From Diadema setosum (lineage: Eukaryota; Echinodermata; Echinoidea; Diadematoida; Diadematidae), in assembly GCF_964275005.1 (NCBI RefSeq), contig NC_092702.1, forward strand, positions 8,666,330-8,730,329: DNA of 64,000 bases, given 5' to 3'. The notes under the pieces were generated by a model. That model made no database searches, was not told the origin of the DNA, and saw only the letters and a list, made by a program, of their open reading frames with translations. Below are positions 1-64,000 of this stretch, one piece after another. Numbering within the stretch: position 1 is the first letter of the stretch; each line of letters starts with the position of its first letter. The position numbers and the translations under genes were made by a program.

Positions 1-799
1 TTTTTTTTTTCTTTTTTTTTGGCAGAGCACACACTATATACATAAATATATCAGATAAAGTATAACTCTTAAAGGGAATAAAAAAATCTTGATCAACTTG
101 ATCAGATTGCTCAATATCCACTTCATTATATAAATTCTCTTACACTCTCTTGAGAATACAGCAGTTCCTAAAACATATATATAAAAAAAAGCATTCTTTA
201 CTTAACCGAACAAAACTCATCATTTTTTTTCCATCTAACCTATCACCACCCCTCCCCCCCCCCCCGTACAAGCACAAAATAACCATGTGTATATCATCAA
301 AACAAACCATATTCCTGCCTGACCCCTTAACCATTATTCTACCATTGCCTAACTACATCTACCTAACCCTAACCATCCCCACCTATTTCCCCGCTAACCA
401 TTACTCTACTCTACTCTAACTACATCTACCTATAACCCTAACCATCCCCACCTATTTCCCCACTAACATACCCCCCCCCCCCCCGTAGCCTTCCCTCAAC
501 ACACACACACACACCCATATAGACATCAACCAAAACAACAACAACATACCCACCAGTGCGCACTCACAAACACCAACATTTGCACGCCAAATCACACTAC
601 ATACTTGTGGTATCTTGGTTACCTGTTTCTTTGACAGTTAAACACACACCAAATTAAAACCGAAGCTAACTAAACATTTTACATGGGGGAAAAAAAAGTG
701 ACCACCATAAATGCTGATACATTTACCGATTCCTAAACATTAATACGGCTAAAACCTAAACTGACCATACATCTGACGCTATGAAAGTTTCAACTGCTC

Positions 800-802
<3 letters not shown>
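1..802. repeat. Low-complexity leader with a duplicated ~50-bp minisatellite
   Basis: This stretch holds homopolymer T, several poly-C tracts (about 252-266 and 470-484), a CA microsatellite near 498-513, and two tandem copies (about 350-402 and 417-467) of a C/A-rich unit containing CCTAACCATCCCCACC. The unit includes CCTAACCCTAACC, so it may derive from telomere-like sequence. No gene is visible; short open frames here only follow the repeats. Confidence 0.7.
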
Positions 803-830
<28 letters not shown>

Positions 831-2027
831 GCAAATGAAAACCGAGCTTACCTGCTTTAACCGCAACGTTCTTTTCCTCCTCTATAAAATCCAAAACAAA
901 TTTCTTTATCTTTTCCCTCTTGGGTAACTTATTTTGTTCTCTTGACCGAAATATTACAATTTTCATCAAAATTATCAAGGCATTCACGCATTTGATTCGA
1001 TTTGAACTACCTCGTAAACCTTAAAAGATATCTCTCCATTCTAATTCTTCTAACTCAACTAAATCATAAAACTCAATAAGAAACTGCCATATCGGCTTTA
1101 CTTTCACACAATCAAAAAATATATGTGAATAAGTTTCCCTTTCCAATTGACAAAAAGAACAAAGATTATCATTCACAAAACCAAACTTAAACAAAATGTT
1201 CCCTTGTATATCACCCCGTGTAACAACTTAAACTGAAATTCCCTATGTTTACTAAGTAAAGTCGTGCTTCTAGGTCTAAGAAATAAATGTCTAATTTCCT
1301 TATCACTGCAATCATACTTCACTTCACCATATCTTATTTCCAGAGTATACAATTCTTGTAAAGCTGTAACAAAATACTCATACACTATTTTTGACTTAAT
1401 ATTTTGAAATTCTAATATCTTACCAAAAATCTTCAACTGTATATCATAATTTAATACATCAATTTGCTGAAACCTTACACTCCCTGTGGACTCTTTCCAC
1501 TTTTCTGGAAAAACATTATAAATATCATTTATCTTAAATATACCATTTCCCATAATACCTAAATTTCGAAAATACCCAACGGGTTTAATAAAACCTCCTT
1601 GTAAAATATGATGTACATTATAAACACCTTTTTCATATAAATCACAATCAAAAATACTCTTCCCTTTTATACATACTTTTCTATTATTAAATATAACTGG
1701 ATTCATCACTTCATCTTCAAAATTCCTACATTTATCCATTTCCTGCCATACCTTAACCATTTCTAAATAAAAAGGTGGAACTGGATTTGTCAATGTCAAT
1801 CTAGACCATTCATAGTCACATAAAAATAAGAACCTTCCTCCTACTGATCGAAAACTAAAATCAAAATACATTTTCCACCCAGATTTCTTCTCACCATACA
1901 ATAAACGTTTCAGCCACATAATACGTTGCGTTTTAACAAACAGCTTAAAATTTATCATTCGCAGTCCCCCATTAACATAATCTTGATACATAATATTCCT
2001 TTTTACCCGGTCTTTACCATTCCACAA
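831..2027 (-). pseudogene. LINE ORF2 C-terminal region with zinc knuckle
   Basis: The minus strand continues after the RT with WNGKDRVKRNIMYQDYVNGG, the conserved block after the RT in L1/Tx1 LINEs, then about 260 residues of the C-terminal domain. After one frame change, about 1100-1170 encodes CSFCQLERETYSHIFFDC, a CxxC-H-C arrangement like the C-terminal knuckle of L1 ORF2. The sequence then runs into the poly(A) tail. It is separated from the RT frame by a short stop-containing gap at about 2028-2077. Confidence 0.8.
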
Positions 2028-2077
2028 AAATTAAAAAATCATCTTATCCACTTCAGGAAATATCCATTGAGGAACAA

Positions 2078-3072
2078 CTATATAAGTGATGAAACATAAT
2101 TTAACCTTGATAATGCATAAGTTTTCAACAAATGAATTTTTCCCATGAGTGTTAAATCACGCTGTTTCCACCATCCTAACAACTTTTTTATTCTACTTAA
2201 TATTTCTTTAAAATTGATCTCATTCTTCCCCCTCACATCTCTTGCAAAATTCACCCCCAAAATTTTAACTGCATCAACATATTTTCCAGATACAGATAAT
2301 ACAGGTTTCTTTGTATCCTTACCCATCCGCAAAAAATTAAATTTTTCTTTATTTACAATTAAACCGCTTATTTTCCCGAATTCATCAAAAATATACTGTA
2401 ACCTATTTAAAGATTTTATGTCCTTTATAAACAACGAAATATCATCCGCATATAAAATTTGCTTTATTTCATTTCCCCCAAAACATATTCCTTTTACAGT
2501 GTTATCTTTCCTTACTACTTGTGCCAGTGTTTCAATTACTAATAAAAACAAATACGGAGACAGGGGATCACCTTGCCTAACCCCTCTCTTGATTTTGAAA
2601 TAACCAGTAGAGTGCCCTCCATTCATAACACAACTGCTAATATCCTTATAAAGCACCTTAACCCAGGAACAAAACGATTCACCGAAACCAAACCTATGTA
2701 AGACCCGAAATAAAAATTCATGTGCAACTGAATCAAACGCTTTTTCGAAATCCACTGTGACCAAAAACCCACTTGTGTAGTGCAAAGAATGAAATAACAT
2801 ATCATCTACTAATCTTACCGCTTCTCCTATATTCCTATTCTTTATGTACCCAACTTGATCAAAATGAATAATCTCTCCCAAAACTTCTTTAATTCTATTT
2901 GATAACACCTTAGATAATATCTTATAATCTACATTCAAAAGTGTAATTGGTCTTTAATTTTTGATGTATAGTACATCCCTATTTTCTTTTTCTAATAAAG
3001 TAATAACACCTTGCTTTTCTGATATTGATAAAGCCCCTTCATCATATGCCTCATTCAGAGCATCTACCATCG
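2078..3072 (-). pseudogene. LINE reverse transcriptase domain
   Basis: The minus-strand frame contains the RT core in order: RPITLLNVDYKILSKVLSNR, QVGYIKNRNI, VDFEKAFDSV (first catalytic Asp), RGVRQGDPLSPYLF, and QILYADDISLF (catalytic YADD). ILGVNF and GWWKQRDLTLMGKI follow. All catalytic residues are present. A single in-frame TAA lies just before RPITLL, and an upstream frame change separates this part from the linker, so the copy cannot make a full ORF2 protein. Confidence 0.9.
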
Positions 3073-4250
3073 TTAAATACTTTGCCCCAGAACCGACCAG
3101 AAAGTGAAATAAAACTCCACTGTGAAACCATCGTTTCCAGGAGCTTTATTACCTTTCATTTCTTTTAAAACCATAAAACATTCATTTATATTAACTTTCC
3201 CTTCACAACTTTCTCTACTCTCTTCACTTAATTTCGGAATATCATCAAAAAATACACAATTTATATCATAAATATTTTCATCATTATTAGAATACAACTT
3301 TTCATAAAATAACCTAATTACTTTCATTATTCCATTTACATCCTTTATCAACTGTTCTTTATTATCATATATTTCCTTAATAACACTTTTCTTTTTATTA
3401 GATTTTAACAATTGTTCAAAATACTGTGTTTTTGTTTCTCCTTCTTCAAACCATTCAGCCCTAGACCGAACTCTCAAACCTTGTCGAGAATACTCATATA
3501 TTTTTCGTAACTCCGATTTCTTCTCCCCTATATCATCTACTACCGCATTGCTGGATGAAACTAATATCTGGTTCTCTAATTCCTCAATATTTCTTTCTAA
3601 CTCCTCTATTCTACTTCTTCTCAATTTTGCTTTATCTTTAGAATAATTTATAACATATCCCCTCATTTTCATTTTCATAAAATCCCATAACAATCGTTTA
3701 CCCTGAATACTCAAACTCAATTCTTCCCTTAATCTAATTATTTCATTACTAAATTTTTCAACAAATTCTCTATCCATACATAAACTGTTATTAAATTTCC
3801 AGTATGACTTACCATAACAAAATATATCTACCAACTGTTCAACCTGTAGCAAAACACCAGAGTGATCAGGCGTTATTGACGTTATTATTTCACACTTTTT
3901 CACAGAGTGTTGTAAACTAGAAGAACAAAACCAGTAATCTAAACGGCTTTGAATAACAGGCCATTTTTGTCTAAACGTAAATTGTTGTTTATTCAGATTT
4001 CTCTTTCTCCATATATCTATCAAATTATATTTATTCAAAAAATCTTCAAATTTTTCATTAAAAACAGTTTTCAACACCTTCCTTGGTCCCATATAATCTA
4101 AACTTCCATTCATTATCAAATTAAAATCCCCTCCTATAAAAAACAATTGATTAGGATTATACAACCTAGATACACTAATATCTAATTTCTGCAAAAACTC
4201 CACTTGCATTCTCTCTTTATCTCTTGTAGGGAAATAACAAGTTCCCATTA
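3073..4250 (-). pseudogene. LINE endonuclease C-terminal half and linker
   Basis: This minus-strand open frame begins inside the endonuclease. GGDFNLIM matches the conserved GDFN block, RLDYWFCSS matches the (S)RIDY block, and TPDHSGV matches the SDH catalytic block near the domain end. About 200 residues of Lys/Glu-rich linker follow. The frame ends with GNKAPGNDGFTVEFYFTFW, the block that opens the RT domain in L1-type LINEs, after which a frame change separates it from the RT body. The first ~25 codons of the open frame read a GC-rich microsatellite, not LINE protein. Confidence 0.85.
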
Positions 4251-4349
4251 CCACACGCACGCACGCACGCACAAGCATACACACCCTCAAAATAACTTTT
4301 CCACGAGGTGCCCCCCCCCCCCTATGTCTTGACCCACGGTACGCCACTG

Positions 4350-4615
4350 ATGAGGGGACTGAATTCTACAAGTTCTGCTTTTTAGCAGTCCCCTCCATTT
4401 CCAGCAAATTTATTGTTTATGCATTTACCACAGTGACGTAACAGTTATGAAGGATAATTTGTATCTCTGTTGATTTTACCTGTATCTCTTTTACAATGTT
4501 ATTCTGTTTATCGCATTGTGGTACTGATTTCATGACGTCTGTGTATACGAGTGTTTCATTGTATTTCTAACTATTTGTTTGTTGGAAATGAAATAAATCA
4601 ACTTGAACTTGAACA
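4350..4615 (+). mobile_element. 3' end of a second LINE (CR1/L2-like), plus strand
   Basis: About 265 bp ends in AATAAATCAACTTGAACTTG, a short-period 3' repeat tail of the sort seen in CR1/L2-group LINEs. The body (CTTTTTAGCAGTCCCC and a T-rich 3' UTR) is non-coding. It lies next to the truncated 5' end of the minus-strand LINE, so two dead LINEs of different groups abut. The assignment rests on the tail only. Confidence 0.5.
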
Positions 4616-5963
4616 GCGTCTGGTCGGGCTACCCCACCCCACATAATTATAATTCTCGAGATGAAAAGATGTTCTTGCTTTTTTTTTGTTAGAAATCTGT
4701 CTAAAATTATTTCACCCAAAGTCTGCACCAGATGGCAGGTTGCTGAATTTCAATTCTAAAAAGGCAAAGTCTCTCTCGTGTGGGAGGGGGATACCTCTTC
4801 CCACACCTTCCCCCTTTCCGTCTATTTTCCATGGACTTAATACACCTATAGATTGCCAGATTTACAAATGTTTCATCGAAAGTGTGCACCAAATCTGTCA
4901 CTTTACTTAATAAAAAAAAATGCAAAAGTTCCGTCGTGGGGGAGGGGATATTATCTCCTAACCCTTTCCCAATGGCGTAGGCAAAGGGGGGGGGGGGGGC
5001 GGGCGATGGAGCAGTCGCCCCCCCCCCCTCCCCCCAAGATTTTGACCGGGAATTTGGAAGGCGGAAAGAATATAATCGAATATGGGAGAGGTATCTTACC
5101 ACCCTCTCATTGCCTTGTCCCTTCTATAGACTCAGTACACTTATGGGGAATGACAATTTTCGGATTTTCCACAAAAAGTGTGCCTCAGATCGCTTTATTT
5201 CAATTCTAAAAACTCAAAAGCTCCGTCGAGCGGGAGGGGGTATCCCTCCCACATCCTCCCCCTAAGCTCTACCTCACAATACTTTGTACATACACAGAGA
5301 TGATGCACACTCAGAATAAGATCCATTGAACATTTCACCGGAAAAATAAAACTATTATTTTTCATTATAATTCAAGTACAGTTGTATTGCACCAAAAGTC
5401 TCCACCAGATCGCTGAATTTCAACTCTGAAAATACAAAATCATCTTCGTTTGGGAGGAGAAATGCCCCTTATGTACAACCTCGTGTGCATGCTTTTTTTC
5501 TGTTTGATTGCTTAACATTCAGACAGCGTTCATAATATTCAGTGTAAGAATTAATACAAGAAGTTTATTTAAATTACACCATTTTATAGGCAAATTGTTT
5601 ATTAATGATTTACATCAAAATGTACTGCTACCTTACTGGGACTGTTTCAAGTCGATAAAACACGCAAAAACTTGCATCAAATTGCACCATTTACAACATC
5701 AAAATGCAAAAAGTTCTCACCGTGGGAGGGGGACAACCCCCTCCCACACACTAAACCCTCGCTCGCTCCGCTTGCTCGGGCTCGGTCGCGTTCATGACAT
5801 CAGTGTAAGAATTAATACAAGAAGTCTATCTATATTATGATACCATTCTATAGGCAAATTGTTCATTAACAATTTACATCAAAATGTACTGCTACCTTAA
5901 ACAAGTGGGACTGTTTCAAGTCGATAAAACATGCAAAAACATGCATCACATTGCACCATTTAC

Positions 5964-7837
5964 CACTGGCGTAGCCGGGGGGGGGGGGGCGATGGGGGCG
6001 GTCGCCCCCCCCCCCCCCCCCCTTCCCCAAGATTTGGACCGGGGATTTGGGAGGCGGAAAAAAATGCGTGTATACTGTATGCATGCACATGAAGCGGGTC
6101 TCCTTTGCAACCTTTCATCAAATGAGATCATATTTTTTGAATATTTCACTCAAAGTGTGCACCAGATAGTTGAATTTCAATTCAAAATATGCAAAATCTC
6201 TCGTGCTTGGGAGGGGGTATCCCCCTCCCAAACCCTCCCCCTCTCTGCCTCTTTCCCTAGCTTAGTACACTTTTTAGATTTACACAAAATTATTAATAAT
6301 TCTGAGTGCACAAGACTTATCACTTATATTCCGAAAACTCAAAGTTCCCTCACGTACAAGGGGAATTTCCCCTTTTAATCGACCCTTTCCTCTCTCAGTC
6401 CCCCCCCCCCATCTTTTTTTTCAATGATTTCCCAAATAATTCATCAAATATGCGTATACGAGATATCTCAATTTCAACCTTAAAAGGCAAAAGCTCCATC
6501 GTACGGAAGGTGGAGATAACACTCGCCCACGCCTTGTCCCTGCTCGCCCGCCCCTCCCCGCTCCCCTCCCCCATGCATAGAAGTAGACTGTGGCTACACT
6601 TTGAACATAACAGTTTTCCAAATATGACACAAAATGTGTGCACCAAAACGTTTAACTGCAATCAGAAAATTATACAGAATCTCTTTCCATAGACTTCCTA
6701 CACTTCTCTTCTGATTGACAAAATTTCCAGATATTCCAACAAAGGTGAGCGCCAGCTTGTTGAATTTCAGTTCTAAAAGCTTAAAACTGAAAAAAAAGGC
6801 TCCCTTGAATATGGGAGAGGTATAATGCCACCCTTCCATTGCTTAATTGTTACCCACTATAGACTTAGTGCAATTTTGGGAATGACAATTTCCTAATTTT
6901 CCACAAAAAAGTGTGCTCCAGATCGCTTTATTTATATATTCTAAAAACGCAAAAGCTGTACGAGCGGGAGGGGGAATCCCCCTTCCCCTAAGCTCTACCT
7001 CACTAGACTTTGTACATGTACATACACACAGATGATGCACATTCGGAATAAGAGCTGAATTCCGTGATTTAACACTTCGGTGCAAAAGTATTGCACCAAA
7101 AATTTGCACCAGATCACTGAATTTCAGATCTGAAAATGCAAAATCACCTTCGTGTGGGAGGGGAAATGCCCCTATCTACACCCTCGTCTTCATGTTTTTT
7201 CTGTTTGATTGCTGACCAGACAGCGTTCATGATATTCAGTGTAAGAATTAATACAAGAAGATTATTTAAATGACACCATTTTTATAGGCAAATTGTTCAA
7301 TAATAATCTACACTAAAATAATACTGCAACCTTAAACAAGTGGGACTGTTTCAACTCGTTAAAACACGAAAAACATGCATCAAATTGCACCATTTGCAAC
7401 ATCAAAATGCAAAAAGTTCTCACCGTCGGAGGGGGGACACTCTCCTCCCACGCCCTCCCCTCCCCCGTCGCTCCCTCCGCTCGCTCGGGTTCAGTCTTGT
7501 TCGTGATATTCAGTGAAAAGAATTAATACAAGAAGTGTATTTAAATTATACCATTTTATAGGCAAATTGTTCAATAATAATCTACATCAAAATATACTGC
7601 GATCTTAAACAAGTGGGACTGTTTCACGTCGATAAAACGCGCAAAAACATGCATCAATTGCACCATTAACATCAAAATGCAAAAAGTTCTTACCGTGGGA
7701 GGGGGGGACACCCCCCTCCCACACCCTCCCCCCCCCCCCCTCCTCGCTCGCTCCGCTCGCTCGGGCTCGGTCGCTTCGCTCCATCGCAGACTAACCGCCC
7801 CCCCCCCCCCTAAGATCAAATCCTGGCTACGCCGTTG
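5964..7837. mobile_element. hAT-like non-autonomous element with 8-bp target duplication
   Basis: The ends are CACTGGCGTAGCC on the left and GGCTACGCCGTTG on the right; the reverse complement of the latter is CAACGGCGTAGCC, so short terminal inverted repeats start with CA. Both sides carry the same 8 bp, CCATTTAC (5956-5963 and 7838-7845). Removing the element plus one copy restores the sequence TGCACCATTTACAACATC seen in uninterrupted unit B copies. An 8-bp duplication with CA-starting ends fits hAT transposons. It has no transposase gene; its 1.87 kb is filled with unit A and unit B repeats. Confidence 0.7.
6030..7090. repeat. Left arm of a ~1.1-kb inverted duplication
   Basis: This stretch aligns collinearly, in reverse complement, with 11205-12310. 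Shared blocks in order include the AAATCACGGAATT / AGCTCTTATTCCG block, GGAAATTGTCATTCCCAA, GATTGCAGTTAAACG, AATTGAGATATCTCGT and ACAGTATAC. The arms are clearly diverged with small gaps. The simplest reading is two copies of the same hAT-like family in opposite orientation. Confidence 0.75.
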
Positions 7838-8290
7838 CCATTTACAACATCAAAATGCAAAAAGTTCTCACCGTGGGAGGGGACACCCCCTCCCACACCC
7901 CTTCCCCTCGCTCACTCCGCTCGCTCTTGTTTCGTCGCGTTCATGATATTCAGTGTAAATATTAAAACAGGAAGTTTATTTTGATGATACTGTTTTATAC
8001 AGGCAAATTGTTAAATAATAATATACATCAAAATATACTGCGATCTTAAACAAGTGGGACTGTTTCACGTCGATAAAACACGCAAAAACCTGCATCAAAT
8101 TGCACCATTTACAACATTAAAATGAAAAAAAAGGGGGGGACGACCCCTTCCACACCCTCCCCCCCCCCCCCCCCCCCTTGCTCGCTCCGTCCGCTCGGGC
8201 TCGGTCGCTTCGCTCCCTCGCATACTAGCTGCCCCCCTCCCCCCCCCCAAAAAAAAAAAATGAAATCCTAGCTACGCCGGTGTACATGCC

Positions 8291-8737
8291 CTTTGTCCGC
8301 TTGGTTTCCCTAAAAAACTCTAAAAGTCTTGGGATTGAGAGCTTTAGATTTAATTCCAAATGTCTGTCCAAAAAATCTCGTTACATTTAGTGTCCAAACG
8401 CACCCTCCTTGAAAAAAAGCTGGTGACGCCCCTGGGATCTGTTTCCCTAATTCCGATCTTCGGCCCCGCTGATGCGCCTTTTCAGGCGGAAACGTCTTTG
8501 GATAAACGCCAATGATGAGAAGCACCAAACGTCAGAACACAACTAATTTCATTTCATTTTCTTGACTCGCTCACTATCGCTCACACATACAACCTTGCCT
8601 AATAGTGAGACGTATACGTTCCTTTACTGTCTCTTTTTACTCCGGAAAAATGTGCAGAAAAGATGGAAAATGGATTCAGGTCATAATCAATAATTAGTAT
8701 GAAAGTTAGCCTTCTCTTTAAAAGCATCTGCATTTCG
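8291..8737. other. Spacer, no gene seen
   Basis: This holds an open but featureless minus-strand frame (8310-8528) and the fragment TGACGCCCCTGG, which resembles a transposon end. I see no coding signal I would defend. Confidence 0.4.
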
Positions 8738-8741
8738 TTAA

Positions 8742-9138
8742 AGGGTGTGTACAGTACAGTTCTGCTCGAGGTGAGGATTTAGCTTTCAACATTTTGCGAG
8801 ATATTCAGAAACCACTCTATGAGATGTCAAGAAGCATGCAGTTCTAAGGGGTATCAAAAGTTTATTCGATGAAAATCGGTTTTGAAATGGCTGAGATGTC
8901 CAAAAACAAAGTGAAACAAAGAGATCCTAATAAAGTTGTGGCATGTCGCCTTTTATTATAAGCACTTTTTTTTGTTGAATATCTCAGCCATTTGAAAATC
9001 GATAGTTTTTATCAAATAAACGTTTGAATCCTTCTTAAAATTACATGCTCTTTCATATTTTATAAGAGGTTTTTCATTATCTCACTTAGGAATGTTCAAA
9101 ACATGAATCCCTACCTCAACCAGTACTGTACAGTCCCT
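8742..9138. mobile_element. TTAA-flanked MITE (~0.4 kb)
   Basis: Both flanks are TTAA (8738-8741 and 9139-9142). The left end reads AGGGTGTGTACAGTACAG and the reverse complement of the right end reads AGGGACTGTACAGTACTGG, with further subterminal similarity (GGTGAGG / GGTAGGG). TTAA target sites are used by piggyBac and Kolobok elements; which one applies cannot be told without a transposase. It is non-coding. Confidence 0.7.
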
Positions 9139-9384
9139 TTAATGAAGATATCTGAGAGGTGATACACTGATACATACCACAACTGCACATGCGTTTTCCT
9201 TGATTTAAGACAATTATCTTCTGCGCATTTGGTTCATAGAGTTTTCAAAGCTGAGTTGTGTTTTGCTCTGGCTTGCCGGCGAAGGAGATCATCACACCAA
9301 AGCAGGGAAGTATACAACGTTTTTGCATTCAGGGTTCGCTCATCATGTGCACAGCTGGTAAAAATGGTCATTCTTTCTTTCTCT

Positions 9385-9413
9385 CTTCCCCCCCCCCCCT
9401 CTCCCCTCCCTCC

Positions 9414-9444
<31 letters not shown>

Positions 9445-9455
9445 AATCTCTCTCT
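9385..9455. repeat. Poly-C and (CT)n tract
   Basis: Several C-runs are followed by an uninterrupted CT microsatellite. It sits just outside the left end of the Harbinger-like element. Confidence 0.9.
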
Positions 9456-9465
9456 CAGTTGGTTA

Positions 9466-10760
9466 AGCCCCTGTTCCACTATGCCGTTCCTCAGATCGGG
9501 AAGGATCGGGTAAATCCTGAGTCGATCTGGACACAGTACGATGTTAGAACGCTCTAAGTACGCTGCAGTTACTACTACCACGTGCTTTCTACGCTCTTAC
9601 TACGATGATCGGGAATGAGGCATTACGATCTCTGCCGCTGCACCTACGCTTTAGAACGATGTAGCTACGCTGTCAGTGCGATGTTGCCGATGTTATCCGA
9701 TCGATGCACGCTGTATCTACGCTCTGAACGATCTATACGCGTTCAGAGAGCTGAAAAGTGCCCGATGTGCCCCGATGTACCCCGATTCGACTGTCGATCT
9801 GCAGTCAGTCAACTTATTAGCACGCAGAACCGAAGAATTATACTGTGGACCTCGAAGAGGCTCTTCAACTCACGGTTCTTTTTGCAGCAATGCATTGTTA
9901 TAAACAAAGACGTGCTGATTTTTCCAAGGCTTTTTCTTGATGTCCTTGCTTTTGTAGTCCGTCTTCCTATACAGTTGTAGATGAGTTCATATTCTTCAAA
10001 ATTCTGCTATAACCTCTTCCTCCTCTTTAAACATCACGTGCAGTCTTTCTTTTTTCGCAATTTGGGTAGCTGCTTTGCTGCTTTCTTCTCTTCTTTTTCT
10101 TCATCTCTTCTCCTTCGAAAATTGGAGCTCCTTCTTCTTCATGTTCTGCCCTGACAGGTGCAGCGACAATGCCCTCCTCCTCCTCAACACTTCTGCCTCT
10201 CGATCTCCTTGATCTTCTTCTGGCAGACATTTTTGTGTAAGTTTTCTTCCCGTTCTTGTGCCGATGTTACTACGCTCAGAAAGACCTTGTCACGCTCATC
10301 CCGCTGCGTTTACGCTGTCACTATGCTCTCCCCGCTGCGTTTACGCTGTCACTACGCTCTCCCCGCTTGCCGTACGATTAAAAATAGGTCAATTTTGATT
10401 GGGGAGATCTGGAAGAAATTTTGAACAGGTTCAAAATTTCTTCCCGATCTGAAAAAATGCTCGCTCCAACCCCGACCTCCACACGCTGTTGCTACGATGC
10501 TTCCGATCCCCGTTACGCTTTTGCCGCTCTCTCCCGATCTGCTAGATCTGGACAGATCGGGGTCCTGGGGGGCATTTCATGAAGGAACTTGTCGGATAAA
10601 ATATCTGACAAGTCAGTTATATCCGACAAATTTTGAGAAATCAGCCAATCGGACTAAAGAATTTATCAAAACTTGTCGGATATAATTGACTTGTCAGATA
10701 TTTTATCCGACAAGTTCCTTCATGAAATGCCCCCCAGATCGTGATAGTGGAACGGGGGCT
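9466..10760. mobile_element. PIF/Harbinger-like element with TTA target duplication
   Basis: The ends AGCCCCTGTTCCACTAT and (reverse complement of the right end) AGCCCCCGTTCCACTAT match at 16 of 17 positions and are flanked by TTA on both sides (9463-9465 and 10761-10763). A 3-bp TTA/TAA duplication is the mark of the PIF/Harbinger superfamily. The 1.3-kb body has repeated motifs (TACGCTGTCACTACGCTC) and no transposase. A minus-strand 67-codon frame (10027-10230) starting MSARRRSRRSRGRS, basic then acidic, could be a remnant of the accessory DNA-binding protein, but this is weak. Confidence 0.7.
10567..10735. mobile_element. Palindromic MITE nested in the Harbinger-like element
   Basis: A 169-bp near-perfect inverted repeat begins GGGGGGCATTTCATGAAGGA and ends with its complement. 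The arms contain CTTGTCGGATAAAATATCTG, and the short centre is unpaired. It sits wholly within 9466-10760, so it is the younger insertion or an internal fold of that element. Confidence 0.8.
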
Positions 10761-11066
10761 TTACAGACACTTCACTAGTTTACAAAGCGACATAATGCAT
10801 AAGGTTGCCCGAAACAATTTCAAATGAATCTATGGAATTCGTCAGTTATTTCGAACAAACAATGAATTTGCGTTATGATCGGTTCACTTTTATGCGGAAG
10901 CATCCGTTTCACTCACTATTTTGCATTGGATATAGGTCCTACACTAACAAACTGTTCTGTATAATAATATAGGCAACTTATATGATATCATTGCCAATAG
11001 TATACCAAGCTTGCTTGTCAGGAGGAGCCTACACTACTACTACTTTACTGCTAATAATAGTAATAA

Positions 11067-11104
11067 TGATGATGATGATGATGATGATGATGATAATGAT
11101 GATG

Positions 11105-11172
<68 letters not shown>

Positions 11173-11173
11173 T
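11067..11173. repeat. (GAT)n-(AAT)n microsatellite
   Basis: A trinucleotide run of GAT grades into AAT over about 105 bp. It gives long Asp/Asn or Met/Ile runs in translation, which are not a protein. Confidence 0.95.
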
Positions 11174-11204
11174 TCAATAATAAACAAAGGAAACAAACAG
11201 GGCT

Positions 11205-12310
11205 TTTTCAGGGGAGTACTAAATCACGGAATTTCAGCTCTTATTCCGCGTGTGCATCGTCACTTTTTACAAGGTCTCATGAGGTAGAGGGGGAGATTGT
11301 GGGAGTAAGATACCCCCTTCCGCTCACGGAGCTTTTGATTTTCAGAATTGAAATAAAGCAATCTGAAACACACTTTTTGCGGAAAATTCGGAAATTGTCA
11401 TTCCCAAGTGTACTTAGTCTATTGAGGGGACCACGCAATGGGACTCGGTTGGGAAGTTACCCCTCCCATATTCGAGGGAGCTTTTTCATTTTTAGAACTG
11501 AAATTCAACGATCTGGCGCACACTTTTGGTGGAATATTTGGAAATTTGTCAATCAGATAAAAGTCTTTGGAAGGAGACAAAGCAGGAGGATGTGGGAGGG
11601 GATAAGCCCTATTTATACCCCCCCTCCCACAAGAGCGAGATTTAATATTTGTATGATTGCAGTTAAACGATCTGCCGCACACATCAAAGTTTTGTGACAA
11701 ACATTATTTGGAAAACTTTCTATGTTCAGAGTGTATAGAGACATACAGTCTACTTTGATATACTAGTACATGGGGGGGGGGGGGGGAGCAGGGACAACGC
11801 GTGGGAGAGTGCTATTCCCACCCTTTCCATGCAATAGGGAGCTTATCTTGAAAGCTCTTGAAATCGAAATTGAGATATCTCGTGTACCCATATGTGATGA
11901 AATATTTAGGAAATATTGACAAAAATTGTACTAATCTTATATGGGGAAACTGAGCGAGGAAAGGGATAATTAAAAGGGAATATTACCCTTGTACTTGAGG
12001 GAACTTTTGAGTTTGGATAGTGCACCCAGAATTATTCTGAATTTTTGTCAAGCTGAAAAATGTGTTAACGCTAGTGAAAAGGGCACGGGGGTGTGGGAGG
12101 AGGTATCCCCCTTCTCAAGCAAGAGAGATTCTACAATTTCAGAATTGACATTCAACGAGCTGTGGTGCACACTTTGAAATATTGGAACTATATTATAATC
12201 CTACAAAAAAATGAAAGGGAGTGGCGTCACGTGCATACAGTATACGTAGGCCTACAACATGCAATTTTTCATTTTTTTTTTCCGACTCCCATATCACCGG
12301 TCCATGCCGG
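11205..12310. mobile_element. Inverted partial copy of the hAT-like repeat element
   Basis: In reverse orientation this copies 6030-7090 block for block, including the G-run/C-run palindromes (for example near 11300, 11450 and 11600) and the end segment CCGACTCCCATATCACCGGT, which matches the left-end segment of the hAT-like element. It lacks the CTACGCC end, being cut off where the next inverted repeat begins. Confidence 0.7.
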
Positions 12311-12518
12311 AGGCGTGTTTTTTTTAGACGGCACTGATTGGGGAAACTAAAAATCTATCGGGGACCCTATTCCTAAACCTAACCCTAATCCTAATCCTAA
12401 CCCTAACCCTAACCCTAACCATAACCATAACCAAAAACCCTAACCCAACGTTTTTCCCATAGGTTTAACACGCGCCATGCCCCAATCTGTGCCGTCTTAA
12501 AAAAAAAACGCATCCCGG
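12307..12518. mobile_element. Inverted repeat enclosing telomere-like repeats
   Basis: The left arm (12307-12343, with TTTTTTTTAGACGGCACTGA) and right arm (12480-12518, with TCTGTGCCGTCTTAAAAAAA) pair over about 38 bp. Between them lies a degenerate CCCTAA array (about 12372-12445). The arms look like TIRs of a small element that carries or captured telomeric-type repeats. Confidence 0.6.
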
Positions 12519-13012
12519 AGGGGGAACCGCACAACACGACAAACGGATGAGAGGCAGCGCGCATCTTTTGGGGTTGTCGTGGCGCGCGTGCGTGGGGTAC
12601 ACGTGTTTGCTCCGCGGCCTGCTGGTGAGTGAATGCCACATGATGATAAAATGATGACGACGATTGCATGCATAGCATGCGATGTAAAAATTTATGTTTC
12701 AGTTATAAAGATACGGGATTCGATCACACACCAATCTACACCATACACACGTACGTCGACGTACGTACACGTGTATTTAGGCCTATAATGCAGCTTGATT
12801 GATCTGTCTGTGATAGTTAAGTGAGAAAAACTTCGTCGAAGTTTTTATCGACACTTTATTAAATTTGTCAACGACATCACAAGGTGTAAGGGTGAGGGTG
12901 CAGACTCGAAGAACAACCGTATGTGAGTTCTGACTGTTAGAGACCCGACATTTTCGTGTCCCAATAAGACAGAGCTACCAAGAGACCTAGCACTGTAGCA
13001 GGAGTGGACAGC
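12519..13012 (+). promoter_or_regulatory. Likely promoter and 5' UTR of the nine-exon gene
   Basis: This is the only unique sequence upstream of the first coding exon. It is CpG-richer than its surroundings. TATAAA lies at 12704-12709, and an 18-bp perfect palindrome ACGTACGTCGACGTACGT at 12749-12766. An in-frame TAA at 12965 precedes the start codon. I cannot place the transcription start, and an upstream non-coding exon remains possible. Confidence 0.35.
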
Positions 13013-13196
13013 ATGTCTAAAAACACGGCGCCACGCCTGATGTCAGCTCCCAGACCCGCTGGGGCTGTAACATCGGCACTCGCTCAGCTACAGGTGACGT
13101 ATGGAGATGCGAGTGATACTGATAGTGATAGCTCGTCATACGAGGACGATGACAGTGTCTGTCCGGATACCAACTTGGGTCCAGGACCTGTAACAG
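13013..13196 (+). CDS. Exon 1 (residues 1-61)
   Basis: The ATG at 13013 is the first in-frame ATG after an upstream in-frame TAA (12965) and has A at -3. The exon encodes MSKNTAPRLMSAPRP, a short Ala/Gln stretch, and an acidic Ser-rich patch TDSDSSSYEDDDS that looks like a casein kinase 2 target. It ends GTAACAG before GTAACC, leaving one base of a split Gly codon. The start could move if an upstream exon exists. Confidence 0.7.
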
Positions 13197-14587
13197 GTAA
13201 CCACATGGGTTTACCCTTAATAATGTTGAATCTACGGCATCGGATTCTGATACAGACATGTTTGTTTGTTTCTTTGATATTTTGAGAAATGGGTCTCAAC
13301 GCAGCGTCTATAATTTCTAATAAAACGATTAAGGTTTTCTTCCTCGACACACCTAACTCCTCGGTGCAGCGGTCGCCATGCCCGGTGATGATGAATTTCT
13401 CCGTGATTGGAGAGAAAGATGTTCTATTGTTAATGTTATTGTCAATGTTAATATTAGACCTCTAATATTATGATGATAATGTCAAGAAGATGTATTTGAT
13501 AATAATCAAGATGATTAAAGTGTAATCTTATTTTAGCCTCTTGTTGAGTTTTATTCAACACTCACCTGGTCTGGAGGAATCCTTCATGTTTTTTAAATTG
13601 TGTTGTCCACTTGATTTCAAAGGTGTAGAAAATTAGAACTCATAAAGGAGAACAAAATAATAGTGACATTTTCATTCTTTTCAGAGTCCTGAGTAGTACT
13701 AGTAGGTCACTTTGTTTCATGATTCCATGATGTTAATATTATTGATGATGATAATAGTGATGATGATGATGATTGCTTGTAAAGTTGACCAGTGCAACCA
13801 ATGGCAATGGCCTATATAGTACATATCATGCCCTTTAATAATGATCTTTTTATATTGATAAATACCTCTTGCTGTCAACTGGATATGCTAACAAGCACCA
13901 TTCATAAGGATTACTTAAATAATTGTGACATTGCAGATGCTTATCTTAGTGCTTTAAAAACTGACTTGCCCTCTTGGTAAAAAAATGACATTCTTCATAA
14001 TCACCAGCCACTTTCCAAGGAAGATATATATCTTTGTGATGGTAATTACTTTTCGCTATCCCTACTTACAAACGATGGGCGGTAGACAATGGTAAAGGCA
14101 TGGGGGTGCGGAAATAGAAATTGCTCAAATATTGCTGAAATAGATATCAAAATTACTCAACTGTACATGTTTGTACGCTAATCTGACATATTAATTTATA
14201 AAGAACTATACTTGAAGATAATACCATATTAGTTTCATTTGGCGGAATTAAGGAGAAAAGTGATAAAACCGGCTTTCCATGAGGGTAAAATTTCAAACAC
14301 TTTCACAAAATACAGCTCAGATTTACACTTGTGCACATATTTTTGAACAGAATTGACTTTTGTTTTATACAGCTGTAGATATGTTCTATGCTTTATCAGG
14401 TGAAATTTCATTGCATTTGATATAAACGAGCAGCATATATTTACCCAATATTATGTTAGTGTTAAAAATCAATCTTCAGATTGCTCAGAAAGATGGCGGC
14501 TTCCAAGCATCGAACATCAAAGGCACAAATGCACCTGTGGAATTCTTTTGTCCATCCATAGAAAACTGACAGCTGATTGAATAATTA

Positions 14588-15112
14588 CAGTGCACTCCCG
14601 TTATAACGAAATGCTCGGGACCGGCAGTTTTGTTTCGTTATAACGAAATTTCGTTATAACCGAACAAATACAATATATAACGAAAACAAGGAAACCACGT
14701 ATATATATCATATTCTGTTTGCTGAATACTCATCATACACTGGAAAGCTTTGTGAAATGTGATGGGATAACTGTATTACAATTATAAACGCAAGTTCCCC
14801 TCAGAAGCAGTGCGTGACACAAGGAGCGAACACACAGTGGTGTGAAGCGTTCACCTATGCAGAGACGCTATAAAATGCTTGTTCCGCTACGTATTTTCGA
14901 AAGCAATTCGCGTTTCGTTATAACGGAGCACATTTCTTTGTCTGTGGCGCTCGGAAAAGACTTCGTTATAACGGAAATTTCGCTATAACCGTGTTCGTTA
15001 TAAGCGAATTTTGCACCATAGACTTTAATGGTGATAATTTTGGGACCACAAGATTTACTTCGTTATAACGAAATTTCGTTATAACCGTGTTCGTTGTAAC
15101 GGGAGTGCACTG
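14588..15112. mobile_element. TA-flanked MITE, GTTATAACGAA family
   Basis: The ends CAGTGCACTCCCGTTATAAC and (reverse complement) CAGTGCACTCCCGTTACAAC are flanked by TA on both sides (14586-14587 and 15113-15114). The body repeats TTCGTTATAACGAAATTTCG many times, so it can fold on itself. A TA duplication fits Tc1/mariner-type elements; there is no transposase. A diverged relative lies at 50388-50600. Confidence 0.75.
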
Positions 15113-15945
15113 TATAGTCAGTTGTACAGCTGTAACTCCCATCTCTCGAACCTCCTTGCTTGAACTAAATGAGATGTAAAATTTGCCTAGTGTAGTACAT
15201 GTAGTAGAATGTTGATAGGGGGGTCTCTGCAGGGTTCAAGGAATGCAGCAACTCGTATTTGTAAGCAAAAGATCAATAGAAATGTGAATTTGAATGTTTG
15301 TCCACTAACAGGACATTTTGAATGTGGGTATTGATATTGATTATTGAGACAAAAATTTTACTAAATTCTGACTAGTACATATGAGAATGATATAGATTTG
15401 AAGTTTGTTTTTACTTCAATATTTGACCATGCATGCAAAGCATATATGTACAATTACTGTGCAACAGAGAAAAATGTTTGATATTCCACCAGTTTGGAGA
15501 TTCGGTGTTATTTTGTTTCCACAGTATTATTAGAGTTTTATGGCAGTGTGTAGTATGATACCCCCTGCACTCTAAAATTTGGCTGAGTTGCTTAATATGT
15601 TATAGGAGGACATTTCTTTCAAATCATCTGTCCTAAGGTGATGTGAATGATGTATTTTTGTCAGAACATTATGTGTGTGGAGTCACTATCTAGACCTGGA
15701 TAGAGTTATAAGCATTACATCATACAACTGCTTTTGACTTTCCCTAAAAGTTGAGATCTGGGACTTCCCTGAATTTTTTTTTTCTTTACCTGGTACATAT
15801 TATTATTTTCATTATTTGTTTTTACTGAAAGTTGTCTGACTTAGATGATAAGTTGTAGATTTACATAAGTCACAGGACACCATGCTTGGCAGTTTGCTGA
15901 CAAGAAAGTTTTTGAAAGAAAGATATTATTCAGAGGGGTGAAGGT

Positions 15946-16021
15946 TCAGGTGCGAGTTTCTTCACAATCTTAACAAATTTAATTTGTAGAGGGAGACCAA
16001 AGTGAAGAAACTCGCACCTGA
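15946..16021. repeat. 20-bp perfect inverted repeat in intron 1
   Basis: TCAGGTGCGAGTTTCTTCAC (15946-15965) is repeated as its exact complement at 16002-16021 with a 36-bp spacer. It could be a short MITE or a hairpin in the pre-mRNA. Confidence 0.8.
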
Positions 16022-16690
16022 AGATTTTTTTTTTTTTTTTTTGTGATGGTCGTTGGCCTTTTGTTTCACATCTGATTTACATCAAATATCCATTCAAAGG
16101 TGGTTTAGGTTTGTTTGCATCATATTCAACATTAAAAGATTCTTTGTGGCAAGTTCTGTTGCTGTCATGGTCACAATAAGCATGTGCTACATTATACACA
16201 GGTATTCTTACTCTATACAATATTTTCTCGATGTAAACGTCAAAGACAACAACATCAGCAACAAAATCTGGGTTGGATATAATGTACATGTCTTACCACT
16301 CTTAAACCACTTTGTGCTGTGTTTGACAGAATTGTGGACTTCTTTTTCAGTGGTTAATTCCTTTAGGTTTTAAACTTTGTCAAATTTGTGTGATATTTTG
16401 AGCCACTTTTATTACCTTAAACTCTTAAGTCATTGGTCAAAAGTTATATTTTAACACATAAATTTCAAGACTATTTCCCTTTTTCATGGTGTCTGAAAGA
16501 GCAATGAAGGTCTTACATTAGATCTTGTTCAGCTTAGGCAGGTTTGCATTCAGTTTGTATGTTTTATGTGGTTTTCTACCACTCTGCTTTAGTTTTCAGA
16601 ATTCATTTGCATGCACACATAAACATTCCAGTTAGTATACCTGTTACAATAATTTTTTTCCTTTCTGGATGCATTGTTTTACTTGTGTAG

Positions 16691-17368
16691 GCAGTGACCA
16701 GACTGCCAGCGTTCCTGGCAAGAGTGATCTTCAGAAGGTAGCAAGTGGCAGCTCTCTACCCATACTGCCCCAAAAACAAAGCAGAGGGCCACATCCATTG
16801 GCACAGAGCGGAGTCGAGAAGACCACGGTCATCTCCAGCAAGCAGGAGGTCATTCAGAGAAACAAAGCAGATCTCCAGTCGCAGTTGGCAAGGATCACTG
16901 GCAAAGAGCCAGTGAAAAGTGAGCACTCTCTTTCTGGCAACAAAATCAGATGCTCTGAGAGTGAGAAGAATGACGGCACTCTTCAGATGAACCCTGTCCC
17001 CGTTGAGAAGTTGAAGTCGACCCTGAAAGACTCTAACAGTAGACAGACAGTGGATGCTGGTAGAGTAAAAGTGCTTCCAAAACGGTCATCAGGTCAAGAA
17101 GAGATGAAGCTGAATGTTAATCAGCAAATGCAACAAAAGGAAGAGGTCAAGCGTGGTCACCAAATCCAACAAGAACCTGGAATTGATCCAGAGAGGGTAA
17201 ACCAAGAGGTTCATGACCAGCAGAAGTCAACCAAGCAAAGCAGTGCACTCAGAAGCAGTCCTATCAAGACTGCTGATGCAGGTAGTTCTACCACAAAGTG
17301 TCCAACAACCAAGTCAGCAAGTAAGGAGCCAGGATCTGTTCTGCAGGACTGCATTAAAACACAAACAG
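16691..17368 (+). CDS. Exon 2 (residues 62-287)
   Basis: The acceptor is TTACTTGTGTAG and the donor CAG/GTGAGA. The frame runs from SDQTASVPGKSDLQK to LQDCIKTQT. It is low in hydrophobics and rich in Ser, Lys, Gln and Glu, with a Gln/Glu-rich stretch NVNQQMQQKEEVKRG and several predicted-flexible segments. There is no recognisable domain. An open run of 226 codons without a stop, with third-base variation, supports it as coding. Confidence 0.8.
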
Positions 17369-18111
17369 GTGAGAATCAGTTTCATAGATCAATCATCACC
17401 TGCCTATCCCCTTCTATTTATTTCCCTCAGGTCTATCACACCAATTTTTGTTTCCATGTTGCAGTGTTTTTTGCTTTCAGTGGAAATGTATCAACAGCAT
17501 GAATTTGTATGCAGTTACAAGATTGTTGGGTCTCTGTTCATTACCAGAGAGCCCCCCCCCCTTACATGCCAACTGGATTCTAAGATTTATGCATGAGTAT
17601 GTACAGCTGAATGGTCTGTCATGATACTAAGTTCTCAGATAGAAAAGTATGCATAAATTTGACTGCAAAAGTGAACTGGTTGATGAAGCATGTCTTAAGC
17701 TCTAACAAAGCTTGAAATGCATCAGGCATATCAAGGTGGTATGTGATGCAATACATTAACTAAAAGAATCTGTTTTTAGTTGCAAGCATTTGCATGCCGT
17801 ACTTCATTACCCTAATTTGGGATAATTTGGGGAGCTTTTTCCTGTTGACAAACAAGGAAACTCTTCATGAATTATAAAATTCATTTCATGCAGCAGAACC
17901 CCACCATCAAATACCAGGTCCAGAGTTCACTCATCTGGACCCCGTTTTATCAAAAGATAATATCGATTTTAAATTTCCTTACCACACAGGCAGCCATAGA
18001 CTTACAGTTGAAATCAACTTTATAATCAATATTAACTCTTCATAAAACAGGGCCCTGATAAGTTTGTACAGCAGTCAATTATCTTTGAAGTTATACTTTG
18101 CTTTCTAACAG
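17369..18111 (+). other. Intron 2
   Basis: 743 bp, AT-rich. It contains a ~120-bp hairpin MITE (17937-18056) just 55 bp before the next exon. Nothing else is visible. Confidence 0.7.
17937..18056. mobile_element. Short palindromic MITE near the exon 3 acceptor
   Basis: The left end GACCCCGTTTTATCAAAAGA pairs with the right end TCTTCATAAAACAGGGCCC, and inner segments (AATATCGATTTTAA / TTTATAATCAATATT) also pair in part. It is non-coding. Confidence 0.6.
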
Positions 18112-19216
18112 CTCCAAGACCATGGCTATTGGTGCCCATCACAACTGAAGATTCTGCTGGAGTGTCTCAGGGTCGCAACCAGCAGCAGAACAACAAGCTC
18201 TCAGATGGTCCTCCTTCTGACCCATCTCTGGTATCAAGGTTTCAGAACACTAGAAGCCATCAAGTGCCAGAGGACCGAAGAGGATTCCCCAAAGGTATGG
18301 ACAAAGGAAGAAAGAAAGAGACCGGTATGCCCCATGGTTCTTCTGGCTTGGCAGTCTTGGGTTCAAAGAGAAAACTTGGCCTGCCAGTGTTTGGTCATGA
18401 AGCTAAAAAATCCTTCCACAGTGGCAAGATGGAGAACCATGGTGATGCCACTAATTCTTCAGAACCAGGAACCACTCTGGAGCTGGAAGATAGTAATACC
18501 ACCCTTAGATCTTCTGACCTTGCTGCATGCAGGAAAAAGGACAATTCTTCAACGTCAGCTGAAGTCCTGACAAGTCGACAAGATGTTCAGCTCCCTCTCC
18601 CTCTGCCCTCCACGGCTGGGAAGGATTCTCAGAATGTTGTGGTGGAAGGCTGCATCCCATCAACTTCTAGTCAGTCTGATGAGATGATGTCACCCAAAGT
18701 ACCAAAGTCTGCTTTGCAGAATGCTGGAAGTATTGTGAGTCCTTTGGCGAGGAAGGTTCTTCTTGAAGAACCAGGAGCACTCATGGATACTGCTACCACT
18801 GATAGAGACCAACCAGAAACAGTTCAAAGAGATGATGAGGGTACTGTCCAAAAAGCACCAGTGCAACTAAAGGAGACCCAAGGGAAGTTGCCAGGTGCAC
18901 TTCTAGAGAATGACAGTGCTAAAGTGCCAGTAGCAAAACAGCCTGCAGCTGACACGCCTGGCAGTGCCAGTGTATCTGATGATGTAGAGGATAATCCTTG
19001 CACATCAGCCTCTCAAGAAGGGATGGAGACTGAGAAGGATGCGGGCATTGTCGATGCTTCTTCTGGAGAGAAGGATGGCAAAGAAACAGGGGAGGCCCAG
19101 TGCCAGGAGGAGGATGATAATGATGATGCCTTGTCCCTTGGGTGTGATGCTGAAGATTTGCTGGAAACCTTGGATGACAACCAAGAGGAAGAATCTGCTC
19201 AACCTAGCAAGAAAAG
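18112..19216 (+). CDS. Exon 3 (residues 288-655)
   Basis: The acceptor is TTGCTTTCTAACAG and the donor AAAAG/GTCAAG. It encodes 368 residues, from APRPWLLVPITTED through Ser/Gly/Lys-rich sequence (GSKRKLGLPVFGHEAKKS) to a strongly acidic end (QCQEEDDNDDALSLG, then LDDNQEEESAQPSKKR). The acidic tract next to a basic cluster suggests a nuclear protein with an interaction surface; this is inference. The alternative frame through 18205-18570 is a shadow. Confidence 0.8.
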
Positions 19217-20395
19217 GTCAAGTCATTTCCATTTGTGTGATGTGTTTGTTGATGTGGTGCTTGATTCACCCTTGATTCACTTTGTGATTTGTTGTACTGT
19301 CTAATCAACATACACTGCAGAGCTGTGAAAGCTCCTTGAAAATGAGAGCAAGATGCACCTTTTTACACATTATATAATGCGAGCATGGTGGAAGACTTGC
19401 ACAAGATATTTTCATTGTTCATCGCTTACAGTTTGCTTCCTGACATATCTTGTATGTAAAGTACATAACCTGAATATTAAAATTAAACACCAGAATACCT
19501 ATACAGCGATCATGCACCAAAAACAAACAGGAAACGTAGTTGTAGTTACTGAAACAGATCATGGTGTCTTTATGAGTGTGTTAAAACTGTCAAGTATACT
19601 TGTATTATTAAATGACTAAATCAGAAGATTTGACAATTCCATATCTTAGAGCTAAAAGCAAAAATATGAAGAGAACAATCACCCCTGACATGTTAAAATG
19701 GATTGAAGAAGTGGTTCTGCTTAGTAATAGTATTTATGACGCGCTCTTGTCAAAATGAGTCAAAAGTCTGAAAAAAAAACAAGTATTTCATGTGTACCCC
19801 TCCCTGAGTCTTTGCTTTAAAGTGATGCGTAGCATTAACATATTCTGTTGATATCATTTTTTAGTTGTTTTTTTTTTCAAGTTTGTAAAGTGTGAACAGT
19901 CAATAGTCAAAAAAGAGAGAAATCCCTTCTAAGGTTTTTGGTCTGTTCTGGATTCTGACCAGATCCACCCATACATAAACAAAGAGAGAAGCAAGCAAGC
20001 AATAATGTCAATAAGTTGCATTGGCAAATGCTGAACAATATGCATGCCTTCAAGATGTTATTCAATATTGAAAATCATGTACAATGAGGCAGTGATGTAG
20101 GAAGACCTTAACTCGGTACAAGAAACATTAAATTGTTATTTTTTTTCAACCCATGCACAATACTTTCACTATTCACAGTAAATCAATACATCACAAATAA
20201 TTTGTGAATGCCACTTGTAATCATTCAAACAATGTGCAAATCAATTCATTTTTTTTTCCAGATTTAACTTAAAATATGTACCTTAGTACCTAACAATGAT
20301 GCAAGGCCTGTACATAGCTACTCTTCCCCTACAATGCAATCATGCATCATACAAATTCAGTAAAAGAATAACTTTTAACCTGCGTGGCAATTTAA

Positions 20396-20754
20396 AGGGG
20401 ATGGCTAGTAACTGATCAGTAGGAATCAGTGGGAATGCTGGGGGATGATTGTTCCAATCCTTGTGGGATGCATTTAAGAGTACATTATATATCTATTGTT
20501 GTGTGAAAATTATTTGCTTCGGAATGGTCTCGTATCCAAGTAATGTGCAGTTTAATGTTTCCAGGTTAGCATGCCTGTACAGTGACGGGGCGATCGTTAA
20601 CGACTGTTAACGATCGCCCCGTCACTGTACTATTCTGAAGCAAATAATTTTCACGCAACAATTTAATGTACTCACAAATTAATCCCACAAGGATTGGAAC
20701 AGTCATCCCCCAGCGTTCCCACTGATTCCCACTGATCAGTTACTAGCCATCCCT
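20396..20754. mobile_element. TTAA-flanked palindromic element
   Basis: The flanks are TTAA (20392-20395 and 20755-20758). The ends AGGGGATGGCTAGTAACTGA and (reverse complement) AGGGATGGCTAGTAACTGA extend as a near-complete inverted repeat for about 150 bp per arm. The centre (20577-20630) is a perfect palindrome with 25-bp arms around GACT. It is non-coding; the TTAA target suggests piggyBac or Kolobok mobilisation. Confidence 0.8.
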
Positions 20755-23700
20755 TTAAGGATGAAATACAAATCTAGTTTGATTTACTTCAACTGCATTT
20801 AATTTTTGATCCAAATTGTAATTTCTTCAATATCATTCTGAGAGGCCAAAGGACGCCTTGCCAAAAAGACATAACAGAACAAACTAGGCAAAAAAAGCAT
20901 ATGTAATTGCACAGTTCTCCACTGACTTATTGTATGCAATTATGTACATATGAGCTCATTACTGCACAGAAGCCTCTGAGGCAAAGAAGATACAATTTCC
21001 ATAAAATATGACACCATTAACAACAGGACAAATATTATGCAAAGAAGAAACATATAGATCTGTATTGTGCATATTTATATTTATTATGCTGTACTGTAAA
21101 TGCTACAAACATTTTGGATGGAGCTAGCCCACACAGTAGGTTTAGCAGTGCATGCATGCAGGTAAAGAGAAATACTTGGGGGGAGGAGCAGAGATTACAA
21201 AAGTATACTTGTAAATTCTATACTCTCCATTACAAATTAGCAGAAAACCAAACATTCTCTCTAATGAGTGAATTGCATTACAATGTTTATGAAAAATGTT
21301 GCCAAGCTAATAGATGGAATCAAGGAAAAATGAAACTACTTTGATAAATGACATCAGTTTGGTACTGTCTGTCGTCCTCTGAGCCTTTTGGAGTTTTAAA
21401 TTGTCTGGAATTAGTGTACCATGCCTTCACAAAACCAAAACCATTCAAATCTTATTTGAGGCATTCTAGCAGTAGTGATGCAAAACAGGAACATCAAGAT
21501 GAAATTTGTCATTGTGTAGAGAGAGTAAAATTCATTTTTTTAAACCTGATACTTTCTTTAACATTCAATGAAATTAAAATGTAAATTAAAATGATTTGAA
21601 GTAATACAACATACATGCAAAAGAAAATAACTACACTATAAACTGACTTAAGTATTAATAGATGTTGTAAATCCCTGAACCATTAAGTGAAATGTCTGCA
21701 GAAATTGGCACAAAATAAAGGGAGCCCAAAAAAAGGAGAAAGCAGACCTTACTGGAAGGGTTATTTGTCACAATATGTCAATTTTATTCTTTAGAAGCAC
21801 TAGACTTGTTAACTATTTGCCCTTGGGGTACAGACTTTGCGCCCTTGCTTTTTATTTTGGAGTGTTGCATTATCATAATATTTTGGATATGATTAGATTA
21901 TTTTTTTAACCCATGAACAGAAGAGACAGAATGGCCTCTTTCTAAAAAATACATGTAGGCCTGTCAATGATATACAAATATTTTCTTTCTTTTTCTTTAC
22001 ATTACATTGCAGTACCTGCCTTTTCCTCTTTATATTATATCATGCATCACATATGATTCTCTACAGGTAGTATTGCTTACTACCACACAACTGTGTGGTC
22101 TATACTCTTCTAGCCATGTATTCTTTTAGTAAAGTATTAGTTGGTAACTTCCTGTTGCAAAGTATTGCATGTCAAAGGCTATTTCTCTGTTTTATTCTCT
22201 GTCTCTCATCCTCAGAGTTTTATTTGTTTGTTTGTTTGTTTTTGTTTTTTTCAATGGATATTGTTAGCATAAATACCAACTCTCAGATGCAGTCTTTACC
22301 TCATTAGAGGGGATTTACCAAGAATCATTTCATACAGCAAAAATGAACTGGTTTTAGAAAACTTTTATAAGTTTTGCTACATGTAATGCACAAACTGTCT
22401 TTGCATTAATGTCAAAAGGACACAAAATGATGAGTCGGTTATAATAGTCTTTGTAAATTATCTGCATGAAAAACAAACTTTCAAATCATTTGAGCAAAAG
22501 GAGGATTTTTCTGAATGATCCTTCAAGATTTACATGTACCATGATAGACTGACAAAATCATATTCCTCTTGATATAATTTTTATGAACTTTCAAATGTTA
22601 TCGTTCAATCTGTAGGGTAACATTCAAATCAGCTTTTCAGGCAGGAACCAGATATCTTGAATATTGTTGACCTATCTCGTTTAAATTATTTGTTAGAACA
22701 AACATATTTACTTGTTTCTGGGTCAGAACGCTTCCTTGCAATTTTTGAAACAAAGAAACCTTTATGGAGTCATGATAGAAGCAATTTACTTTTTTTTTTT
22801 TGACCTCATAACACCATTTGAATTGTACATCTTAACTTAAAGCTATTTGAAACTCAAAATAGTTTGGTATTGTAGAATAGCAGATTTCAGTGAAAAATTC
22901 ATCACATGGCCATCAAAGCAATGCAATTATAAATACGGTACACATCATATGAACAACAAGTTGTGAAAGACCAAAATGATACAAAAATGTTGACACCTAG
23001 CACATTCATCAAAGAGCTGGCATACAGTGTAGTCTTAAAGCATAATTCAAGTCTTCAGTGTTATAGAAGTCTACTTTGCATGGTTAAAATCGTATAGTGC
23101 ACTGCTGATAAACAATGCATCAATTGAGGAATTTCGGTTAGTCATGTCTGACAGCAGCCATTTGAGATAAATGTCATATTAATTTAACCAACTGATGGCT
23201 TATATCATGTCAGCAGGCAGTGGTTGAAAATCAAAGTCCATGATTCAGCGAAGATTGGGATGTGTGAAGTTTTGAGTGTCAGGTCCGTAGAACTCCCAAA
23301 ATCTTGTCAAAAAATCTACTCTTTGTGCTCTTTGAGTCCTGAACAGATTTGATTTCAGGTAGACCAGATGGCAGCTCTGTTAGATCCATTACAAGGCAGA
23401 ATCTTTCTTTGTAGGAAAAAAATTGAGGAATAGCAAATTTGAACACTATAACACAGAAAAAGTGCTGGTAAAAAAACAAAAACAAAAACAAAAACACACA
23501 CACAAAAACAAAAACAAAAACTTAACACAACAGCACCGGACAGTTGCTGGTTAATCCAATGAAGTTTATAGTAAGAAATAATGCGAACATGTTGGTTAAT
23601 GCAAAGAACATCTGACTGATTGAACAAAATGTAACATATTGATGGTAAAAAAGAACAAGATAGGCAAAAATGTCTCAATAGAATAGCACAGAACATGTGA

Positions 23701-23861
23701 GGAATGTAGCATAAAAACTGAATTTCCAGCTGTGATGCAAATTAAGACTTAGGAAAAAATGAACAAACATACATGAATAGATGAACTCAACAATTTTTAG
23801 GGGAGAGTTGAGAACATAAAGCAGCTAAAGAATAAACTGGAGATCTGAGGGTTATGAACGA

Positions 23862-23975
23862 GCCCTTGTGAGTGAGTGGAGGAGGGTCTTGGAGGGGGGT
23901 GTCACGGTCCCCCCTCCGAGACCATGGAGATTTTTTGTGTCGGGATGTGAAATTGGGCAATCTGGTGCATACTTG
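23862..23975. repeat. Relic of the G-run/C-run unit A repeat
   Basis: GGAGGGGGGTGTCACGGTCC, CCCCCTCCGAGACC, GGAGATTTTTTG and GGGCAATCTGGTGCATACT follow the order of unit A in reverse orientation. It is a single diverged copy far from the main block. Confidence 0.5.
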
Positions 23976-25249
23976 ATAGATTATTTTAACATTATACTTA
24001 ATAGAGACATTATTTTTGTATTTAATTTAGTATTGGGTACTAATTGTCATGGGAAGTTTACATGTACTTTATGTATGGAACTGAAAATTAGCCATGATTT
24101 AATTAAACACACACATCATTATCAAATGCTATCCTCTCTCATGATTTGTTGTAAGTTAATGTTGGACACGTCGAAGTTGTACATACATAAAAAGCTGTGA
24201 GCAGGATGATATCCCTAATTCTTCAGATCCTAAGCAGGAAGTAAGCAATTTTTTTTTGTTTTTACTTTGATTATCCCAATGTCTTATTTTCCAAAAACTT
24301 AGAATAATGGATATTGTACCTATCACCCTCAATAGTATCTAATTCAGTGATACGTGTACATGTATATAATGGTAGTGATGATGTACGCAAGATGTCAAAA
24401 GCCCTGAGTTACTCCCTTTTACGAGTGATTCAACTGGTATGAAATTCCATGGTTTGCAAATGATCGACAATTGAACTTTGGTTACCTTTTTTTAGGAACA
24501 CCTTGTACATCAAATCTTTTAAACAGCTTGTATGCAGATCTTCAATGTAAAACTGTTGATTGATCCACAACCAATTGCAGTGCACCCCTATTAATGGAAT
24601 GACCCATATATTTTTTTTTCCTTTTAGAATTTATAGCTCACTGTTGACAGCTGAGATGAAATCCGATATATCAGTGGCAATGTGAATGGCATCCGTCTTT
24701 GCACCTACTAAAAAAAACAAAAAAACAACAAAAATATGTTCCCAACTCCCAAGTGAAAGTAGGATCCAAACAAAGTTGTGTCAAAAAAAAAAACCCGTAG
24801 GAGAAAAAAAAACAACAACACAATGTTGTTAATGATACTTTTCTTTTGGCATCTTTAGTAGATATGAATGCATTGCTTTTATTTGATTATCTATTTCCTA
24901 ATTTGAATCAATCTCAGTGGCCATTTTTCCTTTAAATTACATCACTGTGCATACTGCAAAACATGTTTATCCAGCTTTTATATTACTCTACGTTACTTAG
25001 TGTATGTAGCTATCAATCCCAAATTGCATGCAAGTCAAGTATTCCAGTTTTTACAACCTCAATGAAATGGTATTTAAGAAAATATTGACTGTTGCATAAA
25101 TCGTAATTTGCCTGAAGAATGTCAAAGCAGCCTTCACATAATTTGCCATCAACAACCAATTCCCCCCCCCCCCCTATTGTAAATTGCATGCAATACACTT
25201 TGAGAAATATGTTGTGATGGAATTTGCTGCAGTGGCCGTCTTTCTCTTC

Positions 25250-28200
25250 TTGTCATGTTGGTAAATTTGCCAATTCCTGAAAGTTACTGGTCCGGTAACA
25301 ATTTTTGCTAGTCTGGGACCGTTGAACCAGTGCCAGTGTTACCTTACATCTTTTTGGGCAAGTGCATGTACACGTATGTATGTTGCTGAGTGCACAAGCC
25401 GGTGGTTTCTGTTGAAGTACCTCATGTCGGAAGTTCAGTTTAGCCTTCAAGGCCTTCAACCTGTCTGCTTTAGTCTTGAGCACACTTTAGTATCATCAGG
25501 ACATTGTTCTGATTGCCATATGCCCCAGTGGACAATTCTATTGTTGTTTCAACATTTTGGACGACTTTTGCCTTTGCTTCCTCAGCGGCTCTCACCTTCT
25601 CTGCCAGTCCTGCTCAGCGACTAAGTTGTATCTGCTGTTATCTTTCCTTGAAAGCTTTGTGAGGCTTACCAATGGCTCTCTGTGACCAAGAAGAATTGAG
25701 CCTTTTCAGTGTCAGTTTCTCCCTGTAATTACAGGAGGGTCTTGCTGTGGGAGGACATTATGTAGGCTTCTATTGCAATTGTCAAAATGTTGGGTTTTTC
25801 CCTGAGTAGTCTGCTGAGATACTTGAACACAGAAAATTGTTGAGCTTGGGCAGTTCATGTTCCTCTGGGCTGGTATCATGCCATCTTACACCTTCAAGGC
25901 GATCTGAGAAATTTCTCTTCAAATGTTGTGGCATGGGTACAAGCATATATCACAACTTAGTCTAAAATCATCAAACATTGTCACTAATGAGTGCTGTTAC
26001 TGAGATCCTTTCATTGTCAAGTGAGTGTTGTTCAGCAATTGGGAGTCTCACAGAACCTTCCATACAGTCTCTGGCATACTCAGTCTCTTGTTGAAGGAAG
26101 TCAGTGATGCTTTGATAAATCACTCTAATTCCCATGACATGGATCTTGGCATCCTCATTGACGTTCCATAGTGGTTGAGTGACGACAATGTACAATGTAG
26201 GTATGATACCAGCCCCAAGTGCCTTGCATCCTGCTTATATTAAGTACTCACTCTTCCGCTTTGAAGTCATGCTTTGAGCTACTTATCATCTGCATTGTTC
26301 TCAAGGAAAGAGATCAGTTCTCCCACAGAAAGAATACTCCAGTAGCATTACTGAAAACAGTATAAAAAATAAATTTCATAGAACTGCTGGACAGAGTTTC
26401 TGAAATAATTGACTCTTTAGCCAGAGTCTTGCACACTCATAGGAATCTGCCATATGGCATCCTGACTTCTAATCACCTCCCCCATCCATTACCTTTAAAT
26501 ACCATTCTGATCAACCTCATTCATCTTGTTCCTGTGATTTGACTTCCTGAGAGACTTATCAAAGAATGCTTTTATAGGGCTTCGAAAAAAAAGAAAGATT
26601 CTTTCTGAGTTTCAAGAAACGATACTACTGATCAATGAGTCAGCCAAATGTACTAGAGCATGTAGGCCACAGAAGAAATTTCACAACTTTCCCAATAACA
26701 GCTTCTCATTTTTGGAAAGTAAGTCGTGATTTGATTCAGTTCAATTCAATTCAATTTATTTCCATCATCAACAAAATAAATCATTAAAGTATGCATTTGT
26801 TAGTTCATGTTATTGAGCAATTTGAAAAAAAAAAAGAAAAGAAATACAGCTCATGAGATATGAAACAATTTCATACAGGTACACTGTACGCTTGTTATTA
26901 TACATCAGGAAAACAATGCACACTTTGCAACAGAAATGAAGGAATAATTGAAACAATGGAAAAGAGCAGTTTTGTGTACTTAAAGAAGCAAAGCTTTTAC
27001 ATCATAGATTACTCAATAATGCTCAACAGTCTGTGGTAGAATATTTCTCCCAGGTTTTCTTCAAGCAGCTCATTTAATATTATGTGAGTACTTTATTGCC
27101 TGGTCTGGTATGGTAGATGAAATATTTAGCAGAACTTTCAGAGCTGTGTCATCTGTACCATGAGAGACTTCCTGTATGTCTTCAGTGCCCATCAGTGTGT
27201 TCAGTACATCATGTCCTGCCATGGAGGCAATGCCTCTAACTCTATAATGACCCTCTTTCATCCCTTACCATCACCGATGTGATATCCCTCATACTTTTGT
27301 CCGTGCTTGGAAGTTTCGACACACCGAAGACCATGGTTTTTCTCCCCAGATATGGTAACTCTTCTGTTGTTGTGCTATTCTCCAAGCCTCATCAGACTCA
27401 ATTCATGTAGACTACTCTTACTTGGCATTCCATCTGTTCTTAACCTAGCTAACTTTAGCACTGAAGTAATTACTGGGCCAATAACTGGGCTAAATGACAC
27501 ATTGTGATTTAGAAGTCCAGTATACATTTCTTAAATTCTGGGGAAAAGTGACTGCTACTGTCCTTTATTGGAAGTGAATCCTGCACCATTTTTTTCTGGG
27601 CCACTGATACTCTGGAATCAGATCTTTCTTTTCAGTGTCCATTTCTGACTCTTTTTCCTTTACCTTTGTCACTTCATCTCTTTCTCTCTCTTTGTTTTGC
27701 TTTTCTACATTTGACAAGCTGTTTCTAAAGCTTAGATTACTTGCATTGAAAATAATGAAGATTTTATCTGTTCCTTTTCAGTTCAGGGTTATTGGTTTGT
27801 AATTTGTCTTTTAAAAAATGACGATTCTCTTGTTTCAGATCGAAGGGGACTGTGTTTTACTGGATGTTCTGGACCTTGTCTGTGGTGGGACTGTAGTTGT
27901 TACTGGTGGTATTTTGGGTGTTGATGGTGGTATAGGAGCTGCAGGAGCAGTGGGACAAGCTATTGTAGGGTTATTGAAATTACAATAATTGAGTTGTAAG
28001 TCATTATGTTCCTTGTCCTTCTGAAGTCTGAGGAGCTTTCATTTAAGTTGTTCAATTTCTATCTGTAAGTATTAAGTGTTAAGGCTTTTTGTTGGGATGA
28101 AATATTGTGTGAAGTTTTCTTCACTGATTCGGTTGACATTTGGATTAAGAAATTTTAGGGCTTCTTTGTTTTTCATTTCACATATCAACTTATCATGCAT

Positions 28201-28990
28201 CTACATTGTATCTCCTAAGAAGGTCTTCAAATTCTTGGTACTATCTATCTTGTACCTTGGACATTGCCTACATGGATGCATTACATTTCCTTCATCAAAT
28301 TTGAACTGCGTAATAAGTCCTCAGCCCATATCTTCAATCTTCTCCATATTCAAACTTAGATTGGCTAATTCTCTTTTAGCAGCATACAGAAACTATGATG
28401 TGATGTATGCCTCCTCTTTCATTGCTTTTTTACTGACAGAATCACTGAAAGAAATTGTGTTACGACATTAGATGGGACAAAACAATGTGAAATCAGAAGA
28501 CACAACCTATCTCTTCTGTTAGTGTGTATTGAAGGGTTCAGAAGCGCTTGACAGTGGAAGATGTCAGTACTAACATATATTCCTGGTTTTATCCCAGAAG
28601 TCTGGGTAAAGCTTTGTATGAGCGGCGAGGATTTGCTGAATTTGAAGCTGGTGATGTGATGGTAGCCCCTCTGTGGTCCTCCATCCAAAGCTGCCATGGC
28701 AGATAGCAATTCATTGTTTTGACCATGGCAGTTTTTGCAGTGGAGCTGTGCGTTCTCCTATCCCAATCAACAGGAACAACAAAAAGAAGTGCAGGAAGAA
28801 GATGATGTCAGAGATAGATCCTTTTGAGACTCGCATTCCTTTGTCCACCAGGAAGCTGACCAGTATGCAAGTATGATGACCTGAAAACCAAAATATATCA
28901 TGAGTATGAATATTGTCTGACTTTTTGTTGGTGTGAATTATTTCCGTAAGTCTTCTGAAGAAAAGCAGTCTAGCAGCATTTGCAAAATGT
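25250..28990 (-). pseudogene. Decayed coding element of an unnamed, marine-invertebrate-expanded family
   Basis: The minus strand carries a chain of decayed coding blocks whose order matches predicted proteins I recall as multi-copy and uncharacterised in corals, amphioxus and sea urchins. From the 5' side: a Cys-containing block (HPCRQCPRYKIDSTKN, about 28.3 kb), a coiled-coil then Pro/Thr-rich segment (PTAPAAPIPPSTPKIPP, about 27.9 kb), a KHGQKYEGYH block with VRGIASMAGHDVLNTL (about 27.2 kb), NFFCGLHALVHLAD (26638-26679), VTQPLWNVNEDAKIHVMGI (about 26.17 kb), and a Lys-rich C-terminal segment ending near LKAKLNFRHEVLQQ (about 25.4 kb). The copy is broken, with well over ten breaks, and a LINE fragment lies inside it. 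A strong acceptor-like TTTTCAG near 28876 suggests the original had introns. I cannot name a function; a transposase-like role is a guess. Confidence 0.6.
26733..26990 (-). mobile_element. Short LINE 3' fragment (CR1/L2-like)
   Basis: TTCAATTCAATTCAATTTAT is the complement of a short-period LINE tail, as at the 29.35-kb LINE. The adjacent AT-rich sequence would be its 3' UTR. It lies inside the decayed 25-29-kb element, so it is younger than that element. The inner boundary is uncertain. Confidence 0.5.
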
Positions 28991-29906
28991 GTCAAAACAA
29001 ATCTTCCTCTCTTTGACTTGTAATTTTGTCAATCCTTTCTTGCAGAAGTAAATAACTGAAAAAACAGAAAAATGCCTGTGAGATTTACTGCAGCTGCAAT
29101 ATTAAAACTACAGATTTTCATGATTTCTTATCTTAGTAGACACAAGGCAATTGTAAAATATATAGTTGGTGATGATACTAATCATTATGTACTTTGATTG
29201 ATATGTACTCTGTCCTAGACTGAAAGTAGATTTTTCTTGACTAAATGAAATCAGAAATGAACTGTATGCCTGTGGCTATGTTCTGAGTACACATAAGACA
29301 GAACTGTCAAAGTGTAAGCGTAAACAGTGTTAAGTATTTCCTACAAAAAAAAATCAATTCAATTCAATTCAATTTCAATTCAATTTGATTCAATTCACTT
29401 TATTGATAATCATATAGAAATATATACAGTGTAAAATGTGTCGGAATGTGTCACAAAGAAAGCCAAAGGCTTGAGACAAGTGATCCCCTTTGTAGAGTTG
29501 GATACATAAGAATATACATGCAAATGCAGATTCAGAGTTACATTCAGAGTACTTACTGACAGTTACAGATTACATAGACAAATAAAATCAAATAAGAGAC
29601 ATATGCTACTACATTACACAAATAAAACAAACAGACAACAAAACTAACAAAGATGGACTGATACAATTCAATAGGCATTTAAAAGATATTTTTTTATATC
29701 TAGACTTAAAAGCACTGAGTGGATACATTCTTAAAAATTGAATCTAAATCATTCCAGAACTTAGCACCTTTATATAAAATAAATTTTTTTGTTTTGTTTT
29801 ATGCTCAAGCGACAAAATGACAACACAATATTATCCTTATTTCGAGTTTCAATGTTGTGTAATGTACGATTCAGTGTAAAACAACCATCAAAAATATCGG
29901 GTAAAA

Positions 29907-30798
29907 TTACATTAGAATATTTATACATAAAAAGGCCAAGTTTGACTGAGACACTGTCAGACACAGAGTATTCAGTTTTTGAAAAAGTGAAGCGGTGTGG
30001 TCAAGAGGGTTGGCGTTTGAACAAATCCGAATTGCTTTTTTCTGTGAAACAAATAAACGACTCAAATTAGTTAAGCTTGTTCCAGACCATACAAGACTAC
30101 AGTAATCAAAATGAGGCAAGATAAAGGCATTATACAACATAAAAAGAGCATGTAACGGCAGTATTGAACGGAGCTTATGCATTATACCAATAGAGATACT
30201 AATCTTCCCATGAATACTATTCACATGTTTAGAGCAAGTCAATTTATCATCAATAATAACTCCTAAATGAGTAATACTATCTACTCGATCAATAATTTGA
30301 TTATCTATCTTAATTTCTGAATACGAAATCAATGAAACATCTTGTCGAAAACTTCTGTTAGAGCGGAATATCATATATTTTGTCTTATCAACATTTATCT
30401 GTAGCTTATTGGCTTGGAGCCAGTCACAAACGTACATCATTTCAGTGTTAACAGCACTACACAGAGTATTTACGTCTCTATGTGAAAACAATATATTTGT
30501 ATTATCTGCATACAGAATGAATCGTAAAAATTTTGATGTATTTATTATATCATTAACGTATACCAAGAAAAGAAGAAGGCCCAAAATACTGCCAGGAGGC
30601 ACCCCACACGTTAAAGGTAATGTACTAGAGTTTGTGCCATTAATGTGAACTGTTTACGACCTGTAAGATAATCCCTGAACCAACTGAGGGATACACCACT
30701 AACACCAGAGTGTTCCAGTTTGTGCAGCAAAATGCTATGGTCAAGTGAATCAAAAGCTTTACTTAGATGGACGTAGAAGGCAATTACGGTTTCATATA
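29907..30798 (-). pseudogene. LINE RT, C-terminal part
   Basis: After the internal TIR element the minus strand resumes at ETVIAFYVHLSKAFDSLDHS and continues to WFRDYLTGRK. After a disturbed patch it continues with MPPGSILGLLLFLVY, ILYADNTNILF, LQANKLQINVDKTKYM and ITHLGVIIDDKL, then the post-RT thumb and C-terminal region. The second catalytic Asp pair reads DN instead of DD, enough alone to suggest an inactive enzyme. Confidence 0.8.
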
Positions 30799-31335
30799 CC
30801 CCGTTTATACTAAGGAAAAAGCGGGTTTTGAAACCCCCTGTAGCCGCTTCGAGCAGGCTTTCAGCTCAGTATAAACAGACAGAATTCAGAAAAGGCGATC
30901 CGGTCGGGTCCGGTCGGGTTCTGAAACCTCCTACGGGGGGAGGTTTCAGAACCCGCTATAGCAGGCTCGAGGAGGCTCGACAGCAGTATAAACGCTAGGG
31001 GGTTCGAAAAGCCGCTTTTTTGCCGACCCGGAAGTTATCTGGAGGTCATCGCGCGTTCATGATGTAAACAAGCAACTGCACCGGATCGCGAACCCACGTT
31101 GTTATAAATTCGCGCTCAGCAGTCACGTTTCCGCGCGAAAGTGATGCCACGAAAGCGCGCGCCGGTTTTCAGAGGGGAATTCGGTTACCATAGGAACGGA
31201 AGCCGTGACCCTGCTAAGACCCGCTCGGGCCTGCTTTCGCTCGCGCAGTATAAACAGACGAGAGCCCGCTTTTTCGTAGCGGGTTTTCGAACCTCCTCGA
31301 GGCGGCTCGAAAACCCGCTCGCAGTATAAACGGGG
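30799..31335. mobile_element. TA-flanked TIR element inserted in the LINE RT
   Basis: The ends are CCCCGTTTATACT and AGTATAAACGGGG, perfectly complementary and flanked by TA (30797-30798 and 31336-31337). The subterminal motif CAGTATAAACAGAC recurs and the GC-rich body has inverted segments (GCGGGTTTTGAAAC / GTAGCGGGTTTTCG). The RT reading continues in frame across the site when the element and one TA are set aside, which confirms the boundaries. It is non-coding. Confidence 0.85.
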
Positions 31336-32177
31336 TATTTGTTGTCAAGTGAAGCAAGGATTTGTTGGAGGGTATGTAAAAGAGCTAAGTCAGTTGAGTA
31401 AAAGGGTCGAAATCCAAACTGTTCTTTGGCCAGTATTTTGTTCTGGAGCAAGTAATCATACGATCTATTATAGATAATGCATTCCAGGATTTTGGAAAAT
31501 GCAGGTAAAAGAGAAATAGGACAGTAATTTTGTAATGCTTGTTTTTCGCCTTTCTTATAAATTGGGATTACTTTGGCTATCTTAAATGCGTCTGGTACAA
31601 CACCTGCGGTTAACAACAAATTGAATATAATTGAAAGAGGTTCGGCAATTGCAAAAAACAGTCTTCTTAATAAATACAACACTTATGTCATCATGTCCAG
31701 CAGACGAAGTATCTTTTAAACGTTGTACAACCTTGATGGTTTCATTTTCATCAGTAGGAAAAAAGAATCCTGATATTATTTTCTTGATTGGCCAGATGAT
31801 CTGAAAAATGGTTTGAGGATTTGTTGAAATTTTTTGAAATACGAGAACCTATTGATGCAAAATAAGAATTGAATGCATTGGCAATCATTTTGTCATCTTC
31901 TATTAATCTATGACCCTTCAGAATACGTTGAGGCAATCTTGAGGCATTGCTTTGTCTACCCAAAAATTTCATTAAAAGCTTTCCAAGTTTTACAAATATC
32001 ACTTTTGTTTCGTTCCAGTAAAAGTGTGTAATACTCTTGCTTCCGTAATCGAATATGTCTCAAGTCTATTTCTACGAGTGTATATCGTTCGTGCAATAAT
32101 TCATTTCTTTTGGAAGGGGAAGTGATATGTTTTCGATATAATCTCAGCTTTTTTGCAATTGATGACATAATAATCAA
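31336..32177 (-). pseudogene. LINE RT N-terminal part and linker
   Basis: The minus-strand pieces include SPSKRNELLHERYTLVEIDL, ANAFNSYFASIGSRISKN (the conserved fyF..i block before the RT), LLLTAGVVPDAFKIAKVIPI, then YKKGEKQALQNYCPISLLPA and KILAKEQFGFRPFYSTDLAL. The order is normal for a CR1/L2-type ORF2, with frame changes between pieces. Confidence 0.75.
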
Positions 32178-32310
32178 TAAACATGATCAAGACTGAATTG
32201 AGCGTAATAGATAAAATCGCATGTCAAAGTAAACAAACAATATGTCTTTGAATACGCTGTGAATTCATGTCGAAGGCAAAAGTGTAAGTGCAAATAATGA
32301 CAAGAATTAC

Positions 32311-32665
32311 CTGCTGTGATGACCCTTCACAGTTGACTCCAAAGATGCCACACTTTCAGGGTGTTAGGAAATAGATACATTTGTAGGTCCAGGCTGCTGT
32401 GGGTATACAGGATAGTGGATCTGTTGGGCGTGATCAAACTGGGCAGTTTTGATCCCCAGCTTTTTCATCATGCAGGGCTCTATTACATCTTGATGCCCTT
32501 TCCTGCGGGACCTCCTTCTGTCTCTTTGCATTTCTCAGATGGACAAGCTGCTACATCCAACACATCTCTGCTTCTCAGCCTCTGCCAGATTGGCACTCAT
32601 GTTTTGCTGGCATTGCCAACACAGGTTACTCATAAGCTTGCACACCAGTATGTGAGGGGTGTTTG
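32311..32665 (-). pseudogene. Coding-like Cys-rich segment with a donor-like end
   Basis: A minus-strand frame contains CWQCQQNMSANLAEAEKQRC and CVGC (two CxxC pairs, zinc-finger-like), then Arg-rich and Pro/Gln-rich sequence, with two in-frame stops. It ends at CAGCAG/GTAATT, a good donor. Its position upstream of the LINE, and the acceptor-like site near 28876 beyond it, suggest a decayed first exon of the 25-29-kb element with the LINE sitting in an intron. This is inference and the family is unknown. Confidence 0.35.
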
Positions 32666-33534
32666 AGTTCTGTACCAAGTGCATTCAGGAACACATTTCT
32701 TTCCTACCCAATTGCTGCAAAGAAAGACAAGAAAACAACAACAAACAAACAAACAAACAAACAAAAAACCACAGAACAAAACAGATTGAAGTCAATGTTT
32801 CAGTTGATTTTAGACTGGAACATCATGTCAATACACTGTAGATAGAATAGAATTTTGTAACTATAAAGTGATGGAACTGAAAACCTAAATTCCTTCTCTC
32901 TGTGGCTGCTGCACTAGCTGCAAGCAAAGCTGACTAGGACTCGAAGGGAGATAACTGAAAGTAAATTGAAGAGCCAGTGAATGTTGGCGGAAGCTGCGAT
33001 GTCACTGATGCACAGCTGTGTTCTGCTCGTTGCACGTACGCTCACTAGAGACCCCGCAAGCGTTAAAAGGGCGATGGAAACTTGACATTTGTTTCATGCT
33101 GTCTGTACACAAGTGTGTACTGTATATTTGTATGTCAGTATAAAAAGTATAGGTACTATGGTACACGGCCCTGGTTAGCTTTCACCTTTCCAATCTTTCA
33201 ACATGCCACTGTGTCAAGCAGTATTCTGCACAGGCAGTAGTCTGCACAAGTTGTAGGGAAAATTGCCAAGGAAAATATATATTTTTTTTTCTATCCCATA
33301 CCCAAAAAAGGATTGTGAAGGTGTGCTGTATGGTTGAGAAATCTCGATGCAGCGATGCAATAAAAACTTACCAACATTCTCAATATTGTGTTTAGGCCTA
33401 CTTGTTTGCGAGATCTCCCGAGCCTTGGAAACCCTGAATATGCTGCTGCATAATTATCATGACTTCAAGTGTACTCAAGTGGATAGGCAAATGTTCTCAA
33501 AGTATCTTGTAGTTCCGTGATACACTAAATCCCA

Positions 33535-33790
33535 AACGATGTCTCTCATATTTGCTGACTGGCGCTCGTTGCAGCACTTGCATTCTCTCGACGTTGGCAT
33601 AATGCTGCAACAGGTGCAGCTACACTATTGTCCTATCAGCTGAGTTTAGTCGTTCCTGCCCCTCCTCCCAAATCTGCTGAACTTGTTCTTGGCCCTGGGG
33701 CTGGAGGCGCGGTTTGACTTCAGTGCCACTGCCAGTGCCAACTGGACCTGCAAGGCGAAGTGGAGCAAAGTCATATCTCTGCAGACCCCC
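33535..33790 (-). pseudogene. Relic of a P2X7-tail-like Cys-rich domain
   Basis: The minus strand encodes RFGRRGRND, then CSCTCCSIMPTSRECKCCNE at 33565-33624. The spacing CxCxxCxxMPTxxECxCCxE and the preceding GRRGR match the zinc-binding intracellular (ballast) domain of P2X7 receptors, which also occurs alone in many multi-copy proteins of marine invertebrates. In-frame stops precede the Cys cluster, and the expected C-terminal half is not visible. An overlapping open frame (33620-34045) is a shadow. Confidence 0.5.
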
Positions 33791-34964
33791 ATTTCTGCCC
33801 AGCCCTGCAGAAGTCATACTTGTACTCGTCGATAAAAATGTACAAGTCAATATTGAGGAGTGAATAACACACAATACAACAACTTTTTTCCGATGAATTT
33901 GGGTCTCCTCAGCTGAACAAACTGCACAGTTGAATGCCAAAATATTCACAAAAAATTGAAGTTGATCAACTATCTTAGTAATATATGCATACGTGGTTTG
34001 TATGCAAAGTAGATTGCACACAGGTGGTAGCTTGAAAAAGACCATACCGATTTGATGTCAAATGCATGCTATTTTTAGTTTTTAAAAAGTGATATTAATT
34101 TTTTAAACATTTTTTATATTTACCACATATAAAAAGCTTAAAATGATTAATTCTAAAATGATGAAACTACAGATTGTTGCATTTTATGATGAATCATGAG
34201 TGACCATTTTGAAATACTTAAATTGGTTTTCCAAAGCACTACCTTCAACCCATAAGTTGTGCCTCACCTACATAGCAGCTTTTGCAGGCTCTTGCACGAT
34301 CACTTGCAGGAATTTTTCAAAAGTTGTGTATAATGGAGAGAGTGGGGAATTTCCTTGCATAAAAAGTGGTGAAAGGTTTTATCATGTACTCTTCTTAATT
34401 CAATCAGTACAGTGAAAATTCTCAGGACTTTGTCCCTTTAACATTTGAGAAAAATGAACATTTTTCTGGTGTAAATGATACATGTATATAATTTCTGGGG
34501 AAAAATAATGCCTTGCACTTCATCATTCACAAGACATTAGCTGTAGCTGCTTGCATGTCCATGACTCCACTATTCAAAACAACTACTAAAACATTAATTA
34601 AAAAAAAAGAAGAATTAAAAAAAAAGTCACTCTCAACAGACTCTAATGGGTAATCTAAAGTAGATCTTGACTGTGTTGCCGCAGCAGTGAGGCGGGATGG
34701 TATGACGTGGAATGACACAGTTAATCCATGGACTAGATCTAGGTGACGTTTGGGAATTTGGGCCAGTTTTTAAATTTTGTCTGCCAGCATGGCACGCAAG
34801 GTGTTGCAAATTCTTGAACATGATAGATAAACACTATCCTTTGTGTGTCCCTCTTATCACTTTCCTTCATATTTTACGTAGCTGAGACCTCACATCTGGC
34901 GATACTTTGTTGACCATGTAGAAGGTGGTCTCACAGCCCGCATTGCTATGCAGAATAAGCAACA

Positions 34965-36416
34965 GGGCCGGTATTCCATAAACTTCTAAGACAAATTGCT
35001 TAAGTTTAAGCAATTTGTCTTAGATTTTTGCTTAGCTAAGAAAATTGCCCTAACGGTATTCCATAAACTGTAAGGCATTTTTCTTAAGTCGGGCGATTAC
35101 GCGATTTGGCTAAGCAAAAATTTTAAATTCTGATGACGTCATAAGCAAGATATTCATGTCATCACTGTTCGCGAACAGCTGCCCGCGGTGATAGATGTAT
35201 TTTACGTGTTTAAGCAACAATCGCAACTACCCTAGCCACCCATGGAAAAAGATGTAGGCCTAATGCACACTTTTTCAGAGGCTTTTTTCTTTTCTTAATA
35301 GGAGCAACGTCTTCATATTACTCTAGGTCTCACAGTGTCTCTGTGCAACATGAGTAAACGGCCTACTTATTTAGTAGTAGGCAACCTCGACCTAACAGTT
35401 ACGTGTTGTTTTGGATCTTTTCGGCCAAAGTTACGGCCTTTTTAGTGAGACTCACACCGCAATCACATCACACCACATTTCAAGTACGACACCGAGTGAA
35501 CATCATGAAATCACGGGAATCAAAATCAAAGCGATGTTTACACCCTAACGTTACTAGGCCCAGATAACTCTAAAAAGTATTTAGTATACCGTACTCACCG
35601 ATCCGGTAGAGCCGAAGAGGACACTTCGGCTTTGTGACAGGGCTACTCGCCTGACTCGATACACAAACTGTGATCGCTGCACGTGTATAAGGGCATGTAT
35701 ACGTCTACGTCTAGTCTAGTAGGGGGTTGTGGCATAAATTCCGGGCGGCTATGTGCGTTCCTCTCAAAGATAGAACCTCTTTGGTTCCTCTAAAGCTGCG
35801 CGCTCCACTCCGCCGCTAATGCGCGCTGAGAAGGAGGTCGAGGGCACGCATATATAATACGCGCAACACACCCCACCCCCCCCCCCCCGATTCCCCCGTG
35901 GCCAATGGCCCACCGAGTTTCTACCGTATTGTTACTGCGCAAGTTCCTACGAGACGCACACGAGACGCACGCTTCGTCAAACCCTGAACTCATTTCATTT
36001 ACATTACTGATTACTGATGAACTTCTTTATTTAGCAAAAATATGAAAAATCATGAGCTAAAACCGCCATCTTTTCTACATCCCTGTTATGCTATACCCAT
36101 AATTTTTTCTTACTGGAACCCAAGTTAAGACAGCTCAATAGCTGTCTTAAATTTAGGGTAAATTTCTTAGACAAATGTCGTTATGGAATACCGACGGCAC
36201 ATTTTTAAGAAAATATGCTTAGCCAGCAAGCCGAAATCTGTCTTAGCTAAGACAAAATTCTTAGCAAAATTCTTAGCAAAATGCTAAGACAAATTCTTAG
36301 CCAATTTTTATGGAATACGAACTTAAGCTAAGAATTTTATCTTAGCCAGAAAATAAGCAAAATTGCTTAGATTTTCTGACTTAAGCATGCTTATCTAGTT
36401 TATGGAATACCGGCCC
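34965..36416. mobile_element. 1.45-kb TIR element with double inverted ends
   Basis: The 20-bp ends GGGCCGGTATTCCATAAACT are perfectly inverted at both sides. A second inner inverted pair (GGTATTCCATAAACTG near 35055, TATGGAATACC near 36183) suggests stacked ends. Just inside the left end is a 38-bp palindrome (34986-35023) with arms CTAAGACAAATTGCTTAA. The right end is full of CTTAGC/CTAAGAC repeats. The GC-rich middle (35.4-36.0 kb) has no transposase. I could not establish a target duplication, so the superfamily is open. Confidence 0.75.
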
Positions 36417-36452
36417 AGGTGTTTTGCTAATGTTGAAAGCAGTTGGGACCTG

Positions 36453-36530
36453 AGGGAATTAGTAGTAGTAGCAGTAGTAGTAGTAGTAGTGGTAGTAATA
36501 GTAGTAGTACTATGCTACTACTACTACTGT
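36453..36530. repeat. (AGT)n microsatellite with inverted end
   Basis: An AGT-type run of about 55 bp is followed by its complement ACTACTACTACT, so it can fold back on itself. Confidence 0.9.
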
Positions 36531-36662
36531 TCATAGAGGCTGATAATTTTGACCCTCCAAAATGATTACAGGTTTTTTGTATAGCATCACTTCCTTTTTT
36601 CACAAATGATAGGTGTATGTGCTGATTTGGTTCATCCTACTGCATAATCCATAGCAATTTGC

Positions 36663-37094
36663 CTATCTGGGAAAATCTTCCCTGCTAGCTTTGTGAAACG
36701 TGTTCCTACTGTAATTGGAACATTGTGCTAAATTATAAAACCTGCCATGAGAACCGCAGTGTTGATGACACTGTTGACATGGGTTGTATGGCCTGGAGCT
36801 ACCGTTATCAAAAACAGATTTTGCTGTTTTTCCACGAGAAGTTGATATACATTTTATTTCTGAAGCTATCTCGATATCGAGACTGCGCATTACTGCGTAT
36901 ATGAGAATATGTGCGATCCTGCCAGCGCGCATGTGTTCATTTCGTTCGTTAGCCGTCTTCGAGAAGGGAGCAATTAAGCATGTGATTTGTACATTTTTCA
37001 GCTTCCCCAGTAAACATGTTTCAAAGAGAGACGTGCCAGTCATTAATGGACCTTTGTGTGCATTTTGAATTGGCACTTTGAAATGCCATACCAA
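36663..37094 (-). other. Ambiguous 143-codon open frame
   Basis: A minus-strand frame of 143 codons overlaps a plus-strand frame of 94 codons (36784-37068). Neither shows a domain I know. The minus frame has a Cys/His cluster (CQQCHQHCGSHG). Either could be a fragment of an old element or chance. I list it because it is the longest uninterrupted frame in this part of the intron. Confidence 0.2.
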
Positions 37095-37253
37095 TATTTG
37101 AGTGAGTTGGGAAGTGTTTTGAACTGAAGTGTTACTAAAGACTAATCATAGCCCAAATCAGTATAAAGCATTTATAAACGCATTAACATTTAAACGTATT
37201 GATCAACCTTTATGATGCAAAATTGCTTTGCAGGTATAGAACTATCAGATAGT

Positions 37254-37427
37254 ATACAAATAGTGAATGGTCACGAGTGCAATGGAACAAGATTTCGCAT
37301 AAGGTGAAAGCTAGAGGCGCTCTTATTCAACAAGGCGAAGCCGAGTTGAATAGTGCGCCTCTAGCTTTCACTGAGTGCGAAATCTTGTTCCATTGCATGA
37401 GTAAAGACCATACACTATTTGTTTTAT
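37254..37427. mobile_element. ~170-bp fold-back MITE
   Basis: Arms of about 80 bp (including AATGGAACAAGATTTCGC and GTGAAAGCTAGAGGCGC) pair around a 13-base loop near 37332-37345. Pairing extends outward to ACAAATAGTG / CACTATTTGT. It is non-coding. Confidence 0.8.
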
Positions 37428-38455
37428 ACAACACTTCAGACGTTGAAGAGTAATTCCAAGTTGGGGCCTGAATATCAGGGCATTTTTTATAATGACACAC
37501 ACTTTTTTTACAGGATCGAATGGGACGAACGTAGGAGGAAAGTGATCGATTCAAATTATCAATACCATCAGCGGCTGATAAAAGTGCGCTTTGTGAGAGA
37601 GCGTGCACACTTATCCTAGCCCTGCTACTAGTAATCTAAACTTTAGATCTAAAGTAATTACACTCAATACTCGGATCTAAATTTAATGGTAGTAAAATCT
37701 GTACAAGGCCTATGTAGTTCTACTAGAAAATCTAACTAGACATCTAGATCTTAGAAGTAAGAATGGCAATTATAAGGCATATTATCAACTTACCTGCTGG
37801 CTGTGGAAGCATAAGCGGGTTTTTCACTGCAGAAAATTCCAATCCAAATGGCAGAAGTTTTGAAAAAGTCAACATCCAAAGGCTAAACAGTTTAACATCC
37901 ACATTGAAAAGCAGTTTCTGGGAATTCTTGTGCTTCAATTCCAATAAATGTTAAAGACAAAGATAACTTCACTTAACGTTTCGTCTATCAGTTTAAAAAA
38001 ACAGCAGAAACACCAGTCAGTATGGCTCAAGTCCTTTATAAATGTAGTATTCGTTAACGAGCCACCCTACCCCAGGTGCGAGCTAACGAATACGTTGACA
38101 CTAGCTAACCGCGCTAATGTTGTGGCTGAGCGGTGGCAACATGCAGCCCGACCACTCAAACTACCTAAAATACAATATCTTAGCGATTACTTACACTTAC
38201 AAAACTAACACTACCACTAAGATAAACTACCAGCTCAGCTCACCAACAGTTCCTCGAGGATCTTGCTTTGCTCTAAGGGCTGATGTTGGCCTAATTTACT
38301 ACTACACTATCATTGCTCTGGCTCGATGTTATGACAAAGTTTCCAGCCTATTTGTTGTAGAAGTTGACAGGTCCGTGGAAATGAAAGTGCTGTATGGAGC
38401 TTGTAGAAGAGGACAGAGGACATGTTCTGAATGTTTAAGCTAGACTCTTGTAGAA

Positions 38456-38899
38456 CTAATTGCTCTGGGAATGAGTGAGTGTATTGCCGTTATCTAGCTC
38501 TACTAATTCTCCATCTGGAAAGTGTCTGTCTTCGATTGCTGTTGAAGACTCTGGACAGTTGGGGACAAGAGATGTAGACGATCTAGATTTTCTAGATGTT
38601 GTAGATCTGGATCTGATGTTTGTGTTGTTATATATAGACCGAACAATTAGACCCAGAGGCCGTAGTCCATCTTCAGGTCCTGATGTCAAGGTGCTGAACT
38701 TTGTCCCTTGTAGTTTCCTTGAGATATTGGCACTCATCTTCTTCTTTTTCTCGTCACTGGCTCTCGCATAGCTTTTCAGAGATGATTTTGATTTGTTACC
38801 CATCACTGCCATTATACCGCGACTAGCGAAGCCTGCGCGATCTAGCGTCGTTACTGTCGTCGCTCTCAAGCTGTGATTATATAGTGTAGCGGTTGACAC
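38456..38899 (-). pseudogene. Tyrosine recombinase catalytic C-terminal part
   Basis: This is the longest intact piece of the Crypton frame: HSLRATTVTTLDRAGFASRG, IMAVMGNKSKSSLKSYARAS, then KMSANISRKLQG, and a Ser/Arg-rich tail ending at 38456. The catalytic Tyr lies in SLKSYAR. The canonical His of the GH(K/R)S motif is Asn here. Confidence 0.8.
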
Positions 38900-39227
38900 A
38901 TCCAGCAGTCTCGCAGATCTTCCTCATCTTAATTCCCAAAGTATTCATTCCCAATGGCACATTGTCATACCAAGGTCCTTCCGATGGAGTTGAAGATTTA
39001 GGTCGCTGCCAAAAGGTGGTTGTTTGGGGGTTCGAGGAAGATAGATACTTGAGCAGTGAAGCTTGAGCAGTGAAGCAGCTGGGCTTCTCGAAGAGCCAGG
39101 TATTTCATACATACGACCACCAAATTCTTCGTCTTAATTTTCACGATGGGATTTTGTAAGCGTATCGCGATGTTCGAAGTAACGTTGCCCATCATTGGTG
39201 TGGAGGACATAGTTTTGAATTTTCATG

Positions 39228-39764
39228 TCACGAAGATTTTCGCGTCCTCTCTCTCCAAAATATGTCATGACATCTAAAAACACCTTGTTTTGGAGACCAA
39301 GTGGTGTCTGTGTTGACGGCATCCAACTCAAAAATCTTCGCCATGTCACTGTCAGTCACTGCTGTCTTGTGCTTAACGAACCCTTTCCCCTCCTTCTTAA
39401 GCTTGACCATCATGGCTGTGAAGACACTGTTACTTTCTGGATATTTCACTTGGTCAGTAATGTCTTCTCGCTTTGTGGATTGAAAATGACAATACACCCC
39501 ATACTTGATCAAATGCATTGATTTCTTGGTGTACAAACTCCCATCTTCCTTACGCAGACTGGCGTAAAATCAGGAGAGAAACCGATCCAGTTCTGACGTG
39601 GGCAAACTTTCAATTTCAGCTAGTGAGGTTGACGCATATCTTGCAAAAGATTCTAACTGACTCGTGGCAAACTTCATGTTTCTCTTAGTATTATGGGCAT
39701 CGGAGTCAGAAAATAGATCCTCCAATTCTTGGTCTGTTAACAAAACAAAATTCGGTCCTGCCAT
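39228..39764 (-). pseudogene. Tyrosine recombinase N-terminal core-binding part
   Basis: LESFARYASTSLAEIESLPT, FYASLRKEDGSLYTKKS and FTAMMVKLKKEGKGFVKHKT match the N-terminal half of DUF3504/CryptonA recombinases. It is split by one stop and a frame change from the TPLGLQNKVFLDVMTYFGER block. Confidence 0.75.
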
Positions 39765-40149
39765 GATGACAAACTCGGCATATATACTGCACGCACTGAT
39801 CTTATGAACTGTATGTATATAAGCCTACACACTACATGTCGTATATTCGATCTCTTTCGATTGCTACGATACGCGCTAGCTACTAGAGTCAAAACACTGC
39901 GTAACGTAGAAGTATGCGTGTGACATCAGAGCGGAGTGATAGAACAAAAACTTGCAGTTGAGTTTAACACGGGAGTCTATGGAAAATGGTGACATCAGCC
40001 ACACGCTATATATCCATTTTTGCTCAAACAAAATTGCACGGCTGACAGCCACAGCGTGTGATGGAACTTTTAACTAAATGTCACGTGATGGGCAATCGAC
40101 CAATCAGATAGCTACATTCTAATTAGGTGTTGTATAATATGAAATTCAC

Positions 40150-41438
40150 CACTACCACCAGCTGATTCCAGTGCACTAGCTAAACAATAGCAAAATGCAT
40201 GCTCAATAGCTAGTTAGAATTTCATTGTTCTACAAAACACCTGTTACTCTAATGTGATTGTTGAGTATACGACATGTGGCCACTGGTTCAGTATGAGAAT
40301 TGAAGTGAAGCTCTTAACTGAGCTATGAAGTTTAATTGGGACACCTTGCAGCACATAGAACAAAAGAAAGAAGTCCACTAATCACTACCATGATGAGCAG
40401 ATTATGTAAATTCAATGCACTTTGCTACCCCTTTCATAACCTATTGTCTTAGCACACCTCACTTGTAGTATTGGGATGGGGTCAAATGCTTCAGTGCAGT
40501 TGCATGTTTTAGCAATGAGAGTGGAATCTGAATGCTGACGAGAACAAGAGCTGTGTGCAAATTGAAGAGAAAAAGTGAGAGTTAAGTGGGTTTTGAAAAA
40601 GAAACATAAAGGTCAAAACTAGTTTGTTATTATTTCCTCATTTCTCGCCAAAAATTCTGGTACTGGTATATGAAAAAAAAAATAATAATAATAGTAATGC
40701 AAAAAAAAAAAAAATCAACAACAACTGACCCATGTAATGAATTTTTACCTTGTCCAGCCCACAACAGAGAAAGGAATTGTGACTTTTAAAAGACTCATTT
40801 TGACAGAACGTTACACATTTGAAGAGTCACACATTGACTATGTACAGAAGAACCTATACAGGCCCAGACACTTTAGAGCATCAGAGGATTTTTAAATAGG
40901 ACTGAGTCATCAGTATTGTATCCGACATGAAAACATTATACATTAAGGACAAAAATATCAATTTAAAAGCATTGTTAGCATGATTGTTAGATTAAAGAAA
41001 AAATATGTGATTGAAATGCTCATGAATTTTTACAAGACCACTTCCTGACCAGTGTCAACTGCACAATCTCAATATAAACTGAATGGTACACGCAAAAATG
41101 TGTGGGAGATATGAATTTCACTAGCTGTACTGTAATGTAAATGTGGTATATTGTGCAATGTGATTTATTAATTCTATTAAATGCTTCACTGACCTGGCAT
41201 GAATTTAAATGAATATGTAAATATTTATGGGAGATGATGAATTATGTGCAAAATGTTGCCAGCTGAATTATAACATGTAATGTTTGTTGAAGATGGCTCA
41301 ATAATACGAAAAAAAAAAAGAGATAATGATGATAATAATCACATAAAAGTTTGCATTTTGACTTCTATTCTAATGCTGTGAAATACTGCATCTCTAAGGC
41401 ATGGAAGTAGCACAGGAAACAAAACACAAAAGTGACAT

Positions 41439-41473
<35 letters not shown>

Positions 41474-42129
41474 TCTATTTATTTATTTATCTTTTTATTG
41501 GGGGTGGTGTTTTCTTGCTTAAATTGTTTTTTTCTTGTTTGATAGATTGTGTTTTGAGGGGAAACTTGACAAATACATGGTACGTGTATGAAGTGTGAGG
41601 AAGATTAATGACAGAATGGGTATAGTATTTGGTGTTCCCTGAAGAGACTGAATTCCTTGAATGAAATACGGAGCTGTTATGAGGAAAACGAAGAGAAAGA
41701 ATAGAATCTCCACACCTACACGATATAATCAAAACACACTGTTAGAGTGAATTATTTATAAAACAACCTAGTGACTACACCACACATTACCCATGGAAGA
41801 AAGTATGAAGTGTTTCAGAGTGAATTGGGTAAATGTTCATAGTTGTTATAGCAATCTTTCTCCAAAATATATGACAAGCTACAGAAAACAGTGTAAAGGG
41901 AGCATTTTATAGTGAAAGGGACTTTCAGTAGCAATTGATATGAAATAAAAAAAAATGCAAATCATAGCACTGTATACAGTATTATCAATGGGCATCTTGA
42001 AGATCATGAACATATAACCAATAGTTCTCAGAATGATGAAAGGATGATATGACATATTATGTAACAGTAATTTTGTATAGAGGATTGAACATAGAAAAGA
42101 GGCATAATTGCTAAGTGAACATACATTGT

Positions 42130-42160
<31 letters not shown>

Positions 42161-43944
42161 AAAACACACAATTCTTAATACAATGTACATGTACAAACAT
42201 GTACATTGTATAATCTGTCTTTTAAAAAATGGATGTACAATAGCAGAGACACAGAAATGTGGATATTTGTACCCTGCATATATTTTTATTTTTCTGCGTG
42301 TTCCCCTTTTTTTATTATAGCAGGGCCAACATGGTCTTTTGTTGTTGCCGTTAATTGGTATTCCCCCATAGCAATGAAGCAGGGCCTATTTGTCATATTT
42401 TCTTGGTTTTGTATAATCTATAAGTCAGCTGGTTAACCTTGCTCTTAGAAAGAGAATTCAAGCCACAGTCCACTTATTATTCACAACATTCAGGGCATAA
42501 ACCAGGGATACCAAATGACAGACAAAGCCTGAGTGTAAGGTCCAGGCAATCAAATTTCTAGTCCTTTTATGTAAAAATTACCCTCTTGAGATTTTTTGTT
42601 CAACCCTCTCAGGTATCATTGCCAGAGATTTACAGCTTATTTATCTTGGTGCGCAAAGGCAATGTATTCTCTTGTAACATCTACTCTCATACCTCAACAT
42701 TCCCATGCACACAAAACTTACTTTTACAAATATTATACCTTATGTTCCTTCACTCTCTTGAAGGCTAATGCACATTAATCAAGTCTGTGCATTAATCATT
42801 TAAGACTAGCCACATAAGTGACGTTTAGCTGGCTGCATTTTTGTGTTCATTTTCATGTGCATAATGTTTCTTTTCATTTTTTATGTATTTGCACTAATTT
42901 CTCTAGCATTTAAATGGAGAAACTCAACTTTCATTTTTCTTGCATTACAAATATTTTTCTAAGCATAATATCAAATCCAGAAATGGAGTTCATTTGTATG
43001 ATTTTCTGGCAGGCAAGTTTTAGTTGTTGTTTTTTAGGCTTGTTTTGCATTGACAGTGACAGCTTAATGACCAATAAAAGTCATTACTCAATTTATGGAA
43101 ATTATCATAGATTAGCAGGACATATATCTGACCTCTATGGCTAGTTTCTCTGATAGTCTTTCATATTCAAAATCAAACATGAACATGGATTTGAATATGA
43201 GCACAATGGGGGAAAAATGAAAGAAAAACAGTGAAAGGTTTTTACACATGAATTGCAGAAACATTTAGACCTAAATACAAAAGAAATATAACTATCTGTA
43301 AGCATTATGATGGAGTTGTAAACTTGATAGCTTTGCTCTACTTTGAAATGAAAGCAGATCCTGCATAAATCATATCTCAGATTATTCAAATTTATTGTCA
43401 ATCAGTTGCAATATCTAAAGTTAGCTTGATTCTTTGCCATAAAAACTTTGGAAGATGACAGAATTTTCAAGTAAATATGAATCCAGGGATTTGTTCTGGT
43501 GCATCTTTATGTAAAAAATTATAAAATGCACTACTAATTTGTTGTGCACTACTAATTTGTCTTGCACTGCTAATTTGTGTAACAACAGATATTTAAACAA
43601 AAACAGTGACACAATTGTTCTTTAAGAACAGTTTCTTCAGAATTTTTGTTTGAAGACATCCTCATATTAAGAGAAAAATTAATAATGGTAAAGATAGATC
43701 AAATGATATTTCTTGAATAATTCCTAGAAAAGAGGCACTATGTAGTTGTGATGACCAATTTCAAATAACTCTTTGTCTTCCTTTCTTTTCAAACAACTGA
43801 ATATTACCTTGTGAAGGATGTTTCTGTTTACTAAAATGGTGTAAAGACCTGCCCCATTTGACTTGCCCCTAACTTCTGCATGTCCTGTACAATATATACT
43901 AACGTTAAGAATGATCCTCAAAAACAACAAAACCACATATCTAG
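40150..43944 (+). other. Distal part of intron 3, no gene seen
   Basis: AT-rich sequence with (TTTA)n at 41439-41495, (CA)n near 42131-42160, and three tandem ~18-bp copies of GCACTACTAATTTGT at 43528-43580. Frames here are short and without protein-like composition. Confidence 0.6.
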
Positions 43945-44205
43945 ACCAGGGAATGATGTCATGGGTAGCAAATCCCAGGCGCCGATATTGAAACTCTTGC
44001 CGAGATCGAGACAGACATCATCTTCTGACCATGGGCAAAGGTCGCAGTCAGAGACGGAGAAAGGACGGACAGGGGGCATCCAAGCTGTGGCGCCAGCCAG
44101 ACCTCAGGACCAGCGGGCCTCCCATAGCTCGCCCCCTCCTACCTCTCAACAGCGGATTCCCAGCAGAGGACCTGACGACAAGTCTGATGCTCCTCCAGGA
44201 CGAAG
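43945..44205 (+). CDS. Exon 4 (residues 656-742)
   Basis: The acceptor CATATCTAG has a poor pyrimidine tract, but a consensus branch-point TACTAAC lies about 40 bases upstream. The donor is CGAAG/GTAGAT. The exon completes the split Arg codon of exon 3 and encodes PGNDVMGSKSQAPILKLLPR, then Ser/Arg/Gln-rich sequence (RQTSSSDHGQRSQSETEKGR) and a Pro-rich end. Its GC content exceeds the flanks. Alternative AGs at 43977 or 43969 would also fit or shift slightly. Confidence 0.65.
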
Positions 44206-45054
44206 GTAGATGGAGACTAAATCTTGTAGAAACTATAAAGTTCCATGAATGCAACTTTATTACACCTTGTTTTCATCGCACCCCCCCCCCCCCCCAAGGA
44301 AAAACCTCCAAGATGTTCACAAGATTTTCAAAAAATTCCAGTAATCCAAGGTCATTATGGATTGTATATCTGAACATACCAGTACTCGGAGAGAAAGGGC
44401 ATATTATAGGTCTAGTAAGGCAAGTTATTCCTCTTTTACTATTACTAGTTATTTTGGGTGCACATCACGAGATCAACACCCGCGAGTCATACAGCCCACA
44501 AGTCATACAGCCCATGAGTTTGACACTAGGCAAATAAGGCCCACGAGAACGACACATTAAACCCCATGTTGTATCTATCGAACTCGTGGGCTGTTTATAT
44601 CTAGTGTTGAACTCATGGGCTTTATTTGCCTAGTGTCAAACTCGTGGACTGTATGACTCGTGTGTCAGTCTTATGGGATGACCCCGTTATTTTCTTCTGT
44701 ACCAGGCATAATGACTAGTACCCTGTAACTTTTATCAGACTGCTACATAATTGCACAGTCCTTTTACTCCACCTCACTCCTTTTCCTTTTGCCATCTCTC
44801 TTTTACAGAAGGTACAGTGTAAGGAAGACTGTGCCAGAGATTTAGATTGCACATTTCAGAGATTAACACTTGATATTAATAAGTATAAGTCCAGAAGAGC
44901 AGTTGCTTTGGCCCTCTGCATGTTTTCGGGATTATTTCTTTTAAAGTATTATGTGTATTTACAGTGCTTGTTGTTCCATGCCAGAATATCATCATTGCAC
45001 CCTTATATTGCCCTGTGCAGCATTTCCTTTAAATCCACTTTATTTTACTTCCAG
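44206..45054 (+). other. Intron 4
   Basis: 849 bp containing a poly-C tract (44280-44296) and a ~190-bp inverted-repeat MITE at 44480-44670. No other feature. Confidence 0.65.
44480..44670. mobile_element. Inverted-repeat MITE, ACTCGTGGGCTGTATGACTC family
   Basis: CGAGTCATACAGCCC, GAGTTTGACACTAGGCAAAT and CCACGAG on the left are matched on the right by CATGGGCTTTATTTGCCTAG, TGTCAAACTCGTGG and CTGTATGACTCG. The repeated ACTCGTGGGCTGT word occurs in both directions. No coding. Confidence 0.7.
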
Positions 45055-45133
45055 GGTTGCACCAAAACCAATGAATAGAGACTTCAGATGTGGAGATTCT
45101 AGAATTGGACAGAAGTATCAGGACCATCCAAGG
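45055..45133 (+). CDS. Exon 5 (residues 743-769)
   Basis: Acceptor TTTTACTTCCAG, donor CCAAGG/GTGGGG. It encodes VAPKPMNRDFRCGDSRIGQK, then YQDHPR. It is small, phase-compatible on both sides, and has a good pyrimidine tract. The segment RDFRCGDSRIGQKYQ looks more structured than neighbouring sequence. Confidence 0.65.
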
Positions 45134-47984
45134 GTGGGGTGAAATTCATTTAACGCTTAATCTCTCTTCTGTACTAATGATAAGATTTACTTGTATTGGA
45201 TGGCAATGAATGGGATAGCAGGGAATATTGGCCCTAACGAGTGCAATATTCTCTGGTATTCCATGAATTCAAGCCATCCAATATAATTATTATCATCTAT
45301 AATCGTTCAGAGAAGGCATACTGTAAAAAGCACCATACTTCTACTGCACTTTGAAGTTGACTCTGCACTGAAAAAGGAGTGACTCACCTTGTGCATTGTA
45401 ACAAGAGCTTGCACGCTCAGCAAGGGCTCATGCAACTCACGAGACAAAATACTGTGTATTACTGCACGGTCACTAACGACGGTAGCCTATGCGGAATCAA
45501 TGCATTGGCCTATGTTATTCGCTCTCACATTGCCGCTAAGATGTCCCATATACATGTAGATGATAATTGTGGGTATCTCACGGTTGTCATAATGTGCAAA
45601 GAGCCAAAATGTGCAATGTAAACTGTACAGTATGTGAGACTTTGGTCTATTAAATTTCTACCCTTCCTTGCTACTGGACTTTGCAAATTTTTGCAAAGTA
45701 GGAATGTGAATTGGCTTGTGACTGGAAGAAAATGATCTATTCAAGAAATATGCACCTTATGATAAGAACACTAGCATGAGCCATAGAACTTTTCTGGTAT
45801 GTTGTGGGCTAAAGTTGACAATGTAAGTGTGATTAATAGAGGTGAGTTTCTCCATCTCTTGTGTTCTGTCCTGTTCTCTAAAGCCCTGTTTTAACAGACC
45901 TTACTCCAGCAATGCCCGGGTAGCGTCCGGGTAACAAAATTCCTCTAAAATAATTTTTTTTTTAAAAGCACAGGAAAGAGTGAGTTGTCCTGTTTTAAAG
46001 ACGCCCTGTCATCGTGAGAAAAAGCTCACAATGGTAATTCTGAATCGTGCGCACGCCGCACATTCCGTGCAAAATTCCCATTCACCTGTGTGTTATTGAG
46101 AGATCGAGTATCACGTACGAACTAAACCGGTTCCGAATACACGACAGCGGCCGAAGTTACTCTCTAAAGCCAAACACACGTAATGACGCCATTCTCGTTC
46201 GGCTTACGGTTTTGGAGCATTCGGGATCTTTCTCTTGCTCACTAAGCAAACGAATACGCATGCGCCTATGCGTACGCTGGCCTGGTAACACTGATGGATT
46301 GCATGCCTAATGTTTATGCGAGAGTACGAGTAGCAAGCAATTATGGATGTTGACTGTATGTAGGCCCTACTACATACATACACTTCATAACATCACAGCA
46401 ATTCGCGATCGAAATATTCTCGGCTAGTGACTGGTAAAACAATCATGAATCAATAAGTTTAGACCATAGCCTATACTACAGCCTAGGTCTACTTACTGAA
46501 GTTGACACAGCTGGTTGACCTATTGGTACAGGGTCGGCTACTCGCCATTTATTAATTATTACCACAGCTTGCAGCAAAGATCGTACACTCCATACGATCT
46601 TTGCTTGCAGTGCAGCACTGCTTCGCTGTGCAGCTCTGCCCCCGCTCTTGCAGGGACAGCAATTTCGCCCCGTCTGATACCAGCACGAACCATAGCATTT
46701 GCAGCTTGTGGGATCTACCACTTAAATGTCAGCAATAGACAAATCTGTGAATGATATGTCCTCTAGATCAATCTGAGGCCGTAGCCGTAGGCCCTTAGGC
46801 GTAATATTCTTCTTCGTCGCAAAAAATGAAAAACGTAACACAATTACAAATTGTCAAATTATTACGAGGATCGAGTCGCTACGCAGACGGTTACTATACT
46901 GTGCATATCGGCGCTGATCTAGCGACTTACGGCACTAGCTCGCGAAATGTATACGAGTCATATGAGCAGCACACGCAAAACCGAACAATCACATCCAAGC
47001 TTGTGCCGAAGACTTGTCTCCTCGGCCTCTGTGAAGGAACATTTCGCTGATCCTCAAAATACTTTCGACAAGACATAGTTTCGTACTCGCGCGAACTGTG
47101 TTGCAGCATCAGCAAACAGAAATTTATCCCCATTGAAATCGACAACCGAGTGTCTTTAAGAGACACACACCAAAAACCTTACCCGGGTAAGTTTCTATGA
47201 AGGGGGTGTGTCCCCTGATGCAACTACCCAGCCCATGGCCAATGCCACATGCCTGTAAACAAAATGTAGTTACAATCACTGATCTAAATTACATGTACGT
47301 AGAGAACAGTGGTTACAATCAATGCATGTGATCGGAGCAAGGCGTGTCTATCATTCTCTGTCTGCAATCTTGTGCATGCTTGTCGAGTGCAGCAAAGGAA
47401 TGTTACTGCAGTTGCGTTCTACCATGGCAGCATCCAAGCAACATTTTGCAAGAACTGTTTTAATAGGCAGGGTAAAAAAAATTACCCTGATGTTACCAAG
47501 ATGCTGCCATTCAAACTCTAGGTTGAAAGGCTCTGTTAAAAGGGAGCTTAAGAAGCCAGGATTTTTTTTTATGTCGTATTACTGGTAAGTCAAATACCAG
47601 AACTTAGATGAGTAGATGAATATCTTCACGTGACAGTGGAGTGTTTGTAATGTTCCCCAAATGGCAGAGCATTCTAGGATGTTCATTATGAGAAGGCATT
47701 TTTACTTTAAACAAATTGAAATGCCAAATGATTGAACATTTACATTTTTGCACAGTTGATAGAATAGACAATTAATATTCTGTAAAATTTCACTCGCCCT
47801 CTGATTCTGTGTTCTTTTGTAATTTTTTACATACAAGAGTTTTGAAAATATCCTTCCATAAAGTGGTCTTCAGTAATTGCAGGAAGTGGTTAAATACCAT
47901 TTTTATAGAAAATCCATTGCAGTTATCATGAACTATCAGCATTATAGTATCCATTGCCAGTTTATTATTTTGGCATGGTTTCAG
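45134..47984 (+). other. Intron 5 with a CpG-rich insert
   Basis: 2.85 kb. The part about 45885-47190 is clearly richer in CG dinucleotides than the rest of the gene. It contains CCCGGGTA near both margins (45917 and 47182) and a hairpin GCAAAGATCGTA/TACGATCTTTGC at 46575-46605. It is probably an inserted element, but I could not define its ends. The remainder is AT-rich with nothing visible. Confidence 0.45.
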
Positions 47985-48116
47985 GTACCGCCAGATAGCA
48001 GTACATCTAGGCAGGGACCCTTTGGCCAAGCTCCGAACCACCCCTTTCAAACATTGCATGTAAGGAGCAACTTACAGCAACGACTGGGTAACAGGGTAGG
48101 CCCACAAACGCCGCAG
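47985..48116 (+). CDS. Exon 6 (residues 770-813)
   Basis: Acceptor GCATGGTTTCAG, donor CCGCAG/GTACAA, phase 0 on both sides. It encodes VPPDSSTSRQGPFGQAPNHP, then FQTLHVRSNLQQRLGN and RVGPQTPQ. Pro/Gln-rich, no domain. An internal GTAGGC could act as an alternative donor. Confidence 0.7.
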
Positions 48117-49659
48117 GTACAAAAGAAGATTTTTATTCCTTTTCTATTCATATGAGATAACCTATGTATGTCTACAGGCATTCTTTTGATTTGAAAATGG
48201 GTTTATGAAGCATTAAAAACAAAGTGAAAGTAATTGGGTATAGCTATCTAAGGCTGATATGAACTTATCATTTTAAGGTTTAGGTTGGGCAAAACGTACT
48301 TTGTAAGAATATTCCTTAATCAGTAATGCATGATAAAGCATTGGAATATTAATGCCCCAAGAACTTGATGGCCATGCAATAGGTAAAGGGAATAATGAAC
48401 TATTGCCAAAGGCCATATTATGTGACCGTGCATCACAAAACGAACAAAAAGTCGCGCCCCTTGATTTTATGTGAGGACTCAAAAAAGGTGAAATGGGTCA
48501 ACCGAGTCAGTTTTGAGGTTTTCATATTTTATGAAAGAACTATCCTTATTCTACATTATTGTAAAGTTTGGGATCATAACATAAATGGGAAAGTGTATTT
48601 TCAGTAGTTTTTCTGCAACCCATTTTTGGGGGAGAATAGAATGATCAGGTGTGTCTTAGAGTCCCCTTTTCATTTCTTGAAATCCTACTCACACTCTTCA
48701 CTTTCAAGTCTAATAACGTTTGAAAGGATAATGCTCCTGCTTTGAAAGTTAAGATTAATCGTGGACAGAATGCATTAATAAGACATGCTCAATTTCAGCT
48801 TGATCTGGTAATCCCTTCATTGTTGTTGCTCCAGTGGTTTACTTCCTGTTTTTTGTCCCTTTCATTCCACAGCTCGCATGGATTGGTAAAGATTAAGCGC
48901 TTGAATAGACCCTGCACTTCAGAGCATCTTTTCTCAGTTCACACTTTTCCAGAGTGTGTGTTTTCTTTCTAGTATTTAGATAGGTTAGGGGAGTCCATTT
49001 GAATTGAGTTATACATCATTTCAAAGCTTAGAGTCTGCTCTTTAAGAATTTACCCTCAACTAAAAATCCTTATCTAGCGACTTTTTGTTTGTTTTGTGAT
49101 GCAGGGTCACATATCATCAAAAAGTTGGGAACAAGCATCTCTGGACTTGTATGTCAAAACAATCTTATTGGATTCATCTTCTGTTGAACTTTGAAAGAAT
49201 CAGCTTAATGACTGGAATTTTCTGTTTTAGCCATATTGAGCAAAAGCATGCCTTCTCAGACATCATTACATGTGAAAAAAAAAAAACCACGAAATTCATA
49301 GTGAATTCTTGATACTCTTAGATAATGGTTAACTTCTTTGTTAGTGAATCATCAACTGAAATATGAATTTGTATTATGCCAACTTTTGTCAGCTGTTCAT
49401 ACATAATGTGGGGGCAGCTATGCAGATACATTTTCCAAGTCCAATTTCCATTTGTTTTGTGTTCTTTTTTTAAAATAATGAAAAGATAAAGATGATAGTA
49501 CAATAGTGATAATGATGATGATGATAACTGTGATAGTATCAATATCAGTATTGATAGTAAAGTAGCATGCAATATAGATTCATGAGTTCTTCTGTGTTTG
49601 GTTTAGAGTTCAGTGATCCTAGCATAAGTTCTTGACTTTGATATATGTCCTTTTTGGAG
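48117..49659 (+). other. Intron 6
   Basis: 1.5 kb of AT-rich sequence. A short GAT microsatellite lies at about 49512-49530. Nothing else visible. Confidence 0.65.
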
Positions 49660-49818
49660 GCCTTTGAGCTTCAGCAGACAATGCGGAATGGCCCGAGTGT
49701 TGGAAAGGAGTACTTGATGCGTCAGCTGCGCCATCGTCAGACATTGCTGCAGCTGCAACAAATGCTGCCCTCGGCTCTGCAAGTTCAGCTTGGTGCGGTC
49801 GCTAATCACTTGGATCCT
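49660..49818 (+). CDS. Exon 7 (residues 814-866)
   Basis: Acceptor GTCCTTTTTGGAG, donor GATCCT/GTAAGC, phase 0 both sides. It encodes AFELQQTMRNGPSVGKEYLM and RQLRHRQTLLQLQQMLPSAL, then QVQLGAVANHLDP. The regular Leu/Gln spacing predicts an amphipathic helix. With exon 8 it forms the most protein-like, probably conserved block of the product. Confidence 0.75.
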
Positions 49819-50875
49819 GTAAGCCTCTTTTCCCAAATTTATGCCCTGTTACTCTTAAGTTATGCATTTGGACCTAAATGGTTAAACCAGGTATACTGTG
49901 AATTACCATTCCTTTGCAGGTTTTTACATGCACCGTTATGAAAATCTTCAAGGAAAAATTGGACATCAATTCAGAAAGACAAATAAATTGCTTTGTGTCC
50001 GTTTTCAAGTGGTGCATATTTCCCTGTAGATAGCTTTACAACCAATTTACCACAGCGTTACAAGCTCAGTTGAGCAGTAACAAGATGAATGGATTTTTCA
50101 AACCTCTCACAGTGGTGTCAATATAGAAAAGTGGAAATAGAAAAAGATTTGCTGCTTCACAGTATTATGTACCATAGGTAAGCATATTAGTTGGTGATGT
50201 CATGGGGGCTTCTTGTGTCGCAGGTTAAAGCATATACTGTATTAGATTCCTTTTTTTTTTCCAGAAGAGTGAGGTTCCTGATTACATGGTGCTCCCCTTA
50301 CACTCCATAAATGCAGTAATGAGCTTAGTGTTCACATTCAATATTGATGATTGCATGCTGTCTATTTCATAGTTGGTTTGTGTGCAGTGCACTCCCATTA
50401 TAACAGACACAGTTATAACAAAATTCCGGTTACAACGAAGTAAAAATTCAGGCCCCAACATTATCCACTCTATGCTTTTTATTATGTATTTGTTCGGTTA
50501 AAGAAAATATCGGTATAACTAAAAAAAAAAAAAAAAAAAAAAAAAAATGCCTGTTCCAAGGACTTAGTTATAAGAGTGAGTCAACTGTAGTGTCTTATTT
50601 TAGGTAAGGGTTATTTAGAGAGGTTGCACTGTAGATGAAAGAAAAAAATTATATTAATGACATGTTCTATTCCTTTGATAAGATAACACTGAAATTTCAT
50701 CAAAGTCATTGCAAGGTCCATTTTTGTTTTGTTTTGATTAATTACAAACATTTCTGGTGCAAACTTGTAGCAGAATGTGCAGTCCTTCTCTGGAATCATC
50801 AGAACGATCCATTCCCATGCTTTGATCACCCACCACCCCTCCCTCCCTCCCTCCCCCCCCCCCCCTTTCCCACAG
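49819..50875 (+). other. Intron 7
   Basis: 1.06 kb, containing a degenerate copy of the intron 1 MITE (50388-50600) and, just before the exon, a very strong pyrimidine tract (CCCTCC repeats and poly-C at about 50838-50868). Confidence 0.65.
50388..50600. mobile_element. Degenerate copy of the GTTATAACGAA MITE family
   Basis: GCAGTGCACTCCCATTATAAC, GGTTACAACGAAGTAAA and TTTGTTCGGTTAAAGAAAAT repeat motifs of the 14588-15112 element. A 27-A run (about 50520-50546) lies within. The right end is much decayed (GAGTGAGTCAACTGTAGTG). Confidence 0.6.
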
Positions 50876-51093
50876 ACTTCCCCACATGCAGACATGCCAG
50901 TCCTCCTCCGTCAGCTACAAGTCCTGATGGAGGCCGTCATCCGCCTGCATAAACAGCAGCAGGAGAGCGAGGGCGCCCTGCAGAAGCAGAGGCAGATAAT
51001 CCGCCACTACCAGCGGGCCTTCCTGATTGCCAAGAAGGGCGGACCTCTCTCCATGCGCAATAACGGAAGCAACGAACAGTCAGCGTCATCGAG
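50876..51093 (+). CDS. Exon 8 (residues 867-938)
   Basis: Acceptor CCCTTTCCCACAG, donor TCGAG/GTTAGC. It encodes TSPHADMPVLLRQLQVLMEA and VIRLHKQQQESEGALQKQRQ, then IIRHYQRAFLIAKKGG and a Ser/Asn-rich end. Heptad-like Leu/Ile/Gln spacing suggests a coiled coil continuing from exon 7, likely an oligomerisation or partner-binding surface. GC-richer than the introns. Confidence 0.8.
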
Positions 51094-53990
51094 GTTAGCT
51101 GGGCAGTAGGAGATGAGGGATACTTGTTAGACCCTGGAGATTTTGCACCTTTCTTTCTCTTCCCTATTTTCTATGTTAAGACTGTTTTCACTCACTTTAT
51201 TTGTTCCATGGTAGGCTGATATCATCATGTTTGCTTTGTTTCGAAAAGAAAGAAGTACTACAATTCCATTTTTCTGTTAGCTCTGATTGCAACATGTTAA
51301 TGATTTCTATGAATGTGTAACATAGTGCAGCCAAGCCTTATTTGATCTTGGTTATGCAGCCCAGGAAGTAAAACATGTAGACATGATGATGATTATACTG
51401 CTGAAAATACTATTCCTCACCAAAGTCAGCTGTGTTACACACTAAGCAGTGCTGCTGTGATAGTCAGGGAGATATTTGCAGATGAATGTACTAAGCAATA
51501 GAGTAACATGGAATACTAACAGATGTATGTGTATTAATCTGTGTGTGTATTAATCTGTAGAAATACATGTTTAGATGTAGCTTTACATTCACGCCACTCC
51601 TAGCTGGACTGCCAAGTACCAAGTAGACTTTATTATTTTTTTTTTTTAATGCAAGAAACAGTTTTTTTTTTTCTATATAAGAGGGTATGGTTTTGAAATG
51701 AAAAAAATATTTTACATCAAAACATTAATTAATATCCTCAGTATGTTCAACTTTCCCAATTTATGAACCAAGACTTGTGGTGTGTCTCCAAAATTTTTTT
51801 TTTTGTTTTTATTTGTTTTTCTTTTTAAAGTAAGGATCAGTGTGGTTTCAAAAGTTATCAACTTTATTTTGGTGGCATTTACTTTAATAAAAGGAAGGAG
51901 AGAGGAAAAAGAATTAGTAGAATGGGGGAGGGGGAATCCTCGGTGCAAAGTATCTGATAAGTTGCTCTTTCATCTCAGTAATATAGCCATGGAAGAAACT
52001 CACAAATCATCAGGTGTAATCTGCCATCTGGCCAGAATTAGAATTTTGGTCCTGGAGCAAAGGTAATACTAACTGCATACCATCTGAAGGCAAAGCTGAC
52101 ATGAAAAATCCAGCCCAAATTCAGGTTGTAATACTCTCCAACATTTCATGCCAATTTGACAAGGGGTACAGGTTACTGAATTTATAACTTAATGCTGTAC
52201 CAGCAGCAGTCTACTGGCCACACTATGTGGTGCACTGTGGAATGACGTCAATGTAGTTGATAATTCAAACTTGACTTCATGAGTTAAGGTTAGGAAATTG
52301 TTTGATTCATGTAACATTCAATTGCGTTAAATGCGTAATTATATGTTATGCCTTGAAATTGAGGAAAACTTTTTGATTTTAAGGAAACGTTTGCTCTGGT
52401 CTGTGTGTCATTCTGTGATTATTCAAAGTTATTTGATAAATATTTTCAAATGTAGTTTGAAAGTAGATTTATTATATCTTTGTCTAGCAATGACCATTAA
52501 GTCATTGCTTACTGTCTCAGTCTTTTTAATAGATATTTCCAAATTGAATTTGTAGCTAATCTTATTGTATTGATAGTTGTCACTAGGTGAATATTATGTA
52601 CAGGTTGTATTGGACATATCTATGCCTCATTAATTTTTTAAGTTTTGTACATGTACATACTTGACTACCTCTGATCTGGGAAACTTTGCAATTCTATAGG
52701 AACACCCAGTGTACCCATTTTCAAGCAACTGGATGCACATTCTTCACCTGTTGTGTACATAATTTGTTTGCCCTATGTGCAACTTCCCTGAAATCATTCT
52801 TCATGGCACATACTGCAATATGCAGTCCTTCACTTTTGTTTTCCCTGAGTGGCTTTCTACTCAATCTCTTCTTTGTTTTTACCTCTGTGTATTGCTGCTC
52901 TTTGTTTAACTCATATCATTCTCAGGTCCACTTCTATTCTGAGGACAAGAGCATTTTCCCCATTTCACATAGGATATTGTCTTATAAGCTCAGCAGTTTT
53001 GGTGTGTTACTTTGTATTTGGCAGACACTTTCCTTGTCTTTCCAATGTACCTTATGTCTTTACTGTGTTGATGGTGGAGCATATTCTTTTTTCTCTTTTA
53101 GTACATTTGTGGTATCTATTGTTTTATATAAACACTTGGTGAACATGTTGTGTGAGGTGTAATAAACATGCAGTACTGTAAGAGTGGAAATTTTCGCGAT
53201 GTTGAAATTTTTGCGCATTTCGAGCAACCTGAAACTAGCGTGAAAATAAAAGCTCGCGAATATTTTTGCGTGCCATATAGTCCAGTAGTTGATGTCTGGA
53301 TTCTGCAGAATTAAAAACATGCGAAACTCTTCTTACCCGGCCGAGCGCGAAAAATTAGTCACGCGAAAATATCCGCTTTTACAGTAATAGATTTTACTAA
53401 CACTAAATTGAGCTTTACATGATCACATTATTGATTCTGCAGCAAAAACAGTATTCATGTCATCATAAATGTCAAAATTTGAAGTCAAGTGATTTTTCAA
53501 CTTAACTCATAGCCAGCCAGAGTTGAATTTTCCCATTAATGCATTTCATAATTTGGCAAATTTTCTCTGCAATTATTGCACCCAGCGTGGAATTTACTGA
53601 AATGAAATATCAGCATCAAGAATGTATAAAGTAAATGTATAGCCATTAATATACATGTAGTTACAGCATTTTAAGTTATTTTCAAGTTTATGGAAGTAAT
53701 CGTTGAATTTGTAATACTGATATTTTTGCTCTACTGAGGACAATTTTGAGTTATGTAAATGCTGAAAATTTGATTTTCTTTGTAACTGCAATCTCCAAAG
53801 TAAATGTGCAGTCTCTCAAATTCAGACTGCAATACCTGACAAGTGAGCTGGTGTATTTGAAACTCCAGGCAGGAAGCAATTGTGGTACAAGTCTGAATTT
53901 GCTATAGAAAATTTGTAGGCACATCACAGTTTGCTGTGGATGCTCATGGCATTTATTGCTGTTATCTTGTCTTTGGCCCACTGTTAGCAG
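51094..53990 (+). other. Intron 8
   Basis: 2.9 kb, AT-rich, containing one MITE (53176-53384). A 158-codon frame (52686-53162) is hydrophobic and low-complexity and looks like chance reading of T-rich sequence. Confidence 0.65.
53176..53384. mobile_element. TA-flanked MITE with CGCGAAAAT inner motif
   Basis: The ends CTGTAAGAGTGGAAATTTTC and (reverse complement) CTGTAAAAGCGGATATTTTC are flanked by TA (53174-53175 and 53385-53386). CGCGA motifs recur inside. Two relatives lie at 55543-55707 and 63013-63210. Tc1/mariner-like target; no coding. Confidence 0.75.
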
Positions 53991-55080
53991 TGATAGCAGC
54001 ACATCCCCTGACATCCATGCGGGACCAGCCAGCTCCATGCACAGAGCAGATCTTTTGAAGAGACCGCTGCAGGGAACTCGGAGTGCCCCACAGTTAAGTG
54101 ACTTCACAAGATTGGAGGAGTGCTCAATGCTGAAGAGACGCAGGATGAGCATGGAAGCCAACGCTCCAGGAATCCCTAGCCATCCACCACAGGTATCCAC
54201 ACAATGCAGCCTGTCTGCACAGGATGCACGTCGGGTTGTAATGTCTGCAGGAAGAGCTCCCTATCTTCCAGGAGATCGGGAGATCTTTCCCCAACCCCGT
54301 TTGGGGCATAGACCTCCTGACGACAGAATGTTCCATCAGGTTCCTCCGTGTCCTCCAGAAATGCATCAGGATGGGCCTCCACCCTTGCCACCACATGCCC
54401 TCATCAGACGACCAGCCTTTGAGCATGGACAGGAGAAAAGGTTGCCTCAGCACATCAAAGACAATTCCTTTCAACCAAGAAGGTCTCATCCACAAGTGGA
54501 AGATGGCAGTGATCAGGCAGCCAGTAGGGCCACTGCACGGCAGTCGAATGAAAGCAACCAGTTCAGTGATGATAAAAGCACAAACAGAGGAGGCCAGCGA
54601 GAACCATCAATGCAGGTGGTTCCTCTTCGGCAGCAGGCCCCTAGGTACTGTCATCCTGAGATTAGGAATTCTGATTCGTCTGCGGTGGACAGAAGGCATG
54701 CCCCAGTTGGACAAGACCAATCCTTTGAATGGATCAGCCGCTCAAATGGGCGTCTCCACCCAGACCTGCTAAGGCTCCGGGCTAACAGGTGCATCATAGA
54801 CTACTATCATGGTATCTCGGGTGAAGGACAGCCTCCCTTTGGAAGGGGAAATTATCAGGAATTCCAAAGCAGCCCTCCAACAGTCTTCCCACCAAACAGA
54901 GGTGAAATGCAGCTGCTGGCCACCTCAGCTTCGCCCACCTTAAGGATCATGGATGCAGTGACTCATTCGCAGGAGGTGCGAGAGTTCTTACGACTGTGCC
55001 AATTGGCATCTAAGGAGCAGTGTCCAAAGGGTCTGCGAAGCCTTTGCCAGGAGGCCTTCCGTCAGCAGTGGCTTCCATGA
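53991..55080 (+). CDS. Exon 9, terminal coding exon (residues 939-1301)
   Basis: The acceptor CCACTGTTAGCAG completes the split Ser codon of exon 8; the frame ends at TGA 55078-55080. It encodes 363 codons including the stop: SDSSTSPDIHAGP, a basic cluster LKRRRMSMEA, a Pro/His/Arg/Gln-rich middle, NGRLHPDLLRLRANRCIIDY, and a C-terminal segment SQEVREFLRLCQLASKEQCP then KGLRSLCQEAFRQQWLP. The last 40 residues look folded and helical, unlike the disordered middle. Antisense frames here (for example 54124-54495) are shadows. Confidence 0.85.
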
Positions 55081-55542
55081 AGGGCTTGCCCCCAGGTTGT
55101 CTTGCCTTGGTACCCCGTCTTCTGATCCCTATGTCCCCACTCCCTGCAGCCTCAGTGGGTTTGTATGGGCTGTGTACAATACATTCATTCCATTTTGAAA
55201 TGATATGCTCATCAGAAACAAATGCTTGAGAGTGGTATTCATCCTTTGAAAGTAAATACTGATCTTTCTTCATCTTGTGCGATGTTTAAAATTTGATAAA
55301 TTCTCAGATCATGGCATATTACTCTTTGGTTGTATGTTACAAAGTCTTCTACATATATACAATGACTGTTTATTTTAAGTGCCTTGATAGAATATTGTTG
55401 AATTCATGTGATGCTAAATGTGCAAGACAAAGTCTTTAAGGAAGGGTATGATTCTTTCAAGTTTTGTTTTTTTTTACACAAAAGATGAAAGTCATTGAAG
55501 TTACTTTCAAACTCAAAATATAATCTTACCTGTTTAAGATTG

Positions 55543-55707
55543 CTGTAAAACAAGGATTAATTGCGAAATTAAAAGGCATGCGAAAGTTCTTGCCTGCACT
55601 ATATGCATTGAATGCCACCGGCAATTTGCGACAATTTAGTGCCGCGAAAAAGGCTGTCGCCTTCCATTCACAAAAATTTCATACTGCGAATATATCATGT
55701 TTTACAG
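55543..55707. mobile_element. Decayed copy of the CTGTAAAA MITE family
   Basis: The left end CTGTAAAACAAGGATTAATT and right end ATATATCATGTTTTACAG resemble the 53176-53384 element, with GCGAAA and ATTTGCGACA motifs inside. The ends are less well paired. Confidence 0.5.
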
Positions 55708-56483
55708 TAACACTTATAAATTATACTTGTAATTCAGCCTTCAAATGGTTGCATGAACCATGGCAAGAACGGATGATCAATGCAAAATCTTTTGTAGTAT
55801 AGAATGTTTAATCTGAGGTAATCTAAAGTGATCACACATTTTTTCTGCGACTAATGTTAATGAAGTTACTTTCAATCTTTGAAAAGCATTGGTTTTTGTT
55901 ACTCAATTTTCTACTATCAGAGATAAGAAATAGGTTACAGTTTAACCTTGAAATGGTTGCATGAACCAGGGCCCCGGAATTGGGGGAGGGTGGGGGGGAT
56001 GGGGCACTTTTTTTGCCCAATACATAGTAGGGTGTAACCACTTCAGGGTCCCCAACTCCAATTTTTTTACCCAATACATAGTAGGATGTAACCACTTCCG
56101 CCCCCCCCCCTACTTTTTTACCCTTGCCATATAAACCATGAATAGGATGTACATTGTGGTGGTATACACTTTGTCTATGAGGCAGTCTAGAGTGATCCCA
56201 GTTTGTTTGTTTTTACTTTGGCATAGCCGTGAAAAGTATTGTTACTTGTCTTTTCATAGTATACCCTTCCATGTGATAACTGTAAAAGCTGTTAAAATCA
56301 AATGTTGATTATTAAAAAGTTGCAAATTTATCAAGTTCTTGGAATTTCCATGGCAAAAGATTATTTATTGGTAATATTGTACAATTCTAAATTCTTCTTT
56401 AAGGTTCTTCATCTTGTCAATCATGTCATTAGTTTTAAGATGCTGTAAATTGACAGCAAAAACAAAACAAAACATAGGAAATT

Positions 56484-56489
56484 ATGCCA
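56484..56489 (+). terminator. Candidate poly(A) signal of the nine-exon gene
   Basis: AATAAA is followed about 30 bases on by TTTTTTGTGTGTGTATATTG, a U/GU-rich downstream element. It is the first AATAAA I find after the stop codon at 55080. The position would give a ~1.4-kb 3' UTR. Other signals farther on (for example near 59905) are possible. Confidence 0.4.
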
Positions 56490-56520
56490 ATAAATGTTTT
56501 CACTATGTAATCCTTTTTTT

Positions 56521-57779
56521 GTGTGTGTATATTGCTTTTACTATACTTCAGGGTTGGATGCATTTTGGATGGCAAATTCATTGTAGCATTATCTTATGGG
56601 CTGTATTAAGATGAAAGGAAAATGTTTGATTAGAAAACTGGTCAGAGTCTTAGACATGTTATTTGGTTGTTTGTTTGCTCACTTAGAAATATCTTATGTG
56701 GGAGAATATGAGATGATATCTGAATGGAAAGTCATCCAATCTTTTGAGTCTGTGCTCAGTTATGGCTGATTTGGCTGATAGTGATATTATGGGAGCCAAA
56801 GTTTAGTGTAGGAGTATTATATTCATTTATTATTCTGTTGGACAAAAAAAAAAAAAAATTATCAGACTTATTCATATTGTTTCTCTTGATCTCAGCATAG
56901 AATAATGGAGAACAGATCGATGATTTAAATGTAGCATGCGATTGATAAAGAAAGGTGGATTTGATTGAGAATTATCGTACGGTACACAATGTTAAATTCT
57001 GTTTAAGACAATAGACTTTCAATCTTTCAGACATTCCAGAAACTGACTGCTTCCAGAAACAACTTTTTTTTTTTCTTTCAGAGCAGTAGTAATGTTTGTG
57101 ATAGTTATTATGAAGCATTTTAAAGTAGATGTAGTTTGTCAGAGTATCTTAGCAGATATCAGCACAGGAAATGTCTGATATTTTCTTTTTAGGCAAGTCT
57201 TACCTGTGTATATTGCAAGATAAACATTTTGAATCTGTTTTACACACATTGGAGGATTTGTTGTATTGTTCTGCCGTAGAGGCACACTTTGCAGCAGGAG
57301 CTGATAATGTCAAGTGCTGTGATTATAATGCTGCATTTTCATGGTTATAGAATCCTTCTTGTCATGCATATATGCCCAAGTGACAGATGACCAGTGGGAG
57401 ATGAAACTACCATGGGTTATCTGCTGAATAATTTTTACCTTTCAATTGAATACCAGTATCGATACATATTTGTATTCAATCCAAGAAATGCTGTCAAATG
57501 GAACATACGCTTCTCTGAGGAAGGCATTGACACCTCATGTACAGGGATAGTGTAGTGACACCTCATGTACAGGGATAGTGCATGTACCCTCTTTTGATCC
57601 TTCATTGATCTGCTTCGATAGCATGTGGAAGACCCTTCCTTTTCTACAGTTGGCCAACAGACATCCATTATTTGAGTTTCTTTAAAGTTGTGTGAAGGAT
57701 TCTAAAAATGTAATTTGCAAAATTCTGCTGAATGTGCATTTTGCAATACATCTCTTAGTATAATGACTCAAGATTTTTA
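56521..57779. other. Intergenic sequence, no gene seen
   Basis: AT-rich, with a 13-A run near 56846 and a tandem duplication of a ~27-bp unit (GACACCTCATGTACAGGGAT) at 57529-57583. No coding signal. Confidence 0.6.
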
Positions 57780-58601
57780 TACCCCCGCCACACGTAGTGT
57801 GAAGGGGGTATATAGGAATCATGATGTTGGTCGGGCAGGCGGTCGGTCGGTCTGTTGCAAAATCTTGCGGGGGGTAGTTATACATGCAAGACACCAATGT
57901 GTTAATATAAGAAAAATGTGTTGCCATGGTAATTCAACCACTCATTTTTGTATCAAATTGAACCATTTAATCTATGAAGGTGAAATTTGACAAGCATTGC
58001 CATGGTAACCACATTTTTTTTTAAAATCCTGTGAAGTGAACTTCTTCCACAGTTTTCAAGCAATTGAAACCAAATTTGGTAGGTATTATGGCCCTGAGGT
58101 ATAGATGTGGAACACATAATTTTTGTGTTTGTCACACAAACCGTTGCCATGGTAACCACAATTTTACCAAAACCTTGCAGAGCGAATAACTTTTCCATCA
58201 TTCAAGTAATTCAAGTAATTCAAGTCAAATTTAGTAAGTATCATGATCTAGAAGTGTAGTTTTGCAAGACACCAATGTGTTAGTTTAAGGAAAATGTGTT
58301 GCCATGGTAACCACTCATTTTTGTATCAAAATAAACCATTCAAGCTATGAAGGTCAAATTTGGTGTGTATGATGGTCTTTAAGTGTAGTCATGCAAAATG
58401 TCCCTTGTGTTTGTATCAGACAATGCATTGCCATGGTAACCACACTTTTTACCCAAACCTTGTGGAACTCGGTGTCAACTCTGTAATTGTACAGTAAACT
58501 AAAATTATTCTGTTTCCAATTCGACAAGTGCACAAACTTGGTATTAACGTCATTGCCCTCATGACATCACATACTATAAAGCAACACTAGGGGCGGGGGT
58601 A
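57780..58601. mobile_element. Repeat element with five RFX/X-box-like sites
   Basis: The ends TACCCCCGCCACACGTAG and CACTAGGGGCGGGGGTA are inverted and G/C-rich. Inside, a ~130-160-bp module recurs, containing CAAGACACCAATGTGTTA, GTTGCCATGGTAACCAC and CAAATTTGGT(A/G)GGTAT. The word (G/A)TTGCCATGGTAA occurs at 57920, 57996, 58143, 58298 and 58427. It is non-coding; I associate such CCCCCGCC...GGCGGGGG elements with many marine invertebrate genomes, with no superfamily call. Confidence 0.65.
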
Positions 58602-61600
58602 TTAATCACCTTCAGTGATAATTCTATTTTTTTTCTAAAATTACAAGTCAATATAAGTGTGTTCAGAGTTTTTACTTGGAAGTGAAAGGATATTTCACAT
58701 TGCTTGAGGCAGATGCCGATGTGTTTTTAAACAGATGCCTTTTGGAATGTTGTTTTGTGTTTGTGTGGATGGTAGATGTACTGAATTGTCAAAGAAAATA
58801 GTGGGATGTATTTCAGCTGTAAGCTTATAGAACCAAGATTGTAAGGTCAATTTCTTTTGTTGTGTCATATTTGAAAAGACATGGATAAGAGAAAAGTTGG
58901 TATAGTAAGGCATAATAGCCACCACATCAAACTTAAGTACAACTTTTCTCATCCTCCCTTCCATACACTTACTTTTAATGGGAGTGCCTAGGGGATGAAT
59001 CTTATGGCATTCCTTTTAAATTTTTGAATGTGCACTTGTGTAAATATTGTTTTTACAAAGATACTTGTGGTTGAGCAGAACTTTTAGATGTATAGTACAC
59101 ATAAGCCTGCTTTCTGTTTATCAAGTATTGGAACTTCTTACAAAACTTCTTTCATTCCTGTTGTTACTTGGACTTTAATTCATCAAGTGTCAAAGTAGAA
59201 ATGTAGATTTGAGTTATGGTGGGGAAGTAGTTGAAAGTTACGGGTCATCAAGAGTTTAGTGGTTGAAAGACGTGAACAAAGCTACCTCCATTGGGTAACC
59301 AATTGAAATTTTAGGGTAGATGTTTATCATGTTGCAGTTACAGCTTTTTGAATAGTAAGCACACAGTTCTTTTTTGTGCAAATATGACCTTGATGAACTC
59401 TACGTTGATGCATTTACCAAAGAGTGTAGTAAAGTACAGTTGTCATCACATACATTTCAGCGTTTTTTTAATTTTTTTATTCATTTATTTATTCATTTTG
59501 GTGGTGATGGTTACAGGTGCAAAGTAAATACACCATTGTATATTATTTCTTTGTACCATTTGAATATGCATTTGTGCTCTGGATGACATACTGCAGTGTA
59601 GTTCTGCACTCATGGGCATGGAAGAATGCACATACAAAAGTGGCATATTGTATTTATGTTAATTGCATTTGTCTCCGTTAGTTAAGGTGCAGTGCAAAAG
59701 ACTTCGCCCGACACATGTGTACATAAACAGTAAATGCATGTCAGCAATGTAGCTGGAATAGCCCACATGGGGCAGGGCTGTGCTTGTAGAATTCACCGTC
59801 CTCAAGTCAAAGCAGTACAAGTTGTCTCTGTAGTTTGTTGTAATACTGGACGTACATTTTTAGAAGTGAAATGATGCCAGTTGAAGCCTTCTTTTTGCTT
59901 ACGAAATAAAAGAAAAAAAAAATTGATGAAAAAATCTGACCTTTGCCACAGTGTCTGTATGCTTCAAATCATGCAGGATAAATCTGATAACTAGTTTTAA
60001 GCTTGTGTGTTCTTTTTGCAACCCCTAAAATAATCGGTTCCCTTCACAGGCTGGTGTATTGAAAAGATAGGATATTTAGACCTTTCCTCAGCAGAATGAG
60101 AAAACTGGAAACTTCTTTATGATGGAGGGAAACAGTACCATATATTTTCAGTGAATTTATTTGGAACCTCCCCCCCCCCCCCCCAAGAAAAAGAAAATCC
60201 AACTGTTGTTCTCAGTATACCTACAGGGTGCATATTCTTGATAGACATGGAAATTTCAGCTCTTTTTTCAAAACTCTGCACATGGTGTTATTGTAAGATT
60301 TCATACATAATGTTGAGAGACATTATTCTTCAACCATTCAAAATCTTGTGATGTTAGCAAAAGGAGATATACCACCTTTGATATATCAGTATCACTAATA
60401 TTGACATAAGATCTCTATATGTGCCAAGTTAGCAGTTTGGGGGATTTAAAATCATTAATTCTGTGAATGATTCACAAATCCACCTAGTCTGCACTCAGAA
60501 GAGGTGCTGGCAAGACATGTCAAAAACACACATGGCACTGATTTTGCCAGAGTCCTGCAGGTCTGAGCCACATCTTGCCAGGGATGATTATCTTCTGCTA
60601 AAGCAGTAAATATGAGAAAATGGTACTGAAGAAGCAAGATTTTTAGAAATAGTTTAAAGTTTGAATGAGCACTTTGTACACATAGGACACATGTTACTGA
60701 TGATTTTGTGCTTTAAATAGTCTTGTTAAGATTTTTTTTATTTTTTTTCCCACACGAGTGCAGCGCTGCTCGTACTATTCTGTAATGAATTTTGTTCTTG
60801 TTAATCGCCATAGATACTTCTTTGATTTTATTGTGTCATGACTATGTACCATACCATTCATTTAAGATATATATGAATGTGTAATATAATGTATGTTGAG
60901 TTATAAAAACTGCTGTGTGACTGTGTTTTACATAATTTATATTGGTGTGCAGTTGACAGATTGATCGAGTGATAAACCGTTGGCAGATCCAATAAGAACA
61001 AGACATGATCCATAAAGATTTGAGCAGATTTACACGAATATGGTACAGCAAACCATGTTAATGTTGAACAAGTTTCAATTATCGTACGAGTATATGACAG
61101 TTGCTTACAAACTCTGAAGTAACTTTGTCACCTCTCTGATTTGACACAAGTGGCATGATACTGTTCTGTGTGTAAAATATTGTTTCTCCATATTAATCTT
61201 TTATTTTTTCATGTTTATATTTTCTGAGATCCCTTTTTCTTCATGACTGTTGGAGCTGTGCAGACAATGTTATTTGAAGGAAGTTAATTTCCTTGAATGT
61301 ATATACTTTTAACAAGGCTTGATGCGTCATCTTCGATTCAAGTGAAAATTTCTAAAATGAAACAATGCAGCAGCTACATGACCAGGAAGCCATGTTTAAA
61401 GAGTTGCCTATACATGTATTCATCGTGACATAACTTTTTCTATGGATGTAAGACACACAGCTATGATTACAAGAATATGATTGAAAACATTTTAACATTC
61501 TTCTGCAAAAAGTCCCTTTTTAACTCTGTTGTGACCAGGGGTCCACAGATACGCATCACATCGAATAATCATGTATATATAAAAGGTCATTGTTGGGAAA

Positions 61601-62200
61601 AATTCTCCCTTCATGACTTAATTGTGAGGAACCACAAGAAGGTAATATGTATTCACATTTTGTAATTATGTCAGAGCTATAGTATCTGTCACGATATTCT
61701 ATTTGGAACCATTTTGTGTACCTGGTAACCAAAATTGCAAAGACTATGCTGTCTCAGAAAGCAACAGAAGATACAGTATCATAGGGGCGGGAGGATGTGG
61801 GTTGTTTAATACAAGGTTCCTTCGAAAGTAAATGTGTTTGGGATTTTGCAGAATATGGGTTCTGACAAGATCCTCAAGTTTCCTGTTCACAGTGTACTAG
61901 AAGGAGATGAGAAAGTTTTAATATTGCAAGTTTCCAAAGTACATCTACAAATTTAACCGACATGCCAGCAACATTCAACAATAAAGAGAGACTTTTTGCC
62001 AGATTTGAGCCATTTCGGGTTTTGCACGTTCCAAGATGTTACTCTCCCTGCAAGGCATATTTATAAACTTCACTGATACCTACCAGTAGGCCTATGTTGA
62101 ATCCCATAAGCCTACTATGCCCAACAGTATATACTTCCATCTTGTGATAAGAAAAGTGTTTGAGTGTGTGTGTTGTGCGTGTGTGTGTCTGCATTTACCC
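58602..62200. other. Intergenic sequence, no gene seen
   Basis: 3.6 kb of AT-rich sequence with a poly-C tract (60169-60184) and short homopolymers. Frames of 60-90 codons occur on both strands without protein-like composition. Confidence 0.6.
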
Positions 62201-62463
62201 ATGGTGGAAAACGAGGACATACACACAAACTTTATATCTAAACCGAGGACACCCAGCGAACCAAGGACGTCCTTGGTTTGCAGACCATTCCAGACGAGCT
62301 GCTTTTGCATGTAGGGGTACATGTTTGTAGGTCCTCGATTAACATTACTGTAATAAGTCCTCGGTTGTATGGTAATACAATGACCAGATTCCTACTTACA
62401 CACAGGTCCTCGGTTATGTAGTAAAATTCATTGTGGGTAAAACATTTCCTCGATTTCCACCAT
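62201..62463. mobile_element. Small TIR element with GAGGAC repeats
   Basis: The left end ATGGTGGAAAACGAGGACAT pairs with the right end CATTTCCTCGATTTCCACCAT. GAGGAC / GTCCTCG words recur six or more times inside, and a 20-bp palindrome AACCAAGGACGTCCTTGGTT lies near 62263. GT-rich microsatellites flank both sides. No coding. Confidence 0.6.
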
Positions 62464-63852
62464 AGATGCATATGTGTGTGTGTGTGCATACACATAAGAG
62501 GTTGGGGAAAGTTAAGCTACTGCCTACAGTGTACATTTCAGAGGGGAATGAGCTAGAAGTAAGTGTACTTTTCACATGTGTTTGTCCACATTATTTAGAA
62601 ACCTCTGGAAAATGGAGAATTTATACACAAAGAAACTGCTTAAGATTGACTTTTCCTTTGAGGAAAAAGAGTCTTCCTCATAAGATTTAGTGGAACTGAA
62701 TTAGTTTGTGAAAAGCTGTTCTATACAAGAGTATTTTATACCTTTAATGCACATTACAATGGGTAGAAATATCGTGAGTGCATCGATTCTTTTTTAATGC
62801 TTATTGTGTTTGTTTACTGGCATGAAACAAAGGTGCGCATAAAAAAATAAAGGGCATGACTGCCATTTGTTTTCTTCACTCGTCAAGTTTCCAGGTGAAT
62901 GTGTTTTTCCAGAGTCAGTTGTTTTGTGACAGAACACTCAAGCATGATGTTCTGGAAGGTGTGTCTTTGTGAGCAATACCATTATATATTAATGGGGAAT
63001 GAAACCTAAGTACTGTAAAAGTGGATATTTTTGCCCAAGTAATTTTTCATGCTCTGTTGAGAAAGATGAATTTTGCATGTTTTAAATTCCACTGAATCAA
63101 GACATTGCACACCGGTACATTATTATAATGAGCAAAAATATTTGCACACGTTTATTTTTGCACTATAGTTACTGGTGGTGCAAAATGCATGGAAATTTCC
63201 ATTTTTACAGTAAATCGGTATATAATGGACTGAGTAAATGCTACAATATTAGTAAAAGACATCAGTAAAGTGTGAGGGAAAATGGACAATGAAAAGTCAA
63301 CAAATTCTTACAGTTCTGATGCCAACATTGCTGGATTAGAAGACTGCAACAGTTGGTAACATCATGCATGGATATAAAGAAAATATAAAAAAGAATTAGT
63401 ATACATTACCTCCTCTTGATACTGACACATGAAAGGTAATACAGTGTATTCCCCATTTTCTAAGAGGTTAATCAAGTATTTTTCATAATACTAGAAAAAT
63501 GAAAAGATTTAGCAATTTCCATATTTTCTTTACCGGTATATTTTCTTTATATAGTTGCCCATATACGACATCACAAAATGTTGTAGTGTTTTCATCCAGT
63601 AATGAATAAACTCATAACTTTTGAATGGTTGTCCAGTTATCCTCAGATTTTCCTCGAACTTAAAGTGATTTGGCCTACTAATATTGCTGCATTCACTCAA
63701 TTTACATAATATTATATTCATATGTATTTGGGTTTCATTCTCCTTAGAGTATAAGTCATTTACAGGCAAGCTTCCATCTTCAAATTTGCCTTTACACCCC
63801 AAAACATTGTTTCACAATTTTTGGGTATCCAAAGTCCTTTTGATCTTTTCAG
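62464..63852. other. Intergenic or intronic sequence with a third MITE copy
   Basis: It contains the MITE at 63013-63210. The remainder is AT-rich without visible features. Confidence 0.55.
63013..63210. mobile_element. TA-flanked MITE, third CTGTAAAA copy
   Basis: The ends CTGTAAAAGTGGATATTTTT and (reverse complement) CTGTAAAAATGGAAATTTCC are flanked by TA (63011-63012 and 63211-63212). It is the same family as 53176-53384, with TTTGCAC replacing CGCG inside, as CpG decay would give. Confidence 0.75.
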
Positions 63853-63990
63853 AGCACTACAAAACCAAGCCAGGAAGAGAAAGACTTACTTGGCATCCCG
63901 TTTCAAATTCGGACCACAGACCAGCAGAAAATACTACAGTCAAGTGTGCATGTAGCCTGTAAACTAGACATGATGCTTGCACAATGCTAA
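63853..63990 (+). CDS. Candidate exon of another gene or isoform
   Basis: A strong acceptor CCTTTTGATCTTTTCAG is followed by an open frame STTKPSQEEKDLLGIPFQIR, then TTDQQKILQSSVHVACKLDM and MLAQC, ending at TAA 63988-63990. A possible donor CCT/GTAAAC lies at 63957/63958. The composition is protein-like and unlike the surrounding AT-rich sequence. It could be a downstream exon of a new gene running off the window, or an alternative last exon of the nine-exon gene. The family is unrecognised. Confidence 0.45.
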   Translation, partial: STTKPSQEEKDLLGIPFQIRTTDQQKILQSSVHVACKLDMMLAQC

Positions 63991-64000
63991 CTGAATACAA

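Follow-up and report, generated by a model that had tools for sequence, protein, structure and literature searches.

The interval 25250-28990 of the 64 kb window, by which we mean the whole stretch of DNA analysed, is a real coding fossil: conserved blocks follow one another in a fixed order along the minus strand of a heavily decayed gene copy, and they belong to a coding family that has no model in the libraries searched. We read the interval as a dead copy of a large gene from an animal family that we take to be multicopy, one that most likely encodes a DDE transposase of the C/DxxH class carried by a DNA transposon, and we give this reading a probability of about 0.55. Within it, we infer the DDE chemistry, the cut-and-paste movement and the multicopy state. 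More tentatively, the copy could be a relic of an unnamed animal DNA-transposon superfamily that keeps the hAT-like D...D...CxxH order, is too divergent for Pfam and has spread through many invertebrate genomes in the guise of 'uncharacterised' proteins. Should the large protein families that are listed as 'uncharacterised' for corals, amphioxus and sea urchins be transposases, a class of transposase has gone unnamed, and mobile DNA inflates both the gene counts and the lineage-specific expansions of those genomes.

A sequence-only reading of the same interval had called it an unnamed coding element and had quoted four peptides as an ordered series. A letter-for-letter search finds all four exactly in the window, on the minus strand and ordered along it: KHGQKYEGYH (27279-27308), NFFCGLHALVHLAD (26639-26680), VTQPLWNVNEDAKIHVMGI (26127-26183) and LKAKLNFRHEVLQQ (25409-25450). 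These four occupy two frames, and the addition of further blocks brings in all three minus frames. Corals, amphioxus and sea urchins would, on that reading, hold the family among their large uncharacterised protein families; we assume the same, in both cases with no accession, and the two assumptions may have one common source.

We wrote down eight short blocks expected for the family (B1 to B8), after the window translation had been read, and searched them against the window; 60 first-order resamples, matched in dinucleotide content, served as control windows. The best window match lies in place and in order for seven of the eight blocks (E 8e-8 to 0.03). Along the minus strand, the conserved blocks are preceded by a Lys/Glu-rich open stretch without a Pfam match (NVEKQNKERERDEVTKVKEKESEMDTEKKDL..., 27568-27777), a possible coiled coil that we presume to be part of the gene. 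B1 (VITSVLKLARLRTDGMPSKSSLHELSLMRL, 27384-27473, E 1.4e-6) lies in a common frame with B2 (ETSKHGQKYEGYHIGDGKG, 27261-27317, E 5e-5), the proposed first-D region. B3 (KVLLNISSTIPDQA, 27097-27138, E 0.03) is the proposed second-D region, and its D is present. B4 (NFFCGLHALVHLADS, 26636-26680, E 1.8e-6) carries a CxxH motif, CGLH. The weak B5 (FYTVFSNATGVFFL, 26326-26367) is in place only as a second-best match at E 0.33, its best match falling off-place on the plus strand (28145-28225, E 0.003). B6 (AGCKALG...VVTQPLWNVNEDAKIHVM, 26133-26234, E 8.5e-6) lies inside an open stretch of 87 codons at 25974-26234, B7 (SVFKYLSRLLREKPNILTIAIEAYIMSSHSKTL, 25735-25833, E 7.7e-8) is the strongest block, and B8 (25409-25542) is split by a frame change into NRIVHWGIWQSEQCPDD and TKADRLKALKAKLNFRHEVLQQ, with E 1.8e-4 for the pair.

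None of the 60 resampled windows reached the observed score for B1, B2, B4, B6, B7 or B8 (the better piece in the case of B8), one did so for B3 and 43 for B5. Because B5 reaches E 0.003 off-place, the E of 0.03 for B3 is weak on its own. Four of the blocks (B2, B4, B6 and B8) overlap the peptides quoted earlier; among those that do not, B1 and B7, both absent from the earlier list, score strongly, whereas B3 is a borderline case and B5 does no better than chance. Since the blocks were written down after the window had been read, the result is a controlled lead and not a blind proof.

The order of the motifs is what suggests a transposase. The CxxH of B4 (CGLH in 26636-26680) lies downstream of the D-bearing block KVLLNISSTIPDQA (27097-27138), whose D may be catalytic, and the resulting D...D...CxxH order points to the C/DxxH DDE transposases. 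Of the three acidic residues, the window copy has a second D, and the E was not located; at the expected place of the first D, the residue before ET in B2, it has a V. If the family does have D there, the V fits a dead gene. A living protein of the family would have a coiled coil and a helical block at its N terminus. Its first acidic residue would be close to the KHG block and its second in the block represented here by STIPD; the CxxH motif, within NFFCGLH, would come next, with a long stretch separating it from the last acidic residue. Such a transposase would excise the element and paste it elsewhere.

Among the named groups, hAT transposases have a BED finger and hAT insertions duplicate 8 bp of the target, and Kolobok elements have a TTAA duplication. 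The interval is like hAT in its proposed order of D block, second D block, CxxH and long stretch, but unlike hAT in that the window pieces sent to Pfam have no transposase match and no last acidic residue could be placed. The C/DxxH signature is described for hAT transposases, and as shared by those of Kolobok, MuDR, P and Dada, in two papers (PMC10045372, PMC9587614), the second of which reports a zinc finger for almost all Kolobok transposases. That signature is the likeness of the interval to Kolobok, MuDR, P and Dada, and the lack of a Pfam transposase match for the pieces sent sets it apart from them as well. Its likeness to the uncharacterised multicopy proteins presumed in corals, amphioxus and sea urchins lies in the seven expected blocks, out of eight, that match in order; unlike those proteins, the window copy is decayed.

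Searches for a described family gave little. Pfam reported no family at cut-off for nine decayed pieces, a set that excludes the KHG block, the only listing being NinH at E 0.15. Nine further Pfam queries, drawn from seven of the eight expected blocks, two window stretches and the tip of a bacterial contig described below (L029), also gave none at cut-off, the best being Med9 at E 0.012 (16.1 bits, short of its cut-off of 26.9). Among the interval pieces sent, no transposase, integrase or reverse transcriptase (RT) profile matched, a search in which short pieces have little power. One piece searched against PDB sequences found nothing below E 0.31, and there were no Rfam matches at gathering scores and no tRNA. 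In the literature searched, six motif strings of the family were found in no paper and no described family was recognised. The earlier idea of an unnamed coding element is thus upheld as far as the decayed colinear coding blocks, the lack of a Pfam family at cut-off and one likely natural relative (L029) carry it. Its further statement that the machinery has not been named is perhaps too strong, since the D...D...CxxH order points to the named C/DxxH DDE class.

The same failure of the transposase profiles would fit a host pseudogene, from a multigene family that spreads by ordinary duplication without mobility and encodes a protein with some other nuclear function. The flanks of the interval would fit it too. 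In a comparison of 24300-25399 with 27800-29349, the best inverted repeat scored 16, and among 200 resampled pairs 45 scored at least as high; for the best direct repeat, 40 of 200 did so. Neither stands out. We nevertheless consider a host pseudogene unlikely, given the transposase-like D...D...CxxH order and a neighbourhood in which RT remnants occur, together with one weak match to a tyrosine recombinase. Under the transposase reading, the lack of standout terminal repeats may reflect the decay of an old copy, or the true ends may be elsewhere. A second copy is not evident within the 64 kb window, by protein pieces or by DNA: weaker second matches of the protein pieces reached E 0.15 and 0.53, and a self-comparison of 24001-32500 with the window gave only two palindromes. 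Because the copy is old, the repeat and second-copy negatives count weakly against a mobile element. A possible second copy at 42035-42082 (16 residues, E 0.009) was judged to be chance after the three minus frames of 40000-44500 had been read.

The neighbourhood also bears on whether the interval was an accessory ORF of another mobile element, be it a tyrosine-recombinase element, a retroelement or a Polinton-like element. The window holds RT remnants on the minus strand at 29910-30653 and 31188-31682 (profile matches, the second below its cut-off) and a weak phage-integrase match at 38459-38923. The RT remnant, however, lies outside the interval and seems to own a tail at 29354-29397, and the interval pieces sent have no integrase or RT match, which makes this explanation quite improbable. 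The tail is a (TTGAA)n-like run about 0.5 kb downstream of the RT remnant on the minus strand. A like run at 26736-26760 ends a probable later insert between B3 and B4, placed approximately and by eye at 26720-26995 on the minus strand; of the insert, only the run matches 29354-29397 well. The gap between B3 and B4, at 416 nt, exceeds the spacing expected for the family. A fair reading is that a truncated retroelement inserted into a gene copy that was already present, the insert presumably being the later arrival. Between the two halves of the RT remnant there is also a MITE-like element of about 543 bp (30793-31341). Its ends are inverted (ATACCCCGTTTATACT ... AGTATAAACGGGGTAT), two palindromes lie inside it, and by open-frame coordinates the ends overlap the 31188-31682 half.

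The transposase reading takes the gene copy to be dead, and the heavy decay claimed for it from the letters alone is borne out. The two halves of B8 are in different frames, 17 nt apart (25475-25491), and the KHG block meets a stop codon right after GDGKG. A second frame change occurs across the 122 nt that separate B2 from B3. Stop codons number 48, 47 and 50 in the three minus frames of 25370-27790, each of 806-807 codons, although the stretch at 25974-26234 (minus strand) is free of stops for 87 codons. The apparent decay might instead be that of a functional gene with introns, for which there could be room between B3 and B4 (416 nt), B4 and B5 (268 nt) and B6 and B7 (299 nt). This is very improbable in view of the stop after GDGKG and of the frame change in B8, where 17 nt is too short for an intron and the change is therefore decay.

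A likely natural relative from outside the window came from a motif, C(x)ALGL(I/V)xKxxTxP(L/F)W, that is expected for the family and whose residues differ from those of the window. Back-translated and scanned over 11.3 million prokaryote contigs, this CxALGL-type motif gave a single match, at bases 32-79 of JAHZJL010000178.1, a gammaproteobacterial MAG contig of 21,982 bases (L029); about 0.004 matches would be expected by our own arithmetic under equal base frequencies, a figure that does not come from a tool. The motif FFCGLH.LV had no match in the same collection of 11.3 million contigs. The frame at the L029 tip reads AACRALGLISKFVTGPFWRLLESDTISL, and its residues AACRALGLISKFVTGPFWRLLES align with window positions 26142-26234. 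Within the 8 kb L029 locus, a window piece from the 87-codon stretch finds the tip at E 0.006. In the reverse direction, the best window match of the L029 peptide is the homologous 26142-26234, tied with another match, and its score is reached by 35 of the 60 resampled windows. Because of the tie and these 35 windows, L029 is better evidence for the family as such than for the copy in the window. Bases 1-120 of L029 look like sequence of the animal family, so the MAG contig may be chimeric. We take the sequence after the tip for bacterial genes, and we infer that the tip is animal DNA probably joined to a bacterial contig.

That no gene ever stood here and the resemblance is due to chance is scarcely credible. 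In its favour are the writing down of the blocks after the window had been read, the chance-level scores of B5 and of the L029 peptide, each taken alone, and the E of 0.003 for B5 at the wrong place. Against it, seven blocks lie in order, six of these outscore every one of the 60 resampled windows, and none of nine reversed controls fell below E 0.05 (lowest 0.058).

Relatives were also sought in viral, phage and plasmid sequences. The NFFCGLH pattern occurs in 28 viral contigs, in which tblastn with eight window pieces gave only the 7-12 residues of the motif itself; their translations, read by eye, held no other block. Viral contigs with the GNRFN pattern (six) and the NTMSDR pattern (four) were judged by eye, after translation, to be chance. 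The CxALGL and FGxLD patterns had no match in viral contigs, and a search of viral contigs with the 87-residue piece gave no close relative. The one phage match by tblastn (E 0.8) was rejected, being out of frame with the open frame at that place, which we take to be SusC-like. Among plasmids, the L029 tip and one window piece were both without a match.

Other parts of the window hold further remnants and repeats. The phage-integrase match at 38459-38923 on the minus strand is weak (E 0.0065, below cut-off) and the nearby 39231-39569 on the same strand has no match; the two may be a Crypton- or DIRS-like remnant. A non-LTR retroelement remnant at 1176-4365 on the minus strand matches RVT_1 at 2081-2953 (E 1.3e-39) and includes an endonuclease-like match at 3076-4365 on the minus strand (E 4e-4, below cut-off), and the start of the window around this remnant has a strong C-rich skew. 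At 12364-12446 there is a telomere-like tandem run of ACCCTA in 13.7 copies. Finally, host gene exons may account for three plus-strand stretches, open from stop to stop, at 16636-17502, 18036-19304 and 53908-55080 (288, 422 and 390 residues), none of which matches Pfam at E 0.01.
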